Origin: Granulicella sp. L60
Lineage (GTDB): Bacteria; Acidobacteriota; Terriglobia; Terriglobales; Acidobacteriaceae
Assembly (NCBI RefSeq): GCF_009765825.1
Contig: NZ_LMUR01000020.1
Location: 126,994 to 190,993 of the forward strand
DNA length: 64,000 nucleotides
Direction: 5' to 3'
Shown piece by piece: positions 1 to 64,000 of this stretch. Made by a program: the position numbers and the translations under genes. A model generated the notes under the pieces. The model was not told where the DNA came from and searched no databases. It worked only from the letters and a program-made list of their open reading frames with translations. Positions within the stretch are counted from its first letter, which is position 1. Each line of letters starts with the position of its first letter.

Positions 1-120
1 GGGGATCACCGTTCGATCTCGAGCGACAGCCGCGACTTTGGACCGGTGGAGCGGAGCCTGATCTATGGCAAGGCTGCGTTTGTGTACTGGCCGATGGATC
101 AGGCTGGGGTGGTGCGGTAG
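1..120 (+). CDS. lepB: Signal peptidase I, C-terminal fragment (5' end outside window)
   Basis: The first 40 codons in frame 1 are open and end in TAG at 118-120. They encode the last conserved box of type I signal peptidases: GDHRSISSDSRDFGPV, followed by I-Y-G-K-A and Y-W-P. The G-D-x-R-x-x-S-x-D-S-R-x-F-G pattern contains the Ser/Asp residues that support the Ser-Lys catalytic dyad, which lies upstream of the window. The enzyme is a membrane-anchored protease that removes signal peptides on the periplasmic side. Only the tail is visible, so length and start cannot be judged. Confidence 0.85.
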   Translation, partial: GDHRSISSDSRDFGPVERSLIYGKAAFVYWPMDQAGVVR

Positions 121-139
121 GCTGGCGGGTTGCATCCGA

Positions 140-160
140 TAGTTCAAATATTTTGAACTA
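140..160. promoter_or_regulatory. Perfect 9-3-9 palindrome between lepB and the His-rich protein gene
   Basis: TAGTTCAAA-TAT-TTTGAACTA is a perfect inverted repeat with a 3-nt centre, 20 nt after the lepB stop and about 97 nt before the ATG at 257. An A/T-rich run (GTTTTATATT) follows it. It could be an operator for the downstream gene or a weak terminator of lepB. Nothing in the sequence decides between the two. Confidence 0.4.
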
Positions 161-256
161 GTTTTATATTAATCCTGAAAATACAACGGTTTACATCTGT
201 CTGGAATCACAGTATGTAGACTCTTGCGTTTAAAAATGTGTTTCAGGGGTGTTGCT

Positions 257-418
257 ATGAAGACTCGAATGAATAGCTGGATCTTTGCCCTTTGTATGTT
301 GTTCAGCGTGGCTGCGTTCTGTAAACCGGCCGATGCGCAGGTTGTGGTCAGGGTGGGACAACAGCCTCACCACTATCATCATCGCCATCACTACCACCAT
401 CACTATCATCATCGGTAG
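257..418 (+). CDS. Small secreted histidine-rich protein
   Basis: A 53-residue protein. Residues 1-28 look like a Sec signal peptide: MKTR, then a hydrophobic core (IFALCMLFSVAAF) ending near A-D-A-Q. The mature part is only about 25 residues and is dominated by His/Tyr runs such as HHYHHRHHYHHHYHHR. The ATG at 257 is preferred over an upstream in-frame TTG at 224 because AGGGG lies just upstream and the signal peptide starts cleanly there. Poly-His tails of this kind can bind Ni, Zn or Cu, so a periplasmic metal-binding role is possible; that is inference. No named family is recognised. Confidence 0.6.
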   Translation: MKTRMNSWIFALCMLFSVAAFCKPADAQVVVRVGQQPHHYHHRHHYHHHYHHR

Positions 419-480
419 ACCGATGTGCGATATGGATTTGGATTGAGCCCTGCAGGGTGAGTCTGCGGGGCTCAGTTGCT

Positions 481-1239
481 TTAAGAGGTGGCGTTGTGGA
501 CGATCTCGGCGAAGGATTTGGGCTGGAGGCTGGCTCCGCCGACGAGGGCGCCGTCGATCTCGGGCTGGGCCATGAGGCTGGCGACGTTGTCGGGTTTGAC
601 GGAGCCGCCGTAGAGGATGCGGAGGCCGTCGGCGCAGTGTGGGCCGAGGTGGCGGGCGACTTCGGCGCGGATGATGGCGTGGGCGTCGTTGGCCTGCTGG
701 GGGGTGGCGACGGAGCCGGTGCCGATGGCCCAGACGGGCTCGTAGGCGATGATGAGCTTGCCGCAGAGGCCGCTCTTGACGCCGTTGAGGGCGACGGCGA
801 CCTGCCAGTTGAGGACGGCTTCGGTGAGGCCGGACTCACGCTTGTCGAAGGTTTCGCCGACGCAGAGGGTGGGGATGAGGTCGTGGGCGAGGGCGGCCTT
901 GAGCTTGAGGTTGACCATGTCGTCGGTCTCGTGGGCGTAGATGCGGCGCTCGGAGTGGCCGATGAGGACGCTGGTGCAGTCGATGCTCTCGAGCATGGTG
1001 GGCGAGGTCTGGCCGGTGTAGGGGCCCTCGTTGAGCCAGTGCATGGTCTGGGCGCCGGCGGTGATGTTGGTGCCCTTGGTGGCCTCGATGACGTAGCCGA
1101 GCGAGGACATGGTTGGGAAGATGGCGATCTCGCTGGCGGTGTGGTCCTTGACGAGGGGAAGGAACTCGGCGAGGAAGGCGAGGGACTCTTTGGGGGTCTT
1201 ATACATCTTCCAGTTGGCGGCGATGACGGGCTTTCGCAT
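481..1239 (-). CDS. tpiA: Triosephosphate isomerase
   Basis: Interconverts glyceraldehyde-3-phosphate and dihydroxyacetone phosphate in glycolysis and gluconeogenesis. The 252-residue product has the usual TIM length. It opens with RKPVIAANWKMYK (active-site Asn and Lys), carries the catalytic His in VLIGHSERR, the catalytic Glu in AYEPVWAIGTG, and the phosphate loop ILYGGSVKPDN. The ATG at 1239 is chosen because the upstream 28 in-frame residues are low-complexity and the family begins at M-R-K-P. It lies downstream of pgk (2062-3282) on the same strand, but about 820 bp and a terminator-like hairpin separate them, so independent transcription is likely. Confidence 0.97.
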   Translation of the reverse strand: MRKPVIAANWKMYKTPKESLAFLAEFLPLVKDHTASEIAIFPTMSSLGYVIEATKGTNITAGAQTMHWLNEGPYTGQTSPTMLESIDCTSVLIGHSERRIYAHETDDMVNLKLKAALAHDLIPTLCVGETFDKRESGLTEAVLNWQVAVALNGVKSGLCGKLIIAYEPVWAIGTGSVATPQQANDAHAIIRAEVARHLGPHCADGLRILYGGSVKPDNVASLMAQPEIDGALVGGASLQPKSFAEIVHNATS

Positions 1240-1350
1240 GTGCGGATCAGTATTCCATGGAGATGCGGATGTGGGAAGACTGGAGGTTGCGGCGGGAGTG
1301 GTTGCGGCGGCTTGTTGGCGCATTATGATGTGTACCGCTCCCTCTCGTCA

Positions 1351-1403
1351 AAAGTGTGCAAAGTCTTCGAAAAAAAATGACATAGGTCCGGACCTGGGAT
1401 CGG
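1351..1403 (+). repeat. Dispersed motif, copy 1 (AAAGT...TTCGAA...GTCCGGAC...GG.TCGG)
   Basis: This stretch aligns with 10352-10403 on the same strand. Shared blocks are AAAGT followed by TTCGAA and then the palindrome GTCCGGAC, which sits the same distance into each copy, then a G/T-rich run ending in TCGG. Here it lies just upstream of tpiA. Only two copies are visible, and mismatches between the shared blocks are common. Confidence 0.4.
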
Positions 1404-1415
1404 TTTGGGCCTACG

Positions 1416-1442
1416 TGAAAAAGCCCGGCGGGTGCCGGGCTT
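1416..1442 (-). terminator. Rho-independent terminator-like hairpin facing tpiA
   Basis: A perfect 9-bp stem, AAGCCCGGC (1421-1429) and GCCGGGCTT (1434-1442), with a GGGT loop on the plus strand. Read on the minus strand, the stem is followed by TTTTT; the plus-strand side has only CCCTTT. It is therefore oriented as a minus-strand terminator between pgk and tpiA. No minus-strand protein gene ends close to it: the pgk stop is about 620 nt upstream. Confidence 0.7.
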
Positions 1443-1789
1443 CCCTTTGTTCTGCTGGCTCTATTTTATCAGATGTCAATAGATGCTGTGGTAGTTATGT
1501 CTTTGACAAACCCTGAGAGGGGCATGAGATGGGAACACTAGAGGTTTCGTGAACTGGATGAAGATTCCCTGCCTGAATGTGGAGAGATGCTTATCACAAT
1601 CAACGGTACCACTCTGAGACACGCTCTCCTATCGGACATGAAATGTAATTGCGGATCCGTCTCCCAACCACATGCAAACGTCATTCCATTAGTCAATAGT
1701 GTGGCGTTATGCTTAACGATAAATATGAAGTGACTACGTTTGATAGAATGGAAGTTCCTCCCTTATTGTGAGCTACTTACAAGGAAGTT

Positions 1790-2008
1790 GTGTTCGTGAA
1801 AAGTGCCCGTTTTGCTGAGTTTGCACTTGTATCTCTGGTTCGAGAAGTTCTATCTGCCGCCATTATCGTTTTAGCCGCCATCCACTTAGTCTTGTGCCGA
1901 CTCCGTGGCGACACGCGCCTTGAACGATCCAATCCGCGACTCATGTGTATGTTTGTCCATCTGGCAGAGCGCGTGGGAAAGAAATACCAGATGGACACTG
2001 AAGAATGA
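1790..2008 (+). CDS. Possible small membrane protein
   Basis: A 72-codon frame starting at GTG, with AAGGAAG just upstream; a second GTG at 1796 has better spacing to it. The product has one strongly hydrophobic segment at about residues 19-36 (VREVLSAAIIVLAAIHLVL) flanked by Arg/Lys, and a charged C-terminus. It would be a single-pass inner-membrane protein in an otherwise empty gap between pgk and tpiA, on the opposite strand. No family is recognised, and a competing minus-strand frame covers the same bases with a less plausible composition. Confidence 0.35.
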   Translation: MFVKSARFAEFALVSLVREVLSAAIIVLAAIHLVLCRLRGDTRLERSNPRLMCMFVHLAERVGKKYQMDTEE

Positions 2009-2061
2009 GTGTCAGCCTTCACCCGCCTCAAGTCGGCTGGCCCTCCCGTTGGTCGGGATGA

Positions 2062-3282
2062 TCATTTGTTGGTAAGGGCGGCTACGCCGGGGAGGGTTTT
2101 GCCTTCGAGGAACTCGAGGCTGGCTCCGCCGCCGGTGGAGATGTGGGTGATGCGGCTGGCGACGCCGGACTGCTGGATGGCGGCGACGGAGTCTCCACCG
2201 CCGACGATGGTGGTGGCGTCGCGGTTGCGGGCGACGGCGGCGGCGATCTCGTTGGTTCCTCGGGCGAAGGCGGGCATCTCAAAGACTCCCATGGGGCCGT
2301 TCCAGATGATGGTGCGGGCGTCGGCGATCTCGTCTTCGAAGAGGGAGATGGATTTGGGGCCGATGTCGAGGGCCATGAGGTCGTCGGGGAAGGCGCCGTG
2401 GCCGGAGAAGAGCTGGGTCTTGGCGTTGGGGGCGAACTTGTCGGCCAGGACGTGGTCGACGGGGAGGAGGAAACGGACGCCTTTTTCTTTGGCCTTGGCG
2501 AGGGTGGCTTTGGCTACGTCGATCTTGTCGGATTCGACGAGGGATTTGCCGGTGGCCTGACCCTGAGCGTTGAGGAAGGTGTAGGCCATGCCTCCGCCGA
2601 TGATGATGGCGTCGGCTTTGGCGGGGCCGTCGTTGAGGAGGTTGTCGATGACGCCGATCTTGTCGGAGACCTTGGCGCCGCCGATGATGGCGACGAAGGG
2701 CTTGTCGGGTTCGGTGAGGGCTTTGCCGAGGTAGGTAAGCTCTTTTTCCATGAGCAGGCCGGCGGCGGATTGTTTGACGAAGTGGGTGATGCCTTCGGTG
2801 GAGGCGTGGGCGCGGTGGGCGCTGCCGAAGGCGTCGTTGACGTAGATGTCGCAGAGTGAGGCGAGCTTTTTGCTGAAGGCGGGATCGTTGGCCTCCTCTT
2901 CGGGATGGAAGCGGAGGTTTTCGAGCAGGAGGGGCTGGCCGGATTCGAGGTTGGCGGCCATCTCGCTGGCGACTTCGCCGATGCAGTCGGGGGAGAAGGC
3001 TACGTTTTCGTCGTCGCCGAGGACGTGGTCGAGCATGGTGCGGAGGTGATCGACGAGGGGACGAAGGCTCATGGCGGCGACGGGTTTGCCTTTGGGGCGG
3101 CCGAGGTGGGAGCAGAGGATGACTTTGGCTTTGTGGCGGAGGGCGTACTCGATGGTGGGGAGGGTCTCGCGGATGCGGGTGTCGTCGGTGATGATGCCGT
3201 CTTTGAGAGGAACGTTGAAGTCGACGCGGATGAGAACGCGCTTGTCGGTGAGGTCGAGATCGCGGATGGAGAGCTTTGTCAC
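2062..3282 (-). CDS. pgk: Phosphoglycerate kinase
   Basis: Makes ATP from 1,3-bisphosphoglycerate and ADP in glycolysis. The 406-residue product is close to the usual 390-400. Visible motifs are the N-terminal [15 protein letters not shown] substrate loop, HLGRPKG, the hinge-region [16 protein letters not shown], and the nucleotide-binding [10 protein letters not shown] and [15 protein letters not shown]. The start is the GTG at 3282 (V-T-K-L-S-I-R-D-L), preceded by AGAGGAAC; in-frame sequence further upstream resembles no PGK. The stop is at 2062. It belongs to the minus-strand block with gap and tpiA. Confidence 0.97.
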
Positions 3283-3470
3283 TGTAGTTCCTCTGATGTG
3301 GATTGGGACAGGATTCACCCGATCGACAGGGTAAGAATATCGTTTGGAAGAGGGTTGCGCGAGGAGCGTGCGGCTCAGGTGCTCGGTTGCAGGGGGTGGT
3401 TGCGAGCGATGAGTTGGGAGCGGCTCTCGATGACGGATTTCCTCGGCTCCGATTGTAACGGCAAAAGCTC

Positions 3471-3845
3471 TCAGGGGATGTAGGCTTCGGCTTCGATCTC
3501 GATGCGCCATGCGGGGTCGAGCAGGGCGGCGATGACGACCATGGTGGCGGCGGGACGGATGATGCCGAAGAACTTGCCGTGGATGCGGCCTGCGGCCTCC
3601 CAGTCTTCTGGCTGAGTAAGGTACATGCGGGTGCGGTAGACATGTTCGATGGAGCTGCCTGCGTTGGTGAGCGCGGCGGCGATGAGGGTGAGGCACTGCT
3701 CGGTCTGTTCGGCGATGCCTGCGGTGTCGGCTCCGACGGGGCCTGTGCCGGAGACGTGGACGTGATTGCCGATGCGCACGGCGCGCGAGAAGCCGATGAT
3801 GGGCTCGAAGGGGCTGGTACCGGGGATGTTCGTGCGCTGGGTCAT
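3471..3845 (-). CDS. Rid-family (YjgF/YER057c/UK114) protein lacking the RidA arginine
   Basis: A 124-residue protein of the small trimeric Rid fold: N-terminal [19 protein letters not shown], then [18 protein letters not shown], and C-terminal [10 protein letters not shown]. Canonical RidA hydrolyses reactive enamines/imines such as 2-aminoacrylate and needs an Arg in the P-A-R-S/T motif. Here the matching stretch reads P-A-A-T-M-V-V, so the Arg is Ala. It is therefore more likely a divergent Rid subgroup than a 2-aminoacrylate deaminase. It lies just upstream of pgk on the same strand (about 190 bp), so a functional link is uncertain. Confidence 0.85.
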
Positions 3846-4257
3846 GTTAGTTGAGATGCTAGTGCGTTCGGGCCTTGTGGGGAAGAGGTGTGTGCCGGAC
3901 GAATGGACGTGCCGTGATGAGGATTTGTTTCGCTGGCTAAACGCGGATTCGGTGGTATCGACTTGTAGAGGGATGCGGGCCTGTTCGGATGTGGTGCGAG
4001 ATGAGGAGAGAGCATTGGCACGTTGAGTGTAGTGCAGGTCCTTCGACTGCGCCTCTCGCGATGAAACTGCGCCTCTCGCGATGAAACTGCGAGAGGCTTC
4101 GCTCAGGATGACGCTTTCTATCCATCTATCTCAGATGCTCACGATGAGGCTTTCTATCTCCATCCCATTACTTCCGCTCAGGACGACTTCTATATCCATC
4201 CATCACATCATCACAGATGCTCAGGCTGGATGTCGATACTGCCTGATTGATTGCTGA
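3846..4257. other. Non-coding gap rich in short direct and inverted repeats
   Basis: About 410 bp with no supported gene. The left part should hold the promoter of the Rid gene. From 4049 to about 4240 it is built of short repeats: a 20-bp unit in tandem, a 9-bp hairpin, and three imperfect copies of a CTCAGGATGACG/CTTTCTATCCATC-like unit. Confidence 0.5.
4051..4097. repeat. Tandem 20-bp repeat with hairpin
   Basis: The unit GCCTCTCGCGATGAAACTGC occurs twice in direct tandem (4051-4070 and 4071-4090). The second copy continues into GCGAGAGGC, giving an inverted repeat GCCTCTCGC (4071-4079) and GCGAGAGGC (4089-4097) around a 9-nt loop. It is followed by TTCGCTCAGGATGACG, a type of dispersed intergenic repeat common in soil bacteria. 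It lies downstream of the lipoprotein gene and upstream of the Rid gene. Confidence 0.65.
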
Positions 4258-4635
4258 TTACTTGATGACCTGGAGTTTGGTCAGCTCGTCGTTGAGCCTG
4301 GCGTCAAGTTGCTCTTCGGTCTCGGTGCCCTTGGGGTCGTTGCTCCAAAGCTGTTTGCGGGTGAGGGCGTTGACGATGAAGACGTCGTTATGGATGCTGC
4401 CGTCCTTGTCTCCGGGAAAGCTCTGGCGCAGGACGAAGATGCAGGTGTCGAGCGAGGGCGAGTAGTAGGTCTCGTCGAGGTAGGGGCCGTTGGGCAGGTT
4501 GTCCCATTTGCCGCTGGTGGAGAGGCGCGCGCACTGCATGCGTTTGTTAAAGGTGCTGCTGGCCTGTTCGTCGTGAGACCTGTGATTGCAGCCTGCGAGG
4601 AGGGTTACGAGAACGAGTAGAACGGGTGCGCGCAT
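4258..4635 (-). CDS. Hypothetical lipoprotein
   Basis: A 125-residue protein starting at the ATG at 4635, preceded by GTGGAGATCTC. Residues 1-16 (MRAPVLLVLVTLLAGC) form a lipoprotein signal peptide with lipobox L-L-A-G-C, so Cys16 is probably lipidated and the mature part is anchored to a membrane on the periplasmic side. The mature domain has two further Cys (near QCARL and DTCIFVL) that may pair, and a charged C-terminus. No family is recognised. The in-frame region upstream of 4635 is not convincing as coding. Confidence 0.75.
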   Translation of the reverse strand: MRAPVLLVLVTLLAGCNHRSHDEQASSTFNKRMQCARLSTSGKWDNLPNGPYLDETYYSPSLDTCIFVLRQSFPGDKDGSIHNDVFIVNALTRKQLWSNDPKGTETEEQLDARLNDELTKLQVIK

Positions 4636-4770
4636 GAGATCTCCACTGAGGAATGTGATGCTGATTCTTTTGACGGCTTGGCACTTGTAAAAGTCGACAT
4701 GGGCATGGCGAGTCGATACGGGCATGGCGTATTGGTTCGTATGCCTGATGGTGATTCTACCTCTGACAGT

Positions 4771-4819
4771 GAAAAGCCCTCCGCGCGGTCTGGGTTTTAC
4801 CAGGCTGCGGCGGAGGGCT
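4771..4819 (-). terminator. Rho-independent terminator after the SDR gene
   Basis: On the minus strand a 10-bp stem (AGCCCTCCGC at 4775-4784 pairing with GCGGAGGGCT at 4810-4819) is followed by TTTTC. It begins 17 nt beyond the stop of the SDR gene (4836-5573), the expected place for its terminator. Confidence 0.75.
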
Positions 4820-4835
4820 GTGGTGGGTGCGTAGG

Positions 4836-5573
4836 CTAGGCGAGCGACTCGCCCATGGTGCGCATTTGGAGTTCGATGATGCGGGAGCCAGGGGACTGGG
4901 TGCAGGCGAGGAGAATGGCCTGGGCTACGTCTTCGGGCTCGAGCATATCGCTTGCGGCGACGCCTTCGACGGTGCGTCCGGTGCCGATGGCGAACTCGGT
5001 CTTGACGCCTCCGGGGCAGATGACGCCGACCTTGATGCCCTTGGTGCGGAGCTCGCGGTCGAGGGCCTGGGCGAAGCCGACCTGGGCGAACTTTGTGGCG
5101 CAGTAGACGGCCTCGTTGGCGAAGCCGTAGACGCCGGCCATGGACGAGATCATGAGGATGGTGCCGGAGCCGCGCTCGATCATGTGAGGGACGGCGTAGT
5201 GAGAGAATAGGAAGGTGGTGCGGATGTTGGTGTCGACCATGGTGGTGTAGTCGGCGAGGCTGGTGTCGGCGAGGTTCTTGTAGATGCCCATGCCGACGTT
5301 GTTGATGAGGATGTCGAGCGCTCCGTAGGCTTTGATGGCGGCGGCGACGGAGTCTTTGGCGACCTGCTCTTCTCGGGCGTCGCCGGGGATGGTGGTGACG
5401 CTGGCTGCGCCTTTCTCTTTGGCGAGCTTGGTGAGTTCGTCGAGGCGGTCTTTGCGGCGGGCGGTGAGGACGAGGTTGGCGCCCTCTTCTGCGAGCGCGA
5501 GGGCTGCGTACCAGCCGATGCCTGCGCTTGCGCCAGTGATGAGGGCGGTTTTACCGGTGAGCTTGTTGGCCAT
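4836..5573 (-). CDS. SDR-family NAD(P)-dependent oxidoreductase
   Basis: A 245-residue classical short-chain dehydrogenase/reductase. The Rossmann motif TGASAGIG is near residues 14-21. NNVG replaces the usual NNAG, the catalytic Ser lies in MISSM, and Y-C-A-T-K supplies the catalytic Tyr and Lys, followed by the PGG motif after the active site. An Arg after the second strand (TARRKDRL) suggests NADP(H). The start at 5573 has AAGGAG about 9 nt upstream. The gene stands alone between two minus-strand genes, with its own terminator. The substrate cannot be told from sequence. Confidence 0.92.
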   Translation of the reverse strand: MANKLTGKTALITGASAGIGWYAALALAEEGANLVLTARRKDRLDELTKLAKEKGAASVTTIPGDAREEQVAKDSVAAAIKAYGALDILINNVGMGIYKNLADTSLADYTTMVDTNIRTTFLFSHYAVPHMIERGSGTILMISSMAGVYGFANEAVYCATKFAQVGFAQALDRELRTKGIKVGVICPGGVKTEFAIGTGRTVEGVAASDMLEPEDVAQAILLACTQSPGSRIIELQMRTMGESLA

Positions 5574-5704
5574 GTTGAGTTTTCTCCTTGTGGGTTAGCA
5601 GATGTGGTTAGCAATAGGATTTGTTTGCGTCTCGAAAAAACCGCAGAGAGTAAGGGTATATGGCGGAGGGGAGTTTTGTCAGGGGAGGGATTTGGGATGG
5701 GGTG

Positions 5705-6346
5705 TTAGCTGGTCTTTGGGGCCGGCAGCTTGAGTTTGTCGCGGAGGGTTGCGTTTTCGGCTTCGAGTTTTGCGAGCTTCTTTTGGAAGGAGGCGAGGGT
5801 GGGCTGCAGCTCCTGGAGGGTGTAGCGGGGGGTGATGTGCTGCGGACAGTTCCAATCGAAGGCTTCGACGTGGATGAGGATGACTCGCTCGATGACGGCG
5901 GTCTTGTCGGCTGTCTTGAAGTCTGCGATGAGTGCGGGTGTTTGAGGATCGTGCTCGTGGATCTCGACGCGGCCGAGGATCTTGAGGCGGGTCTGGTTGG
6001 GGTAGTCCATGAAGAAGAGGGCGACGCGGGCGTCGTGGTCGAAGTTGCCTAGGCTGATGTATTGCTTATTGCCGCGGAGATCCGCGAAGCCGATGAGGGA
6101 GGGTTCGATGATGTGGACGAAGCCGGCGGGGCCTCCACGATGCTGGATGTAGGGCCAGCCGGTCTCGCTGACGGAGGACATGTAGAAGCTGTCGCGGAGG
6201 GAGATGAAGGTCTGCTCCTCGGGGCCGAGGGCGTTACCGGAGGAGGAGCGTTCGGCGAGGCGCTCGTACTGGGCGCGGCTGCCGTGTTCTTCCTGATGCT
6301 GCTTGACGAGTGGGGTGAAGGCTAGTTCGTGAAAACGACGACTCAT
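5705..6346 (-). CDS. Pyridoxamine 5'-phosphate oxidase-like (PPOX split-barrel) protein with C-terminal coiled coil
   Basis: A 213-residue protein. Residues about 40-160 have PPOX-fold features: FISLRDSFYMSSVSETGWPYIQHRGG, LIGFADLRGNKQYISLGN and VALFFMDYPNQTRLKILGRVE, typical of FMN- or F420-binding flavoproteins that are not true PdxH. The last 35 residues (LQELQPTLASFQKKLAKLEAE and beyond) form a leucine-heptad helix, so oligomerisation is likely. The ATG at 6346 is chosen at the natural start M-S-R-R-F-H-E-L; no good ribosome site is seen. A general stress or FMN-binding role is inferred only. Confidence 0.8.
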   Translation of the reverse strand: MSRRFHELAFTPLVKQHQEEHGSRAQYERLAERSSSGNALGPEEQTFISLRDSFYMSSVSETGWPYIQHRGGPAGFVHIIEPSLIGFADLRGNKQYISLGNFDHDARVALFFMDYPNQTRLKILGRVEIHEHDPQTPALIADFKTADKTAVIERVILIHVEAFDWNCPQHITPRYTLQELQPTLASFQKKLAKLEAENATLRDKLKLPAPKTS

Positions 6347-6485
6347 AGGGCGTGCTCGATCCGGGCAGGTGGACTCGCTGCCTGAGATATAGATTCCGCG
6401 ATGATGCGAACGGATGCAGAGACGCCCGGTGAGGGCCATGATGCTGACCGCTCGCCGGGCGCTGTGGTGCGAAAGACTGGGCGGT

Positions 6486-7571
<1,086 letters not shown>

Positions 7572-7675
7572 TCACCCCATCCAAGCGGGATGCTACCACC
7601 GGGGCTGATGCGGCGCAAATCGGCGCGGCAGGGTTGCTGCCGTGTGTGGAGGTGCGTGCGTTGGTGCTCCGGTGG

Positions 7676-7909
7676 CTAGAAGTTGAAGAACTTTTCGCGG
7701 AGGGCGCCTTCGTACTCTTTTTTTGCTGCCCTAGCTTTTTGGCGCACGTCTTCTTCGCGGAAGTGGGCTGCTTCCCACTGGTCGATCTCGGCTTCGGAGT
7801 GGTTGACTGAGGCGAGAGCTTCTTCGGCGCGGATAGCGGAGATCCACTGTTCGACGGCGGTCTTGTAGGCGGTCTGGAGCTGGTCCAGTGTGGATATTTC
7901 TATGGCCAT
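7676..7909 (-). CDS. Conserved small hypothetical protein
   Basis: A 77-residue acidic, helix-rich protein (many Ala/Glu/Gln) ending in REKFFNF. The start at 7909 has GAGGTGAATC immediately upstream, a good ribosome-binding site. There is no signal peptide, membrane segment or recognised motif. It lies alone between gap (same strand) and the divergent kinase gene. Composition suggests a helical hairpin; no function can be assigned. Confidence 0.65.
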   Translation of the reverse strand: MAIEISTLDQLQTAYKTAVEQWISAIRAEEALASVNHSEAEIDQWEAAHFREEDVRQKARAAKKEYEGALREKFFNF

Positions 7910-8063
7910 GATTCACCTCGTCTGGCGCGACGTTAGCGGAGCCAGATGAATGGACGATGTATGCAGCATCGAAAAGCTGAGAAGGGTTGAATCGGAAGAT
8001 GCGGGGTGTCGCTGGAGGTGCGGGGATTTGCGGGGGGCTTCCGCGCTGTGTTACAAGCGTCGT

Positions 8064-8924
8064 ATGCGCGAATTGCGCGAATGGATAAGCGAAAAGATGA
8101 GACGACGCCCTAGACGTGGACCGAATGATTCGGAGTCCACGGGGAAGAGTGGGCAGGAGTTGCCCTCAAACCAGCTCGCACCCCTGAGACCTACGTACCC
8201 GGAGGCTCTGCCGGTGCATGTGGATGTGCCGCAGAGTGCCGCGGAGAGACATTCTGAACCGGTTGCCGAGGCTGCGGTGACGCCGCCTGCTGCGCCCATT
8301 GCTGCTGAGGCTCTTGTTGCGCCGCCTGCTGAGGCTCCTTCGGAGCCGCGGATGGTGATCGAGACACAGCCTGAGTCGCTGGGGACGCCGCCTGCCGAAC
8401 CTACGGCGCTGAAGTCGCCTAAGGGATACGTGGTGCTCACGATCGGTCTGCCGGGGTCGGGGAAGACGACCTGGTACAAGCGCCGGGGCGTGACGCCGCT
8501 GTCGAGCGATCTGCTGCGGTCGCTGTTGTTTGACGACATTACGGAGCAGCGCTACCAAGGGCTGGTGTTCTCTACGCTGCGGAGCTTGCTGCGGGCGCGT
8601 TTGATCGCCAAGATGCCCTGGAACTATGTGGATGCGACGAACCTGTCGCCGCATGAGCGCAGGCAGTGGATCAAGATGGCCAAGAGCTTTGGCTATGAGG
8701 TGCAGGCGGTGTTCTTCGACGTGCCGCTGGCGGTGTGCATGGAGCGCAACTCCAAGCGTGACCGGCAGGTGACCGACGAGGTGATGCAGAAGATGGCAGA
8801 GCGCCTGAAGCCGCCTACGTTCAAAGAAGGCTTCGAGAAGATCACGGTGGTGCGGGTGAAGGGTCATCCGGGTGCTGCGGGCGAGCCGTCCGCTGTGGAG
8901 CCGGAGCCTGAGGTCGCAGGCTAG
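8064..8924 (+). CDS. P-loop kinase-like ATPase with Pro/Ala-rich N-terminal linker
   Basis: About 286 residues. The C-terminal half (about residues 117-270) is a P-loop NTPase of the polynucleotide-kinase/zeta-toxin-like type: Walker A GLPGSGKTTW, a substrate Asp in LSSDLLR, DATNLSPHERRQWIKMAK, and a lid-like Arg region in MERNSKRDRQV. The N-terminal third is basic (MREL...MRRRPRRG), then a long Pro/Ala/Glu linker. The ATG at 8064 is my choice; an in-frame ATG at 7950 would add 38 poorly conserved-looking residues, and neither has a strong ribosome site. It probably phosphorylates a small molecule or nucleic-acid end; the substrate is unknown. Confidence 0.75.
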   Translation: MRELREWISEKMRRRPRRGPNDSESTGKSGQELPSNQLAPLRPTYPEALPVHVDVPQSAAERHSEPVAEAAVTPPAAPIAAEALVAPPAEAPSEPRMVIETQPESLGTPPAEPTALKSPKGYVVLTIGLPGSGKTTWYKRRGVTPLSSDLLRSLLFDDITEQRYQGLVFSTLRSLLRARLIAKMPWNYVDATNLSPHERRQWIKMAKSFGYEVQAVFFDVPLAVCMERNSKRDRQVTDEVMQKMAERLKPPTFKEGFEKITVVRVKGHPGAAGEPSAVEPEPEVAG

Positions 8925-8952
8925 AAGCGAAAGACAAGTTAGAGTAGGGAAC

Positions 8953-9702
8953 ATGCCCACGGTTGGCGTTGAGTTCGCGAAGGTGAGCTACACGGTGACT
9001 GGTGGGCGTGTTTTGTTGCGCGATATCTCGCTGCTGCTGGAGGCGGGGACGACGACGGCGCTGCTGGGGCGGAGTGGGTCCGGCAAGACGACGCTGCTGC
9101 GGATGGTGAATGGGCTGGTGAGACCGACCTCGGGTGAGGTGCTGGTGGGGGGACGGTCTGCGTCCGGGGGAGATGAGGTGGCGCTGCGGCGGGGGATTGG
9201 GTATGTGATCCAGGAGACGGGGCTGTTTCCGCATATGACGGTGGAGCGGAATGCGGCGATGGCGCTGGAGTTGGCGGGGCGGACGAAGGATGAGCAGGCG
9301 GCGCGGGCGCGGGAGGTGATGGCGCTGGCTGGGCTTGAGTATGAGGAGTTTCGGGCGCGGTATCCGTGGCAGCTCTCTGGTGGGCAGAGGCAGCGAGTGG
9401 GGCTGGCGAGGGCGCTGGCGATGGATCCGGGGGTGTTGCTGATGGATGAGCCGTTTGGGGCGCTCGATCCGCTGACGCGGGCGGAGATGCAGACGATGTT
9501 GCGGGACCTGCTGGCGAAGGTGGGCAAGACAGTTCTGCTGGTGACGCACAACCTGGACGAGGCGCTGTATCTGGCGAGGAGGGTGGTGTTTCTTGAGCAG
9601 GGATCGGTGGTGGCGGATCTCGCGGCAGGTGAGGTTTTAGGGTCGAAGAACCCTCATGTAAGAGATTATGTTTCGGCTGTACATCGTGTGGTGCCGGCAT
9701 GA
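8953..9702 (+). CDS. ABC transporter ATP-binding protein, quaternary-amine/osmoprotectant type
   Basis: A 249-residue ATPase: Walker A GRSGSGKTT, Q-loop VIQETGLFPHMT, signature LSGGQRQRVGLARAL, Walker B LLMDEPFGALD, and H-loop VTHNLDEAL. The close match to ProV/OpuCA-like sequences and the gene order point to uptake of glycine betaine, choline, carnitine or a similar amine. It lacks the C-terminal CBS domains that sense ionic strength in ProV/OpuAA, so osmotic gating through CBS is not expected. It overlaps the permease gene by 4 nt (ATGA), which indicates coupled translation. Confidence 0.92.
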   Translation: MPTVGVEFAKVSYTVTGGRVLLRDISLLLEAGTTTALLGRSGSGKTTLLRMVNGLVRPTSGEVLVGGRSASGGDEVALRRGIGYVIQETGLFPHMTVERNAAMALELAGRTKDEQAARAREVMALAGLEYEEFRARYPWQLSGGQRQRVGLARALAMDPGVLLMDEPFGALDPLTRAEMQTMLRDLLAKVGKTVLLVTHNLDEALYLARRVVFLEQGSVVADLAAGEVLGSKNPHVRDYVSAVHRVVPA

Positions 9703-10331
9703 TGAGTTTCTTTCAGTCTTATGGATGGGAGATTGGGCGGCTGACGTTCGAGCATCTGTGGCTGACGCTTTCGGCGATGCTGCTGGCGGCGGGGATTGGG
9801 CTACCGCTGGGGATTCTGCTGACGCGGAGGCGGGGGCTGGCGGGGCCGGTGATTGGTTTTGCGAATGTGTTGCAGACGGTGCCTAGCCTGGCGTTGTTTG
9901 GGCTGTTGCTGCCGGTGCCATGGCTGGGGGAGAATGCGGCACGGCTGGCGATTCTGGCGCTTACGGGATATGCGCTGCTACCGATTTTGAGGAATACGTA
10001 TGCGGGGATCCAGAGTGTGGATCCGGCGCTGATCGATGTCGCTAATGCTATGGGAATGAGTGGTATACAACGGCTTTTGAAGGTGGAGCTTCCGCTTGCG
10101 GCTAGTGTGATTCTGGCTGGGCTGCGGACGGCTACGGTGACTTGCGTGGGGGTGGCTACGATTGCGGCGGCGATTGGCGCGGGCGGGTTGGGGGAGCTGA
10201 TCTTTCGCGGTGTGGCGAGTGTGGATAACGGGCTAGTTCTGGCGGGGGCGATTCCGGCGGCGCTGTTGGCGTTGGTCGCGGATGCGGGGCTTGGTCTGCT
10301 GGAGCGGCGGCTGGCGGTGAAGCGGGTATGA
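9699..10331 (+). CDS. ABC transporter permease, quaternary-amine/osmoprotectant type
   Basis: A 210-residue inner-membrane protein with about five to six hydrophobic segments. The binding-protein-dependent permease signature (ANAMGMSGIQRLLKVELPLA, EAA loop) is at about residues 115-135. It resembles OpuCB/ProW-family permeases, with LQTVPSLALFGLLLP as a typical family stretch. It starts within the stop of the ATPase gene. Only one permease gene is present, so a homodimeric pore is likely. Confidence 0.92.
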   Translation: MMSFFQSYGWEIGRLTFEHLWLTLSAMLLAAGIGLPLGILLTRRRGLAGPVIGFANVLQTVPSLALFGLLLPVPWLGENAARLAILALTGYALLPILRNTYAGIQSVDPALIDVANAMGMSGIQRLLKVELPLAASVILAGLRTATVTCVGVATIAAAIGAGGLGELIFRGVASVDNGLVLAGAIPAALLALVADAGLGLLERRLAVKRV

Positions 10332-10351
10332 GATACCCCCCATCCCCACGG

Positions 10352-10403
10352 AAAGTGGGTAAAGTATTCGAAGTAGATACTTTATGTCCGGACTTTGGGT
10401 CGG
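10352..10403 (+). repeat. Dispersed motif, copy 2 (AAAGT...TTCGAA...GTCCGGAC...GGGTCGG)
   Basis: Matches 1351-1403 in the order and spacing of its blocks AAAGT, TTCGAA, GTCCGGAC and GG-TCGG. Here it falls between the permease stop and the best start of the binding protein. This suggests the open frame before 10436 is an inserted intergenic repeat rather than coding sequence. Confidence 0.4.
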
Positions 10404-10435
10404 ACTTGAGACTGGGCTTCGGTGGGTGGAGTGGG

Positions 10436-11377
10436 ATGGGGTCTGGTTTCAGGGGTGGGTCTTGTCAAGTGAGAGGGAGGGTGTTGCGGGGGCTTTTGGG
10501 GGCTCTGGTGGCCTGTGGATTTCTTTTGATGGTGGGGTGTGCGCCGCCGCGGTCGTCTAGGATCACGATCGGGGCGAAGAACTTTACCGAGCAGGTGGTG
10601 CTGGGGGAGCTGGTGGCGCAGGAGATTGAGGCGGTGAGCGGGCAGGCGGTGGATCGGCGGTTCTATCTGGCGGGGAGCTATCTGTGCCAGCAGGCGCTGG
10701 TGAGCGGGCGGATCGACGGATATGTGGAGTACACGGGGACGGCGCTGACGGCGATCTTGAAGCAGCCTCTGCCGCCGGTGGGGCAGCGGGATGAGGCGAG
10801 TGTGTTTCGGACGGTGAGTACGCTGTACGCTTCGCGGTACCGGGTGAAGGTGGAGCCGGGGCTGGGATTTCAGGATACGTTTGCGATGGTGATTCGGGGG
10901 GAGGATGCGCGGCGGCTGGGGTTGAAGACGATCTCGGACTCGGTGAAGGTTGCGCCGCAGTGGAGGCTGGGGGTGGGGTATGAGTTTCAGCAGAGGCCGG
11001 ATGGGCTGCACGGGCTGGAGGCTGCGTATGGGCTGAAGTTCGACGGAGACCCGCGGACGATGGATCTGGGGTTGCTGTATCGGGCGCTGGGGAGCAGCCA
11101 GGTGGATATGGTGGCGGGGAACTCGACCGATGGGCCGATACGGGCGATGGGGTTTGTGGTGCTGGAGGATGATCGGCACTACTTTCCGCCGTATGAGGCG
11201 GTGCCGCTGATCAGGGAGGATTCGTTGCGGAGGCATCCGGAGATTCAGACGGCGATGGATCGGCTGGCGGGGAGGGTGAGCGCGGATGAGGTGCGGGGGA
11301 TGAACTACGCGGTGGATGGAGAGCATCGGGCGGTGGGGGATGTGGTGAGGGAGTTTCGGCGGGGGAAGGGTTTGTGA
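10436..11377 (+). CDS. Osmoprotectant/quaternary-amine ABC transporter substrate-binding lipoprotein
   Basis: About 313 residues with a lipoprotein signal ending in F-L-L-M-V-G-C, then a binding domain starting ITIGAKNFTEQVVLGEL, the typical OpuAC/OsmF opening. YVEYTGTALTAIL and VAGNSTDGPIRAMGF are also typical of the family. It captures the ligand in the periplasm for the permease/ATPase pair upstream. The frame is open from an ATG at 10328 that overlaps the permease stop, but the first 36 codons contain a dispersed repeat motif. The ATG at 10436, with GGAG in front, gives a normal n-region; a GTG at 10469 is also possible. Confidence 0.88.
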   Translation: MGSGFRGGSCQVRGRVLRGLLGALVACGFLLMVGCAPPRSSRITIGAKNFTEQVVLGELVAQEIEAVSGQAVDRRFYLAGSYLCQQALVSGRIDGYVEYTGTALTAILKQPLPPVGQRDEASVFRTVSTLYASRYRVKVEPGLGFQDTFAMVIRGEDARRLGLKTISDSVKVAPQWRLGVGYEFQQRPDGLHGLEAAYGLKFDGDPRTMDLGLLYRALGSSQVDMVAGNSTDGPIRAMGFVVLEDDRHYFPPYEAVPLIREDSLRRHPEIQTAMDRLAGRVSADEVRGMNYAVDGEHRAVGDVVREFRRGKGL

Positions 11378-11416
11378 AGGGGCTGGAGCTAGCGTAACGA
11401 CCCATTCAAAGGCTGT

Positions 11417-11597
11417 GTCCTGCCGGACGGGCCGCCTGCTCGGCGAGAGGTCACTTCGTGACTCGTGTACTCCTTCGGTTGGTGCTCCCGCTGGTCGCAA
11501 TCGAGAATCTTGTCGCCAACCAACGGGCGGCTCATGGCGAAGCCGGTATACACGTCACGAAGTGATCGCTGCCCGCGCAGGGCGCCCGCGCGGTCTC
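11417..11597. repeat. Long palindromic intergenic repeat, copy A
   Basis: The left end is GTCCTGCCGGACGGGCC, then GGTCACTTCGTGACTC. The centre holds CCAACCAACGGGC-like sequence, and the right arm has GTCACGAAGTGATCGCTGCC. The whole can fold back on itself. It lies between the 3' end of the binding-protein gene and the DUF1203 gene. The right arm is of the GCTGCCCGCGCAGGGCGCCCG type (compare copy F left arm) and its last bases are degenerate. No open frame inside looks real. Confidence 0.8.
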
Positions 11598-11697
11598 GCA
11601 TAGGGGGTCGAGTTTGGTGTTCCGATCCGGAGTGTGGGGATTGGGTTGGTGGGGGGAAGATGGCTTCAGTTGGTGAGTTTGACGACTGGAGAGTGTG

Positions 11698-12177
11698 ATG
11701 AGTGAGTTGAAGATGATTGCGATTGCGAGTGAGCTGGCGGAGCAGGTACGGGTGACGAGGGTGTCGCCGGGGTATGGGCATCCGGTGACGGCGAAGGTGG
11801 CGACGGGGCTTGGGCCTTGCAGGCACTGTCTGCAGCCGTTTGCTGTGGGTGAGGAGATAAGGCTGCTGTTTACGCTGAATCCGTTTGATGGTGTGGCGGG
11901 GATTCCGCAGCCGGGGCCGGTGTTCGTTCACGAAGAGGCTTGTGAGAGGTATGCGGAGGAGGCGGGTTATCCGGTGGAGTTGGTTGGGCTGGGTGCGCTG
12001 CTGGACGGTTATGATGCGGATCAGATGATTCGGCGACGGCTGGTGGTTGAGAAGGACCGGTCGCCGGAGGCTTCGTTGCGCGAGATGATGGAGGATGATG
12101 CGGTGGAGTATGTGATGGTGAGGGATCCGAACGCGGGATGTTTTCGGATGCGTGTGGAGCGGAGGAGTAATGGTTGA
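11698..12177 (+). CDS. DUF1203-family protein
   Basis: A 159-residue cytoplasmic protein. PCRHCLQPFAVGEEIRLLFT with a C-x-x-C pair, PFDGVAGIPQPGPVFVHEEAC, and the C-terminal pattern MVRDPNAGCFRMRVER match my recollection of the DUF1203 family. The paired Cys and the His-Glu-Glu-Ala-Cys stretch could bind a metal, but no activity is known to me. The ATG at 11698 has GGAG about 7 nt upstream. It overlaps the DinB-like gene by 8 nt, so the two are probably co-translated. Confidence 0.75.
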   Translation: MSELKMIAIASELAEQVRVTRVSPGYGHPVTAKVATGLGPCRHCLQPFAVGEEIRLLFTLNPFDGVAGIPQPGPVFVHEEACERYAEEAGYPVELVGLGALLDGYDADQMIRRRLVVEKDRSPEASLREMMEDDAVEYVMVRDPNAGCFRMRVERRSNG

Positions 12178-12670
12178 GCCGTGGCTGCGGGGGACGTTGA
12201 CGGAGGTGGATGCGGTGCGGCGGCAGGTGCTGCATGCGCTGGAGCTGGCGGCGGAGGATGTGGATCGATGGTGCGCGGGGCTGAGTGATGCGGAGATGAA
12301 TGCGCGGCCGTTTGGGTTGGCGCCGGTGGCGTTTCATCTGCGGCATATTGCGCGGAGTTTGGACCGGCTGCTGACTTATGCGGAGGGGAGGGCGCTGGAT
12401 GGGGCGCAGATGGATGCGCTTGCCAGTGAGCTGGCGGGTGGGGCGGTGGCGGAGGAGGTGCTGGCTGAGGTGCTGGCCGGGTTGGGTGAGGCGCAGAGGC
12501 GGGTGAGGATGATCTCGGCGGCGAGGTATGAGGAGGCGCGCGGGGTGGGACGGGCGATGCTGCCGAGTACGGTGGGCGGACTGCTGGTGCACTGCGCGGA
12601 ACATACGCAGAGGCACGTGGGGCAGGCGGTGACGACAGCTAACGTGGTGACAGGGCTGCGGCAACTTTGA
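12170..12670 (+). CDS. DinB-superfamily protein
   Basis: A 166-residue four-helix protein of the DinB/YfiT-like fold. Likely metal-binding His residues are in AFHLRHIARSLDRLL and in HCAEHTQRHVGQ near the C-terminus, the arrangement seen in DinB-like putative metalloenzymes and thiol transferases. Because bshA lies in the same window, a bacillithiol S-transferase role (the BstA branch of this superfamily) is a reasonable but unproven guess. The ATG at 12170 has GGAGGAG directly upstream and lies inside the end of the DUF1203 gene. The 3' end overlaps the convergent membrane-protein gene by 32 nt. Confidence 0.8.
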   Translation: MVEPWLRGTLTEVDAVRRQVLHALELAAEDVDRWCAGLSDAEMNARPFGLAPVAFHLRHIARSLDRLLTYAEGRALDGAQMDALASELAGGAVAEEVLAEVLAGLGEAQRRVRMISAARYEEARGVGRAMLPSTVGGLLVHCAEHTQRHVGQAVTTANVVTGLRQL

Positions 12671-13763
12671 ACTGCATCGCACGGAGACGAGGCCAGAGGG
12701 TTGCTTCTTCGAAGACGGGTTGAGTGTCTGCCTCTTCCTCTTCGAGGGCATCGGCTGCCGGGTAGACGAGGTAGATGTGTTCGAAGATGAGGACAGAGAC
12801 GACAGCGTAGTAGGGCAGGAGTTCGCTGAAGATTCTGCCTTCGATGATGACTCCTTGATAGAACATCAGCGCGACCCAGAGAGGAACGATAGGGAAGATG
12901 TTTCGCAGGAGGCCGTCGTCGATCTTGCGCCAGGAGAGCAGCGCGAAGTGAAGCGTGAAGGCGAAGAGGGAGAGTAGCTGGTCCCAGTCTTTGGGCGAGA
13001 AGAGGAGACGGATGTTGTAGAAGATGCGGGGGAAGTCCTCTGACCTGTCGTTGTGCGGGTAGCGGCCGTTGATGAAGTGCATCATGGCGAACCACATCAG
13101 GACGAGCGCGGTGGTGGTGAGGGCGGTCTTGATCCAGACTCGGTGGGGCTGGCAGGAGAATTTTGCACGATAGCGTCCCGCAAGCAGAAGGACGGGAGCC
13201 CACATGAGGGTGGTCTCGCGGTTCAGGGTGGCGATGGGGAAGAGGATAAAGAGCATCCAGATTTTATTGCGCTGGATGAGATAGATGCCGAGGGTGAAGA
13301 AGAACATGCTGAGCATGTCGTAGGGGAAGATGAAGTTGGACTCGTAACGGAAGCCGGCGGTGAAGACGTAGAGGACGAGCATGAGGGCGGATGGCGCCCA
13401 GCGGAGTCTGCCGGAGTGGGTGGCGCGGTCGTAGATGCGGGTGGCGAGGAAGCCGCAGCCGAGGAGCGAGAGGAAGTCGATGACGACCAAGCCGATTTTT
13501 ACAGGCTGGGCGAGCACGAAGCTCCTGGTCTTTGCGAAGTGCTGGACGGCGGGAGAGTGGTCGAAGGCGCGCAGGAGGGGGATGAGCAGCGCACGCTTCT
13601 GGAACGGGAGGCGTTCGTGACCGCTGAGCCACTGGCTGAGATCGATGTAGGGGGTGGTGTTGACGAAGCCCGCATGGACGACGTACAGAGCGGCGATGGC
13701 GAAGGAGCAGATGTAAAGTACAAACCTGCCGGGCCGGGTGCGGGGTGGGAAGACTGTTCTCAA
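12639..13763 (-). CDS. Polytopic membrane protein of unknown function
   Basis: A 374-residue protein with about nine hydrophobic segments spread along its length (for example FVLYICSFAIAALYVVHAGF, IGLVVIDFLSLLGCGFLA and YYAVVSVLIFEHIYLVYP) and an acidic stretch (ALEEEEADTQ) near the cytoplasmic C-terminus. The topology resembles integral-membrane glycosyltransferases or polymerases, with R-Y-E-S-N and N-R-E-T-T loop motifs, but no family is firmly recognised. It lies 65 nt downstream of the acyltransferase on the same strand, so a shared role in surface polysaccharide is plausible. Confidence 0.8.
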   Translation of the reverse strand: MRTVFPPRTRPGRFVLYICSFAIAALYVVHAGFVNTTPYIDLSQWLSGHERLPFQKRALLIPLLRAFDHSPAVQHFAKTRSFVLAQPVKIGLVVIDFLSLLGCGFLATRIYDRATHSGRLRWAPSALMLVLYVFTAGFRYESNFIFPYDMLSMFFFTLGIYLIQRNKIWMLFILFPIATLNRETTLMWAPVLLLAGRYRAKFSCQPHRVWIKTALTTTALVLMWFAMMHFINGRYPHNDRSEDFPRIFYNIRLLFSPKDWDQLLSLFAFTLHFALLSWRKIDDGLLRNIFPIVPLWVALMFYQGVIIEGRIFSELLPYYAVVSVLIFEHIYLVYPAADALEEEEADTQPVFEEATLWPRLRAMQFKVAAALSPR

Positions 13764-13828
13764 TTGATTCTCCAGTCCCGGCTCATCCGGGTGAACGACT
13801 CTGCGACATGGAGCGAGGCAAAAAACTA

Positions 13829-15037
13829 CTACTCGGAACGGAGCAAAAGCGCGTGGCCGAGGCCGGGCAGACCGTCTTCTACGGTCACTTCAGTGGGGAC
13901 GACTTCACGAGAACTGCGTGGACCGTAGACGAACTTGTCTTTCCAGCTCATAGCGGGTAGCTCGATGAAGCGGTAGGCGAGCATGGCCAGAAGCAGGGTG
14001 AAGGCGAATGCGGCGGAGATCATAAGAGCCTCGGAGAGAACGTGAGGCAGATAGCGGTCCAGCTTGCCGGCGAAGACCTGGGTGAAGGTGTGAGCGTAGA
14101 GCAGATGGAAGAGATACAAGGCATAAGTAAGGCGGCCGAAGCGGCAGATGAGGTTGCCGCTGCAGACGCGCTGGACGATCGATCCGGGATGAAGCGCGAG
14201 GATGACGAAGGCGGTGCCGATGAGGTTCATCATCGGGATGGAGAAGGCGACGCCGAAGTAGTCGGTGGTGAGGCCGGTGCCACGGACGATAGTGAGGGCG
14301 ATCATGATTCCCCAGGCGACGGGAATGAGAATGCGCGAGACTTTGGCCAGCCTCTCCCAAAGGCCGACGCGCCCGTGATAGACGGCCAGGATGGCGCCGA
14401 TGATGATCGCATCCACGCGGGTGGTGGTGTAGAAGTAGGCTCCGTCGTAGGGAAGGTGCGTCAGCGGCCAGGCCAGGCGGAAGAGAAAGCAGAAGGCGAT
14501 GACGCCGTAACTTACACGGAGGAGCAGCTTTTCGGTGGGGATCATCCAGATGATGAGCGGCCAGACGAGGTAGAACTGTTCTTCGACCGCAAGCGACCAG
14601 AGATGCACCATCGTGACGTGGCTCAGGACGTAGCGGCTAAAGTTCCAACCGATGTGAGAGAAGTTTTGCAGGTCGACGAGGTACAGCAGGTGCGCCGGCT
14701 GCAGAGGCCAGTGCCGCAACAGACCGAAGAGACCGATCGGCAGGATGGTGAGGTAGTACAGCGGAAAGATGCGTACAGCGCGTCTGAGATAAAAGACACG
14801 GAAGTAGCCTTCGCGCTCGCGAGTGTAGAGGAGGATGCGTGTGATCAGAAAGCCAGAGAGAACGAAGAAGATGGGAACGAGAAACCAGGCGGTGTTCTGC
14901 AAGAGGTAGAGGGGGTAGAGCGCCAGATGGGACGGGCGCTTGTAGACCTCTGTGTAATGGATGAGGAAGATGAGTAGAAACGCGTAGCCGCGTATGCCTT
15001 CCAGCGACGGGAAGTACTCTCTCGAAGATTTACCCAT
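13829..15037 (-). CDS. Acyltransferase family 3 (OafA/YrhL-like)
   Basis: A 402-residue membrane acyltransferase. It opens with YFPSLEGIRGYAFLLIFLIHY, a characteristic N-terminus with the conserved Arg and His, and contains FFVLSGFLITRIL and about ten membrane segments. Family members transfer acetyl or other acyl groups onto O-antigen, exopolysaccharide, peptidoglycan or secondary metabolites. No SGNH domain is attached. It is probably the first gene of a two-gene unit with the membrane protein downstream. The ligand is unknown. Confidence 0.92.
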   Translation of the reverse strand: MGKSSREYFPSLEGIRGYAFLLIFLIHYTEVYKRPSHLALYPLYLLQNTAWFLVPIFFVLSGFLITRILLYTREREGYFRVFYLRRAVRIFPLYYLTILPIGLFGLLRHWPLQPAHLLYLVDLQNFSHIGWNFSRYVLSHVTMVHLWSLAVEEQFYLVWPLIIWMIPTEKLLLRVSYGVIAFCFLFRLAWPLTHLPYDGAYFYTTTRVDAIIIGAILAVYHGRVGLWERLAKVSRILIPVAWGIMIALTIVRGTGLTTDYFGVAFSIPMMNLIGTAFVILALHPGSIVQRVCSGNLICRFGRLTYALYLFHLLYAHTFTQVFAGKLDRYLPHVLSEALMISAAFAFTLLLAMLAYRFIELPAMSWKDKFVYGPRSSREVVPTEVTVEDGLPGLGHALLLRSE

Positions 15038-15297
15038 TCTTACCTTCCATGGTGCTCAGCGTTGGAAGACGGTAATACGTCAAAAGAAGATCAGGACGGT
15101 GCTTTTTTTAGCCGTTCAACCTTTTCAGACGGGCTCTGCGATGAAGTTACCATGCAATTGATTACTTTTGGCACGATTACTGCGAAAGTTGTATCAGGAA
15201 TTGGCTTTTAGCTGCTCTGTTGCGTGATAGCACCCTCTCACAACGGTGACGCGACTGATCGTTGAGTTCTGGGTTTATCTCTTTGAGGATGTTCACG

Positions 15298-17109
15298 ATG
15301 CGGAGTTTTACCGAGACAGGAACCGGGGTTAGCAGGGTAATGATTGGGTTGGCTGGGTGGTTGATGGCTGGATCGCTGTTCGTGGGAATTATGGCGGCAC
15401 AACAGCCTGCGCCGGCTCCGGCGGCTGATGGGGGGCAGAGCTCTCTGCAGTTGCAGCGGCGGGATGAGGGTGTGACCACGCTGAAGACGGCAGCGCGACT
15501 GGTGCTGCTGGATGTGGTGGTGACTAACGGCAAGGGCAGGCCGGTTAAGGGGTTGAAGGCATCGGACTTTACGCTGATGGAAGATGGCGTGCCGCAGATG
15601 GTGTCCGGCTTTCAGGAGCACCAGCCGTTGAGTCCGGAGGAGATTGCGAGGGCGAAGGCTGCGTTGGTGATGCCGCCGAATCACTTTACGAACTACGATC
15701 CGGAGGCGAACGACACGGGAGCGATCACGGTGTTTCTGCTGGATGCGCTGGATACGCCGGTGCAGGCGCAGATGTATCTGCGGGAGCAGATGATCGCGTA
15801 TATGAAGACGGTGCCTCCGGGGACGAGGATCGCGATCTTTCAGATGGACACGCAGATGCACATGATCCAAGGGGTGACGTCGGACCCGGAGGTGCTGCGG
15901 CAGGTGGTGAACGGCAAGCGGGATCAGGCGGTGATCTCGCCGTTGCTGGGAGGGCCGGCGGCGCCGGGGTATGTGCGGGAGCGGATGCGGCAGGATTTTT
16001 TGACGCAGGGGATGCAGACGCTGGCGCACTATCTTGCGCCGTTTCCGGGGAGGAAGAACCTGATCTGGTTTACGGGGAGCGTGCCGGTGACGGTGTATGG
16101 GCCGGGGTTCGGGGTGCCGTTTCCGGATATCAGCAGCTTCATCGACGACTTCAGCAAGACGACGGATGTGCTGACGCTGAGCAGGATCGCGGTGTATCCG
16201 GTGGACTCGCGCGGGTTGCAGACCGGGCCGGTGGGACGAGGCGGCATTGGACGATTTGAGACGAGGCAGTTCTATCAGCATGGGGATCTGGACGATGTGG
16301 CCGAGGCTACGGGTGGGCGTGCGTTCTACAACACGAATGGGTTGAAGGAGGCGATTGCGGAGGTGGTGGATACGGGATCGAACTACTACACGCTGTCGTA
16401 TACGCCGGCGAATCATACGTGGGACGGCGGGTATCGCAAGCTGCAGGTGAAGGTGCAGGGAGAGTCTGGGATGAAGCTGGAGTATCGCAGGGGATACTAT
16501 GCGCGGAACAATGAGGCGGCGGAGAGCAGGCATATTGCGGAGTTGGAGAGTCCGCGCAGATTGCTGCCGGGACAGCCGGTGCGTGCGCGGCAGTCGCATA
16601 CGATGGAGGCGGCGATGAAGATGGGCGCGGGACCGGTGCGAGATATTGTGTTTGTGGCACGGGTGACGGCGCCACAGGAGACAACGAAGCTGAAGGGTGA
16701 TGAGCCGTTAGCGAAGGGCGATTATCTGGACAAGAGTTTCAGGAAGGATGCGCTGCGGGAGTACAAGGTTCACTACTCGGTGAGCGCGCAGGAGATGCGA
16801 TTGATGCCGACGCCGGATATGAACTATCACGGGCGCGTGGAGTTTGTAGAGGTGGTGTATGACGACAAGGGCGAGGTGGTGAACTCGAAGAGTACGATGG
16901 CGCAGCTGGATCTGGATGGGGCGTCGTACGGACAGATGATGCAGGCGGGGTTTGGGAGCGATCAGACGATTGTGATTCCGGCGAAGGGGAGTTTTTTCCT
17001 GCGGCTGGGGGTACACGATCTGTCGGGCGATAAGGCTGGGTCGCTGGAGATTGCGGTGGATCAGATCAAGCTTGGGGCGGTGGGGAGCGCTGTGGCAGCG
17101 CGGCCTTAG
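15298..17109 (+). CDS. VWFA-related secreted protein, acidobacterial type
   Basis: About 603 residues. A signal peptide (MRSF..., hydrophobic MIGLAGWLMAGSLFVGIMAAQ) is followed by the family opening ARLVLLDVVVTNGKGRPVKG and FTLMEDGVPQMVSGFQEH. A von Willebrand A-like domain follows (about 130-340: AITVFLLDALDTP, GRKNLIWFTGS, VYPVDSRGL), then a beta-rich C-terminus. This family is hugely expanded in Acidobacteriota; its role is thought to be extracellular binding or adhesion and is not proven. ATG 15298 is preferred over TTG 15262 and ATG 15289 because GAGG lies 8-9 nt upstream of it. It is a single gene with no obvious partners. Confidence 0.9.
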   Translation: MRSFTETGTGVSRVMIGLAGWLMAGSLFVGIMAAQQPAPAPAADGGQSSLQLQRRDEGVTTLKTAARLVLLDVVVTNGKGRPVKGLKASDFTLMEDGVPQMVSGFQEHQPLSPEEIARAKAALVMPPNHFTNYDPEANDTGAITVFLLDALDTPVQAQMYLREQMIAYMKTVPPGTRIAIFQMDTQMHMIQGVTSDPEVLRQVVNGKRDQAVISPLLGGPAAPGYVRERMRQDFLTQGMQTLAHYLAPFPGRKNLIWFTGSVPVTVYGPGFGVPFPDISSFIDDFSKTTDVLTLSRIAVYPVDSRGLQTGPVGRGGIGRFETRQFYQHGDLDDVAEATGGRAFYNTNGLKEAIAEVVDTGSNYYTLSYTPANHTWDGGYRKLQVKVQGESGMKLEYRRGYYARNNEAAESRHIAELESPRRLLPGQPVRARQSHTMEAAMKMGAGPVRDIVFVARVTAPQETTKLKGDEPLAKGDYLDKSFRKDALREYKVHYSVSAQEMRLMPTPDMNYHGRVEFVEVVYDDKGEVVNSKSTMAQLDLDGASYGQMMQAGFGSDQTIVIPAKGSFFLRLGVHDLSGDKAGSLEIAVDQIKLGAVGSAVAARP

Positions 17110-17115
17110 GTTGCG

Positions 17116-17448
17116 CTATCGCGGCGGTGGTGGAGTGGGTTGGTTGGCGACGAAGTTCGCTTGTTCAAGCTGGTATCGCCGGAAACGGATGTGATAGATG
17201 ATTACGGCCGCGACCAGAACGAGTATGCCTGCGACGAATAGGACCACTGTGCCGAAGACCATTCCGATGAAGCCTACGACCGCGATGTAGTCTTTGGTGT
17301 CGGGCGGACTGCTGGGATGGGCTGGCGTGGAGCGAAAGAAGAAGATCCAGCCTACGGCAGTCGCGGACCACAGAATACCGGTAGCGATCGGCGCCCAGTT
17401 GCCGAAGCCTGGTTGGCGTGAGGTGATTCCTGGCAATTGGGCGCTCAC
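17116..17448 (-). CDS. Small two-span membrane protein
   Basis: A 110-residue protein with two clear hydrophobic helices, at about residues 19-38 (WAPIATGILWSATAVGWIFF) and 54-86 (IAVVGFIGMVFGTVVLFVAG onward), followed by a basic segment (HIRFRRYQLEQ) and a Pro-rich tail. No family is recognised. It starts 12 nt after the ribA stop on the same strand, so it is probably co-transcribed with ribA; no functional tie is evident. Confidence 0.7.
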   Translation of the reverse strand: MSAQLPGITSRQPGFGNWAPIATGILWSATAVGWIFFFRSTPAHPSSPPDTKDYIAVVGFIGMVFGTVVLFVAGILVLVAAVIIYHIRFRRYQLEQANFVANQPTPPPPR

Positions 17449-17460
17449 ACTTGTTTTGTA

Positions 17461-18129
17461 CTAGCTGACGAGGTGACCCATCTTTTCGCGCTTGGTCTGG
17501 AGGTAGCGCTCGTTGGTGGGTTCGCTGGGGACTTCGGCGGAGATGCGCTCGACGACTCCAATGCCTGCGAGTTCGAGTGCTTCCACTTTTTCGGGGTTGT
17601 TGGTGATGAGGCGGACGCTGGTAACGCCGAGATGTTTGAGGACCTGGGCGGGTAGCTCGAAGTGGCGGCAGTCGGCTTCGTAGCCGAGTTCGAGGTTGGC
17701 CTCGATGGTGTCGAGTCCCTTGTCCTGAAGCTCGTAGGCGCGGAGCTTGGCCATGAGGCCGATGCCGCGGCCCTCCTGCTGCTCGTAGAGCATGATGCCT
17801 GCGCCGGCGGCGGTGATGGTGGACATGGCGAGTTCGAACTGCTGGCGGCAGTCGCAGCGCAGAGAGTGGAAGACGTCGCCGGTGAGGCACTGGGAGTGGA
17901 TGCGGACGATGGGCGGAGCGGAGAGGATGTCGCCCATGACGAGGGCCACGGCGGATTCGATGCGGATGCCGGGAGCGGGGAGGTTGTCGTTGCAGGGGAG
18001 CGGATTTTCGATGATGCCTTCGAAGCCGAGGATGCGGAAGTGGCCCCAGCGGGTGGGGAAGTCGGCGTCGGCTACCTTGGTGACACTTGCAAACGGCATG
18101 GTGTGATTATACGTTTCGGTGCTCATCAT
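17461..18129 (-). CDS. ribA: GTP cyclohydrolase II
   Basis: Converts GTP to 2,5-diamino-6-ribosylamino-pyrimidinone phosphate plus formate, the first step of riboflavin synthesis. The 222-residue stand-alone enzyme has the zinc-binding Cys set in HSQCLTGDVFHSLRCDC (about C81, C92 and C94), QEGRGIGL, and the catalytic Tyr/Arg region RLITNNPEKV. No DHBP synthase (RibB) domain is fused, so RibB must be encoded elsewhere. Start choice is weak: ATGs at 18129, 18126 and 18099 all lack a strong ribosome site, and the family core begins close to the last. Confidence 0.95.
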   Translation of the reverse strand: MMSTETYNHTMPFASVTKVADADFPTRWGHFRILGFEGIIENPLPCNDNLPAPGIRIESAVALVMGDILSAPPIVRIHSQCLTGDVFHSLRCDCRQQFELAMSTITAAGAGIMLYEQQEGRGIGLMAKLRAYELQDKGLDTIEANLELGYEADCRHFELPAQVLKHLGVTSVRLITNNPEKVEALELAGIGVVERISAEVPSEPTNERYLQTKREKMGHLVS

Positions 18130-18186
18130 GATTAGATTCTGCCAGTAAGTGTTCGATGCATGATGTCATTGGATTGTCAGATGATT

Positions 18187-18258
18187 GTCCTGCCGGACGG
18201 GCCCACTGCTCGTGGGGAGGTCACTTCGTGACTTTTGTACCTTGCCGTGGTGGGGTGA
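18187..18258. repeat. Palindromic intergenic repeat, copy B (half element)
   Basis: Only one arm is present: GTCCTGCCGGACGGGCCCAC, then TGCTCGTGGGGAGGTCACTTCGTGAC, then TTTTGTACCTTGCCGTGG. It matches the left arms of copies A and E and the reverse complement of the right arms of D, E and F. It lies in the divergent gap between ribA and the histidine kinase. The rest of the palindrome is missing, so this is a truncated or single-arm copy. Confidence 0.75.
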
Positions 18259-18321
18259 TGGCTTGGGGCCTCGCGTTGCTGGGCGGAGGATGATGATCCA
18301 CGCGGGGCGTAAAGTAGTGTT

Positions 18322-19722
18322 GTGAACCAGATCGATTCCAAGCTGATTCTAATTACGCTGCTGGTGGAGCTGGGCGTTGCAGCGGCTGTGTCGACCTCGC
18401 TGACCCGGTCGATACGCTTCAAGAATCTACTGCTGACCGCGCGCCGGACGCCACGGCAGACGGTGTGGCTGGTCGCGATGATCTGCTTTCCGCTGATACT
18501 GGGCGTGTGGGTTCGGACGATGGTGCCGAACTTTCTGGCGGCCGATCTTTCGTTCGAGACGACGATCCTGCTGGGCATCCTGGTGGGACCGATCGCGGCG
18601 ATGGCCGGGGGAGCGGCGCTGGCGGTGCCGGCTGTGCTGCACCACGAGTACATGACGCTGCCGATCAATCTGCTGGTGGCTGCGATTGCGGGAGCGTTCG
18701 GGCGATTCGCCGATCCGGAGGATGTGTGGTCGTTCTCGCCGATGATCGACTTGAGCATCTATCGGTGGGTGACGAGGAATCTGCGCAGGCCGCAGTTGGA
18801 CCGGCAGATCATGCTGCTGCTGCTGGTGTCGTCGATGCAGTTCGGCACGAGCATGCTGGGGAAGCTGTTTCCGCGGTACTTCTTCGAGCTGCACTCGAGC
18901 GAGTGGTGGGTGGAGTTGCTGATCTGTGCGACGGCGCCGGTTATTGTGGGAGTTCCGCTGAAGATCTGGAACGCGATTCGCGTGGAACGGAAGCTGGAGG
19001 AGCAGGGAAGGCTGCTGCTGGAGGCGAGGTTGGATGCGTTGCAACGGCAGATCAATCCTCATTTTTTATTCAATACGCTGAACTCGATTACGTCGCTGGT
19101 GCGTTCGCAGCCGGAGCTGGCGCGGGAGATGATCGTGAAGCTGGCGAATATTCTGCGTGTGCTGCTGAAGGATCGCGAGGCATTTTTGCCGCTGCGCGAT
19201 GAGCTGCGATTTACGGATGACTATCTGGATATCGAGGTGGTGCGGTTCGGCGACAAGCTGAAGGTGGTGAAGGAGATTGCGGACGATACGCTGGATATCG
19301 TAGTGCCGGGGATGCTGCTGCAGCCGCTGATCGAGAACAGCATCAAGCATGGACTGGAGCCGAGGATCAGCGGTGGAACGGTGACGCTGCGGAGCAGGAT
19401 TACAGAGGAGGGACGGCTGCTGGTGGAGGTGGAGGACGATGGCGTGGGGATGCCTCCGGAGCGTGATGGCATCTCGCCGGTGAGTGGATTATTGCGGCCA
19501 GGGACAGGCATCGGTATGCGGAATGTGCGCGAGCGGATGGAAGTGCTGTACGGTCGTCTGGCGCAGGTGGAGATTAATAGCAGGCCGGGGCGGGGAACGA
19601 AGGTGACGATCCTGATGCCGATTCTGGATGCGGACGCCGAGGCATGGGGGCCGATCGGCGGTGCGGGCGAGGCGATCGGTCACTTTGTCGAGGATGCGCT
19701 GCGGGCGATGACGCGGTCGTAG
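18322..19722 (+). CDS. LytS-type sensor histidine kinase
   Basis: A 466-residue membrane kinase. The N-terminal third has five or six membrane helices in the 5TM-LYT style (residues about 6-190). The phospho-acceptor region is INPHFLFNTLNSITSLVRSQ, and the ATPase domain has IENSIKHGLEP (N box), DDGVGMP and GTGIGMRNVRERMEVLYG, all typical of the His_kinase/LytS family. Such kinases normally act with a LytTR response regulator, often next door; here none is adjacent, so it is an orphan in this window. The start is the GTG at 18322 and the ribosome site is weak. Its 3' end overlaps bshA by 43 nt tail to tail. Confidence 0.9.
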   Translation: MNQIDSKLILITLLVELGVAAAVSTSLTRSIRFKNLLLTARRTPRQTVWLVAMICFPLILGVWVRTMVPNFLAADLSFETTILLGILVGPIAAMAGGAALAVPAVLHHEYMTLPINLLVAAIAGAFGRFADPEDVWSFSPMIDLSIYRWVTRNLRRPQLDRQIMLLLLVSSMQFGTSMLGKLFPRYFFELHSSEWWVELLICATAPVIVGVPLKIWNAIRVERKLEEQGRLLLEARLDALQRQINPHFLFNTLNSITSLVRSQPELAREMIVKLANILRVLLKDREAFLPLRDELRFTDDYLDIEVVRFGDKLKVVKEIADDTLDIVVPGMLLQPLIENSIKHGLEPRISGGTVTLRSRITEEGRLLVEVEDDGVGMPPERDGISPVSGLLRPGTGIGMRNVRERMEVLYGRLAQVEINSRPGRGTKVTILMPILDADAEAWGPIGGAGEAIGHFVEDALRAMTRS

Positions 19723-20831
19723 TACTCCTCGTAGAGCGGGATGACGCGGGAGGCGCAGAAGTTGTCCTGCGCGGTCTTGCGGCCGGCGCGGGACATGGCT
19801 TCGAGGCGAGGCTGGTCGAGAAGCAGAGAGATGGCGGCGGCTGACATGGACTCGATGTCGCCGACTTCGAAGAGCAGGCCGTTGTGTCCGTCCTGGATGA
19901 GTTCGGATACGCCACCGACGCGGGTGCCGATGGTGGGGACGCTGCAGGCCATGGCTTCGAGTGCGGCGAGGCCGAAGGACTCCATCTCGCTGGGCATGAG
20001 CATGAGATCGGCGAGGGGAAGAAGCTCGTTGACGTTGTCCTGCTTGCCGATGAAGTGGATGCGGTCCTGCACGTTGTGTTCGCGGGCGAGGTACTCGGCT
20101 ACGCTGCGGTCGGGGCCGTCGCCGATGAGGAGAAGGCGCGCGGGCATGGCCTTGGCGACGCGGGCGAAGACTTTGACGACGTCCTGAACGCGCTTGACGG
20201 GGCGGAAGTTCGACAGGTGGACGAGCAGGCGTTCGTTTGGTTCGGCGAAGCGTGAGCGCATGGAGGCGACCCGTGCGGGGTCGCGCAGGTAGACGTCGCA
20301 GTTGACGAAGTTACGGATGACCTCAATCTCGGAGGTGATGCCGAAGGCCTCGCGGGTGCGGTCGCGAAGATAGCTGGAGATGCTGGTGACGCCGTCGGAC
20401 TGCTCGATGCCGAACTTGGTGATGGTGAGGTAGGAGCGGTCGAGGCCGACGAGGGTGATGTCGGTGCCGTGGAGCGTGGTGATGAAGGGAAGGTGGATGT
20501 TGCGGGTTGCGAGCATCTGCCGCGCGAGCAAGGCGCTGACGGAGTGGGGGATGGCGTAGTGGACGTGGAGTATATCGAGCGAGTAGAACTCGGCGACCTC
20601 GGCCATGCGGGTGGCGAGTGCGAGGTCGTAGGGCGGGTGTTCGAAGAGGGGATAGTTGGAGGCGACGACTTCGTGGAAGAAGATGTTGTCTTCGCGTCCG
20701 GTGAGGCGGAAGGGCTGCGAGTAGGTGATGAAGTGAATCTGGTGACCGCGGGCGGCGAGTTCGATGCCGAGCTCCGTGGCGACGACGCCGCTGCCGCCGT
20801 AGGTGGGATAACAGGTGATGCCGATCTTCAT
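19680..20831 (-). CDS. bshA: N-acetyl-alpha-D-glucosaminyl L-malate synthase
   Basis: First enzyme of bacillithiol synthesis: transfers GlcNAc from UDP-GlcNAc to L-malate. The 383-residue GT4/GT-B protein starts MKIGITCYPTYGGSGVVATE and contains HVHYAIPHSVSALLA, a nearly diagnostic pair for BshA. The donor site has SNFRPVKRVQDVVKVF, and SEMESFGLAALEAM supplies the E-x7-E motif. AGGAA lies before the ATG. The YdjC-type deacetylase gene ends 54 nt upstream on the same strand, a likely operon and of interest because the next pathway step is a deacetylation. Confidence 0.93.
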   Translation of the reverse strand: MKIGITCYPTYGGSGVVATELGIELAARGHQIHFITYSQPFRLTGREDNIFFHEVVASNYPLFEHPPYDLALATRMAEVAEFYSLDILHVHYAIPHSVSALLARQMLATRNIHLPFITTLHGTDITLVGLDRSYLTITKFGIEQSDGVTSISSYLRDRTREAFGITSEIEVIRNFVNCDVYLRDPARVASMRSRFAEPNERLLVHLSNFRPVKRVQDVVKVFARVAKAMPARLLLIGDGPDRSVAEYLAREHNVQDRIHFIGKQDNVNELLPLADLMLMPSEMESFGLAALEAMACSVPTIGTRVGGVSELIQDGHNGLLFEVGDIESMSAAAISLLLDQPRLEAMSRAGRKTAQDNFCASRVIPLYEEYYDRVIARSASSTK

Positions 20832-20885
20832 AGGGTTCCTGATGGTGCGTTCGTTCTCGTAGGGTGAGACGGATGCGACATGTGA

Positions 20886-21821
20886 TTAGACTCGCTCGTC
20901 GGCGTGCGCGATTGTGAATTGATGTGCATCGTGTGTTCCGTTTGCTTCGGTGTTCGAGCTGAGGCTTCCATAGTGGATGAGATGCGGCGCGTTTGGATGC
21001 AGGGTGATGGCGGGAAGTTCGGCGAGCAGTGCGTTGCGCTCGATGTCGCGATGGGTGCGGAGGCGGGTGGTGACGCGGTCGAGATCGGCATCGTTGTAGC
21101 CGGGGTGGCAGCAGAGCTCGAAGGTGCCATTGGCGGGGAGGGCGTGGAGGAGCTGGCGGAGGGTGGGTGCGTCGAGATGGCCGGTGGCTGAGACGCCGAT
21201 GGTGCCGTCGGTGGTGAGGACGCGGGCGCTGCGGATCTGAGGTTGACGCTCGAAGCGTGTGTGGAGCGTGCTGAGGAGTTTAACCTGCATGCGGCGGAGG
21301 CGATTGCCGTGGCCGAGGGCGAGGCTCCAGGGCTGTTCGAAGGGATTGCGGATGGCGGGGATCCCGTGTTGTTCGGCGAGTTGCAGGAGCGGGCGGGTGA
21401 CGGTGGGGAAGAGGTGCGAGTGTTTGTGGGTGTCGAGGTGGGTGATGCGGATGCCGGCGCGCTGGAGCCGTTGGATCTGTGCGGCGGCTTCGCGGGTGAT
21501 GTCGTCCTCGTTGATGCGGCCGCGCAGGAGTGCTTGAACGAAGTCGATGAGAGAGGGGCGGAGGGTTTTGCCGTCGGGGCCGAGGAGCGTGGGGATGGTT
21601 TGCGGATCGGAGGCGGGGACGCCGTCGGTGAGGATGACGTGGCAGCCTACGCCGAGGGTGGGGCTGGCGTGGGCGATGGCGACTGCGTCGTCGAAGGCTG
21701 GGCCGGTGGCCATGAGGGTGGCGGAGGTGAGGGCGTTGGCCTGATGAAGCTCTGCGATGGCGCGATTGATGCCGGGGGTGAGGCCGAAGTCGTCCGCGTT
21801 GATGATGAGTCGGGCAGCCAT
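20886..21821 (-). CDS. YdjC/ChbG-family carbohydrate deacetylase
   Basis: A 311-residue metal-dependent deacetylase-like protein: metal-site Asp pair in IINADDFGLTPGINRAI, His in CHVILTDG, the H-x-x-x-H-x-H stretch THLDTHKHSHLFP, and CCHPGYND near the end. Family members (ChbG, HpnK) remove N-acetyl groups from diacetylchitobiose-like or hopanoid sugars. The ATG at 21821 matches the family start; the frame stays open far upstream but that part is low-complexity. It sits directly before bshA, so it may deacetylate GlcNAc-malate, a job normally done by the unrelated LmbE-type BshB. That is inference. Confidence 0.88.
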   Translation of the reverse strand: MAARLIINADDFGLTPGINRAIAELHQANALTSATLMATGPAFDDAVAIAHASPTLGVGCHVILTDGVPASDPQTIPTLLGPDGKTLRPSLIDFVQALLRGRINEDDITREAAAQIQRLQRAGIRITHLDTHKHSHLFPTVTRPLLQLAEQHGIPAIRNPFEQPWSLALGHGNRLRRMQVKLLSTLHTRFERQPQIRSARVLTTDGTIGVSATGHLDAPTLRQLLHALPANGTFELCCHPGYNDADLDRVTTRLRTHRDIERNALLAELPAITLHPNAPHLIHYGSLSSNTEANGTHDAHQFTIAHADERV

Positions 21822-22037
21822 AGGTGTCGCTTGCGAGTAGTTTGCGTTAGCCTTTGAAGATTCGATCAGGATTGCGTGGAAGAGAAAAAGATCGTGATCG
21901 CAGCTTCTGCATCCATTGCTTCTGCATCCATTATCGCAGCGATGTTTTATTTGCAGCGACTGGGAGCGGCTGAAAATATTCGCGAGCGCTTGGCTATTCT
22001 TTAGCTGTGGTTGATTAGAGAGATGAGGGTAGGGACG

Positions 22038-22553
22038 ATGCGAACGACGAAGAGACAGGTCCAGGTGGAACACATCACGATTGAGAGCGATGCGCCTTAT
22101 GCCGCGGTGAAGAATCGTCTGGAGCGTGAGGTTAAACAGCTTGATGAGAGTTATCGTGTGTTGCTGAGGGAGCATAAGATTGATGAGCTGCGCGCGCGGC
22201 TGGTGGAGGGTGCGAGTCCGCATGGGCTGATGATTCACTATCGGGCGGTGCATGGGGATTGGCTTGCGCTGGTGGGGTCGCAGCGAAATGGCGTGGTCTA
22301 TCACATTGGAAATGTAATGTCGGCGACGCAGATGACACAGCACGCCTTTGGTGCGGGCTTGTATGCGCCGCTTCGGCTGGCCGTGTATGAGACCGCAAGT
22401 GGAGGTACTGCGTTTGAGTACGATCGGCCTACGACGCTACTGAGTCAGTTCCAGGATGCGCAGATTGATGCAGTGGCGAAGAGCCTGGATGAGAGGCTCC
22501 TCGCCTTGATTACTGCGATTACGTCGGAGATTGGAAGCGTTGCAAAGATTTAG
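22038..22553 (+). CDS. DUF302-domain protein
   Basis: A 171-residue cytoplasmic protein (no signal peptide). The second half has the DUF302 pattern: GNVMSATQMTQHAFGAGLYA, PLRLAVYET and TAFEYDRPTTLLSQF. The first half, with IESDAPYAAVKNRLEREV, resembles the helix-rich start of these domains. The ATG at 22038 has AGGG at good spacing; ATG 22023 and TTG 22011 are alternatives. Function is unknown; DUF302 proteins are small cradle-like folds. The stop abuts the stop of the convergent GH3 gene with no gap. Confidence 0.75.
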   Translation: MRTTKRQVQVEHITIESDAPYAAVKNRLEREVKQLDESYRVLLREHKIDELRARLVEGASPHGLMIHYRAVHGDWLALVGSQRNGVVYHIGNVMSATQMTQHAFGAGLYAPLRLAVYETASGGTAFEYDRPTTLLSQFQDAQIDAVAKSLDERLLALITAITSEIGSVAKI

Positions 22554-24809
22554 TTAGGGATGGACGTGGAGGGTTGCCTTCAGTGGCGTGTCGCTGGAGG
22601 AGGGACCGGCCATCACTTTGTAGTCTCCGGGGAGTAGCTGCCAGGCGTTGCTGGCGGTGTCGAAGATGGTGAGCGAGAGCGGGTGCAGCGTGAGGGTGAC
22701 GTCCTTCGATTCGCCGGGTGCGAGCTTCACGCGCTGCCATGCGGAGAGGCGCTGGTAGCTCTCGTTGGCGGCTCCGGGAAGCGCAACGTAGACCTGTGCG
22801 ATCTCGGTGCCCTCGCGTGAGCCGGTGTTGCGCACGGTGAAGTGAACGGTGCGCTGAGCGTCGTCGACGGTGAGGCCGGAGTACGCATAGGTGGTGTAGG
22901 AGAGACCGAAGCCGAAGGGAAAGAGCGGCTCCTTGTTGGTCGCTTCAAACCATTTGTAACCGACTTTAGCTCCTTCGGTGTAGGTGAGATCGAAGGCCTT
23001 GACGTGGTGGTCGTGCGCCGATGCCGCAGGGCTTACGCCTTCGAGGCCGGGAACGACGGGGTGCGGCAGTTGGGCGTCGTCTTTGGCGAAGGTGACGGGC
23101 AGTTTTCCGGAGGGGTTGACGTCGCCGAAGAGGATGTTCGCGAGCGCCTGCGCTCCGCCGATGCCGGGATACCACATCTCGACGACGCCTTTGACGTGCT
23201 GGATCCACGGCATGCTGACGGGGCCGCCGCTCTCGAGGACGACGATGGTGTTGGGATTTGCGGCGGCGACGGCTTCGACGAGCGCGTTCTGGTCGCCGGG
23301 GAGTGCGAGGCTTGCGGCGTCGTGGCCTTCGCTCATGGGCTGGTTGACGAAGACGAGCGCGACGGTGGAGGACTTTGCGAGCTTCGCGGCGGCGGCGGTG
23401 TCGGTGCCGTCAGCGTAGGTGACGGTGGCTGTGGGTGACTTGGCCTGAATATTTTTGAGCGGCGAAGAAGGGAAGTATATGACCTCGTTCCAATGCGATC
23501 CGCCGGGGCGTGGATTGGCTGCGTTGCCGCCGGGCGAGTCGACCTGAGCGGAGCCGCCGCCGGAGAGGACGCCTACGTCTGCGTGCGATCCGATGAGGGC
23601 GATGGAGGGTGTGGAGGTCTTGAGGGGGAGGATGCCGCCGGTGTTCTTCAGCAGGACGATGCTCTCTTCGGCGATGTGTTGGGCATCGTCGCGTCCGCGG
23701 AAGGGATCGACGACGGTGCGGACGGGCGGCTGATCGATGACGCCTGCGGCGAACATGCTGCGCAGGATGCGATGGACCATGTCGTCGAGACGCGCGGTAG
23801 GAACTTGTCCTTCCTGGACAGCTTTTTTGAGCGGCTCGCTGAAGAAGTTATCATCGCCGGGCATGTCCTGGTCGAGGCCGTTCAGCGCTGCCTTGACGGT
23901 GCTGTGCGTGCCGCTCCAGTCCGAGACGACCCAGCCTTTGAACTTGAAGTCTTTCTTTAGGAGCTGGTTGAGGAGATAGTCGTTCTCGCAGGAGTGGTCG
24001 CCGTTGACGAGATTGTAGGAGCACATGACGGCGGAGGGGTCGGCGATGCCGATGGAGACTTCGAAGGCGAGCAGATCAGACTCGCGCATGGCTTTCTTAT
24101 CGAGTAGAACGTTGACGACGTTGCGGCCTGTCTCCTGATCGTTCATGGCGTAGTGCTTGATGTCGTTCATAACGTGCTGCGAGAAGACGCCCTTCTCGAG
24201 GTTGCCGGTCATGGTGCCTGCGAGGATGGGGTCTTCGCCGGCGTACTCGAAGTTGCGTCCGTTGCGCGGCTCGCGGGTGATGTTGACGCCGCCGCCGATG
24301 GTCATGTTGAAGCCCTGCTGGCGCAGCTCGCGTCCGATGACCTGTCCGTAGAGCTGGGCCGACTCGGGATCCCAACTGGAGGCGGCGCCGAGCGTGGACG
24401 GCAGAAGCGTTGCATAGCGCGACTGATAGGCGGCCATGCGGATGCCGACGGCGGAGTCGGCGAGATCGATGCCGGGGATGCCGAGACGCGGGATGCCGAC
24501 CATGTAGCCTGCGCCGAAGTTCGAGCCTGCGGGGATGGGTGCGCCCTCGCGAAGGACGCCCCAGCCGGCGCCGTGGACCATCTGAATCTTTTCATCGAGC
24601 GTCAGCTGGCCGAGCACCATGTTGGCGCGTTCGTCGGGCGCGAGGGATTTATTCATCCATGGCATCTTCGTGAGATCGGGTGCGGTCTGCGCGTGTGCGG
24701 GGGTACAGCAGAGAGAGGCTGCGATGAGGGAGGCGGCGATCGATGCCATGATCGATGAAGAGAGTGAAGACAAAAAAGATAGGCCCTTGTACGGCGTTTG
24801 CATTGACAT
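22554..24809 (-). CDS. Secreted GH3 beta-glucosidase
   Basis: A 751-residue exported glycoside hydrolase. The signal peptide is residues 1-40 (hydrophobic core SIAASLIAASLCC, cleavage near A-H-A). The GH3 N-domain carries the nucleophile Asp297 in GWVVSDWSGTHS and a substrate pocket with ITREPRNGRNFEYAGEDP and KHYAMNDQETGRN. The GH3 C-domain (about 390-600) and a C-terminal fibronectin-III-like domain (about 660-735, VHFTVRNTGSREGTEIAQVY) follow. It probably releases glucose or xylose from plant oligosaccharides in the periplasm. The start has AGGAG 6 nt upstream. It stands alone. Confidence 0.95.
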   Translation of the reverse strand: MSMQTPYKGLSFLSSLSSSIMASIAASLIAASLCCTPAHAQTAPDLTKMPWMNKSLAPDERANMVLGQLTLDEKIQMVHGAGWGVLREGAPIPAGSNFGAGYMVGIPRLGIPGIDLADSAVGIRMAAYQSRYATLLPSTLGAASSWDPESAQLYGQVIGRELRQQGFNMTIGGGVNITREPRNGRNFEYAGEDPILAGTMTGNLEKGVFSQHVMNDIKHYAMNDQETGRNVVNVLLDKKAMRESDLLAFEVSIGIADPSAVMCSYNLVNGDHSCENDYLLNQLLKKDFKFKGWVVSDWSGTHSTVKAALNGLDQDMPGDDNFFSEPLKKAVQEGQVPTARLDDMVHRILRSMFAAGVIDQPPVRTVVDPFRGRDDAQHIAEESIVLLKNTGGILPLKTSTPSIALIGSHADVGVLSGGGSAQVDSPGGNAANPRPGGSHWNEVIYFPSSPLKNIQAKSPTATVTYADGTDTAAAAKLAKSSTVALVFVNQPMSEGHDAASLALPGDQNALVEAVAAANPNTIVVLESGGPVSMPWIQHVKGVVEMWYPGIGGAQALANILFGDVNPSGKLPVTFAKDDAQLPHPVVPGLEGVSPAASAHDHHVKAFDLTYTEGAKVGYKWFEATNKEPLFPFGFGLSYTTYAYSGLTVDDAQRTVHFTVRNTGSREGTEIAQVYVALPGAANESYQRLSAWQRVKLAPGESKDVTLTLHPLSLTIFDTASNAWQLLPGDYKVMAGPSSSDTPLKATLHVHP

Positions 24810-25013
24810 CGGTGCTCCTTCAGATTGTTTGCGGTCGAACGGCGGCTGCAGTCATCGCGTAGGAAGACTGCAGGACGGTCAAAACTTGGTTTCGAAGTCG
24901 CATCGAGTCTATCCGAACTAAATCGGTATAGGTAAGGGAGAGATGCACTTTTCTGACGCTCTGCCGTAGATGGCTATGGTTGCTGGGAGTGAGTGACTCA
25001 GGTTTCGAGGTGG

Positions 25014-25439
25014 CTACTTTGCGAAGAGCTGGCTGATGTCTGCGAAGGCCTTGAACTCGAGCGCGTTGCCTGCGGGATCGAGAAAGAACATCGTCGCCTG
25101 CTCGCCGACTTCGCCTTGGAAGCGAACGTAGGGCTCGATGACGAAGTGGATGCCTGCGCTGCGAAGACGATCTGCCAGCGCCTGCCATGTATCCATCGGG
25201 AGGATGACGCCGAAGTGCGGGACGGGGACGTCGTGACCGTCGACGGGATTGTGATGCGCCTTTGCACTGTCGCTGGAGGAAGGCTTCAAGTGCGCGACGA
25301 TCTGATGGCCGAAGAGATCGAAGTCGATCCACTGGGCGGAACTGCGGCCCTCCGCGCAGCCGAGGGTGGTTCCGTAGAACGTGCGGGCGGCGTCGAGGTC
25401 GTCGACGGGGAAGGCGATGTGAAACGGGGTTAGCGGCAC
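25014..25439 (-). CDS. VOC-superfamily (glyoxalase-like) protein
   Basis: A 141-residue single-domain vicinal-oxygen-chelate protein: [20 protein letters not shown] at the start, [15 protein letters not shown] in the middle, [18 protein letters not shown], and [15 protein letters not shown] with the C-terminal metal Glu. Likely metal ligands are the N-terminal His, a second His (PHFGV) and the final Glu. The substrate is unknown. The start is the GTG at 25439, preceded by CAGGAGACC. It stands alone between the GH3 gene and repeat copy C. Confidence 0.9.
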
Positions 25440-25484
25440 GGCGGTCTCCTGAGCTTCATCATACGATGCGAGACAGAGAGACCG

Positions 25485-25648
25485 CCTGCAAGACCGCCTA
25501 CGCGGCGGGCGGTCACTTCGTGACTTTCATACCGCTTGCGTGGGCCTCCCGTTGGTCGGCAGGAAAGATTTATCCAGCGACCAACGGGAGTTGCGACCGG
25601 AGGGGTATACACGTCATGAAGTGACCGCTGCCCGCGTAGGGCAAACCT
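25485..25648. repeat. Long palindromic intergenic repeat, copy C
   Basis: Contains GCGGTCACTTCGTGAC on the left, the central inverted pair CCCGTTGGTCG and CGACCAACGGGAG around a short A/T-rich loop, and GTCATGAAGTGACCGCTGCCCG on the right. The outer arms are of the GCTGCCCGCG-TAGGGC type (compare copy F left arm) and the terminal GTCCTGCCGG block is not recognisable. It lies between the 5' end of the VOC gene and the 3' end of a lipoprotein gene, both on the minus strand. Confidence 0.8.
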
Positions 25649-25982
25649 AGCGGCGATAGTAGGACTGGTCGTAGCCGCGAAGATAGGAGCTGCGGAAGGC
25701 ATCGCGATATGGGCCGTAGGGACCCATCGCAGGATCGTAGCCAGGAGTGTCGTGGAAGCTGCGATCGCGCTGAGGATGATGGCCGACCCTGTTGTAGGCA
25801 TCGCGTGCGCCAGCCTCCGAACCAGCGCGGAATCCGGCGCTGTCTGCTCGAGCGATCAATGGAGGAACGCTGTAGCCAGGAGGCGGCGGACCAGCCGGTA
25901 CATAATAGGTGTGAGAGGCGCAGCCAGCGGTCAGAAGGCAGACCGCCGCAGTAAGAGGAAGTGCAATACGGGAGAGTTTCAT
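25647..25982 (-). CDS. Small Pro/Tyr/Arg-rich lipoprotein
   Basis: A 111-residue exported lipoprotein: signal MKLSRIALPLTAAVCLLTAG then Cys (lipobox L-T-A-G-C). The mature part is short and low-complexity: a Pro-rich stretch (PAGPPPPGYSVPP), then a Gly/Tyr/Arg/Asp-rich region ending DQSYYRR. AAGGA lies before the ATG. No family is recognised; composition suggests an unstructured envelope protein. The 3' end touches the edge of repeat copy C. Confidence 0.7.
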   Translation of the reverse strand: MKLSRIALPLTAAVCLLTAGCASHTYYVPAGPPPPGYSVPPLIARADSAGFRAGSEAGARDAYNRVGHHPQRDRSFHDTPGYDPAMGPYGPYRDAFRSSYLRGYDQSYYRR

Positions 25983-26095
25983 AGCGTCCTTACAATTCGA
26001 ATAAGTGCGCCTGAAGTAGCGCGCGTTCGAATAGGTAAACGCTTAAAACGGAGAGATGTTGTCGTCGCGATGCACTTCGCGAGAGCTCATTTTTT

Positions 26096-27562
26096 TTATT
26101 CCTGTTCGGTGGGCAGACGAACGACAAACTCCGTATCTCCGGGTTCAGAGCTGAACCGGATGGTGCCGTTGTACTGATCCACAATGCGCTGGACGATGCC
26201 TAATCCAATTCCTGTGCCTACGCCGACCGGTTTTGTCGTAAAGAAGGGATCGAAGATCTGGGCCTGGCTCTCCAGTGGAATGCCGCTGCCGTTGTCGGCG
26301 ATGCGAATGCAGATGTCTTTGTGTGGATGAGCAGGATCTGCAGCTGAGTCTTCCGCCCATGTGCGCACACTGATCTTTCCATTCTGGGGAACTGCGTCGA
26401 TTGCGTTGTCGAGAAGGTTCGTCCAGATCTGGTTCAGTCCCGTGCATTCGCTATGCAGAGGGGGAAGATTGGCGGCGAAGTTTTTCTCCACAGTAATCTC
26501 CTTCTCTCTCATCTTGTGAGCGAGGATCACCATCGTTGCATGAATGCTGTCGTTGACGTCGATCGTCTGTCTCTGCCCCTTGCCTTCGTAGGCGTAAGAC
26601 TTCACGGCATGGACCAGATCGGTGACTCGGCCGATGCTTTCCTCGATGGTGCCCACCAGTTGCATGCTTGAGACCATCGCCTCGAGCCAGTTCAACGCGT
26701 CAGAGAGCATCGTGCCATCGAAGTCCTGGCGGACGCACTCAAGCTGTTCAGAGTCCATGCCGATCGATGCGAGAGTGGGAGCCATCCTCCATGCATTTTC
26801 GACGTGGGCTGAATCCATCCATTCCGCCAGCGTCTCTTCCGCATCGCTCTGTTCCAGCGAATTCATCATCAGCGGCTTCTTGGCCGACAGGGCCTGTTTT
26901 TGCAGATTGTAGATGCACAGCTTTTGCTCGCGGGTGAGTTCGTACTCGCTCCAACTTAAGGTGAGCTCATGCATTCGTGTCAGGTTTTCGCGAAGCTGAG
27001 AAGCAGCACGGCGCGCCGCGGAGCCGGGGTTGTTCAGCTCATGCATCAGGCCGGCAGCAAGCGTGCCCAGCGAAGCCATCTTCTCCTGCTGTACCGTCAT
27101 GCTCTGCATCTTTTGCAGGCGTTGCGTCATGTTTCCTAGAATGGCCTTGCGTACATCCGGGCAGCTTGTCATCAGGCTCCAGAACTGCTCTTCGTCGAGC
27201 TGTAGAAGACGGCTCGATTGAGAAGCAAAGATATTAGCTGCGTTCGGAATGTTGGCGAGTAGAGGCAACTCGCCAAAGGTGTTTCCTGCCTCGATCTTGG
27301 CCACAGCTAGATCGGTTCCGTCGCCCAGAGCATGGTTGACGCTGAGCTCTCCCTCAAGCAGGATCCAGAAAAAATGTGCGCCCTCGCCCTGGCGAACCAG
27401 AACCTCGTCCTTTTCGATGCGAAGCTCCTGCACGCCCTCCACGCAGTACAACTCGTCATCCTTAAGCGACGACAGCAGGGGAACTTTGCGGAGCTGCGCA
27501 AACAGTTCTTGGTTCATCTTTTCCACGACGTGGCTTTGGACGGTCTGGGTTTGGTCACTCAT
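26096..27562 (-). CDS. Sensor histidine kinase with N-terminal cyclic-nucleotide-binding-like domain
   Basis: A 488-residue soluble kinase. Residues about 22-140 are a CRP-type beta-roll (LRIEKDEVLVRQGEGAHFFW, TFGELPLL). The Arg that normally contacts the cAMP phosphate is absent (PNAAN where P-R-S-A is usual), so the ligand may not be a cyclic nucleotide. HisKA: phospho-acceptor His174 in AAGLMHELNNPGSAARRAA. HATPase: NLLDNAID (N box, about 386), IADNGSGIP, FDPFFTTKP and GTGIGLGIV. No membrane segment. It starts 22 nt after the receiver-TrxR fusion stop, so the two form an operon. Confidence 0.92.
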   Translation of the reverse strand: MSDQTQTVQSHVVEKMNQELFAQLRKVPLLSSLKDDELYCVEGVQELRIEKDEVLVRQGEGAHFFWILLEGELSVNHALGDGTDLAVAKIEAGNTFGELPLLANIPNAANIFASQSSRLLQLDEEQFWSLMTSCPDVRKAILGNMTQRLQKMQSMTVQQEKMASLGTLAAGLMHELNNPGSAARRAASQLRENLTRMHELTLSWSEYELTREQKLCIYNLQKQALSAKKPLMMNSLEQSDAEETLAEWMDSAHVENAWRMAPTLASIGMDSEQLECVRQDFDGTMLSDALNWLEAMVSSMQLVGTIEESIGRVTDLVHAVKSYAYEGKGQRQTIDVNDSIHATMVILAHKMREKEITVEKNFAANLPPLHSECTGLNQIWTNLLDNAIDAVPQNGKISVRTWAEDSAADPAHPHKDICIRIADNGSGIPLESQAQIFDPFFTTKPVGVGTGIGLGIVQRIVDQYNGTIRFSSEPGDTEFVVRLPTEQE

Positions 27563-27584
27563 TGCGTTATGGTTTTACTGCCTT

Positions 27585-29231
27585 TCAAAGCGTAGCTAGA
27601 TACTGGTGCACAAACTGGATGGCGATGGAGCCCTCGCCCACTGCGGAAGCGCATCGCTTGACAGAGTTGAAGCGGACATCGCCCGCGACGAAGATTCCCG
27701 GCACGCTGGTCTCGAGCAGGTACGGGTCGCGATCGAGCTTCCAGGAGGCAGGCGACTTTGCCTTCAGGTCCGGGCCGGCGAGGATGAATCCCTTGTTGTC
27801 GCGGCAGAGCTCTGAGGGGAGCCAGTCGGTCTTGGGCGCTGCGCCGATGAAGATGAACAGGGAACCGGCCGGGCGACGCTCCTCACCGTTCGGCGTCGTC
27901 AGCGTCAAGCACTCCAGGTGGGTATCACCCGCCATGCCGACGACCTCGGTGCAGGTCTCGACGGTGATGTTCGGCGTCGCTTCGATCTGGTCGATCAGGT
28001 ACTTCGACATGCTGCTCTCAAGCGATTTGCCGCGTACCAGCATGTGGACCTTATCGGCATAGCGCGAGAAGTGCATCGCAGCCTGACCGGCGGAGTTTGC
28101 GCCGCCGACGATATAGACAGCCTCTTCCTTGCACGACATGGCCTCGGTGAGCGCTGCGCCGTAGTAGACGCCCGCACCGCTGAGCTTGTCGGCGCCGGGA
28201 ACGTCGAGCTTGCAGTAGTCCACGCCGGTTGCGATCAGGCAGACGTGGCAGGTGACCTCCTGGCCGCCCTCCATCTGGATGATGCGGTACTGGTTTTCGC
28301 TGCGGATGTTGGAGACGCGCTGGGTCAGGAACTCGGCACCGAGGCGGTTGGCCTGGAGGTAGGCGCGTTTGGCCAGCTCTTCGCCGCTGAGACCTTCGGG
28401 GAAGCCGAGGTAGTTCTCGATCTTCGAGCTTGATCCAGCCTGTCCGCCGGGCGCGGCTGCCTCGACCACCAGGGTGCGCAGGCCCTCCGATGCGCCGTAC
28501 ACGCCTGCTGCCAGCCCGGCCGGTCCTGCACCGATGACGACGACGTCGTAGAACTCCTGCTGGGCCTGGGTGCGCAGGCCGACCTTCTTAGCGATCTCGG
28601 TGGAGGTCGGCTGGACAAGCGCGGTGCCGTCTCCGAAGAGGATGACGGGCAGCTTGGTGTCGTCGATCCCTTTCTCTTTCAGGAGATCCAGGGCGTCCGG
28701 CGTCGTCTCGGGGTTCAGCCACTGGTAGGGGATACGGTTGCGCGAGAGGAAGTCGCGGACGGCGTGATCGGTCGCCGACCAACGGACGCCTACGACGCGA
28801 ATACCTTCGAATGGGGGCTTGTAGCCCTGCTTCCAACTCTCCAGCAGATCGTCCAGGATGGGATAGAGCTTCTCTTCGGGCGGATCCCAGGGCTTGTTGA
28901 GGTAGTAGTGAATCTTCGCGGAGTTGATGGCGCGAATGGCCGCTTCGGTGTCGGCGTAGGCGGTCAGCAGGACGCGCTTGGCGTTGGGATAGATGGCCAG
29001 TGCCTGCTGCAGGAAGTCGACCCCGGTCATACCCGGCATGCGTTGGTCGGAGAGCAGCAGGGCCACCACGTCCTTGCGCTCCTGCAGCTGGCGGCAGATG
29101 TCGAGCGCCGCTCCACCCGAAGCCGCCCGGACGATGCGGTAGTCCTGGCCGTAGTGACGGCGGAGGTCCTGGACCACTGCTTCCAGTACGCTGGTGTCGT
29201 CGTCGATGGCTAGTAAAACTGGTTTAGGCAT
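27585..29231 (-). CDS. Receiver domain fused to a thioredoxin-fold segment and a thioredoxin-reductase-like flavoprotein
   Basis: A 548-residue fusion. Residues 1-125 are a full receiver: acidic D10-D12, phospho-acceptor D62 in LLSDQRMPGMTG, T90 and K113. Residues about 144-220 look like a glutaredoxin/thioredoxin fold with cis-Pro (LPVILFGDG) but no Cys pair. Residues 228-548 are a TrxR-type flavoprotein: FAD motif VVVIGAGPAGLAAG, NADPH motif GGANSAGQAA, and C-terminal GIFVAGDV. The reductase CxxC is missing: GVYYGAALTE stands where G-x-x-Y-C-x-x-C-D-G is expected. Thus disulfide reduction is unlikely, and redox- or NADPH-linked signalling with the kinase downstream is inferred. Confidence 0.92.
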   Translation of the reverse strand: MPKPVLLAIDDDTSVLEAVVQDLRRHYGQDYRIVRAASGGAALDICRQLQERKDVVALLLSDQRMPGMTGVDFLQQALAIYPNAKRVLLTAYADTEAAIRAINSAKIHYYLNKPWDPPEEKLYPILDDLLESWKQGYKPPFEGIRVVGVRWSATDHAVRDFLSRNRIPYQWLNPETTPDALDLLKEKGIDDTKLPVILFGDGTALVQPTSTEIAKKVGLRTQAQQEFYDVVVIGAGPAGLAAGVYGASEGLRTLVVEAAAPGGQAGSSSKIENYLGFPEGLSGEELAKRAYLQANRLGAEFLTQRVSNIRSENQYRIIQMEGGQEVTCHVCLIATGVDYCKLDVPGADKLSGAGVYYGAALTEAMSCKEEAVYIVGGANSAGQAAMHFSRYADKVHMLVRGKSLESSMSKYLIDQIEATPNITVETCTEVVGMAGDTHLECLTLTTPNGEERRPAGSLFIFIGAAPKTDWLPSELCRDNKGFILAGPDLKAKSPASWKLDRDPYLLETSVPGIFVAGDVRFNSVKRCASAVGEGSIAIQFVHQYLATL

Positions 29232-29469
29232 ATCCCTTTATACTTTGTGACAACCCGCCCGCAAAGGACCCGGCAATTTGATTGTTTGGGAAGGCTCCAG
29301 GGTTCAGAAGGTTTCGTACCATATATTCGGACGCCGATACTCCCCCACGGCCACGACAGTACCATCGGGAACTAAATTGTCCGAATTGTAGACACTGCCT
29401 CGTTTACGCGGCAATCCACCGATATAGCCATTGTGGGGCGAAAAAATCCCCCAGGAGACCACAGAACCG

Positions 29470-30144
29470 ATGAATCGACTTATCCTGGCCGACAATCAGG
29501 CGATCTTTCGCGCAGGCGCTGCCAGAGTTCTTGCGCTGGAGGACGATATGCGGATTGCGGCGCAGTGCGACGACGGAACCAAGCTGTATGCCGCCATTGA
29601 GAGCCTGCGGGGCTCCATTCTGCTGGTCTCGTCGAGTCTGCGGCTGGATCTGGCGGATGTGCTGGCGAGGACGCGGACGGCGGCAAGCCGCATCGTTCTG
29701 GTGCTGGAGAACACGGAACAGCTTCCGGGTGAGATCGTCTTGCGGCTGGACGGCGTAGTCAGCCGCAACGTCACGGGGAGCGTTCTGGTGGACTGCATCC
29801 GGCGCGTGGCCCATGGAGAGCGCTTTGTGCAGCGCGCCAACGTCACCACCATGCAGGCCTCGGATAACGTAGGCGCGCGTGTGCGTGACCGGCTGACTCC
29901 AAAGGAGATGCAGATCGTGGCGCTGATTGTGCAGGGGTGCAAGAACAAGGATATCGCGCAGCAACTGGGCACCAAGGAGCAGGTGATCAAGAACTACCTG
30001 CGCAGCATCTACGACAAGACCGGCGTCTCCGACCGGCTGGAGCTTGCTCTCTTCACGATCCACCACCGCGTCCTAGCAGAGGCGGCGGCGAAGGCGGGAC
30101 GCATGATCGAGATGAAGGGCGTGCCTACGGCGCAAACTGCTTAG
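29470..30144 (+). CDS. NarL/LuxR-type response regulator with degenerate receiver
   Basis: A 224-residue protein. The N-terminal half has the receiver layout (ILADNQAIFRAGAARVL with one acidic Asp), but the phospho-acceptor position reads ILLVSSSL, so Asp is replaced by Ser and phosphorylation at that site is unlikely. The C-terminal HTH (about 140-200) is a clear LuxR/GerE domain: RLTPKEMQIVALIVQGCKNK, TKEQVIKNYLRSIYDKTGV. It is divergent from the receiver-TrxR/kinase operon across a 238-bp gap, which suggests it belongs to the same regulatory island. ATG 29470 matches the family start. Confidence 0.88.
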   Translation: MNRLILADNQAIFRAGAARVLALEDDMRIAAQCDDGTKLYAAIESLRGSILLVSSSLRLDLADVLARTRTAASRIVLVLENTEQLPGEIVLRLDGVVSRNVTGSVLVDCIRRVAHGERFVQRANVTTMQASDNVGARVRDRLTPKEMQIVALIVQGCKNKDIAQQLGTKEQVIKNYLRSIYDKTGVSDRLELALFTIHHRVLAEAAAKAGRMIEMKGVPTAQTA

Positions 30145-30149
30145 AGGCA

Positions 30150-30311
30150 AAGCGCCTGCGCGACGTGCGCCCACTTCGTGGGGTGTATACCGCTTTGCGT
30201 GGGCCTCCCGTTGGTCGTCGGAAAAATCTTTCAGGCGACCAACGGGAGCAGCAACCGGAGGGGTATACAAGTCACGAAGTGACCTCCCCACGAGCAGTGG
30301 GCCGGCCGGCC
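30150..30311. repeat. Long palindromic intergenic repeat, copy D
   Basis: The left arm is degenerate (CGCCCACTTCGTGGGGTG). The central pair is perfect: CTCCCGTTGGTCG and CGACCAACGGGAG around a loop containing GGAAAAATCTTTC. The right arm reads AAGTCACGAAGTGACCTCCC, then CACGAGCAGTGGGCC. It lies between the convergent ends of the LuxR regulator and the P5C dehydrogenase gene, so it may also act as a bidirectional terminator. Confidence 0.82.
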
Positions 30312-30316
30312 AATCT

Positions 30317-31957
<1,641 letters not shown>

Positions 31958-32080
31958 AAAGAGGTCGATTCTAGCGGGAGCACTTTGGTCTCGTCGCTTT
32001 GTGAGATGAAGACATGAAAGAGAGGACAATCCTCAACAGTTAGACGAATTTATTGTATGAGATGATTCCTCGCCCGCAAA

Positions 32081-35000
32081 CTATTCCACCTCAGTCAGTT
32101 GCTCGGTCGCCTTCGACATCTTCGCGGTTCGGTCGAGCTTGTCCCAGTTGAATGGTTTGCCGTCGATGGCGCGCTTGACGGTCTTCAATAGGACGACCGA
32201 AAACACCTGCCGGTAGGTAAACCGCTGAATCCAGATGTGGAAGAGGAGCCAGCCGTCGCCCTTGCTTGCAGGATGCTTTCGCTCCAGCGCGAAGGCCAGT
32301 GCGGAGGCCACGAAGTCGATGATCAGGAAGGCCGCAAAGAACGCCAGCAGCTTGTAGAAGCTGTCCGTCGATGCGGTCTCCGGGTGGAAGTGCTTGTCGA
32401 TCGCATAGTGGATCACCCCGCCGACGAACATCAGGTCGATCAGCGGCGAGACCAGCGGAAGCACGATCTGGAAGATGACGATATTCGGTAGCGCGAACAG
32501 GCCCATGGCGCGGCGCTTGCTGATCGCGCCCTTGTGCTTGAAGACCGCTTGAAGAATGCCGAAAGACCAGCGGAATCTCTGCCGCATCAGACCGTCCGCG
32601 TTGACCGGCGCCTCGGTGAAGGCCAGCGCCTGATCCTCATAGATCACGCAGTATCCCTGCTCCAGCAGGTTCATCGTGAGGTCGGCATCTTCGGCCACGG
32701 TGTTGGTGTGATAGCCACCGCCTGCGCGAACCGCAGAGGTCCGCCACGCTCCGATTGCGCCCGGAACCACCATCACAACGTCGAAGAGATCCAGTGCGCG
32801 CCGCTCGAAGTTCTGACTCGTGATGTACTCAAGCGCCTGCCAGCGCGTCCACAGATTCACCCGGTTGCCAACCTTCGCGTTCCCCGCGACCGCACCGATT
32901 CTCGGATTCGCGAAGTGGGGCACGAGGTTTGCAATCGCATCGTGCGCGATGACGCCGTCCGCGTCGATGCCGACGTAGATCTCCTCGTCGATGCGTTCGA
33001 GCGCGTAGTTCAGCGCATCGGCCTTGCCGCCGTTCGGCTTGCTCAACACCGTCAGCCGTCCCGACGCGATGTCCGCCGGGTACGCCTCGCGCGCCACGTC
33101 GAAGGTGTTGTCGGTCGAGCCGTCGTCGATCACGATAATGCGGATGTTCTTGTACGTCGACATCATCACGGACCGGATCGTCCGCACGATCACCTTCTCC
33201 TCGTTGTAAGAGGGAATCAGTACGGCAACCCGTGGCTGATACTCCGGCGTCGCATAGTTTTTCCTCTTGCGGAAGCGGTCGATGATGGCGAAGATTCCGA
33301 TGATGATCAGCCGCGCGCTCATCAGCACGTCGCCGACGAAGAAGACCGCGACCACAAAGTAGTGGAAGAAGCTGTAGAAGAAGAAGGTGATCGAGTCTGC
33401 GCGTGCCTGCCAGCGCTGGTGCGGCGTCAGCGGAGGCATCACTTCGGCGCGTGTCTTGCCCACTAGCTCTGACACCGGAACGATCTCGTACCCATGCGCC
33501 TTCAGAGCCTGGATCAGCACCGGAAGCGCGGCGATGGTGGCCGAGCGGTCGCCTCCGCCATCGTGCAGCAGAATGACGGACCCCTTGTTCCACGGATGCG
33601 TGTCCATCTGAGCGATCGTCTCGAAGACCCCGTCGGTGATCTCCTTCGGAGTCTTGCGCGGATGCTCGTCCCAGTCGTTGGTGTCAATCTTGTTGCCGAT
33701 GATGACGTAGCCGAGCCCTTGAATTCGTGCCACCGGCGCGGCCTGATCGTTGGTATCAGGTTCCTGGTCGATAGAGTAAGGCGGACGGAAGTAGAGCGGC
33801 TGCACCCCAAGCTTCGAGGCAAAGAGGCGCTCCGTCAGGTTCAGCTCCAGGTCGACCTGGCGGTTTGAAATTTCGCTGATGTCCGGGTGCGACCAGGTGT
33901 GATTGCCGATCTCGTTGCCTTCGCGATAGACGCGCTGCATGACCCCGACGTAGTCCTCGGCTATCTCGCCAATCATGAAGAACGTACCGTGCACGCCGTA
34001 CTGCTTCAGGATGTCGAGGATCTTCGGCGTCCACTCAGGATCGGGTCCGTCGTCAAACGTCAGCGCCACCTTCTTCGGGTGGTAACCGTACTGCTCCACC
34101 GTGTACGATAGCGGAAACGACTGCATCGACTCCTGCGTAATCTCGCGGTACTCCGCCGGCACGGAGTCGTCGTCGTCCATGGTCACGACACGCTCGCCGG
34201 TCTGCGGAGGACGTGTCACTCGCAGAATGTCGCCCTCGCCCTCTGTATCTACGTCGTAGCCGGGCTCAACCTGCGCCAGATCTTTCACGGGATCGGCGTG
34301 CAGCGGAGTGTCCCAGATCTTCCACAACGAGTTATCTTCCTGGCCCAGCCGCCAGAGCGCGTACGTCTGAATCCCCAGCATGCGCGCCGCACGCATCTCG
34401 TTCAGCGCGGTCACCGCATCCAGAAACCAGATCTGGTGGCGCTCGTGCGCGTCCACGTCGTCGTAGGCGAAGTGAACGTTCAGCGAGTCGTCGTCGAGAT
34501 CGATCTGGGAATCGGAGTCCACGGCTGCCTGCCATGCCTCCTGGGTCGACATATCGTGCGACGAGATCACCTTGGTCGGCTGTGGCTTGCGCTTCGATCC
34601 CTTCCTACCTGTCTCGGCATCCGGCAGCGACGTCGTCCAGTCGTAACCGTAGTTGCCGATCGAGCAGATGATCTTTTCCTTCGGCACCTTCTTCAGGACG
34701 TTCTTCAGGTTGTCGACGAACCAGTCCTGAGATGCGATGGGTCCCGGGTCGCCCTCGTTCTGATGCTCGTCGTAGTTCATCAACAATAGACCGTCGGAGT
34801 GGTCGGCAATAAACTTCAGGTCCCAGTCGTCGTCGCCTACGGGGGTGTTCACGTACAGGCGCAGATTCCGCGGATGGAAGTCACTATAGAGCGCTGCAAT
34901 TAGCGCATTCAGCCCAGGCTGCGCAGCGGTTGGAATCTCTTCGAGATCGAGCGAGAGTCCGCGATAGCTGGGATTGCCTGCTAGAAACTTATCCATCTGC

Positions 35001-35626
35001 TGAAGGAACGTGGCCCGTGCCTGCGGGTTGGAGAGGAACTCTCCTATCTGCGGCATCCACAGACCCTTCGTCGGACTGTAGTTGTTCACCAGCGGGAACA
35101 CGTCGAGGTTCACATGATTGGACGCGATGGTACGGGCGACCTTACCTTCGCGGTCTACTTGGTGGACGCCGGCCGAGTCCACCACCGGGTATGGCCGGTT
35201 GTCGGGTGTGTACGCGGTCAGCTTACCGTCGGGCGTGACAACGTGGAGCCACTCCGGAAACAGCAGGTCGACCTGGCTGATGTGCTGCTTCAGCGACGAG
35301 TAGCTCGCCGGATCGTCCTCAACGTAGTACGCCGCGCGCAGGCCTTCACCCTGGTTCAGGGGGACGTCGCCCGGCTTCACATCGGTCTTGCGGTGCGCGG
35401 AGCGGCGAAGCTTGGAACCCCTCAGAAACGCCGTGGACTGACTCGCCAGCGCCTTGTAGTTCCGCTTCGGCGACTGCAGAAACAGCTCCGGCAGCGGCTT
35501 CATCCGCAGCAGGCCGATGACGAAGACGGTCCCCAAAAGCAGCCCCGCGAGTGCGAGTAGGTCGAAGATTCGGCGCAGCCGCTTCCAGCGCTTGCGTTGT
35601 GGATCGTAGAAGACTTGTTTGTTCAT
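32081..35626 (-). CDS. GH18-like / polysaccharide deacetylase (NodB) / GT2 glycosyltransferase trifunctional membrane protein
   Basis: About 1181 residues with three catalytic modules in one chain. An N-terminal membrane helix (about 23-42) precedes a GH18-like domain (about 95-440) with GLSLDLEEIP, where the D-x-E pair gives the catalytic Glu near 229. A NodB deacetylase follows (about 515-725: VALTFDDGPDPEWTP, NHTWSHPD, FRPPY, LLHDGGG). After a helix pair (about 748-785), a processive GT2 domain has IDDGSTD, DADG, the catalytic ED in VAEDADL, and QRFRW, then C-terminal membrane helices. Synthesis, deacetylation and trimming of a GlcNAc-type polymer is inferred. ATG 35626; no clear ribosome site. 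Confidence 0.93.
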   Translation of the reverse strand: MNKQVFYDPQRKRWKRLRRIFDLLALAGLLLGTVFVIGLLRMKPLPELFLQSPKRNYKALASQSTAFLRGSKLRRSAHRKTDVKPGDVPLNQGEGLRAAYYVEDDPASYSSLKQHISQVDLLFPEWLHVVTPDGKLTAYTPDNRPYPVVDSAGVHQVDREGKVARTIASNHVNLDVFPLVNNYSPTKGLWMPQIGEFLSNPQARATFLQQMDKFLAGNPSYRGLSLDLEEIPTAAQPGLNALIAALYSDFHPRNLRLYVNTPVGDDDWDLKFIADHSDGLLLMNYDEHQNEGDPGPIASQDWFVDNLKNVLKKVPKEKIICSIGNYGYDWTTSLPDAETGRKGSKRKPQPTKVISSHDMSTQEAWQAAVDSDSQIDLDDDSLNVHFAYDDVDAHERHQIWFLDAVTALNEMRAARMLGIQTYALWRLGQEDNSLWKIWDTPLHADPVKDLAQVEPGYDVDTEGEGDILRVTRPPQTGERVVTMDDDDSVPAEYREITQESMQSFPLSYTVEQYGYHPKKVALTFDDGPDPEWTPKILDILKQYGVHGTFFMIGEIAEDYVGVMQRVYREGNEIGNHTWSHPDISEISNRQVDLELNLTERLFASKLGVQPLYFRPPYSIDQEPDTNDQAAPVARIQGLGYVIIGNKIDTNDWDEHPRKTPKEITDGVFETIAQMDTHPWNKGSVILLHDGGGDRSATIAALPVLIQALKAHGYEIVPVSELVGKTRAEVMPPLTPHQRWQARADSITFFFYSFFHYFVVAVFFVGDVLMSARLIIIGIFAIIDRFRKRKNYATPEYQPRVAVLIPSYNEEKVIVRTIRSVMMSTYKNIRIIVIDDGSTDNTFDVAREAYPADIASGRLTVLSKPNGGKADALNYALERIDEEIYVGIDADGVIAHDAIANLVPHFANPRIGAVAGNAKVGNRVNLWTRWQALEYITSQNFERRALDLFDVVMVVPGAIGAWRTSAVRAGGGYHTNTVAEDADLTMNLLEQGYCVIYEDQALAFTEAPVNADGLMRQRFRWSFGILQAVFKHKGAISKRRAMGLFALPNIVIFQIVLPLVSPLIDLMFVGGVIHYAIDKHFHPETASTDSFYKLLAFFAAFLIIDFVASALAFALERKHPASKGDGWLLFHIWIQRFTYRQVFSVVLLKTVKRAIDGKPFNWDKLDRTAKMSKATEQLTEVE

Positions 35627-35746
35627 CAAAAGGAGGCCAGGCGCATGCGGTAAGTCTCATCGTATGCAGCACGATGGTTTGAGTCAACGCAACGACGAAC
35701 ATGCAACGTCAGACACTCTGCCATTGCTTCAGTATGATGCAGAGAC

Positions 35747-37246
35747 ATGATCCCAGGACGTCTGAGAACAGGTCTCGCCGCCGCATCGGCTCTCGCGGCT
35801 GGGCTCCTGCTGCGCCTCTGGTTTGTGACACATGCGGGACGCATCGACGGCGACACCCTGATCTACGGCAACATCGCGAAGAACTGGATCCAGCACGGTG
35901 TCTACGGCTTCGTCACGACGGCCAGGGGAGTCTCGCCGACCCTGATCCGCCTGCCCGGATACCCGCTCTTTATCGCCGCCTGCTTCAGCATCTTCGGGGC
36001 CGATCACTATATCGCAGTCATGGTGGTGCAGTGCGTCGTCGATCTGTTGACCTGCCTTCTGATCGCAGCCCTCGCCGGACGTCTCTTCGGGCGGCGCGCC
36101 GCGACCGCCGCACTCTGGCTCTCCGTGCTCTGCCCCTTCACCGCGGCCTACACCTCCGCGCCGCTCACCGAGGTCCTCACCCTCACTACCATCGCCCTCG
36201 CTTTTTTTAGTCTCGAACGCTGGCAAAGCGCAGGCACAGGCTTCAATCGCTGGCTGTGGATCGCCGCCTCTGCCATGGCCTACTCGGTGCTGCTGCGGCC
36301 GGAGCAGGGCTTGCTCCCCGCCGCCATCGTGCTCGCAATGCTGTGGATGTCGTTGCGAAAACAGCCCGCCGAAGCGCGCAGGGAAGCCGCCGAAGCGCGC
36401 AGGGAAGCCGCCGAAGCGTACAAGCAGCCTGCCGAAGCCAGACCCACACAGCCCCACACGGTGGTTCAAGCCATCCTGCCGATAGCCCTCGCTGTGCTGT
36501 GCATCGTGCTTCCGCTCTTTCCGTGGGCCGTGCGAAACTGGCGCACCTTCCACGTCGTTCAGCCGCTCGCGCCGCGCTACGCCACCGATCCTGGCGAGCA
36601 TATTCCACTCGGCTTTCAGCGTTGGTACCGAAGCTGGGCCATCGACTACGCCTCCACCGAAGAGGTCTACTGGAACTACGACAGCGCAGAGATCGACCCC
36701 GCCAATCTTCCCACGCGCGCCTTCGACAGCAGGGAACAGTACCTCCGCACCTACGGCCTGCTCAGCGAGTACAACGACACCTACAACGCAACGCCAGCTT
36801 TCGACGCCCGCTTCGAAGCCATCGCCCGACAACGCATCCACGCCGACCCCATCCGCTACTATCTCGCCCTGCCCGTCGCCCGTCTGGTGAACATGCTGCT
36901 CCGCCCCCGCGCCGAGATGTTCCCCATCCCGCTCGACTGGTGGCACTGGCGCGGACACGCAGTCGCCGCCCTGGTAGCTCTCGCACTGGCCGCGCTCAAC
37001 CTCGCCTACTTCGTCCTCGGCGCAGTCGGCCTCTGGACGTGGCGCAGACGCGGCTTCGGCGAGCACACCGCGTTGGTGGGTGCAATGGTCGCCTTCGTCA
37101 TCCTGCGCTGCGCCCTGCTGCTCACCCTCGACAACTCCGAGCCTCGCTACACCCTCGAGTTCTTCCCGCTGCTCATCGTCTGGGGATCGGCCATCTTCCA
37201 GCGCCAGACGCTTTCACTCAGCTCCGACCCATCCACAGCAGAGTAA
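35747..37246 (+). CDS. GT39/ArnT-like integral-membrane glycosyltransferase
   Basis: A 499-residue polytopic protein with about ten hydrophobic helices. The first periplasmic loop has RIDGDTLIYGNIAKNWIQHG and RLPGYPLFIA, the acidic loop and R-x-P-x-Y-P pattern of dolichyl/undecaprenyl-phosphate-sugar transferases (PMT/GT39 superfamily). A cytoplasmic loop at about residues 206-230 holds a 7-residue repeat (AEARREA units) encoded by near-identical 21-bp DNA repeats at about 36366-36428. It probably moves a sugar from a lipid carrier to an envelope acceptor. It is divergent from the GH18-NodB-GT2 gene, fitting a polysaccharide theme. The 3' end overlaps DUF92 by 29 nt. Confidence 0.85.
   Translation: MIPGRLRTGLAAASALAAGLLLRLWFVTHAGRIDGDTLIYGNIAKNWIQHGVYGFVTTARGVSPTLIRLPGYPLFIAACFSIFGADHYIAVMVVQCVVDLLTCLLIAALAGRLFGRRAATAALWLSVLCPFTAAYTSAPLTEVLTLTTIALAFFSLERWQSAGTGFNRWLWIAASAMAYSVLLRPEQGLLPAAIVLAMLWMSLRKQPAEARREAAEARREAAEAYKQPAEARPTQPHTVVQAILPIALAVLCIVLPLFPWAVRNWRTFHVVQPLAPRYATDPGEHIPLGFQRWYRSWAIDYASTEEVYWNYDSAEIDPANLPTRAFDSREQYLRTYGLLSEYNDTYNATPAFDARFEAIARQRIHADPIRYYLALPVARLVNMLLRPRAEMFPIPLDWWHWRGHAVAALVALALAALNLAYFVLGAVGLWTWRRRGFGEHTALVGAMVAFVILRCALLLTLDNSEPRYTLEFFPLLIVWGSAIFQRQTLSLSSDPSTAE
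36366..36428 (+). repeat. 21-bp tandem repeat inside the GT39-like gene
   Basis: The unit GCCGAAGCGCGCAGGGAAGCC with a further GCC step occurs twice identically, with a third partial copy (GCCGAAGCGTACAAGCAGCC). It encodes repeated A-E-A-R-R-E-A in a cytoplasmic loop. The 21-bp period keeps the frame, so copy number can change without breaking the gene. Confidence 0.75.
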
Positions 37247-38087
37247 TCGCAGCGGCAAACAGCGTCGACGCAAAGTTCACCAGATCGTTCCCCAGCCACC
37301 CACGCTCCTCCACCGTCGCGCCCAGAACGCTATCGAACAACAGCCCTGCACACGCCGCACCAAACACCGGCAGCGCATGCGGCCACAGCGCACCGTGCAG
37401 CGATCCCGCAGCCACCACCAACCCCGCCGCCACCATCCCGGCAGCGGTTCCGGCAACGCTGACGCCGCCGTCTCTCCCCGGCGCCACCCGTCGCAGCGTC
37501 GTAATTAGCCACGCCTGGCCGCCGATCGCCTGCCCCACCTCCGACGACACCGTATCCGCCACAGCCTCGGCCAGCGCCGCGATGCATCCCGCATACCACC
37601 CCACCACCCCGCACAACGCAGCAACGCCGAGGTTAGCCACGATCTGCGAAGCACGCCGCCCCGTCCGCGCCTCCGCCAGTCCGCGCTTCTCCTTGCTTTT
37701 TCTTCCAAACCGCGTCGCCGCAAACGTCAGAACGAACAGCACGATCAGCGCAGGAATCGCCGAGCCGCCGAAGCCCGCACCGCGATCTCCATACCTCGCA
37801 ACCGCCGGAGCCTGCGCCAGCACCACGCACACCAACATCCCCACACCCGCCGCCGGCAGCGTCGCCGACCGCAAACCCCACACCAGCCCGGCAAACCCGA
37901 GACTAAACAGCCAGGGCAGAAGCAGCGGACGCAGCGACATCCCTGCCGCGCTCATCCGCAACGGCCCAGCCACCGCTCCCGCCACCAGCAGGCACGCCAC
38001 CACGCCCGCCAGCACCTGCGACTGCACCCGGTCCCTCTCTCGCGAGATCGTCTTCCGCCAACCGGTATCTTCCTGGCTCCCGTGCAT
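37218..38087 (-). CDS. DUF92-family membrane protein
   Basis: A 289-residue membrane protein with about six to seven hydrophobic helices. The C-terminal half has the DUF92/TMEM19 signature: AEAVADTVSSEVGQAIGG, RRVAPGRDGGVSVAGTAAG and FDSVLGATVEERGWLGNDLV, with NFAST. Plant and cyanobacterial relatives include phytyl-phosphate kinase (VTE6); a polyprenyl-phosphate kinase role is possible by analogy only. The ATG at 38087 has AAGGAA close upstream. The 3' end overlaps the plus-strand GT39-like gene by 29 nt. Confidence 0.88.
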   Translation of the reverse strand: MHGSQEDTGWRKTISRERDRVQSQVLAGVVACLLVAGAVAGPLRMSAAGMSLRPLLLPWLFSLGFAGLVWGLRSATLPAAGVGMLVCVVLAQAPAVARYGDRGAGFGGSAIPALIVLFVLTFAATRFGRKSKEKRGLAEARTGRRASQIVANLGVAALCGVVGWYAGCIAALAEAVADTVSSEVGQAIGGQAWLITTLRRVAPGRDGGVSVAGTAAGMVAAGLVVAAGSLHGALWPHALPVFGAACAGLLFDSVLGATVEERGWLGNDLVNFASTLFAAAITLLWMGRS

Positions 38088-38174
38088 TTCCTTGCCGCCC
38101 TCCGCTCCGCGACGACCTGTGATTTACAATCAACTTTGAGAATAGCCAACACCAGCAACATCGCGGGAGCAGTT

Positions 38175-39689
38175 TTGCACTTAGCAAGAATCGAAGCAGA
38201 AGGAATCACCCAGTCGCGGCCATCACGGCGCCCCGTTCGGTCTGTAGTCCAGGCCTTCCGCCTCGCATCCGGGCTTGCCTTGTCTGCCGCGATGCTCACC
38301 CTGGTCACCGGCTGCGGCAACAACTACCGGCCCGTCGTCACCGCCATCAATCCGGTCGGTCCCGCCGCGCAGCCGTCGAAGTTCGCCGTCGTGATCTCAG
38401 ATCCCGGAACCGCCGCAAGTCCGGCTCCCGGCCTGGTCACCTTCGTCGACTTCGCCGGAGATACGGTTCTGATCACGGCCAACATCGGCGTGAATCCCTA
38501 CTACCTCATCCTCAACAGCGGGGGCACCACCGGCTTCACCCTCAACGGCGACCACACGCTCACCAGCTTCGACGTCGATACCTCGCTGCTGACCAGTAAT
38601 ATCAACCAGACCACGCTGCTCCCCAACGCGAACCCGGTTAGCCTCTTTCCCGAAGGCGCCAGCACCTACGTCGCCGACCCCGGACTCGGAGCCGTCTCCC
38701 AGTTCACCAGCGCCAGCGGATCTCTCGCCCTCAGCCTGCAGCAGAACTTCCCCATCGCGTCGCCCTACACCCCGATCTATACCGTCGGCGTCGCCGGCGC
38801 ACCGCGTGCCTACGCCATCAGCCAGAACACCACCGGAGCCAACGGCATCGTCTCCACCATCGAGACCACCAGCAACACGGTCGACTCAGTTACGATTCCC
38901 GTCGGCAAGACCCCTGTCTACGGCGTCATGACCGCAGACGCGAGACGCGCCTTCATCCTGAACGAGGGCGACGGCACTGAGACGGTCATCAACGCCCAGA
39001 CCAATCTGCTCGACACCTTTACTCCGCTCAACCCGGCGACCGGCCAGCCTCTGCCTGTCACCTCGACCATCGCCGATCCAGCTGCGGTCGCTCCGATCTG
39101 GGCAGACTTCGCTCCGGTTCGTAACGAGATGGTCGTGGCCAACCAGGGCGACGGCGTCCACCCCGGCTCGCTCAGCGTCATCAGCATTCCCCTCTGCTCG
39201 GCGAACGCGCTGCCATCGAATCCGAACTGCGATCCGAGCAATCCCATCGATGCCGTCGGCTTCGGTACCGTCCAGGCCAACATCCCCGTCGGCGTTCGTC
39301 CAGTCATGGTCGGCGTCGTGCAGGATGTCAACAACAGCCGCGCTTACGTCGCTAACGGCGGCGACCTGAGCCTTCCCTGCGCCGTCGCCACACCCGTCGC
39401 AGGCGTCACCACTGGCTGCTCGGTCTCGGTCATCGACCTAAACACCAACACCGTCATCGCGACCATTCCTCTTCCGACGAATCCGACGAATTCAAACAGT
39501 TCGGTTACTGTGGTCGCTAACGGTCATCCCAACTACCTCGCTGTCACCTCCGGCACTCCAACCAGCAAGGTCTACGTCACATCCGGCGAGTCGAACTTCA
39601 TGACCGTCATTCGTACCGACACGGATGCTGTCGATACCACCGTCCCACTGCAGGGAAGCGGCGTATCTGTTCGCGTCACCCTTCCGTAG
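38175..39689 (+). CDS. YncE/NHL-like beta-propeller lipoprotein
   Basis: About 504 residues. A long basic n-region, a hydrophobic stretch (LASGLALSAAMLTLVTG) and Cys in L-V-T-G-C make this a lipoprotein. The mature part is a seven-bladed-type beta-propeller with repeated blades such as NTVDSVTIPVGKTPVYGVMT, AQTNLLDTFTPL, NTNTVIATIPLP and DTDAVDTTVPLQ, the pattern of YncE/surface-antigen propellers. The start is the TTG at 38175 because GGGAG lies 6 nt before it. An ATG at 38082 is in frame but would overlap the divergent DUF92 start. Periplasmic or surface binding role; ligand unknown. Confidence 0.85.
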   Translation: MHLARIEAEGITQSRPSRRPVRSVVQAFRLASGLALSAAMLTLVTGCGNNYRPVVTAINPVGPAAQPSKFAVVISDPGTAASPAPGLVTFVDFAGDTVLITANIGVNPYYLILNSGGTTGFTLNGDHTLTSFDVDTSLLTSNINQTTLLPNANPVSLFPEGASTYVADPGLGAVSQFTSASGSLALSLQQNFPIASPYTPIYTVGVAGAPRAYAISQNTTGANGIVSTIETTSNTVDSVTIPVGKTPVYGVMTADARRAFILNEGDGTETVINAQTNLLDTFTPLNPATGQPLPVTSTIADPAAVAPIWADFAPVRNEMVVANQGDGVHPGSLSVISIPLCSANALPSNPNCDPSNPIDAVGFGTVQANIPVGVRPVMVGVVQDVNNSRAYVANGGDLSLPCAVATPVAGVTTGCSVSVIDLNTNTVIATIPLPTNPTNSNSSVTVVANGHPNYLAVTSGTPTSKVYVTSGESNFMTVIRTDTDAVDTTVPLQGSGVSVRVTLP

Positions 39690-39730
39690 TTCAGTACCAG
39701 CAAACCTAAACCTGCTTGTGCAGAAAACAA

Positions 39731-39765
39731 AAAAACGCCGCCTCGAACTACGAGGCGGCGTTTTT
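39731..39765. terminator. Bidirectional rho-independent terminator
   Basis: A perfect 10-bp stem CGCCGCCTCG (39736-39745) and CGAGGCGGCG (39751-39760) with AACTA loop, AAAAA on the left and TTTTT on the right. It lies between the convergent beta-propeller and anti-sigma genes and can end both transcripts. Confidence 0.92.
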
Positions 39766-39837
39766 CTGTGTCTTACTATCTTTAGAAGCTTCGAGTAAAA
39801 CGAACGAGAGCGGAAGTTCACTCTCGCCGTCAACGGT

Positions 39838-40767
39838 TTATTCGCCAACCAGAATGATCGGCAGCGTCGGCGTCGTCGCCCCGGCTGCATCCTCCACCGT
39901 CACACCGAAGGCCTTTGCTTCAACACCCTTCGGCAGCGGAGGCATGATCACGCTCGCGTTCCCGCGCTCATCCGGACGGAACGTTCCCGCAGGAATCGGC
40001 GTCTGTCCCGGCGTCGATGGGATCAGCCAAAGCTCATACGCCTTCGCCGGGTCCAGCGTCTCCAGATTGCTCGCCGTAAAGATCAACGTTCCCTTGTTCG
40101 GCACATAAGTCACATGGCCCTGCGGAAGCTGTTGTGTCTGCGCCTTCGTCGTCAGAGTCACGCGCATCGCCGAGGTGTCGCTTAGTGCGTCCAGCACCTC
40201 ACGCGCCGCTGCGGCATCCGCCGTCAGATGGTCCATCCTGCTCGCCTGCGATATCACCGTGCCGCGCAGCGTATCGCGCTCATGGTACAGATCGCCCGCC
40301 GCCACGGCGAGACCCGCGGCCACAGCCCATCCAAGCCACGGCAGCACCTTCGCCGCTGCACTCTTCTTCGGCAGATCATCCTCGGTCAGATAACCGCCGC
40401 TGCCCAGCCCGCGTCCGCCGCGATAGCCATCGTTCTCTTCTTCACGTTCACGCGTCGAAATGGAGCTGATCGAACCAGTCTGTCCTGTCCGCGAAGAGAT
40501 CTCCTGCACCGGCGCCTGCTCTACCGGAACCACCTTCTTCTCTCTTGCAACCTGCTTCATCAGCCGCTCCCGCGCCAGTGCCGGCGGCGAGTGCACCTCT
40601 ATCGTGTGCGCGTAGATCGCGAGGTCGCCCTGTATCTCGGCCAGCTCCCTGCGCGCCTCCGCCGACTGCTCCAGATAAGCTGCAACCTCCGCGGTCTCCT
40701 CTTTGGAGAGCAGCTGCATCGCATACAATGCGAGATCTTCTGTAGTAATACGTCTTGGCGCGCTCAT
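39838..40767 (-). CDS. RskA-type anti-sigma factor
   Basis: A 309-residue membrane protein. The N-terminal anti-sigma helices (DLALYAMQLLSKEETAEVAA and EQSAEARRELAEI, residues about 10-55) bind the sigma factor in the cytoplasm. One membrane helix (about 140-161, LPWLGWAVAAGLAVAAG) and a C-terminal RskA domain follow in the periplasm, with LETLDPAKAYELWLIPSTPG. The N-terminus lacks the H-x-x-x-C-x-x-C zinc motif, so redox control through zinc is not expected; release by regulated proteolysis is usual for this family. It overlaps the sigma gene by 4 nt (ATGA). Confidence 0.93.
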   Translation of the reverse strand: MSAPRRITTEDLALYAMQLLSKEETAEVAAYLEQSAEARRELAEIQGDLAIYAHTIEVHSPPALARERLMKQVAREKKVVPVEQAPVQEISSRTGQTGSISSISTREREEENDGYRGGRGLGSGGYLTEDDLPKKSAAAKVLPWLGWAVAAGLAVAAGDLYHERDTLRGTVISQASRMDHLTADAAAAREVLDALSDTSAMRVTLTTKAQTQQLPQGHVTYVPNKGTLIFTASNLETLDPAKAYELWLIPSTPGQTPIPAGTFRPDERGNASVIMPPLPKGVEAKAFGVTVEDAAGATTPTLPIILVGE

Positions 40768-41330
40768 GCTGTAAACGCCTTTCTCAGCGAGCCCAGAGCG
40801 CTGCGTATTCTCGTCTTCACCGTACCCAGCGGATCGCCCGTCATCTCCGCAATCTCCGAGTGCGTCAAACCGTCGAAGAAGGCCATCTCCAGCGTCTTCC
40901 TCTGCTCCACGGGAAGCTGGTGAATCACCCCCCGCGCCTTCTCCATCATGTTGTTGCGTTCCGCTTCATTCGCAAGGTTGTAGTTGGAAGCCAGCTCCAT
41001 GCCATCCACCTGCTCGGTCGGCCGCTTCCGCCGCAGCGTATCGATCGACCGGTTGCGCGAGACCACCGCAAGCCAGCCGCCAAGGCTGCCTCGCGTCGCA
41101 ACAAAACTCTCGGGATTGCGCCAGATCTGCATAAAGACTTCCTGCAATACATCCTCCGCCGAAGCAGGATCTCTCAGCACGCGAAGCGCAACCGAGTAGA
41201 CAACCTTCGAATAGCGGTCGAACAGCGACGACATCGCGTAATCGTCTCCCCCTTGCACAAGCGCAAGCAGGGCAGCGTCGTCCTGCCCCGAGGGCGGTGG
41301 AGAATTTACGGGTCCCATTTCTCTATACAT
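40764..41330 (-). CDS. ECF RNA polymerase sigma factor (SigK-like)
   Basis: A 188-residue ECF sigma. Region 2: ALFDRYS-like SLFDRYSKVVYSVALRVL, AEDVLQEVFMQIWRNP (core binding) and GGWLAVVSRNRSIDTLRR (-10 contact). Region 4: LPVEQRKTLEMAFFDGLTHS and MTGDPLGTVKTRIRSALGSL (-35 HTH). Directly followed by its RskA-like anti-sigma, the classical SigK/RskA pair arrangement. ATG 41330 is chosen because AGGTG is 5-6 nt upstream; an in-frame GTG at 41339 is the alternative. Its target genes are unknown. Confidence 0.95.
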   Translation of the reverse strand: MYREMGPVNSPPPSGQDDAALLALVQGGDDYAMSSLFDRYSKVVYSVALRVLRDPASAEDVLQEVFMQIWRNPESFVATRGSLGGWLAVVSRNRSIDTLRRKRPTEQVDGMELASNYNLANEAERNNMMEKARGVIHQLPVEQRKTLEMAFFDGLTHSEIAEMTGDPLGTVKTRIRSALGSLRKAFTA

Positions 41331-41563
41331 AGAACGCACCTAAGCTCATCGCAGATTGCTCAACATACAACTTCTACGGTCTATCGGACAACTCCGCACG
41401 TTCTTATCAACAACTATGTCACTAACCCGACACCACAGTAACTCTACTCGAAAGATTTGTCGCGCCATAGTAACTATCTCTTCGCTCCGGTTATCTTCTT
41501 TCCAACTTGGCATGAAAAGATAGATGCAGTTTTCCAGCATGAACCTTTCTCGACAAACAGACA

Positions 41564-42349
41564 ATGACCCATTCAGCTAACCCCCGCCACGGCAAGCGCC
41601 GACTCGACAAGCTCCTGGTCGACGACGGCCACGCTGCCTCCCGCGAACGCGCGCAGGCCCTCATCCTCGCCGGCCGCGTCCTCGTCGACGAGCAGCGCAT
41701 CGACAAGCCCGGCACCCCCATCGCCGCCGCCGCCATCATCCGCCTCCTCGGCTCCGATCTCAAATACGTCAGCCGCGGAGGCCTCAAACTCGAACGCGCC
41801 CTCGCCCACTGGTCCATCGACCTCACGGGCCTCCCCTGCGTGGACATCGGCGCCTCCACCGGAGGCTTCACCGACTGCATGCTGCAATCCGGCGCCGCTT
41901 CCGTCCTCGCCGTGGATACAGGCTACGGCCAGATCGCCCAGAAGCTGCGCGACGATTCTCGCGTCACCCTCCGCGAACGCACCAACGCCCGCCTCCTCAC
42001 CCCCGGCGAACTCCTCACAGCCAATACACCCACGCCAGCCTTCATCGCGATGGACGTCTCCTTCATCTCCGCCACCCTCGTGCTGCCAGCCGTCCTAAGC
42101 GCCCTCAGCACACCGCCGCAACCGTGGCAGGGAAGCGTCGTCATCCTCGTCAAGCCGCAGTTCGAAGCCGGTCGCGCCAACGTAGGCAAAGGCGGCATCG
42201 TCCGCGACCCCGACGCCCGCCAGCTCGCCATCGAGCGCGTCCGCGACTGCGTGCTCGAACAGCAAGGCACTCAACTCGACCTGATCGACTCCCCCATCCT
42301 CGGCATGGAGGGCAACCACGAGTACCTCCTCCACGCCCGCTTCATCTAG
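41564..42349 (+). CDS. tlyA: TlyA-family rRNA (cytidine-2'-O)-methyltransferase
   Basis: A 261-residue protein. An N-terminal S4 RNA-binding domain (RRLDKLLVDDGHAASRERAQ, residues about 12-70) precedes an FtsJ/RrmJ-type methyltransferase domain: YVSRGGLKLERAL, SAM site VDIGASTGGFTDCML, catalytic Lys/Asp regions VAVDTGYGQ-like AVDTGYGQIAQKL, AMDVSFIS and LVKPQFEAG. It methylates ribose 2'-OH of C residues in 16S/23S rRNA. Its presence is linked to capreomycin sensitivity in mycobacteria. The ribosome site before the ATG is weak. Convergent with the asmA-like gene. Confidence 0.93.
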   Translation: MTHSANPRHGKRRLDKLLVDDGHAASRERAQALILAGRVLVDEQRIDKPGTPIAAAAIIRLLGSDLKYVSRGGLKLERALAHWSIDLTGLPCVDIGASTGGFTDCMLQSGAASVLAVDTGYGQIAQKLRDDSRVTLRERTNARLLTPGELLTANTPTPAFIAMDVSFISATLVLPAVLSALSTPPQPWQGSVVILVKPQFEAGRANVGKGGIVRDPDARQLAIERVRDCVLEQQGTQLDLIDSPILGMEGNHEYLLHARFI

Positions 42350-42363
42350 CCACCCACCGTCCG

Positions 42364-44595
42364 CTAGTGCCGCCCCAGCAACCCACCCAGCGCATTCCCC
42401 AGCGGATTCGCCTGCGGCCCATTCGTTCCTTTCTGCCCATTCAGCAGACCCTTCGCCGCACTCGCCCCCACGCCAGTCGCCAGCCCGGCAATGTTCGGAG
42501 AGAACGTAGGATTACTCGTCGTCCCTCCAATTGCCACCGGAATCCCAGCCTTCAGCACACCGCCAGCCAGCGCGCCTAAGCCGCCCGCACCAGCCGCACC
42601 TCCCGGTATAAATCCCGAGAGCGCCCCCACCAGCCCAGCCGCACCGCCCGCACTCGCCTGCGACCCGCTGCTCGCCGGAGCTCCCGCCGTCAGCCCTGTC
42701 AGCTTCAGCACCACGTTATAGTTCAACGCGCCACCTGCACTCACGCTGCCCGCACCCGTAGCCGTACCCACTCCCGCCACATCCAGCGCAATATTATCCG
42801 TCCGAATCGCTCCACCCTCCTCCCGCACATTCATGCTTAACGACCGGATCGTCGTCCCCGGCCCCGTCGCCGTCCCGATCCTGCCGCCCGTAAACTTCGA
42901 CAACGCCGACAGCTTTGATCCCAGGTCGAATCCCGCAAGCTGCGTGTTATTCAGCTTCACCGGCCCGCTGATAATCGGAGCCGCCGTCGAACCCGTCACC
43001 GCCAGCGCCGTCGTCACCGTACCGCCCTGCAGCCTCGAACCCTGCGGCAGATGCACCCCAAGCGCTGGCAGGAACGCCTCAAGCTCGTTGATCGAAACCC
43101 CGTTCCCCACAACCTTTAAGTTGATCGCCGTCGAAGGCCCGCTCGTCTGGTACGTCCCCGACAGATTCACCACCGCACTGCCCACCGTCAACACCGCCTG
43201 CTGCACCTCGCCCGTCATCGCCTGCTCATTCTGCGTCAGCGTGAACTGCAGCTGCACCGGCTTCGCGGACGGCACACCATCCTTCGCCAGCTTGATGCCC
43301 GCCACCTGCACCGTGCCATTCGCATTCAGCGTCTGCCCGTTCGACTGCACCTTCGCCTGCAGATCCGCCATGCCCGCGATCCCCGCATCCGGAGGCAGTA
43401 TTCCCGCCGTCCCAATCTCAAAGTGCTTCAGCGTAATCTGCCCATCCAGCGGCGTGCTCGCATTGTTTGCCTGGTTGAACGGCCCAACATTTCCATTCGC
43501 ACTCAAACTCCCGCCGTTCGGCAGCTGCCCACTTACCGTAAACGGCGACGAGCTCTTCGATGACACGTTCGTCAGCTGCGCATTCAACTGGCTGTACACC
43601 GCCGTCCCCGTCTGCCCCGCCGTCGCCAGCGTCAGCGTTCCATTCTTGATCTGCGCATCGTCCACCGAAAGGTTATTCAGCATCGACGACCCCTCCGCGT
43701 TCGTATCCGCAGGCTTCGGCTGCTTCGGCGCATTCGTCCTCACCACCGTCAGCTTCGGCGTATCCACAATCAACTTGCTCACATGCATCTGCGTCCCGCT
43801 CCACGACGCATCCAGCACCAAACTATCCACCGTGCCCGTAATCCCATCCGAAGCCTCCACAAACCCCGCCGCCAGCGGATCCAGATGCTTGATCTCAAGA
43901 TTTCCCGAGAACGGAGTCGCCGAAGCATCCGCCGCATTGATCGGTCCCGCGTTGCCCTTCAAACTCACCGACCCGCCTGCCGGCAGATTCGCCGAAGCCG
44001 TAAACGGAAACGCCTTCGTAAACGCAAAGTCCTTCACCGCAAGATTTACCTGCTCATACACGCGATTCGTCGTGCCCGAAACACCCGGTCCAGCACCCAC
44101 GGTAATCTGGCCGTTCGCAATATTGACCTCGCCCACCGTCAGGTTCGGAAACGCCTCCTTCTGCTCCGCCGTCTGCGTCCCCTGCTTGCTCGCCGCGCTT
44201 CCAATCGTCGAGTAGTTCCACGTCCCATCCGCCGCGCGCAGCAGCTGAATCTTCGGCGACTGCATCGAAATTCCTTCGATCACCACCTGCTTGTGGAAGA
44301 TCAGCGGAAGCATCTCCACGCCGATCTTCACGCTCGCAGCCTGGATAAATGGCGCTGTACTGAATCTAGGATCGTCGGCAACGGTCGCATTCTCCGCCAC
44401 CAGTCCGCCGGACCACACCGACAGATCCAGCTTCCCAATCGTCACCTTCCGCCCCAGCGATTCGGTCAGCGTGTTTTCAATCCGCGTCCGAAAGCTGTCT
44501 GTGTTGAGGAAGAGTGGCACTGCGGCCACAACAATGATGATGAGCGCAATAAGGGCGCCCACTCCGATCAGGACCAAACGTGCGGGTCGACTCAT
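42364..44595 (-). CDS. AsmA-family envelope protein
   Basis: A 743-residue protein with one N-terminal membrane helix (about 7-32, LVLIGVGALIALIIIVVAAV) and a long periplasmic beta-rich chain. The opening RIENTLTESLGRKVTIGKLD and SVWSGGLVAENATVADDPRF is typical of AsmA. Three repeated segments follow (TASANLPAGGSVSLKGNAGP, TVSGQLPNGGSLSANGNVGP), then the AsmA C-terminal region and a Gly/Ala-rich tail. AsmA-like proteins are thought to bridge the envelope and help lipid transport or outer-membrane balance. A single gene, divergent from the alpha/beta hydrolase across repeat copy E. Confidence 0.92.
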   Translation of the reverse strand: MSRPARLVLIGVGALIALIIIVVAAVPLFLNTDSFRTRIENTLTESLGRKVTIGKLDLSVWSGGLVAENATVADDPRFSTAPFIQAASVKIGVEMLPLIFHKQVVIEGISMQSPKIQLLRAADGTWNYSTIGSAASKQGTQTAEQKEAFPNLTVGEVNIANGQITVGAGPGVSGTTNRVYEQVNLAVKDFAFTKAFPFTASANLPAGGSVSLKGNAGPINAADASATPFSGNLEIKHLDPLAAGFVEASDGITGTVDSLVLDASWSGTQMHVSKLIVDTPKLTVVRTNAPKQPKPADTNAEGSSMLNNLSVDDAQIKNGTLTLATAGQTGTAVYSQLNAQLTNVSSKSSSPFTVSGQLPNGGSLSANGNVGPFNQANNASTPLDGQITLKHFEIGTAGILPPDAGIAGMADLQAKVQSNGQTLNANGTVQVAGIKLAKDGVPSAKPVQLQFTLTQNEQAMTGEVQQAVLTVGSAVVNLSGTYQTSGPSTAINLKVVGNGVSINELEAFLPALGVHLPQGSRLQGGTVTTALAVTGSTAAPIISGPVKLNNTQLAGFDLGSKLSALSKFTGGRIGTATGPGTTIRSLSMNVREEGGAIRTDNIALDVAGVGTATGAGSVSAGGALNYNVVLKLTGLTAGAPASSGSQASAGGAAGLVGALSGFIPGGAAGAGGLGALAGGVLKAGIPVAIGGTTSNPTFSPNIAGLATGVGASAAKGLLNGQKGTNGPQANPLGNALGGLLGRH

Positions 44596-44695
44596 GCGAT
44601 CACCTCGTCGAAACTCGTATCAATTCAATTACGCAATTCGGATGCCATTACTGAGAGTGCTGTTGCAAGGTCTTTGTAAAGATAGGAAAGATTAT

Positions 44696-44889
44696 GTCCT
44701 GCCGGACGGGCCGCTTGCTCAGCGGGAGGTCACTTCGTGACTTTCGTACCCTGCCGTGGGGATGCGAGCAGTATAGGTCCTCCCGCTGGTCGGAATCATC
44801 TTTGTTCCCGACAAACGGGAGGGCCACCCAAAGGCTTAAAAAGGCGTGCGAACGCCCTCCCCACGAGCAGTGGGCCCGTCCGGCAGGAC
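44696..44889. repeat. Long palindromic intergenic repeat, copy E (194 bp, both ends intact)
   Basis: Begins GTCCTGCCGGACGGGCC and ends GGGCCCGTCCGGCAGGAC, exact complements over the terminal 16 bases. Inner parts include GGAGGTCACTTCGTGACTTTC on the left and CCTCCCGCTGGTCGG and CCGACAAACGGGAGG in the centre. The inner right GTCACGAAGTGAC is replaced by GGCGTGCGAACGCC. It fills the divergent gap between the asmA-like gene and the hydrolase, ending 20 nt before the hydrolase ATG, so it could carry promoter or leader signals. Confidence 0.85.
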
Positions 44890-44909
44890 ACTGCGTTTAA
44901 CATCATTCC

Positions 44910-45938
44910 ATGTCCCGAAGGCACTGGCTCCCGCTGCTTCTGCTCCTCCCCATCGCAGGCATCGCCTACCAGCGACTCGGCGCCCGCCGGGACAGAAGAC
45001 GCCTCCTCGGCCGCGGTACCCTCATCGACGTCGCACCCGGACGCCGCATGTACCTCTCGCAGATGGGCAGCGGCGACGGCCCGGTCGTCGTCTTCGAGTC
45101 CGGCATCGCAGCCACCAGCCAGAACTGGGTCGGCCTGCAGCGCGCTATCAGCAGCTTCGCCCGCACCGTCATCTACGACCGCGCAGGCCTCGGTTGGAGC
45201 AGCCCCAGCCCTGCCGACCGCACACCCTCCAACATCGTCCGCGAACTTCGCACCCTCCTCCAGCGAGCCGGCATCCCACCGCCATACCTACTCGTCGGCC
45301 ACTCCTTCGGCGCACTCGTCGCACGCCGCTACGCAGCCGAGCATCCCGCCGATCTCGCCGGCATCATCCTCATCGACGCCATGCGCACTGCAGACTGGCC
45401 GCCCCTCAGCGACGCACAACAAGGCAGCCTCCAGCGCGGCCTGCGACTCGCCAGCATCGCCACCCCCATCGCCCGCTTCGGCCTAGCGCGCCTGCTCATC
45501 ACCACGTTCTTCCTCCGCTCCGCCAAAGCCTCAAGCGCCATCGGCAAGATAGCCGGATCGCGAGGCCGGGAGATCGTCGATCGAGTCACCGGCGAGGTCG
45601 GCAAGATGCCCCGCGATGTATGGCCCGTCATCGCCTCGCACTGGTCCAACCCCGGCTTCTACCGCTCCCTCGCCGCGCACATCCGCGTCGTACCCGCCAC
45701 CGTCCGCGAGATGCACGAAGCCCCGCCCATCGAAGGAATTCCCACTATCGTACTGATCGCAGCCAACGCCGAGCCGCACTCCCCGGAAGCACTCCGCGCC
45801 ATCGCTCCCGCCGCCCGGCAGATCATCGCCGAAGAGAGCGGCCACTGGATCCATCTCGACCAGCCCGGCCTGGTTCTGGAGGCCATCCGAAGCATGTTCG
45901 AAGAGATTCGCCACCGGGATTCCAGCCCGGCCCAGTAA
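44910..45938 (+). CDS. Alpha/beta hydrolase
   Basis: A 342-residue alpha/beta-fold hydrolase with an N-terminal hydrophobic anchor or signal (WLPLLLLLPIAGIAYQRL). Active-site signs: the oxyanion region VVFESGIAATSQNW, nucleophile Ser in VGHSFGALVARRYA, a likely acid in the VLIAANAEPHSP region, and the final His in EESGHWIHLDQPG. Probably a periplasmic or membrane-bound esterase, lipase or peptidase; the substrate is unknown. No clear ribosome site precedes the ATG, which follows repeat copy E by 20 nt. Overlapping frames on both strands are high-G+C shadows. Confidence 0.88.
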   Translation: MSRRHWLPLLLLLPIAGIAYQRLGARRDRRRLLGRGTLIDVAPGRRMYLSQMGSGDGPVVVFESGIAATSQNWVGLQRAISSFARTVIYDRAGLGWSSPSPADRTPSNIVRELRTLLQRAGIPPPYLLVGHSFGALVARRYAAEHPADLAGIILIDAMRTADWPPLSDAQQGSLQRGLRLASIATPIARFGLARLLITTFFLRSAKASSAIGKIAGSRGREIVDRVTGEVGKMPRDVWPVIASHWSNPGFYRSLAAHIRVVPATVREMHEAPPIEGIPTIVLIAANAEPHSPEALRAIAPAARQIIAEESGHWIHLDQPGLVLEAIRSMFEEIRHRDSSPAQ

Positions 45939-46003
45939 CTTCGGAGGAAGCCGCCTCCGCATCACGCTCCGCTGCACCGCCGCAGCCGTTACACTAGAAC
46001 GGA

Positions 46004-46861
46004 ATGCTACAGGCTGCCATCATCTCCAAGCCGCAGAAGCCGGAACTTGCCGGCATCCTGCGCGATCTCATCACGTGGCTCGAGGCCCGTCACTACAACT
46101 ATCTCCTCGACCCCGACAGCGCCGCCTATCTCCCCGGCACCAAGGCTATCCCGCGCTTCGACCTCCCTAAGTACAAGCCGAACCTGGTCATCGTCCTCGG
46201 CGGCGACGGCACGCTCCTCGCCGCAGCCCGCGCCTTCGCCCGCACCACCACCCCCATCCTCAGCGTCAACCTCGGCTCCCTCGGCTTCCTCACCGAGATT
46301 CCCCTCACCGATCTCTACCCCACGCTCGAAGCTTGGTGCGACAACTGCGCCGAGATCGAAGTCCGCAGCATGATGCACGCCGAGATCATCCGCGGCGGCA
46401 AGACCATTCAGGAGTGGGACGCGCTCAACGACGTAGTCGTCGCCAAGGGAACCATCGCCCGCATGGGAGACTTCACCGTCGAGATTGAAAGCCAGCTCGT
46501 CGCCACCTTCCGCGCCGACGGCATCATCGTCTCCACCCCCACCGGCTCCACCGCCTACAACCTCGCCGCCAACGGCCCCATCGTCATGCCCAGCGTCAAC
46601 TGCATGCTGGTCACGCCTATCTGTCCTCACCTGCTCACTATCCGGCCCATCGTCGTCCCCGGCGACGCTACGGTAAGCGTCCACGTTGTAGGTGTCCCGA
46701 ACGAGATCTACCTGACCGTAGATGGTCAGGAGGCTGTCGAACTGAAGCTTGACGACTACATCCACTGCCAGCGCTCCGAGGCCAGCGTTCGCCTCCTGCG
46801 CAGTCGGCCCAACGGCCTCTTCTCTGTGCTGCGATCCAAACTCAAATGGGGCGAACGCTAG
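46004..46861 (+). CDS. nadK: NAD kinase
   Basis: Phosphorylates NAD to NADP with ATP or polyphosphate. The 285-residue product has the signature VIVLGGDGTLLAAAR (GGDGT at about 66-70), the substrate motif VNLGSLGFLTEIP, ALNDVVVAKG, and STPTGSTAYNLAANGPIVMP. Length and motif order fit bacterial NadK. The ATG follows the hydrolase stop by 65 nt on the same strand, so co-transcription is possible. The stop touches the first base of repeat copy F. Confidence 0.95.
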   Translation: MLQAAIISKPQKPELAGILRDLITWLEARHYNYLLDPDSAAYLPGTKAIPRFDLPKYKPNLVIVLGGDGTLLAAARAFARTTTPILSVNLGSLGFLTEIPLTDLYPTLEAWCDNCAEIEVRSMMHAEIIRGGKTIQEWDALNDVVVAKGTIARMGDFTVEIESQLVATFRADGIIVSTPTGSTAYNLAANGPIVMPSVNCMLVTPICPHLLTIRPIVVPGDATVSVHVVGVPNEIYLTVDGQEAVELKLDDYIHCQRSEASVRLLRSRPNGLFSVLRSKLKWGER

Positions 46862-47040
46862 TCCTACCGGACGGGCGCCCTGCGCGGGCAGCGGTCACTT
46901 CGTGACCCGTATACCCCTCCCGTCGCCGCTCCCGATGGTCGCCTGAAAGATTGATCCGCCGACCAACGGGAGGCCCACGCGAAGCGGTACACAAGTCACG
47001 AAGTGACCTCCCCACGAGCAGTGGGCCCGTCCGGCAGGAC
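46861..47040. repeat. Long palindromic intergenic repeat, copy F (180 bp, both ends intact)
   Basis: Begins GTCCTACCGGACGGGCGCC, then CTGCGCGGGCAGCGGTCACTTCGTGAC; the centre is GATGGTCGCC and CCGACCAACGGGAGG; the right arm has AAGTCACGAAGTGACCTCCCC and ends GGGCCCGTCCGGCAGGAC. The two outer arms are of different types (left GCGCGGGCAGC, right CCCACGAGCAGTGGG), so the copy looks like a mosaic. It lies between the convergent ends of nadK and the iron-transport ATPase gene. Confidence 0.85.
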
Positions 47041-47222
47041 AAAGAGTCTTTCTCGAAAATAAAGTAGAAAAACCTGTCGTATTTTTCGCACCCAGAAAAG
47101 CGACCGCGAACCCACCACATCCACCACGCTAACTACCAAAACTCACCAGCAAAAAACCACGCCGTACACCCGCATTTTCGCAAAAACCCCTGCAAAAACA
47201 CCCATCCACCACACCCCGAAAA
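47041..47222. other. A/C-rich spacer after repeat F
   Basis: About 180 bp with no gene. On the plus strand it is rich in A and C, with many CCACC/ACACC words and a short direct repeat (GCAAAAACCCCT and GCAAAAACACCC). It separates repeat F from the stop of the ABC ATPase gene; no strong terminator stem was found in it. Confidence 0.5.
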
Positions 47223-47987
47223 TTACCGCCGCAAAGTAACCATCGGACCACCCACCGGATGGCAAAAAACTTTCCCATGACTCAGCGCGATCCGCCTCTG
47301 CGCCAGCCCCGCCATCTCCGGATCGTGCGTCACCATCACGATCGTATGTCCGTTTCTGTGCAGGTCCTGCAACAGCTCCGCCACAATCGTCTGATTCGCC
47401 GCATCCAGGTTCCCCGTAGGCTCATCCGCCAACAAAACAGGGGGGTTATTGATCAAAGCCCGCGCAATACATACCCTCTGCTGCTCCCCGCCCGATAGCT
47501 CGCTCGGCAGATGCGACACCCGCTTGTCCAACCCCACCCGCTCCAGCGCCGCCCGCGCCTCCGCCTCATCCGTCATCGAGTGGAAGTACTGCGCCAGCAT
47601 CACATTCTCCAGCGCCGACAGGTAGGGAATCAGATGAAACTGCTGGAAGATAAACCCAATCTTATCAGCGCGAAAGCGGTCCAACTCCGTCGCCGACATC
47701 GAAGCCACATCGACGTTATCGATCTTCAACTCTCCCGACGTCGGCCGGTCCAGACACCCAATCAAGTTCACCAGCGTACTTTTGCCTGAGCCCGAAGGCC
47801 CGGTGATCGCAACCCATTCTCCTGCAACGATGGAGAAGGTAGCATCGCCCAACGCCCGCACCACGCTGCCATGCCCCGCATACTCCCGCGTGACCTGCTT
47901 CAGCGCAATCACAGCGCAGTCATCCCGCGTACTTCCGTAAGGATCAACAAGCGGTCCGGTCTGAACTTTCGCTTCGCTCACACTCAC
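47223..47987 (-). CDS. ABC transporter ATP-binding protein (MacB/LolD-like) of the iron-uptake operon
   Basis: A 254-residue ATPase: Walker A TGPSGSGKST, Q-loop IFQQFHLIPYLSALENV, signature LSGGEQQRVCIARAL, Walker B LLADEPTGNLD, H-loop VTHDPEMAG. This is the type that pairs with FtsX/MacB permeases. It starts 7 nt after the second FtsX-type gene, with a GTG at 47987; a GTG two codons later has better spacing to GAGG. Last gene of the FTR1 operon; by analogy it powers the two FtsX-type proteins. Confidence 0.93.
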   Translation of the reverse strand: MSVSEAKVQTGPLVDPYGSTRDDCAVIALKQVTREYAGHGSVVRALGDATFSIVAGEWVAITGPSGSGKSTLVNLIGCLDRPTSGELKIDNVDVASMSATELDRFRADKIGFIFQQFHLIPYLSALENVMLAQYFHSMTDEAEARAALERVGLDKRVSHLPSELSGGEQQRVCIARALINNPPVLLADEPTGNLDAANQTIVAELLQDLHRNGHTIVMVTHDPEMAGLAQRRIALSHGKVFCHPVGGPMVTLRR

Positions 47988-47994
47988 TATCCTC

Positions 47995-49098
47995 TCATTC
48001 TCCCTTCAACAGCGCAGCCGGCTGCAATCCGCGCAGCACACGCACTGGGAACAGCGCAGCCAGCGCGGCGATCGCCACATTCAGCAGCAAAACCAGCGGC
48101 AGCACCGACAGATGCGGCAGCGTCGAAGTATGAAAGTTCCCCTCGCTGATCACCCACGCCGCCGCCGAGCCAACCACAAACCCCGCCACCACACCCGCCA
48201 GCGCCAACACCAGAGCCTCTAATAAGAACATCCCCATCAACTGCGTCTGCGACCCGCCCAGCGCCTTCATCAGCGCAAAGTCACGTCTCCGCTCCAGCAC
48301 ACTCGCGGAGAGCGTTGCCAGCACACTTACAGCCACGGTCAAAGCAATCAGCAGAACCGCGCCAAACATCAACGCATGGGTTCGATCCACAATCTTCGAC
48401 TCGCCCTCCACCAGCTGCCGCACCGCCTGCACCTGAGCCTCCGGTAGATCCTGCCGCAGCCGCGCCATCGTTGCCTCAATCCGCGCCGAGTTGCCCGGAA
48501 TCTGTAGCTCGATCACGCTCGGGCCTACGCCTGTCCACGCGGTAAACGCGGCCAGCGGCATGTAGATGCGGCTATCTTCCTCGCCGCCCGTCTTCACTCG
48601 TCCGACACCACGTAGCGTCACCGCATGCCCTGCGTAGGTCAATCCAACAGAACGCTCGTTGCCCACGAACTGCGCGGCTCTTTGCCCGAGTAGTACAGCA
48701 TCTGTCGCGCCATCCTCTGGCCAGTGATCGACCTGCCACCACGAATCCAGCCGCCGCACGGCGCTGAAGTCTGTGCCTGCAACGACTACCGGTGTTCCAG
48801 TGTCGGTCGTCGACACAGCATAGCCAAACTCGGCCGCGAGCACGTCTGGTCCGGCTGCCTCTCGCACGCGCACCAGTGCATCCGTTTGGAGCGCAGTGTT
48901 TGCGGGAGCCGTGATTACGACGTTCGCGCCGAAGCTGCGAAACTCCTTGTGCAGCTTGGCGTCGAGATCCGCGTAGAGGGTGAGCAGGGCTGTTGCCACA
49001 CCAGCCGAGACAGTCATCGCGACCAGTGCGGCGATGCTTCGCGCCCTACGGTGTACAAGCGACCGCCGCAGCATTCCGAGCAGGCTAAGCGTGGCCAT
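47995..49098 (-). CDS. FtsX-family ABC permease 2 of the iron-uptake operon
   Basis: A 367-residue MacB/FtsX-type membrane protein. One N-terminal helix (RSIAALVAMTVSAGVATALL), a large periplasmic domain (about 40-235), then three C-terminal helices (LMFGAVLLIALTVAVSVLAT, MGMFLLEALVLALAGVVAGF, HLSVLPLVLLLNVAIAALAA). RRRDFALMKALGGSQTQL is the conserved cytoplasmic coupling loop. It overlaps the upstream permease stop by 1 nt (TGATG), so translation is coupled. It probably forms a heterodimer with permease 1. Confidence 0.92.
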   Translation of the reverse strand: MATLSLLGMLRRSLVHRRARSIAALVAMTVSAGVATALLTLYADLDAKLHKEFRSFGANVVITAPANTALQTDALVRVREAAGPDVLAAEFGYAVSTTDTGTPVVVAGTDFSAVRRLDSWWQVDHWPEDGATDAVLLGQRAAQFVGNERSVGLTYAGHAVTLRGVGRVKTGGEEDSRIYMPLAAFTAWTGVGPSVIELQIPGNSARIEATMARLRQDLPEAQVQAVRQLVEGESKIVDRTHALMFGAVLLIALTVAVSVLATLSASVLERRRDFALMKALGGSQTQLMGMFLLEALVLALAGVVAGFVVGSAAAWVISEGNFHTSTLPHLSVLPLVLLLNVAIAALAALFPVRVLRGLQPAALLKGE

Positions 49099-50411
49099 CA
49101 GGCATCCGCCCGCAGAATCGCGGATGGATCCATCCGCAGCGCCGCACGTATCGACGGTGTGCTTCCTACCAGTGCCACCACGAGTGCCAACGCCACCACG
49201 ACCGGCAGCAGCACGGGGATCAGCACAGCCTCTGCACTGCCTCCGTCACCCGCAAAGATTCTCGCTCCCAGCCACGCCGCCAGCCCCGAGCCGAGTAGGT
49301 AGCCCAGGGTGCCCGCGAAGATGGCAAGTAGGCCAGTCTCCGCATAAAACAACATTGCAATCGCGCCTTTGCTTGCGCCCAGCGAACGCATCAGGCCGAT
49401 TTCTCCACGCCTCTCCAGAATGGCGGTCGCCATCGCCGCGCTCACCGCAAACCCAGCTGCCAGTAACGCCGCCGCACTGATGAGCCACATCAGGCCGCTG
49501 ATCCGGCTCAACACATTTCCTTCGCTCTGCTCCACTCGCCGTACCTGCTCCGCTTGCGCGCCGGGAATCGCCTCACGGATTTGATACGCGATCGAGTTCG
49601 CGTAGGGACGGCAGTACCAGATCTCACGCTTGGCTGGAGTCAGGGAGTCAGGATCGACGCGGGCGAACGCGTCCTCTGGCTTGGTGCGGGCGCTGACTTC
49701 AACCCGCCGCACACTGCCTGTTGCGCCTGCGAACATCTGCGCATCCTGCAACGAAAGCAGGATCTCGTTTTCTGTGTCGTCCCCTGTTGTAACGATCCCC
49801 ACGACGGTTGCGGTTGACGAAGAAGCACCGACACCCGGTGCGGCATGAAGGGAGAACTTGTCGCCAACTTTTAGTCCCAGTTGTTGTGCGAACTTCATAC
49901 CAACCGCCACATTCATCGCGTTTTGCGTTGCTGCGTTAGCCGTTGGCCAAGCGCCATGTAACTTCCACCAGGGATGCAGCGCCGGGGCTCCGGTTTTCAG
50001 TCCGCCGAAGTCGTGATCGAACCAATAGCCGACGGCACGAGCAGGGAAGAGCGTTCCACCGGACTGCCGGGCAGCCGCGAGTTCGACTGGAAGCTCCGGG
50101 GAGACACCTGTGATGTTGTTGCCCCAGAAGATCGTCTTCAGCTTGGGCAGGTCGCTCTCCTTGAGGTAGGAGCCACCTGAAGCCGGCTTTACGTCTACGC
50201 CGCCGATCTTTACATCCAGCAGATCTGCTTTGGGATAGATGACAATGTTCGCGCCATACACTGCCAGCTCTTTGTGGATTCGGTCGCCGATCGTGGTCGC
50301 AAGCGCGAGCATGGCGGTTACCGCGGTTGTGCCGAGCAGGATCGCGATGCCAGCCAGCAGCTTGCGGCGGCGCTGTCTGCGAAAGCTCTCCATGAGCAGG
50401 CGAAAGAACAT
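49098..50411 (-). CDS. FtsX-family ABC permease 1 of the iron-uptake operon
   Basis: A 437-residue MacB/FtsX-type membrane protein: N-terminal helix (KLLAGIAILLGTTAVTAMLA), a long periplasmic domain (about 50-290) and three C-terminal helices. The coupling loop ILERRGEIGLMRSLGASKGA is clear. It starts in the stop codon of the FTR1-DUF2318 gene (TAATG, 1-nt overlap). Family members with an FTR1 neighbour belong to iron-uptake loci of the P19/Fet type, where their exact job is not settled. Confidence 0.92.
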   Translation of the reverse strand: MFFRLLMESFRRQRRRKLLAGIAILLGTTAVTAMLALATTIGDRIHKELAVYGANIVIYPKADLLDVKIGGVDVKPASGGSYLKESDLPKLKTIFWGNNITGVSPELPVELAAARQSGGTLFPARAVGYWFDHDFGGLKTGAPALHPWWKLHGAWPTANAATQNAMNVAVGMKFAQQLGLKVGDKFSLHAAPGVGASSSTATVVGIVTTGDDTENEILLSLQDAQMFAGATGSVRRVEVSARTKPEDAFARVDPDSLTPAKREIWYCRPYANSIAYQIREAIPGAQAEQVRRVEQSEGNVLSRISGLMWLISAAALLAAGFAVSAAMATAILERRGEIGLMRSLGASKGAIAMLFYAETGLLAIFAGTLGYLLGSGLAAWLGARIFAGDGGSAEAVLIPVLLPVVVALALVVALVGSTPSIRAALRMDPSAILRADA

Positions 50412-51685
50412 TACCGTTCGAACACCGGAGCCAGTTCGCGCAGATCGGCCGCCTGAATGACAAGCTGTCCACCGCCGACTGCCGATTTTAGCGGAATCGG
50501 ATTACATCCACCCTTCATGCCCATGGAGCTCGCGTTCAACGGCGAAGCGCACATCTTGCACGTAATCCCCTGATCCCCGATATAAAAGCCAACCGGTCCG
50601 CAGATCTGGCAGGCGTCGGCGACCGAGACGATATTTCCATCGGGCTTTTTGAAGAGCAGAAAACGAATCTCTACGCTGCCGCCCTTGCCATCGTCCACAT
50701 GCACACCGAAACGGTGGAGTTTATCGTCGTTGATGTCTGCCGTCGGCAGTGTTACCTGCGAGCCCACCAGAGTTACAGCGGTGGTAGGGGATAGGGCCGT
50801 TGAGCTCTTCGCGTAGATGAACTCCGCCGTAGAGAGGAAGATGAAGACAAAGCTGGTCGCGACGACGGCGGTCATCCACATCTTTTCGCGTCTCAGGCTC
50901 CACTCCGCACGGCGCTTGTCGGCGGGGCTTGCATTTGCGCTTAGTACAGCGGGGGTACGGCGCTTGTATTCCATCAACATCATCAACCCGGCGAGTGCGA
51001 GCATGGTGACGAAGAAGAAGAGATCGTTGCGAACGATGGGACCAATGAGACGCATCTCCGCCGTACTGGATGGGAGGACGCCGTTCTCGCTCAGCTCGTG
51101 AAGCCCGCTGACGATCAACTGGAATGCCACAAAGTAGAGGATGACTGTCGTGACGCGGAAGAACCGCTGCAGGTTGATCTTTACGCTGCCGCGAATGAAA
51201 AGTACTCCGAAGACTACGGCGACCGCGATTCCCAGAAGAGTTCCGGTGAAGCTTAGCAGTTCGGTCGAGTTTAGCGTCACTGCCGAAAGAATAAGGACAG
51301 TCTCGACGCCTTCGCGAAGCACAAGGAGAAAGACGAAGAAGAATAATCCGATCTTCGATACGCCCTTCGCGCCCGTGTACTGCGAGATCTTCTCTTCGAT
51401 CGAGCCCTTCATCGTTCGAGCTGTCTTATGCATGAACCAGATCATGCTGATGACGAAGGCCGCGGCGGCCAGCATCACCCAACCCTCGACGATGTCTGAG
51501 TTGTATGCGGTGTGGGCCACCACCACTGCGACGGCAACGCTGGCCGTGATGGCTGATCCGAGTGCCCAGAATACGGTGCGCTTCAGCTCGGTTCTGCCGA
51601 TCTTCGACAGGTAGGCGAAGACGATGCCTACGATCAGCGATGCTTCTACCCCTTCGCGGAGTGTGATGATAAATGCCTGCAGCAT
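50411..51685 (-). CDS. FTR1-family iron permease fused to a DUF2318 domain
   Basis: A 424-residue fusion. Residues about 1-210 are FTR1-like, with the two REGVE iron motifs (TLREGVEASLIVG and LVLREGVETVLIL) in separate helices and seven or so membrane segments in total. The C-terminal part (about 270-424) is a membrane-anchored DUF2318 domain with C-x-x-C (ADACQICGPVGFY), GITCKMCASPLN and MGMKGGCNPIPL, likely a metal or redox centre. ATG 51685 is chosen because GGGAAGAG lies upstream; a TTG at 51706 is in frame. First gene of the operon with two FtsX permeases and an ATPase. Confidence 0.93.
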   Translation of the reverse strand: MLQAFIITLREGVEASLIVGIVFAYLSKIGRTELKRTVFWALGSAITASVAVAVVVAHTAYNSDIVEGWVMLAAAAFVISMIWFMHKTARTMKGSIEEKISQYTGAKGVSKIGLFFFVFLLVLREGVETVLILSAVTLNSTELLSFTGTLLGIAVAVVFGVLFIRGSVKINLQRFFRVTTVILYFVAFQLIVSGLHELSENGVLPSSTAEMRLIGPIVRNDLFFFVTMLALAGLMMLMEYKRRTPAVLSANASPADKRRAEWSLRREKMWMTAVVATSFVFIFLSTAEFIYAKSSTALSPTTAVTLVGSQVTLPTADINDDKLHRFGVHVDDGKGGSVEIRFLLFKKPDGNIVSVADACQICGPVGFYIGDQGITCKMCASPLNASSMGMKGGCNPIPLKSAVGGGQLVIQAADLRELAPVFER

Positions 51686-51786
51686 AAGTCTTTCTCTTCC
51701 CTGCAAGGACCTGTATCAAGCTGGCTTCAGGTCGGTCGCGCGGGTAGCTCTCCACGACGACCTGATTGGTCCTTGTTTCATTCTCT

Positions 51787-51816
51787 AGTGTATTGAGGAC
51801 TAATTTGGTCGTCAAT
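51787..51816 (-). promoter_or_regulatory. Predicted promoter of the iron operon with an embedded IscR/Rrf2-like palindrome
   Basis: On the minus strand TTGACG (51815-51810) and TACACT (51792-51787) are 17 nt apart, a good sigma-70-type pair about 100 nt before the FTR1 start. The spacer holds a palindrome whose plus-strand core is GACTAATTTGGTC (51798-51810), extended by ATTGAG on the left and GTCAAT on the right (8 of 9 arm pairs match). The core fits the IscR type-1 pattern GACTRWWWYAGTC with one mismatch. A repressor there would block the promoter. Confidence 0.5.
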
Positions 51817-51880
51817 CGCTTGCAGGTGTTTCGAGGCCATATTTCGACATTAAAGACAAAATGATGACTATTCTTGCTCA

Positions 51881-52459
51881 ATGATTCTTCGTCGCATCTC
51901 GTCCGGAATTCCATGGCTCTTCGTCTTGCTACTACTTCTTGGCTCGCTTTCACTTCAGGGAGCTGCACGACTGCCTCCGGCAACGATTCTGCTAATGCGC
52001 CATGCAGAAAAAACCGATGGTAGCGCAAATCTGTCTCCGGAGGGCTTTGAGCGGGCCAAGCGCCTAAGTGAACTCTTCCTGCCGGAAGGCACGAGATCGG
52101 ATCTGCCAAAGCCTCAGTTTCTCTTCGCTACTCATGAGAGCGCTCACTCCGATCGGCCAGTCCAGACCGTCGAGGACCTCTCGAAAGCTCTGAACCTGTC
52201 CATTAATGATGCGTTCAGAGATGAAGACTATGCAGGACTCGCAAAGGAGTTGCTCAGCGGTAGGTATGCTGGCAAGGTTGTGCTTGTGGTCTGGCACCAT
52301 GGCAAGATTCCGCAGCTGACGAAGGCACTTGGAGCGACGCCTCCTTATACCCCATGGCCTGAGCAGCAGTTCGACCGCATCTGGCGCATTGACTATGTAC
52401 ATGGCAAGGCAACGGTGCGCGATCTTCCATTCGCACTGATGCCAGGGGATTCCCAGTAG
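51881..52459 (+). CDS. Secreted or anchored histidine-phosphatase-superfamily protein
   Basis: A 192-residue protein. A hydrophobic N-terminus (IPWLFVLLLLLGSLSLQG) acts as a signal peptide or anchor. The catalytic motif is LLMRHAEKTD (R-H-x-E in place of the common R-H-G-E), then NLSPEGFERAKRL with the usual Arg-rich helix, and the second His in VVWHHGKIPQL. The histidine phosphatase (phosphoglycerate-mutase-like) superfamily covers phosphatases and mutases; a periplasmic phosphatase is likely. Divergent from the iron operon, no partner genes. Confidence 0.85.
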   Translation: MILRRISSGIPWLFVLLLLLGSLSLQGAARLPPATILLMRHAEKTDGSANLSPEGFERAKRLSELFLPEGTRSDLPKPQFLFATHESAHSDRPVQTVEDLSKALNLSINDAFRDEDYAGLAKELLSGRYAGKVVLVVWHHGKIPQLTKALGATPPYTPWPEQQFDRIWRIDYVHGKATVRDLPFALMPGDSQ

Positions 52460-52506
52460 GAGTTGTCGGTGCTTGCTTAGCTTGTTGGGGGTGTGAGGTC
52501 GTACTA

Positions 52507-52583
52507 TGGTGCGCCCGGAAGGATTCGAACCTCCGACCCTTTGGTTCGTAGCCAAATGCTCTATCCAGCTGAGCTACGGGCGC
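52507..52583 (-). tRNA. tRNA-Arg (anticodon ACG)
   Basis: Read on the minus strand: acceptor GCGCCCG paired with CGGGCGC, D arm GCTC...GAGC, anticodon stem TTTGG/CCAAA with loop CTACGAA (anticodon ACG, A34 normally becomes inosine), T arm GGAGG-TTCGAAT-CCTTC. The discriminator A is followed by an encoded CCA, so the gene is 77 nt with CCA. It decodes CGN arginine codons. Confidence 0.97.
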
Positions 52584-52739
52584 ACATTGCAGTAGAGGCA
52601 ACCTTTTAAAGATATAGGAAGTTGGTCTGCGGATCAAGTCTCGCGATGGTTTGTAGTGGATCAGTTGAGGAGCTGGGCGTAGTCTGCCTCATCCGTTTAT
52701 TGGTGCTCCCAATAAGTCGGCAAAGGAAATTTTATCGTG

Positions 52740-53537
52740 CTAAGGATTGAGCTTTCCACCGATGGCTGCTGTAATCTCCGCCGTCGCTTTACGTAGTATT
52801 TTGGTGACCTGGTCTGCGTTCTTGGCGGACTCGGTGTATTGAATGTACGGAACGGTAAGCGCACCGACTGCTGAACCGCGATCGTCCAATACAGGAAAAC
52901 TTATATTCATGACACCCTTCACGAGATAGCTGGCACGCTTTTCATAGCCTGCCTTTCTGATGCGCGCGAGGTGTACGTCAAGATCTCGTGGAGGCTTCTT
53001 GCCGGTCTCTCTGCTCCATTCCACGAGGGTTCTCTCGCGCTGTGCATCATTCAGGTGAGAGAGAATGACATAACCGCTGGCTGCTTCCATCAAATCTACG
53101 GTGGATCCGAGTTTTACGTAGAAGCCAAGGTTTGCAGGCGCGTTTACCTGCGCAAGGATCACCACTCGATCGGTCTCCAGCACACCCAGGTGACATGATT
53201 GCATGGCTTCGTGAGAGAGTCTGTGCATTACGGGTAAGGCGTCGGCGATCAGGCGTTCTGTTGGAGGATGCTCCTGTACAAGTTTGAAGAGCTTTAACGT
53301 CAGTGAATATCGCTCCTCGGCGATCTGAGAGATATATCCACGCCCTTCTAGACAGAGCAACATTCGAAATATCTCGGACACTGTTCGATTCAACCCGCGG
53401 GCTATCTGGCTTTTGGTCAGTCCCTCTGACTGGTGCGCAAGCAGTTCAATCACATCCAGGCCTTTTTCGAGCGCAGGTGTGGAATAGGTAACAGTTTTCC
53501 CAACCTTTGAAGATCTTCCGCCTCGTTTGCTGACCAT
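52740..53537 (-). CDS. IclR-family transcriptional regulator
   Basis: A 265-residue regulator. N-terminal winged HTH (about 18-85): ALEKGLDVIELLAHQSEGLT, KSQIARGLNRTVSEIFRML, RGYISQIAEERYSLTLKLF. C-terminal effector domain (about 90-260) with CHLGVLETDRVVILAQVNAP and the sugar/acid-binding region ASYLVKGVMNISFPVLDDRG. The ribosome site AGGAGAAG is upstream of ATG 53537. It is divergent from the alpha-L-fucosidase gene across about 250 bp, so it probably controls the fucose genes with fucose or a breakdown product as effector. That link is inferred from position. Confidence 0.92.
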   Translation of the reverse strand: MVSKRGGRSSKVGKTVTYSTPALEKGLDVIELLAHQSEGLTKSQIARGLNRTVSEIFRMLLCLEGRGYISQIAEERYSLTLKLFKLVQEHPPTERLIADALPVMHRLSHEAMQSCHLGVLETDRVVILAQVNAPANLGFYVKLGSTVDLMEAASGYVILSHLNDAQRERTLVEWSRETGKKPPRDLDVHLARIRKAGYEKRASYLVKGVMNISFPVLDDRGSAVGALTVPYIQYTESAKNADQVTKILRKATAEITAAIGGKLNP

Positions 53538-53784
53538 AAATCGCTGCTTCTCCTGTGTTATCGCTTCGACACAGAGTACAGGATTACTTTGTTCTCGAAT
53601 AGAGCTTAAACGTTATTCCAAGCTCCGTAGAAGGTGCAGTTTGCAGGCTGAATCCGAGCTGCGAAACAGACGTTTGCGTCAAGAGTTCAGACGCTTTAGG
53701 CAAAGATAGGTGTGTCGCGGCTTGCTGGCAGCGGTTAGGACATTTTCCGTCATAAAACATATTTTTCACATACAATTCTCCCAA

Positions 53785-55248
53785 ATGATTCCACGTCGAG
53801 GAACTCGCTTGAATTTATCCCGCAGCCTATCTATCGTCTGTCTCTTCGCGATGAGCATCGCTTCCTCCGCGCAGCCACAGGATAAGCAATTGAAAGCTCA
53901 ACCTGCGCACCCGGTACCTTCTGTGCAAGATACCGAGACGCACGCTCAGCGCGATGCTCGTATGGAGTGGTTTCGCGAAGCACGCTTCGGCATGTTCATC
54001 CATTGGGGGCTTTACTCGGTTCCTGCCGGGACGTGGAAGGGCAAGCAGATTCCAGGCATTGGCGAGTGGATTATGAACAACGGGTCCATTCCTGTAGCGG
54101 ACTATAAAGCTCTCGCTCCACAATTCAATCCTGTTGCGTTCAGTGCTCATGACATCGTCGCCCTGGCCAAGTCTGCGGGTATGAAATACATCATCATCAC
54201 GGCCAAGCATCATGATGGCTTTGCGATGTTCGACTCGAAAGCAGATCCGTTTAATATTGTCGATGCGACGCCGTTCAAGCGAGATCCTCTCCGTGAGTTG
54301 GCGGCTGAGTGTAGGAAGCAGGGAATCAAGCTGGGCTTCTATTACTCTCAGGACCAGGATTGGACTGCTCCCGGTGGAGCTGCTTACAAGACGGGCGACC
54401 ATCAGCCCCCGACCTTTCACTGGGATAAGGCGCAGGATGGCGACTTCGCGACATATCTCCACACGAAAGCCATTCCTCAAATGAAAGAGCTCCTCTCTAA
54501 CTATGGCGACTTTCCCGCCATCATTTGGTTCGATACTCCGACCAAGGACATGACACCTGCTCTCGCCGGTGAGATTGTGGCACTGATGAATAAATATCCC
54601 AAGCTCATTTGGAATAATCGCCTGGGTGGTGGCTACGATGGTGACACTGAGACGCCTGAGCAGTTCATCCCGCCTCAGGGATACAAGGGCCGCGATTGGG
54701 AGTCCTGTATGACGATCAATGACACCTGGGGTTACAAGTCTTACGACACCAACTTTAAATCCACGGAGACTCTCGTTCGGAATCTCATTGACATTGCCAG
54801 TAAGGGCGGCAACTATCTTCTCAATATTGGACCGGATGCGCAGGGTAATGTTCCTTCGGCAGAGGTTGAGCGTCTGCAGCAGGTTGGAAGATGGATCTCA
54901 GTGAACGGTGAGTCTATCTATGGCACTCAGCCAACACTATTTGGAGACGAGGCGGGTTCCTACAATTCTAGCGAAAAGGATAGTAAGGGTAAACCGAAGT
55001 TTATTCCCGCCTGGAACTGGAGATCTACTACTACCGCCGACAAGATTTACATCGAACTCTTCACATGGCCGACCGGGAAATTCCATCTGAACAAAGTTCC
55101 CAGAACAGTCACCAGTGCGTACCTGTTGGCGGATCCATCGCACACTCCACTTAAGTTCACACAGACCTCGGCTGGATTGGATGTTGAACTGCCGTCAAAA
55201 GCACTTGATCCCATTGCGACTGTGCTCGTCCTGAACACCGAGAAGTAG
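53785..55248 (+). CDS. Secreted alpha-L-fucosidase, GH29
   Basis: A 487-residue exported GH29 enzyme that releases L-fucose from glycans. A signal peptide (RSLSIVCLFAMSIASSAQ) precedes the barrel: REARFGMFIHWGLYSVPAG, IITAKHHDGFAMFDSK, LGFYYSQDQDW, and the nucleophile Asp in PAIIWFDTP. The C-terminal beta domain begins near GGNYLLNIGPDAQGN. Start choice: ATG 53785, or a TTG at 53809 with GAGGAA at good spacing, which would also leave a fair signal peptide. First gene of the L-fucose group; the product feeds the dehydrogenase downstream. Confidence 0.93.
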   Translation: MIPRRGTRLNLSRSLSIVCLFAMSIASSAQPQDKQLKAQPAHPVPSVQDTETHAQRDARMEWFREARFGMFIHWGLYSVPAGTWKGKQIPGIGEWIMNNGSIPVADYKALAPQFNPVAFSAHDIVALAKSAGMKYIIITAKHHDGFAMFDSKADPFNIVDATPFKRDPLRELAAECRKQGIKLGFYYSQDQDWTAPGGAAYKTGDHQPPTFHWDKAQDGDFATYLHTKAIPQMKELLSNYGDFPAIIWFDTPTKDMTPALAGEIVALMNKYPKLIWNNRLGGGYDGDTETPEQFIPPQGYKGRDWESCMTINDTWGYKSYDTNFKSTETLVRNLIDIASKGGNYLLNIGPDAQGNVPSAEVERLQQVGRWISVNGESIYGTQPTLFGDEAGSYNSSEKDSKGKPKFIPAWNWRSTTTADKIYIELFTWPTGKFHLNKVPRTVTSAYLLADPSHTPLKFTQTSAGLDVELPSKALDPIATVLVLNTEK

Positions 55249-55497
55249 GAGTTTGGGCGCGGATTTATATCGCAACTTAGCAAACTTGAAGCTGTTGGAG
55301 CAATGGTTGAGAGCCACGCATGTGTTACCTGGAATTTTTTGCCGTGAGGTTGCTTAAGAATCGGTGATGCGACTAAGCCTGAGCTCTCCTCGCGCCGTAT
55401 CTTTGTTCCGATACGTATCATTTCTAAGCGGAGTTGATTTCAGTTAGGTAACGGCGGCTTTTCAACTGCGATAAAGATAATCCTGGTAGGAGGAATT

Positions 55498-56283
55498 ATG
55501 GATTTGGGATTGAAGGATCGCGTGATCGTAGTCACCGGAGGTGGATCGGGGATTGGAGAGGCTGTGACCCGATCCTGTATCGAGGAGGGAGCAGCGGTTG
55601 TCGTGGTCAGTAAGATTTCAGACAACGTGAGGAACTTTGTCGAGGAGATGAGTCAAAAGCAATATCGGTGCGATTTTGTGGAGACGCATCTCGAAGATTC
55701 AGATCAGTGTCTAAAAGCAGTGGAGTACGTGAAAAAGACGCATGGCCGTATGGACGGCCTGGTTAATAATGCCGGCTCAAATGATGGCGTCGGCCTTGAG
55801 AGCGGCGATCCTGGTCGATTTATGGAGAGCCTGCGGCAAAATCTACTGCATTATTATGCGATGGCACACTACGCGCTTCCTCTTCTGAAGGAATCTCGCG
55901 GAGCGATTGTCAATATCAGTTCGAAGGTCGCCTTGACAGGGCAGGGCGGCACGTCGGCCTATGCGGCGGCAAAGGGCGCACAGCTGGCACTTACGCGAGA
56001 GTGGGCGGCGGAGTTATTGCCGTTTGGAATCCGTGTTAACTCGGTTCTTCCAGCCGAGGTGTTTACGCCACTTTACAAACGTTGGTTGGATACGCAGGCG
56101 GACCCGGCAGCGGCGATGGAGAAGATCACGAGACACATTCCATTGGGCCAGCGTATGACCGAAGCTTCGGAGATCGCAGCAATGACAGTTTTTCTGCTCT
56201 CGTCGACCAAGTCCGGCCATACAACGGCTCAGCATCTGATCGTTGATGGTGGGTATACGCATCTGGATCGCATATTGACTTGA
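55498..56283 (+). CDS. L-fucose dehydrogenase (SDR family)
   Basis: A 261-residue SDR with TGGGSGIG (Rossmann), NNAG, Ser in VNISSKVALTGQGG, and Y-A-A-A-K in SAYAAAKGAQLALTREWAAE. The PAEVFTPLYKRWL stretch after the active site and the MDLGLKDRVIVVTGG start are typical of bacterial L-fucose dehydrogenases, which oxidise L-fucose to L-fuconolactone in the non-phosphorylating pathway. AGGAGG lies in front of the ATG. It follows the fucosidase by about 250 bp. The lactonase, dehydratase and later enzymes are not in the window. Confidence 0.85.
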   Translation: MDLGLKDRVIVVTGGGSGIGEAVTRSCIEEGAAVVVVSKISDNVRNFVEEMSQKQYRCDFVETHLEDSDQCLKAVEYVKKTHGRMDGLVNNAGSNDGVGLESGDPGRFMESLRQNLLHYYAMAHYALPLLKESRGAIVNISSKVALTGQGGTSAYAAAKGAQLALTREWAAELLPFGIRVNSVLPAEVFTPLYKRWLDTQADPAAAMEKITRHIPLGQRMTEASEIAAMTVFLLSSTKSGHTTAQHLIVDGGYTHLDRILT

Positions 56284-56398
56284 TCCCATGCTTGGACATT
56301 TTGTCTTCGTTCTTTACAGGATTGTTTACAAATATGCGCCACCCTTTTCATGAAGTTGATGCATCACTCGAGATTTTGATTGGAATGAAAGTAAGGCG

Positions 56399-57853
56399 AT
56401 GATTGGGACAGGTTTGAATCCGAGGACCGCGCCGACGTTTCCGATAGCAGCGAAGGCTGCGCTTGGGGATATGCAACTGCGAAAGAATGTGCGGCATGCA
56501 ACGGATGTGATCCAGGGTAAGCGGGCTCGCGTGGTGGGCGAGATGCCGGACTGGCAGCAGCTACGCGAGACGGGTAGACAGATCCGCCAGCATACGATGG
56601 AACATTTGGATTTCTATCTGGAGGAGTTTGAGACGAACTGCACTCGGGCGGGCGGAATGGTTCATTGGGCTCGGGATGCGGAAGAGGCACGAAGGATTAT
56701 TGTTGGGTTGGTAAAGGCTTCCGGTTCGGATGAGGTCATCAAGATTAAATCGATGACGACGGAAGAGATTCAGTTGAACTCCGCGCTGGAGGCGGAGGGA
56801 ATCCATCCGTTTGAGACTGACCTAGCTGAGCTGATTATTCAGTTGGGAGAGGATCGGCCATCACATATCGTAGTACCGGCGTTGCATAAAAATCGGCAAC
56901 AGATTCGGGAGATCTTTCAACGGACGATGAATCTGCCTGAACTTGGGGACAGACCAAAAGATCTGGCTGACGCGGCGCGGATATTTCTGCGAGAGAAGTT
57001 TCTCCGCGTGAAGACGGGCGTGAGCGGAGCTAACTTCTTGATCGCGGAGATTGGTGGAGTTTGCGTGGTGGAGAGTGAGGGAAACGGAAGGATGTGCCTG
57101 ACGTTGCCGGAGACGCTCATCACTGTAGCTGGGATCGACAAGATTTTGCCTCGGTTCCAGGATCTGGAGGTGATGCTGCAGTTGCTGCCGCGGTCGGCGA
57201 CGGGTGAGCGGATGAACCCTTACAACTCGATCTGGACAGGAGTGAGTGCTTCTGATGGGCCACGTGTGTTTCATGTGGTGCTAATGGATAACGCACGAAC
57301 CGAAATCCTGGCGGATGAAGAAGGACGGCAGACGCTGAACTGTATTCGCTGTGGTGCGTGTCAGAACGCTTGTCCGGTTTACCGGCAGACTGGAGGACAT
57401 GCGTACGGCAGCGTATATGCCGGGCCGATTGGAGCTATTCTGACGCCCCAGTTGCAGGAGATGCATTACGCGCAGTCGCTGCCTTATGCATCGTCCCTGT
57501 GCGGGGCGTGCTACGAGGTTTGTCCAGTGAAGATCGATATCCCAGAGGTGTTGATCCATCTGAGGAATAAAGTGGTGAAGCAAAACACCGCTGGAGTCGC
57601 GGGATTTTTTGATATTGAGGCAACCGCCATGAAGGCTATGGCGACGATCTTTCGAAGCGAACGTCGGTTCCGCGCGGCACAAAGGCTAGGACGTGTAGCG
57701 GAGAGTCCACTTGTGCGAAAGGATCAGAATGGCACGGGGTGGATTGGATGGCTGCCGGGGCTGCTGGGTGGCTGGACGCAGGTGAGGGATTTGCAGGAGA
57801 TGCCGAAGCAGACGTTTCGAGAGTGGTGGGAGAGGCGTGGGATGAACGACTGA
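56399..57853 (+). CDS. lutB: LutB/LldF-type iron-sulfur protein of L-lactate oxidation
   Basis: A 484-residue LutB-like protein. The LUD domain (about 75-300) has EVIKIKSMTTEEIQLNSALE and THPFETDLAELIIQL-like HPFETDLAELIIQL. Two 4Fe-4S clusters follow: CIRCGACQNACPVY and CGACYEVCPVKIDIP (about 320-395). LutB works with LutA and LutC to oxidise L-lactate to pyruvate. Neither partner is in this window, so either they lie elsewhere or this is an orphan. Next to L-fucose genes it makes sense: non-phosphorylating fucose degradation yields L-lactate and pyruvate. Confidence 0.9.
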   Translation: MIGTGLNPRTAPTFPIAAKAALGDMQLRKNVRHATDVIQGKRARVVGEMPDWQQLRETGRQIRQHTMEHLDFYLEEFETNCTRAGGMVHWARDAEEARRIIVGLVKASGSDEVIKIKSMTTEEIQLNSALEAEGIHPFETDLAELIIQLGEDRPSHIVVPALHKNRQQIREIFQRTMNLPELGDRPKDLADAARIFLREKFLRVKTGVSGANFLIAEIGGVCVVESEGNGRMCLTLPETLITVAGIDKILPRFQDLEVMLQLLPRSATGERMNPYNSIWTGVSASDGPRVFHVVLMDNARTEILADEEGRQTLNCIRCGACQNACPVYRQTGGHAYGSVYAGPIGAILTPQLQEMHYAQSLPYASSLCGACYEVCPVKIDIPEVLIHLRNKVVKQNTAGVAGFFDIEATAMKAMATIFRSERRFRAAQRLGRVAESPLVRKDQNGTGWIGWLPGLLGGWTQVRDLQEMPKQTFREWWERRGMND

Positions 57854-58085
57854 GGGGCTTTGATCTCTTGATGTTCTCCGTACTCGCTGTCCTTACGGAA
57901 TACTGCGCCGTCAGTTTCTGGTCCTTCGGAACTTGCAGGACTTATAAGAAGTTTATTCGCCTTGATGTTTCTGCAAGAAGGATGAGTGTCGTAGCTGTGA
58001 AACCTATATAAGTGTTAACTTGATACCCAAACTCCATATCGCAGGGTACGACTCACTTATAGATCGGTTTGCAGTTCGAATCAGT

Positions 58086-60062
58086 TCAACCTCTAACGGA
58101 AGCCTGAATCGTTGGAGTCGAAGCTATCGCATTTTTGATCTCTTGATTACTTGCCATTAAATTGAATATTGCCTGGGTAAGCTTTTCGTCAGCTTTAGAA
58201 GCTTGTCGAATTTGCACTGGGAAACGTGCCCACAGTTGGAACGAGCCTCCGTTGAATTGGAGACGCGATTCTACGATGGGTGGGTCGATGGGCGCCTGCA
58301 TCCAATTCTCGACTCCCTGGTGCTGCGCCTCGATTGTGGTCTTATATTCGCTATACACAGCATTCACTTCTTTTATTACTGCCTCGCAGACGATCTTGTA
58401 GTTTGCAGTATCGGTGAGTTTGACGATTAACTCATGCCAAGCGTATTCGGTGCCCGGCATTTGTTTATAGAGAGGGGTGCCAGCTTGAAATAAAACGGCG
58501 TTCGAAAAAACGGCGATGCGGCCTGTGGGATTGAGTTCTGTCCCGCTGCCGGCTAATTCCATCATGTAGAAGCGTACAAGGCCAACGTCGATTACATCTC
58601 CGGTTACCGATGAGATAGTGATGCGATCTCCAACTTTCACTCCATATCTTCCTATGATGAAGAAATAGGCCGCTACCGAGAGCAGAATCGTCTGAAGGCC
58701 AACTGCGATACCTGCTGTTATAAAGCCGGCAAACGTCGCAAGTGAATTGAACTGGGTGACGAATCCAAACAAGATAACGATTATGGACAGGAAGCCGACG
58801 ACGATCCTGCGGACGATGAGAAATTGACGGCGACGGCGAATATCTCGTATGTACTTGTTTGTGGCACGGCTCCATACTTCGCCACCACCCAGGATCAATG
58901 CCAGAGCTACTCCGATCACAAGAATCCTGAGCAAAAGCGCATGAAGAATGCTCTTATATTCGCGGTCAACAGATGTCTGCCAAGCAGTGAGGTTTGCGCG
59001 GTTCTGTTCTAGGGTAATGATCTCTTGGCTCAAGGGAACGGCTGCAGCCGACAATGCCTTGAACCGAGTAGTAATGGACTCAATATTGGGGGGAGTAGCC
59101 GAGCCTGACCCTATCTGGTTTGGTGGTTGCGAGGAGATGGGGGCAGTATTTTCGGCTTGCTGTGAGAGTAGTTGTCCCTGCTGGATCGTACTGCGAATGA
59201 TCGCCGAAAGTGGTGTTCTAAGAGATAGAGCTTGCTTATGAAGATCATTGTTATAGTCGATCAGTGTATCTAAGGAGTGCCGTGTTTCGAACAGCTGGAA
59301 TAAGACCGTGCCTTGACTGGTAACGCCGGAGGATCGGGCAGATTCGAGCGTTACAAGTTGGGTAGATGCGGTCTTATTCTTACTCTGCAACTCTGGTATA
59401 GATTCCTGCAGCCGGTCGATGTCTGCTGCGAGTCCGGTATCGCCCTTAGAGGTAGAGATTCCAACGATCTTTTGTAGGGCGTCTTTCATCGCATTGGCCA
59501 AATCGAGAGCGCCCTCAATCTGCTTTTTTTGTAACTGAAGCGCTGCGATATCTCGTGGTTTCGCGCCCTCAATCTGTTTATCCAAGGTAGATTTGCGTGT
59601 CTCTAGATCGCTGATCTGCTTTTCGGTATTTTCTTCGGTGGAACGCATCTTCTGTTGCTCACTGGCAGAGGAAGAGGTGGCTGATGTCTGTTGGACTGCT
59701 TGATATGCCGCCATAAGTCCGGCTTGAGCCTTTGCCGATTGAAATGCAAATCCCGCAAGCTGAGATGAAAGAGATGCGGCCTGATCGCTATAAACGACGT
59801 CGTTCGGCTCTCCCGATTTCTGGATCGGTTGAGTGGAAGCTCGATAGAATTGAATGACAGAGTTAAGGTGGGCAACTAAAGCTCGAGCCCTGGCTTCAGT
59901 CTCGAACCCCAGACTGGGCGGCTGCTGCGAGAAAGACAGATTTTTTTGCCCAATCAGCCCAAAAAGCAATATGAGTGTGACCAGATAAGAGATGTTCGTT
60001 ATGCTAAAGATTCCTGCAGACCGAAACCTGTGATTTAGGTTCTTGCGTTGGCCCTGTAACAA
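58086..60062 (-). CDS. MscS-family mechanosensitive channel with large periplasmic coiled-coil domain
   Basis: About 658 residues. An N-terminal signal/anchor (ITNISYLVTLILLFGLIG) is followed by a long Gln/Ser/Lys-rich coiled-coil region (about 50-340, for example EKQISDLETRKSTLDKQIEG). Membrane helices at about 400-480 precede the MscS pore helix (ATFAGFITAGIAVGLQTIL), the beta domain (YGVKVGDRITISSVTGDVID) and a C-terminal cytoplasmic domain. This resembles MscK-type large channels. A TTG at 60062 is chosen because GAGGTG lies 5 nt upstream; a GTG at 60068 is also possible. Probably protects from hypo-osmotic shock. Confidence 0.88.
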   Translation of the reverse strand: MLQGQRKNLNHRFRSAGIFSITNISYLVTLILLFGLIGQKNLSFSQQPPSLGFETEARARALVAHLNSVIQFYRASTQPIQKSGEPNDVVYSDQAASLSSQLAGFAFQSAKAQAGLMAAYQAVQQTSATSSSASEQQKMRSTEENTEKQISDLETRKSTLDKQIEGAKPRDIAALQLQKKQIEGALDLANAMKDALQKIVGISTSKGDTGLAADIDRLQESIPELQSKNKTASTQLVTLESARSSGVTSQGTVLFQLFETRHSLDTLIDYNNDLHKQALSLRTPLSAIIRSTIQQGQLLSQQAENTAPISSQPPNQIGSGSATPPNIESITTRFKALSAAAVPLSQEIITLEQNRANLTAWQTSVDREYKSILHALLLRILVIGVALALILGGGEVWSRATNKYIRDIRRRRQFLIVRRIVVGFLSIIVILFGFVTQFNSLATFAGFITAGIAVGLQTILLSVAAYFFIIGRYGVKVGDRITISSVTGDVIDVGLVRFYMMELAGSGTELNPTGRIAVFSNAVLFQAGTPLYKQMPGTEYAWHELIVKLTDTANYKIVCEAVIKEVNAVYSEYKTTIEAQHQGVENWMQAPIDPPIVESRLQFNGGSFQLWARFPVQIRQASKADEKLTQAIFNLMASNQEIKNAIASTPTIQASVRG

Positions 60063-60380
60063 TGTCACCTCGTGTCGTCGTCGGACTTTGAAGATATAAG
60101 TAAGATGCTGAAGATTTGGAGCAAGGCAGTCCAAATGGGTTGGATGCTCATGTCTTTCGTGAGCCGGATCGCAGCGAACTCGTATCGCCGGTGGCGAAAG
60201 TCTGCACGGCACACAAGCGGTGATGGCTAAATAATGATAGCTGTTTAGTACTTGCATGGCGAAGAATGTAAATCTTGGGCCGCCGAAACAGTAAGTCGGC
60301 AAAAAGTTCTCTGCTTCGACGGGACAATCGTCTGCGTATGATCAGTTGGAGAACAATAGAAGGAATATGGAGGAAACAAC
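60063..60380. other. Divergent spacer between the MscS channel and an SDR gene
   Basis: About 318 bp with no gene I can support. It must contain the promoters of the channel (minus) and the SDR (plus). The SDR side ends with a strong GGAGGAAACAACGTG start region. No operator-like palindrome stood out. Confidence 0.45.
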
Positions 60381-61100
60381 GTGAATTTAGATTTCGCTGG
60401 AACCGTCGCAATAGTTGCAGGTGGCACAGGTGGATTGGGGCGTGCCATAAGCCTAGCGTTTCTTGAGGAAGATGCAAAGGTAGTGGTTACGTTTCGGCAT
60501 CAGGAAGAGTATGCCGCCCTGGAGAAGGCGGCAGGAACGAAGCGAGAGCTGCTCGAAGGATATCTCGTCGATGTGACAGATGAGGTTGCCATAGGCCAAT
60601 TCATTGATCAGGTTTTGGCTAAACATGGCAAGCTCGGCGCTATGGTGAATACGGTCGGTGGTTATGTAGGTGGCGTCAAGTTGTGGGAGCTCGAAACAAA
60701 GGTTCTTGAGCAGATGCTGGCCCTCAACCTTCATTCAACTTATGAGCTGTCGCGTGCAGTGATACCGGTGATGCTCAAACAGGGAAGAGGCGCGATCGTA
60801 AATGTCGCGGCGAAGTCTGCGGTTGATCATGGAGCAGGAGCATCTGCCTATGCTGCGTCTAAGGCGGCTGCTCTGGCGATGATGGATTGCCTGGCAGCGG
60901 ATGTGAAAGGCAGTGGGGTCCGAGTAAATTCGATTCTTCCGAGCATTATTGATACGGAGATAAACCGAAAAGCCATGCCGGGAGCCGACTTTGCGGCCTG
61001 GCCAAAACCTGAAGACATCGCTCGTGTCATATTGTTTTTGTGCAGTGATTATGCCAGGGTGATTCATGGTGCGGCCATTCCAGTTTATGGTGATAGCTAA
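60381..61100 (+). CDS. SDR-family oxidoreductase
   Basis: A 239-residue SDR. The cofactor motif is AGGTGGLGRAI (a G-x-x-x-G-x-G variant); N-T-V-G-G stands where NNAG is usual; the catalytic set is VNVAAKSA (Ser site altered) and Y-A-A-S-K in GASAYAASKAAALAMMD. The Ser usually preceding the Tyr by about 13 residues appears to be replaced or shifted (AAKS), so activity is uncertain. Start GTG 60381 with GGAGGAAAC upstream. Near the fucose genes, so a dehydrogenase step on a fuconate derivative is possible but not shown. Confidence 0.85.
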   Translation: MNLDFAGTVAIVAGGTGGLGRAISLAFLEEDAKVVVTFRHQEEYAALEKAAGTKRELLEGYLVDVTDEVAIGQFIDQVLAKHGKLGAMVNTVGGYVGGVKLWELETKVLEQMLALNLHSTYELSRAVIPVMLKQGRGAIVNVAAKSAVDHGAGASAYAASKAAALAMMDCLAADVKGSGVRVNSILPSIIDTEINRKAMPGADFAAWPKPEDIARVILFLCSDYARVIHGAAIPVYGDS

Positions 61101-61165
61101 ATACTCGATGAGTTTTATTAAGTCCAGATTTTGATCAGACAATCGCTATGGCGTGCTTGCTGCGG

Positions 61166-63289
61166 CTACCTGTCCATGAACAGCAGGAGAGATCTCCCGC
61201 CGATAATCACCTTCTCTATCACTTCCTTCTCTGTAAAGGGATTAGTGATATCTTCCGTATCGATAATTTGAACCCACCTGTCTTTTGACACGCATGGCGG
61301 AAGAGTGAACTGCACACCATCCTGTGCCGCGTTGACAATCAGCAGAAAGCTATTATCAGCAACAGGGTCTCCCTGATCATTGGTGACCTGAAGGGTCTGG
61401 CCATTCAGCAAGACACATATAGAGCGATTCCATTCTGTATTCCAGACTTCGTCGGGCACCTGCTTGCCATCGGTATTGAACCATGCAGCATCCTGAACGA
61501 TGGTGCTCTGTCCAGCCTTTCGAATCTCGCGATCCTGGAAAAATTTGCGACGATGCAGGTTCGGATGTGACAGACGAAACTTGATGAGACGCGCAGTGAA
61601 GTCGCGAAGCCGTTTGCGCGGTTCGTCGAGATTCCAGTCGAACCAGGTGAGTTCGTTATCTTGACAGTAGCTATTGTTATTTCCTCGTTGTGAACGAGCC
61701 ACTTCATCACCGCCCGTCAACATCGGAACTCCTTGAGAAAGCATTAGCGTTGCCAGGAAGTTTCGCGTCTGACGTTCGCGCAGAGTGTTGATGCCTTGAT
61801 CGTCTGTTAGCCCCTCGGCACCCATATTCCAGGAGTCGTTATCGTTCGTACCGTCCTTGTTGTCGTCTTGATTTGTCTCGTTATGCTTTTCGTTGTAACT
61901 CACGAGGTCGCAAAGCGTAAAACCATCGTGAGCAGTAACGAAGTTAATACTCGCATAGGGTTTTCGACCATCGAATTGATATAGGTCGCTCGATCCCATG
62001 AGGCGATTGGCGAAGTCGGATAGCTGGCTCGGGTCTCCACGCCAGAAACGACGAACGGTATCGCGGTATCTGCCGTTCCACTCCGCCCAGAGAACAGGGA
62101 ATTGGCCCACTTGATAGCCACCCTCTCCGACGTCCCAGGGTTCTGCGATAAGTTTTATACCTGCAAGGGTCGGATCTTGATGGATAGTGTCGAAGAAGGA
62201 AGACAGCCTACTTACGTCGTGGAGTTCGCGAGCGAGTGTCGCGGCCAGATCGAAGCGAAAGCCGTCCACATGCATCTCTGTTACCCAGTACCGCAGGGAA
62301 TCCATGATCATTTTGAGAACTTGGGGGTTACGGACGTTGAGAGTATTTCCTGTGCCGGTGTAGTCCATGTAATAACGTGGATTCTCTGTCAACCGGTAGT
62401 AGGTTAAATTGCAGACGCCCCTCCAGCTGAGTGTAGGACCTAGCTGATCGCCTTCGCAGGTATGGTTATAGACGACATCCAGAATTACTTCGATCCCGGC
62501 GGAGTGAAAGGCTCTGACCATCTCCTTGAACTCGTTTACTTGGCCACCCGTGTCGCCGGATGAACTATATCGAGACATAGGTGCGAAGTACCCGAGGGTG
62601 TTGTAGCCCCAGTAGTCTCTCAATCCTTTATCGACCAGATGGCCCTCATCGATGAAGTGGTGGATCGGAAGGAGTTCGACTGCCGTTATACCGAGCTTCT
62701 TAAAATAGTTGATGCTCGACTCATGACTAAGGCCCGCATAGGTTCCGCGTAACTTTTCAGGCACCATCGGATTTTGAATGCTGAAGCCGCGAACGTGAAC
62801 TTCATAGATGACGGAGTCAGCGAGCGGGGTCTCGGGTGGGCAATCGCCTCCCCAATCGAACTTGCTATCGACCACCACAGATTTAGGGACGCCGGCCGCA
62901 GAGTCCTGCGTGTCGATCTTGAGATCATCGCCGGAGGCTATATCGTAGCCGAAGATCGGTGCTTTCCAGTCCACCTGACCTGAGATGGCTTCAGCATACG
63001 GATCGACGAGGAGCTTGGCTGGATTGAAGCGATGCCCCCTCTCGGGCTCCCATGGGCCGTCGATTCGATATCCATAGAGTTGCCCAGGCATGATGTCACG
63101 GATCAAACCGTGCCAGACAAAGGCGGTGCGCTCGCGAAGGGGAATGGAGTCTGTCTGTTTACCTTGCGGATCGAAGAGGCAGAGATCAACACAAGTGGCT
63201 CCCTCGGAGAAGATGGCGAAGTTGGTGCCTTTGCTGGAAACAGTGGCGCCGAGAGGGTAGGGGCGTCCGGGGAGAAGAGTCCGATTCAT
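61166..63289 (-). CDS. glgX: Glycogen debranching enzyme GlgX (isoamylase type, GH13)
   Basis: A 707-residue enzyme that hydrolyses alpha-1,6 branches of glycogen. The N-terminal CBM48 domain (PLGATVSSKGTNFAIFSEGA) leads to the GH13 barrel: VILDVVYNHTCEGD (region I), GFRFDLAATLAREL (region II, nucleophile Asp), LIAEPWDVGEGGYQ (region III, catalytic Glu), and NFVTAHDGFTLCDLVSYNEK (region IV). MLSQGVPMLTGGDEVARSQ and NNSYCQDNELTWFDW are typical of GlgX. Start at 63289; the ribosome site is weak. No other glycogen genes are in the window. Confidence 0.96.
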   Translation of the reverse strand: MNRTLLPGRPYPLGATVSSKGTNFAIFSEGATCVDLCLFDPQGKQTDSIPLRERTAFVWHGLIRDIMPGQLYGYRIDGPWEPERGHRFNPAKLLVDPYAEAISGQVDWKAPIFGYDIASGDDLKIDTQDSAAGVPKSVVVDSKFDWGGDCPPETPLADSVIYEVHVRGFSIQNPMVPEKLRGTYAGLSHESSINYFKKLGITAVELLPIHHFIDEGHLVDKGLRDYWGYNTLGYFAPMSRYSSSGDTGGQVNEFKEMVRAFHSAGIEVILDVVYNHTCEGDQLGPTLSWRGVCNLTYYRLTENPRYYMDYTGTGNTLNVRNPQVLKMIMDSLRYWVTEMHVDGFRFDLAATLARELHDVSRLSSFFDTIHQDPTLAGIKLIAEPWDVGEGGYQVGQFPVLWAEWNGRYRDTVRRFWRGDPSQLSDFANRLMGSSDLYQFDGRKPYASINFVTAHDGFTLCDLVSYNEKHNETNQDDNKDGTNDNDSWNMGAEGLTDDQGINTLRERQTRNFLATLMLSQGVPMLTGGDEVARSQRGNNNSYCQDNELTWFDWNLDEPRKRLRDFTARLIKFRLSHPNLHRRKFFQDREIRKAGQSTIVQDAAWFNTDGKQVPDEVWNTEWNRSICVLLNGQTLQVTNDQGDPVADNSFLLIVNAAQDGVQFTLPPCVSKDRWVQIIDTEDITNPFTEKEVIEKVIIGGRSLLLFMDR

Positions 63290-63374
63290 GCCTTTTTGGA
63301 TGCGAAATCCTTAGATCAGTTGCGCTGCGGGGAGCTGCGAATCTACAGGCCATTCAAAATCATCGTCTTCTTCG

Positions 63375-64000
63375 CTACTTTGCCATTTTATCGAGGTGCC
63401 GATAGCCATCGGTGGCGATGAAGGCGGTGAGAAAGATGGTGAAGTTATAACTGGCGTGGATGAGTGTAGAGGCAAGGACCGAGCGCAGACGAAGACGAAC
63501 GGCACTGAGAACGAGGGAGACGCAGAAGAGCAGCAACAGCACAGGCCAGGCGTAGGAGACCTGCTGGCCGTGAAGGGCAGCGAAGAAGATACTGGTGAGC
63601 ACGGCGGAGAAGATGTAGGCGGGCATGGTGATCTTGTTTGAGGAGTTCCAGAGATCGCGCGCGGCTGAAGTGCGGGGGAGGGCGATCCAATCGTAGGCGA
63701 TGGCGAAGGCGGGGAGAAGGAATCCGCGAAAGCCGATCTCCTCAAATAGAGGCGCGAGAAGGGTGCCGAAGATGGTGATGAGCCACACGTCGGCTGGAGT
63801 GCGGAAGAAGTCGTCCATGGGGATATTCTTCGGCATGGTGGCCAAGGATGAGGCTGCCTGTACAACAAGTGAGAGGGCGATGCCGATGGGGATTAGTTTG
63901 AAGGCGTTGCGGCGCACGGCATCAGGATTCGCCTGAAGGCCTTCGGGGAATGGGCGCTTCCACAGAAGGGGAAAGATAAGCCAGGAGATAGCGATGGTTG
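63375..64000 (-). CDS. CPBP-family intramembrane metalloprotease (5' end outside window)
   Basis: The frame is open from the window edge to the stop at 63375, giving about 208 visible residues. The CPBP/Rce1-like motifs are present: E-E-x-x-x-R in FEEIGFRGFLLPA, F-x-x-x-H in IFFAALHGQQ, and H-x-x-x-N in IHASYNFTIFL, the glutamate and histidines of the glutamic-type active site. At least five hydrophobic helices are seen. An internal GTG at 63917 exists, but upstream codons (for example ISWLIFPLLWKRPFPEGL) look coding and membrane-like, so the gene continues beyond the window. Role unknown. Confidence 0.88.
   Translation of the reverse strand, partial: TIAISWLIFPLLWKRPFPEGLQANPDAVRRNAFKLIPIGIALSLVVQAASSLATMPKNIPMDDFFRTPADVWLITIFGTLLAPLFEEIGFRGFLLPAFAIAYDWIALPRTSAARDLWNSSNKITMPAYIFSAVLTSIFFAALHGQQVSYAWPVLLLLFCVSLVLSAVRLRLRSVLASTLIHASYNFTIFLTAFIATDGYRHLDKMAK

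Follow-up and report, generated by a model that had tools for sequence, protein, structure and literature searches.

The product of a single gene in the window analysed here (64,000 nucleotides of Granulicella sp. L60) is best explained as an inner-membrane, PgaC-type processive synthase of an amino-sugar polymer that carries its own extracytoplasmic processing head. The GT2, CE4 and GH18 modules would act in that order on the chain, and a neighbouring GT-C glycosyltransferase would finish the product. We give this reading a probability of about 0.55. The likely protein, of 1,181 residues, comprises, starting from the N-terminus, a transmembrane (TM) helix, a GH18 barrel, a CE4 (NodB) deacetylase module, a second TM helix, a PgaC-like GT2 domain and two further helices.

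Results

The gene occupies a minus-strand open frame running from 35629 to 32081 without a stop and counting 1,182 codons from a TTG (Table 1). The ATG at 35626, directly after TTG 35629, is the likely start, the TTG being also possible. The frame is kept nearly end to end, at 60-86% identity, in 80 of 80 loci (the best 80 of 122 genome loci), and the protein was matched at E 1e-150 in 103 of 120 Acidobacteriaceae genomes, some copies being cut by contig ends, which makes the family widespread in common soil bacteria. Because of this conservation and these matches, the frame is not a product of chance. Domain searches and structure prediction gave three Pfam modules over cut-off and a confidently modelled GH18 barrel. 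Indeed, the single chain with GH18, NodB deacetylase and GT2 modules proposed by the first-pass annotation is confirmed by the uninterrupted frame, and the catalytic motifs that it read in all three modules could be located in the protein and followed through the rows of homologues. At the level of sequence, the modules, their motifs, their conservation and the GT-C linkage described below are clear. Mean pairwise identity over 81 family rows decreases from GT2 (0.795) to CE4 (0.722) and GH18 (0.589).

Table 1 Features of the trimodular gene, its product and its divergent neighbour, in window coordinates.
Feature	Residues	Position	Strand	Basis
Trimodular gene GH18-CE4-GT2		32081..35629	-	Open frame and Pfam
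TM1	23-41	35507..35563	-	Hydropathy
GH18 barrel	94-446	34292..35350	-	Pfam; AlphaFold domain model; VIA-align
GH18 D228-L-E230 catalytic motif, intact in the window protein	228-230	34940..34948	-	Motif reading, alignment
GH18 M284-N-Y-D287	284-287	34769..34780	-	Motif reading, alignment
Beta-rich linker joining GH18 and CE4	455-514	34088..34267	-	AlphaFold secondary structure
CE4/NodB deacetylase	515-728	33446..34087	-	Pfam, PDB sequence and fold matches
TM2	747-777	33299..33391	-	Hydropathy and charge
GT2 synthase domain	796-1040	32510..33244	-	Pfam, NCBIfam
QRFRW motif	1017-1021	32567..32581	-	Motif reading; Q, R, R, W invariant in 116/116 rows
TM3	1050-1068	32426..32482	-	Hydropathy
TM4	1094-1112	32294..32350	-	Hydropathy
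Intergenic region between the two divergent starts (trimodular gene, GT-C gene)		35630..35746	.	Frame coordinates
GT-C (PMT_2) glycosyltransferase, divergent conserved neighbour		35747..37246	+	PF13231, 47.6 bits (cut-off 26.1)

The GH18 module scores 37.7 bits with PF00704 (Pfam cut-off 29.6), and it is absent from the list given by the PF00704 search of the whole genome. Its AlphaFold domain model (pLDDT 90.3, pTM 0.88) aligns with 5jh8 over 307 residues with a Z of 32.5 and an rmsd of 2.6 (VIA-align), and its nearest structures include the spore-cortex lytic SleL and YdhD; a viral structure library gave chiefly general GH18 and other barrel matches. PgaB structures are absent among the 50 matches listed by Foldseek or VIA-align, an absence that does not speak against kinship. 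According to the predicted fold, the module is a chitinase/SleL-type TIM barrel, and a kinship to GH153, the PgaB hydrolase to which it had been likened in function, is not evident from these matches. The longer textbook GH18 motif is DxxDxDxE; position 226 is Ser in place of its Asp, D-x-E itself being retained, and MNYDE is found at 284-288 (P0001 numbering). GH18 enzymes usually cleave beta-1,4 GlcNAc, and the module can pass for a chitinase. In 12 of 41 family genomes (10 frames of more than 1,000 residues and 2 contig-end pieces) the trimodular protein is the sole PF00704 match over cut-off, and one survey, in its consulted passages, records GH18 genes for every subdivision 1 genome in the context of chitin use (PMC5900883).

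Catalytic residues of this module are lost in several relatives. E230 is absent in 14 of 116 homologue rows, with at least three changes on the tree, D228 in five and D287 in nine. Eleven of the 14 rows without E230 form a single Granulicella/Bryocella clade, with Bryocella elongata and Granulicella mallensis among its members, in which Glu is replaced by Gln, a change that is the crystallographers' device for trapping chains in GH18 enzymes. Among the other 83 family rows, 75 GH18 columns show a conservation of at least 97%, and a column counts as lost when kept by less than 70% of a clade. Of these columns the Gln clade has lost only E230 (kept in 0/11) and D287 of MNYD (5/11). The E230 loss is fixed by the choice of rows; independent of that choice are just the loss of D287 and the fact that the remaining 73 columns are kept. 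By comparison, none of 15 other, nested clades of 7-20 rows loses E230 or D287; in three of them, one or two other columns are lost. Since the catalytic Glu is gone while the rest of the GH18 module and the nearly invariant CE4 and GT2 motifs are retained, GH18 hydrolysis looks dispensable in the Gln clade, where the module probably serves to grip or steer the chain. This natural loss allows one to ask whether a synthase-linked hydrolase domain must cut the chain or just hold it, a question that can also be put to PgaB.

The CE4 module scores 115.9 bits with PF01522 (Polysacc_deac_1; cut-off 23.1) and contains the motifs TFDDG (524-528), H577/H581, RPPY (615-618) and LLHDG (687-691). D526, H577, H581, R615, P617 and H689 are present in 116/116 rows, D527 in 115 and D649 in 114. 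The best-scoring models are PdaB, PgdA and NodB, and peptidoglycan deacetylases, for example Bc1960 and PdaC, are among the nearest structures. CE4 enzymes of the PdaB/PgdA/NodB type work on beta-1,4 substrates or peptidoglycan.

The GT2 domain scores 103.6 bits with the Pfam model Glyco_tranf_2_3 (cut-off 27). Its motifs are DDGS (835-838), DAD (889-891), ED (980-981) and QRFRW, and D835, D836, D889, D891, E980, D981, Q1017, R1018, R1020 and W1021 are invariant in all 116 rows. Among NCBIfam models it ranks first with PgaC_IcaA (177.9 bits), ahead of TIGR03111 (96.1), NodC (93.7) and CelA (63.3). The first value is below the TIGR03937 (PgaC/IcaA) equivalog cut-off of 422.3 bits, E. coli PgaC reaching 648, and the NodC value is below the TIGR04242 cut-off of 550. 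The earlier suggestion of a functional likeness to PgaB plus PgaC is supported by the first rank of PgaC_IcaA and by the processive motifs, and tempered by a score under the PgaC equivalog cut-off.

These scores bear on the linkage of the putative polymer. A beta-1,4 product, short or long chitin or chitosan made by a one-chain analogue of NodC and NodB with GH18 as chain-length editor, would agree with the best CE4 models, with the chitinase-type barrel and with a Paenibacillus plasmid that groups genes for a separate deacetylase, a NodC-like GT2 (193 bits with NodC, 125 with PgaC) and a GH18. However, the PgaC score of the GT2 domain studied here is about double its NodC score. PgaC also outscores NodC in 5/5 further proteins scanned, trimodular or CE4-GT2, from Prevotella, Deinococcus, Sphingobium, Sulfitobacter and Kocuria, and a Streptomyces plasmid CE4-GT2 stretch gives 182 bits against 85. 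In a tree of 28 GT2 domains, NodC and the Paenibacillus GT2 stand apart as a starred pair on a long branch; because the backbone is open and PgaC, BcsA and NodC all lie on long branches, the tree was not used for linkage beyond this pair. Moreover, Streptomyces lividans MatB, a CE4-GT2 chain, shares the PgaC/PgdA mosaic, its CE4 being likewise of the kind acting on beta-1,4 substrates or peptidoglycan. According to the published passages, the signal of a PNAG antibody, which dispersin B abolishes, depends on MatB, and calcofluor staining spoke against a beta-1,4 product (PMC5972031). We hold a beta-1,6 linkage to be more likely than a beta-1,4 one, and regard the beta-1,4 alternative as doubtful, though the best placed of the rivals.

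The net charges along the chain and the helices fit a predicted topology in which GH18 and CE4 lie outside and GT2 inside the membrane. TM1 is preceded by a basic tail, FYDPQRKRWKRLRR, comparable tails being found in homologues from other phyla (17 tails compared). The charge count is +7 for this N-tail, +3 after the second hydrophobic stretch, +5 for residues 1030-1046, -2 for the loop separating the last two helices and +6 for the C-tail; a charge of +3 immediately after TM1 is a counter-signal. This prediction agrees with the extracytoplasmic hydrolase-deacetylase pair tethered to a membrane synthase that had been put forward, a cytoplasmic placement of the pair not being predicted. Since the full-length AlphaFold model is weak (pLDDT 72.2, pTM 0.55, with unreliable C-terminal helices), we draw nothing from it on inter-domain packing.

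Among the 80 family loci compared (the best of 122), 76 have the divergent GT-C gene next to the trimodular gene, and because of this conserved neighbour the idea of a self-contained machine becomes doubtful. For the GT-C protein, the PDB sequence search gave no match to E 0.1 and NCBIfam no useful name. In 5/5 genomes of family f4 the trimodular gene and the GT-C match are on separate contigs, and an HMM search for GT-C gave no match in L113 or L114. Other neighbours across the 80 loci are aldehyde dehydrogenase (36), LuxR (30), reductase (24), kinase (15) and GH3 (3), counts limited by flanks that reach at least 13,000 bases in 45/80 loci; YdjC, DUF92, the gene at 38082-39689 and RskA were near the trimodular gene in 0/80. 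With the most frequent of these neighbours, aldehyde dehydrogenase, in only 36/80 loci, no operon is claimed.

Searches of the genome for known partners gave 12 partial PgaA matches (TIGR03939), the best at 36.0 bits and none over the cut-off of 366.65, which was exceeded by 1/14 control genomes, presumably E. coli. PgaD and the PgaB hydrolase domain (GHL13) gave 0 matches each, with E. coli as the one positive control in each case. Lysyl-phosphatidylglycerol (lysyl-PG) synthase (PF09924) was likewise unmatched in the genome, though found beside sphingomonad homologues: each of the five sphingomonad loci examined, two of them near-identical and all from a list of 11 records, has this synthase near the trimodular gene, along with a two-component pair and a hydrolase of the VirJ/AcvB type.

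The sphingomonad loci and the GT-C neighbour in Acidobacteriaceae would suit a product other than a polymer, namely a glycolipid with amino sugars or a short glycan of the envelope, GT2 putting GlcNAc on a lipid and CE4 rendering it cationic. A precedent exists in C. difficile, where an aminohexosyl lipid depends on HexSDF, whose described parts are a synthase, a deacetylase and an MprF-like flippase, with control by a two-component system (PMC10128005). HexS is, however, annotated there as a monogalactosyldiacylglycerol synthase and not as a GT2; QRFRW and the C-terminal helices indicate a processive synthase, and PF09924 is unmatched here. We consider a glycolipid or short-glycan product distinctly improbable.

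Discussion

In the polymer-synthase reading that we prefer, the donor, product, order of events and GT-C role would be as follows. The cytoplasmic GT2 would polymerise UDP-GlcNAc and send the chain across the membrane, where the periplasmic CE4 module would strip some of its acetyl groups. The GH18 module would grip and guide the emerging chain and, where D-x-E is intact as in the window protein, could also cut it for length setting or release. The neighbouring GT-C enzyme would probably modify the product with a lipid-linked sugar, or anchor it.

Several observations stand against this explanation: the score under the PgaC cut-off, the lack of PgaD and GHL13 matches and of a PgaA match over cut-off, the kinship of CE4 and GH18 to beta-1,4 or peptidoglycan enzymes and the open backbone of the GT2 tree. 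Furthermore, the bulk EPS of two other Granulicella strains is given as Man/Glc/Gal/Xyl with no acetate by NMR, no hexosamine standard being listed in the passages concerned (PMC5259719).

That GH18 and CE4 remodel peptidoglycan or another existing glycan, with GT2 as a mere membrane anchor or minor-sugar enzyme, is suggested by the structural neighbours SleL, YdhD, Bc1960 and PdaC. It is very improbable, however, since no module is better conserved than GT2, whose checked motif residues are invariant in 116 rows, and since one clade has lost the GH18 catalytic Glu.

More speculatively, and we think it unlikely, the GH18 module could be turning from hydrolase to lectin, only gripping the chain in the Gln clade, and the product could be a cationic envelope glycan rather than a loose biofilm polymer. 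GT-C would finish this glycan in Acidobacteriota, and in sphingomonads it would be linked to lysyl-phosphatidylglycerol: a single surface-charge device in acid-tolerant and in envelope-stressed bacteria.

The GH18-CE4-GT2 architecture is not new and is already in print; we also found it in Sphingomonadaceae, Rhodobacterales, Deinococcus and Prevotella. A protein of Acetivibrio cellulolyticus (ZP_09465738), tabulated in 2012 with the same three modules in the same listed order (PMC3413522, Table 4), and one apparently of Sphingobacterium multivorum w15, listed as CE4-GH18-GT2 in one chain (PMC7065263), were compared by listed architecture, the passages concerned giving no function. Titles, abstract beginnings and passages of the open-access literature yielded no functional study of such a protein.

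As in E. coli pgaABCD, where PgaB and PgaC provide them, a synthase, a deacetylase and a TIM-barrel hydrolase would work on one polymer. PgaB and PgaC are, however, separate proteins with CE4 preceding GH153, whereas here GH18 precedes CE4 in one chain, and the E. coli operon has PgaA and PgaD, for neither of which a match over cut-off was obtained here. Divergent Gram-negative fusions described in 2020 join a GT to a PgaB/IcaB-like deacetylase in operons without detectable pgaA and pgaD; compared by description, they have no GH18 module named in the passages concerned (PMC7112194). HexSDF resembles the sphingomonad loci in its synthase and deacetylase, MprF-like partner and two-component system, and differs from the trimodular protein, by the published description, in its separate genes, a synthase annotated as another type and a glycolipid product (PMC10128005). 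MatB was compared by description, the aligned sequence being a Streptomyces plasmid relative (L103). Its published passages name a partner, MatA, and a Gram-positive host, and mention no GH18 and no GT-C neighbour. Like the trimodular protein, whose topology is predicted, MatB joins in one chain an extracellular CE4 nearest to PgdA/NodB and an intracellular GT2 nearest to PgaC, with a membrane helix between them (PMC5972031).

Results

Architecture and predicted topology. A stop-free frame of 1,182 codons runs from 35629 to 32081 on the minus strand, with the ATG at 35626 as its likely start. Pfam models for GH18 (37.7 bits), polysaccharide deacetylase (115.9) and GT2 (103.6) each match the encoded protein above their cut-offs. 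The first-pass annotation had proposed that three modules are fused in one chain, and this anatomy is borne out by the unbroken frame and the Pfam matches. The AlphaFold model of the GH18 module alone is good (pLDDT 90.3, pTM 0.88), whereas that of the full chain reaches a pTM of 0.55, with poorly modelled C-terminal helices. With Foldseek and VIA-align, the first module groups with chitinases and SleL (5jh8, Z 32.5, rmsd 2.6 over 307 residues). In a structure search with the full-length model, the CE4 part matched the Bacillus cereus deacetylase Bc1960 (4l1g) at a target TM of 0.83; matches to the GT2 part were weak, at 0.53 for PcManGT and about 0.4 for hyaluronan synthases.

Hydropathy indicates hydrophobic stretches near residues 23-41, 747-777, 1050-1068 and 1094-1112. 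The N-terminal tail carries a net charge of +7. The charge goes from 0 on the N-terminal side of the second stretch to +3 on its C-terminal side; it is +5 ahead of the third stretch, -2 in the loop that joins the third and fourth, and +6 in the C-terminal tail. The means across 116 homologues point in the same direction. The predicted topology has the N-terminus inside, GH18 and CE4 outside and GT2 inside; as the 20 residues beyond the first stretch are likewise positive (+3), it stays a prediction.

Conservation of the catalytic residues. The alignment of 116 rows (111 distinct) comprised the window protein, 80 loci from a scan of named genomes, 7 from the phylum sample, 19 from genomes and 9 from plasmids. 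The GT2 motif residues checked are unchanged in all 116 rows. CE4 residues D526, H577, H581, R615, P617 and H689 are invariant, while D527 is changed in one row and D649 in two. In the D527 row, L033, the FDDG motif reads FDGG, its second Asp being changed as in no other row (1/116); position 230 of the GH18 in this protein is Gln as well. The GH18 glutamate E230 is absent from 14 of the 116 rows: ten Gln and one Arg among the 88 window, scan and phylum-sample rows, one further Gln (L130), and two Rhodobacterales rows whose alignment is uncertain in that region. Other GH18 losses affect D228 (5 rows), D287 (9), Y286 (1) and W426 (3). The window protein retains both E230 and D287, and its GH18 may still cut.

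The eleven Gln rows, Granulicella mallensis and Bryocella elongata among them, form one clade (SH-aLRT 99) in a tree computed without the GH18 columns; over the whole tree, E230 loss requires at least three changes. In the set of 94 Acidobacteriaceae rows, 75 GH18 columns are conserved in at least 97% of the 83 rows outside this clade, and of these columns only E230 (0/11) and D287 (5/11) are kept in less than 70% of it. Neither residue is lost in any of the 15 other clades that hold 7-20 rows; these clades are nested, hence not independent, and three of them lose one or two other columns. The GH18 rate relative to GT2 is 2.56 in the Gln clade (46 pairs) versus 2.28 among the rows with Glu in the larger clade that contains it (512 pairs; sd about 0.4), a weak hint of relaxation.

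Genomic context. Relatives of the divergent GT-C gene lie divergently upstream of the trimodular gene in 76 of 80 family loci, and three of the other four have less than 400 bases upstream. The only true absence among the 80, with a 5 kb flank, is L029, from an Acidobacteriaceae lichen MAG; its GH18 catalytic Glu is replaced by Arg at position 230. Of 297 phylum genomes, 52 have the trimodular gene, and 38 of these have a GT-C match reaching 80 bits, versus 0/245 of those without it (Fisher, 1e-36); outside Acidobacteriaceae the counts are 8/21 versus 0/245 (4e-10) or, at E 1e-10, 8/21 versus 4/245 (1.5e-7), the four being weaker (42-66 bits); these p-values ignore kinship, and the eight genomes represent three families. 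Outside Acidobacteriaceae, the two genes are close together in three loci: they are divergent in L117, while in L125 and, at a distance of about 2 kb, in L119 the GT-C gene is downstream. They lie on separate contigs in all five genomes of one other family (f4).

The neighbours are different in sphingomonads. In each of the five plasmid loci examined, out of 11 records (L097, L098, L105, L106 and L108; L097 and L108 are near-identical), genes for a lysyl-PG synthase, a hydrolase of the VirJ/AcvB type and a two-component pair lie near the trimodular gene. Gene order varies, and the set is possibly an envelope-charge cluster. A DUF3131 gene follows the trimodular gene in both Rhodobacterales plasmid loci examined, of nine listed.

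Elsewhere in the window, G+C is about 0.60 up to roughly 52 kb and 0.51-0.53 beyond it; the drop lies beside a tRNA-Arg gene, and the region is possibly an integrated island. The frame adjoining a cNMP-binding histidine kinase reads, by eye from its translation, as a putative fusion of a response-regulator receiver with a thioredoxin-reductase-like domain.

Features in the window and in homologous plasmid loci
Feature	Source	Positions	Strand	Remark
cNMP-binding histidine kinase and adjoining frame	window	26096-29231	-	
PMT_2 (GT-C) glycosyltransferase	window	35747-37246	+	divergent, 120 bases from trimodular ATG
Region of lower G+C	window	52001-64000		
tRNA-Arg	window	52507-52583	-	beside G+C drop
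DUF3131 protein gene	L100, Rhodobacterales plasmid	10195-12525		
DUF3131 protein gene	L107, Rhodobacterales plasmid	9487-11976		
Deacetylase, GT2, deacetylase and GH18 genes	L102, Paenibacillus plasmid	2122-9565		

Distribution. The scan kept the best 80 of 122 relatives; these align with the protein over almost its full length, at 60-86% identity, with Edaphobacter lichenicola as the closest named relatives among them, which would make Edaphobacter the probable source genus of the window. Matches of at least 640 bits occur in 52/297 phylum genomes (31/31 in Acidobacteriaceae, 21/266 elsewhere). A denser Acidobacteriaceae sample gave matches at E <=1e-150 in 103/120 genomes, or 77/88 of good quality, some being cut by contig ends. 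At least 80% of the protein is held by 21 of 72,556 plasmid records, with hosts in Sphingomonadaceae, Sulfitobacter, Deinococcus and Prevotella; where annotated, these copies are named glycosyltransferase or glycosyl transferase family 2.

Discussion

The leads most worth following are the clade with the natural Glu-to-Gln change and the partner GT-C gene. We read the residue pattern of this clade as a probable loss of hydrolytic activity in a module that otherwise retains its fold and its remaining residues, so that GH18 would hold or guide the chain. Glu-to-Gln chitinase mutants trap ligands in crystals, according to the titles of PDB entries 3alg and 4mnl. Moreover, chitinase counts in Acidobacteriaceae may be inflated, because in 12 of 41 genomes the sole PF00704 match over the cut-off sits in the trimodular biosynthetic protein; the same search missed the window protein's own GH18, and so undercounts too.

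The architecture is not new, since GH18-CE4-GT2 is tabulated for Acetivibrio cellulolyticus (PMC3413522) and a CE4-GH18-GT2 set is listed, apparently for Sphingobacterium multivorum (PMC7065263); it is of a known kind. The Paenibacillus plasmid set, in which a deacetylase, a NodC-like GT2 with PilZ, a second deacetylase and a GH18 are separate clustered genes, is a split counterpart with another type of GT2.

Concerning the product, the exopolysaccharides of two Granulicella strains lacked acetate groups and their reported sugars include no amino sugar, though no amino-sugar standard is listed (PMC5259719), which is a point against a bulk secreted product. As to how a polymer would leave a diderm cell, PgaA has no match over the cut-off in the genome, and PgaD and the PgaB hydrolase have no match; Gram-negative glycosyltransferase-deacetylase fusions are described in operons where neither pgaA nor pgaD could be detected, with other export modes suggested (PMC7112194). 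Deacetylation of the polymer would take place on the outer side of the inner membrane. The GT2 module scores higher with the PgaC model (178 bits, below its cut-off) than with NodC (94) or CelA (63), and the best models for CE4 are PdaB, PgdA and NodB. These preferences are like those of Streptomyces MatB, for which the same PgaC/PgdA-NodB mosaic is described, and whose loss, like dispersin B, abolishes the PNAG antibody signal (PMC5972031). By analogy with MatB, these scores favour a partly deacetylated GlcNAc polymer, with beta-1,6 linkage likelier than beta-1,4.
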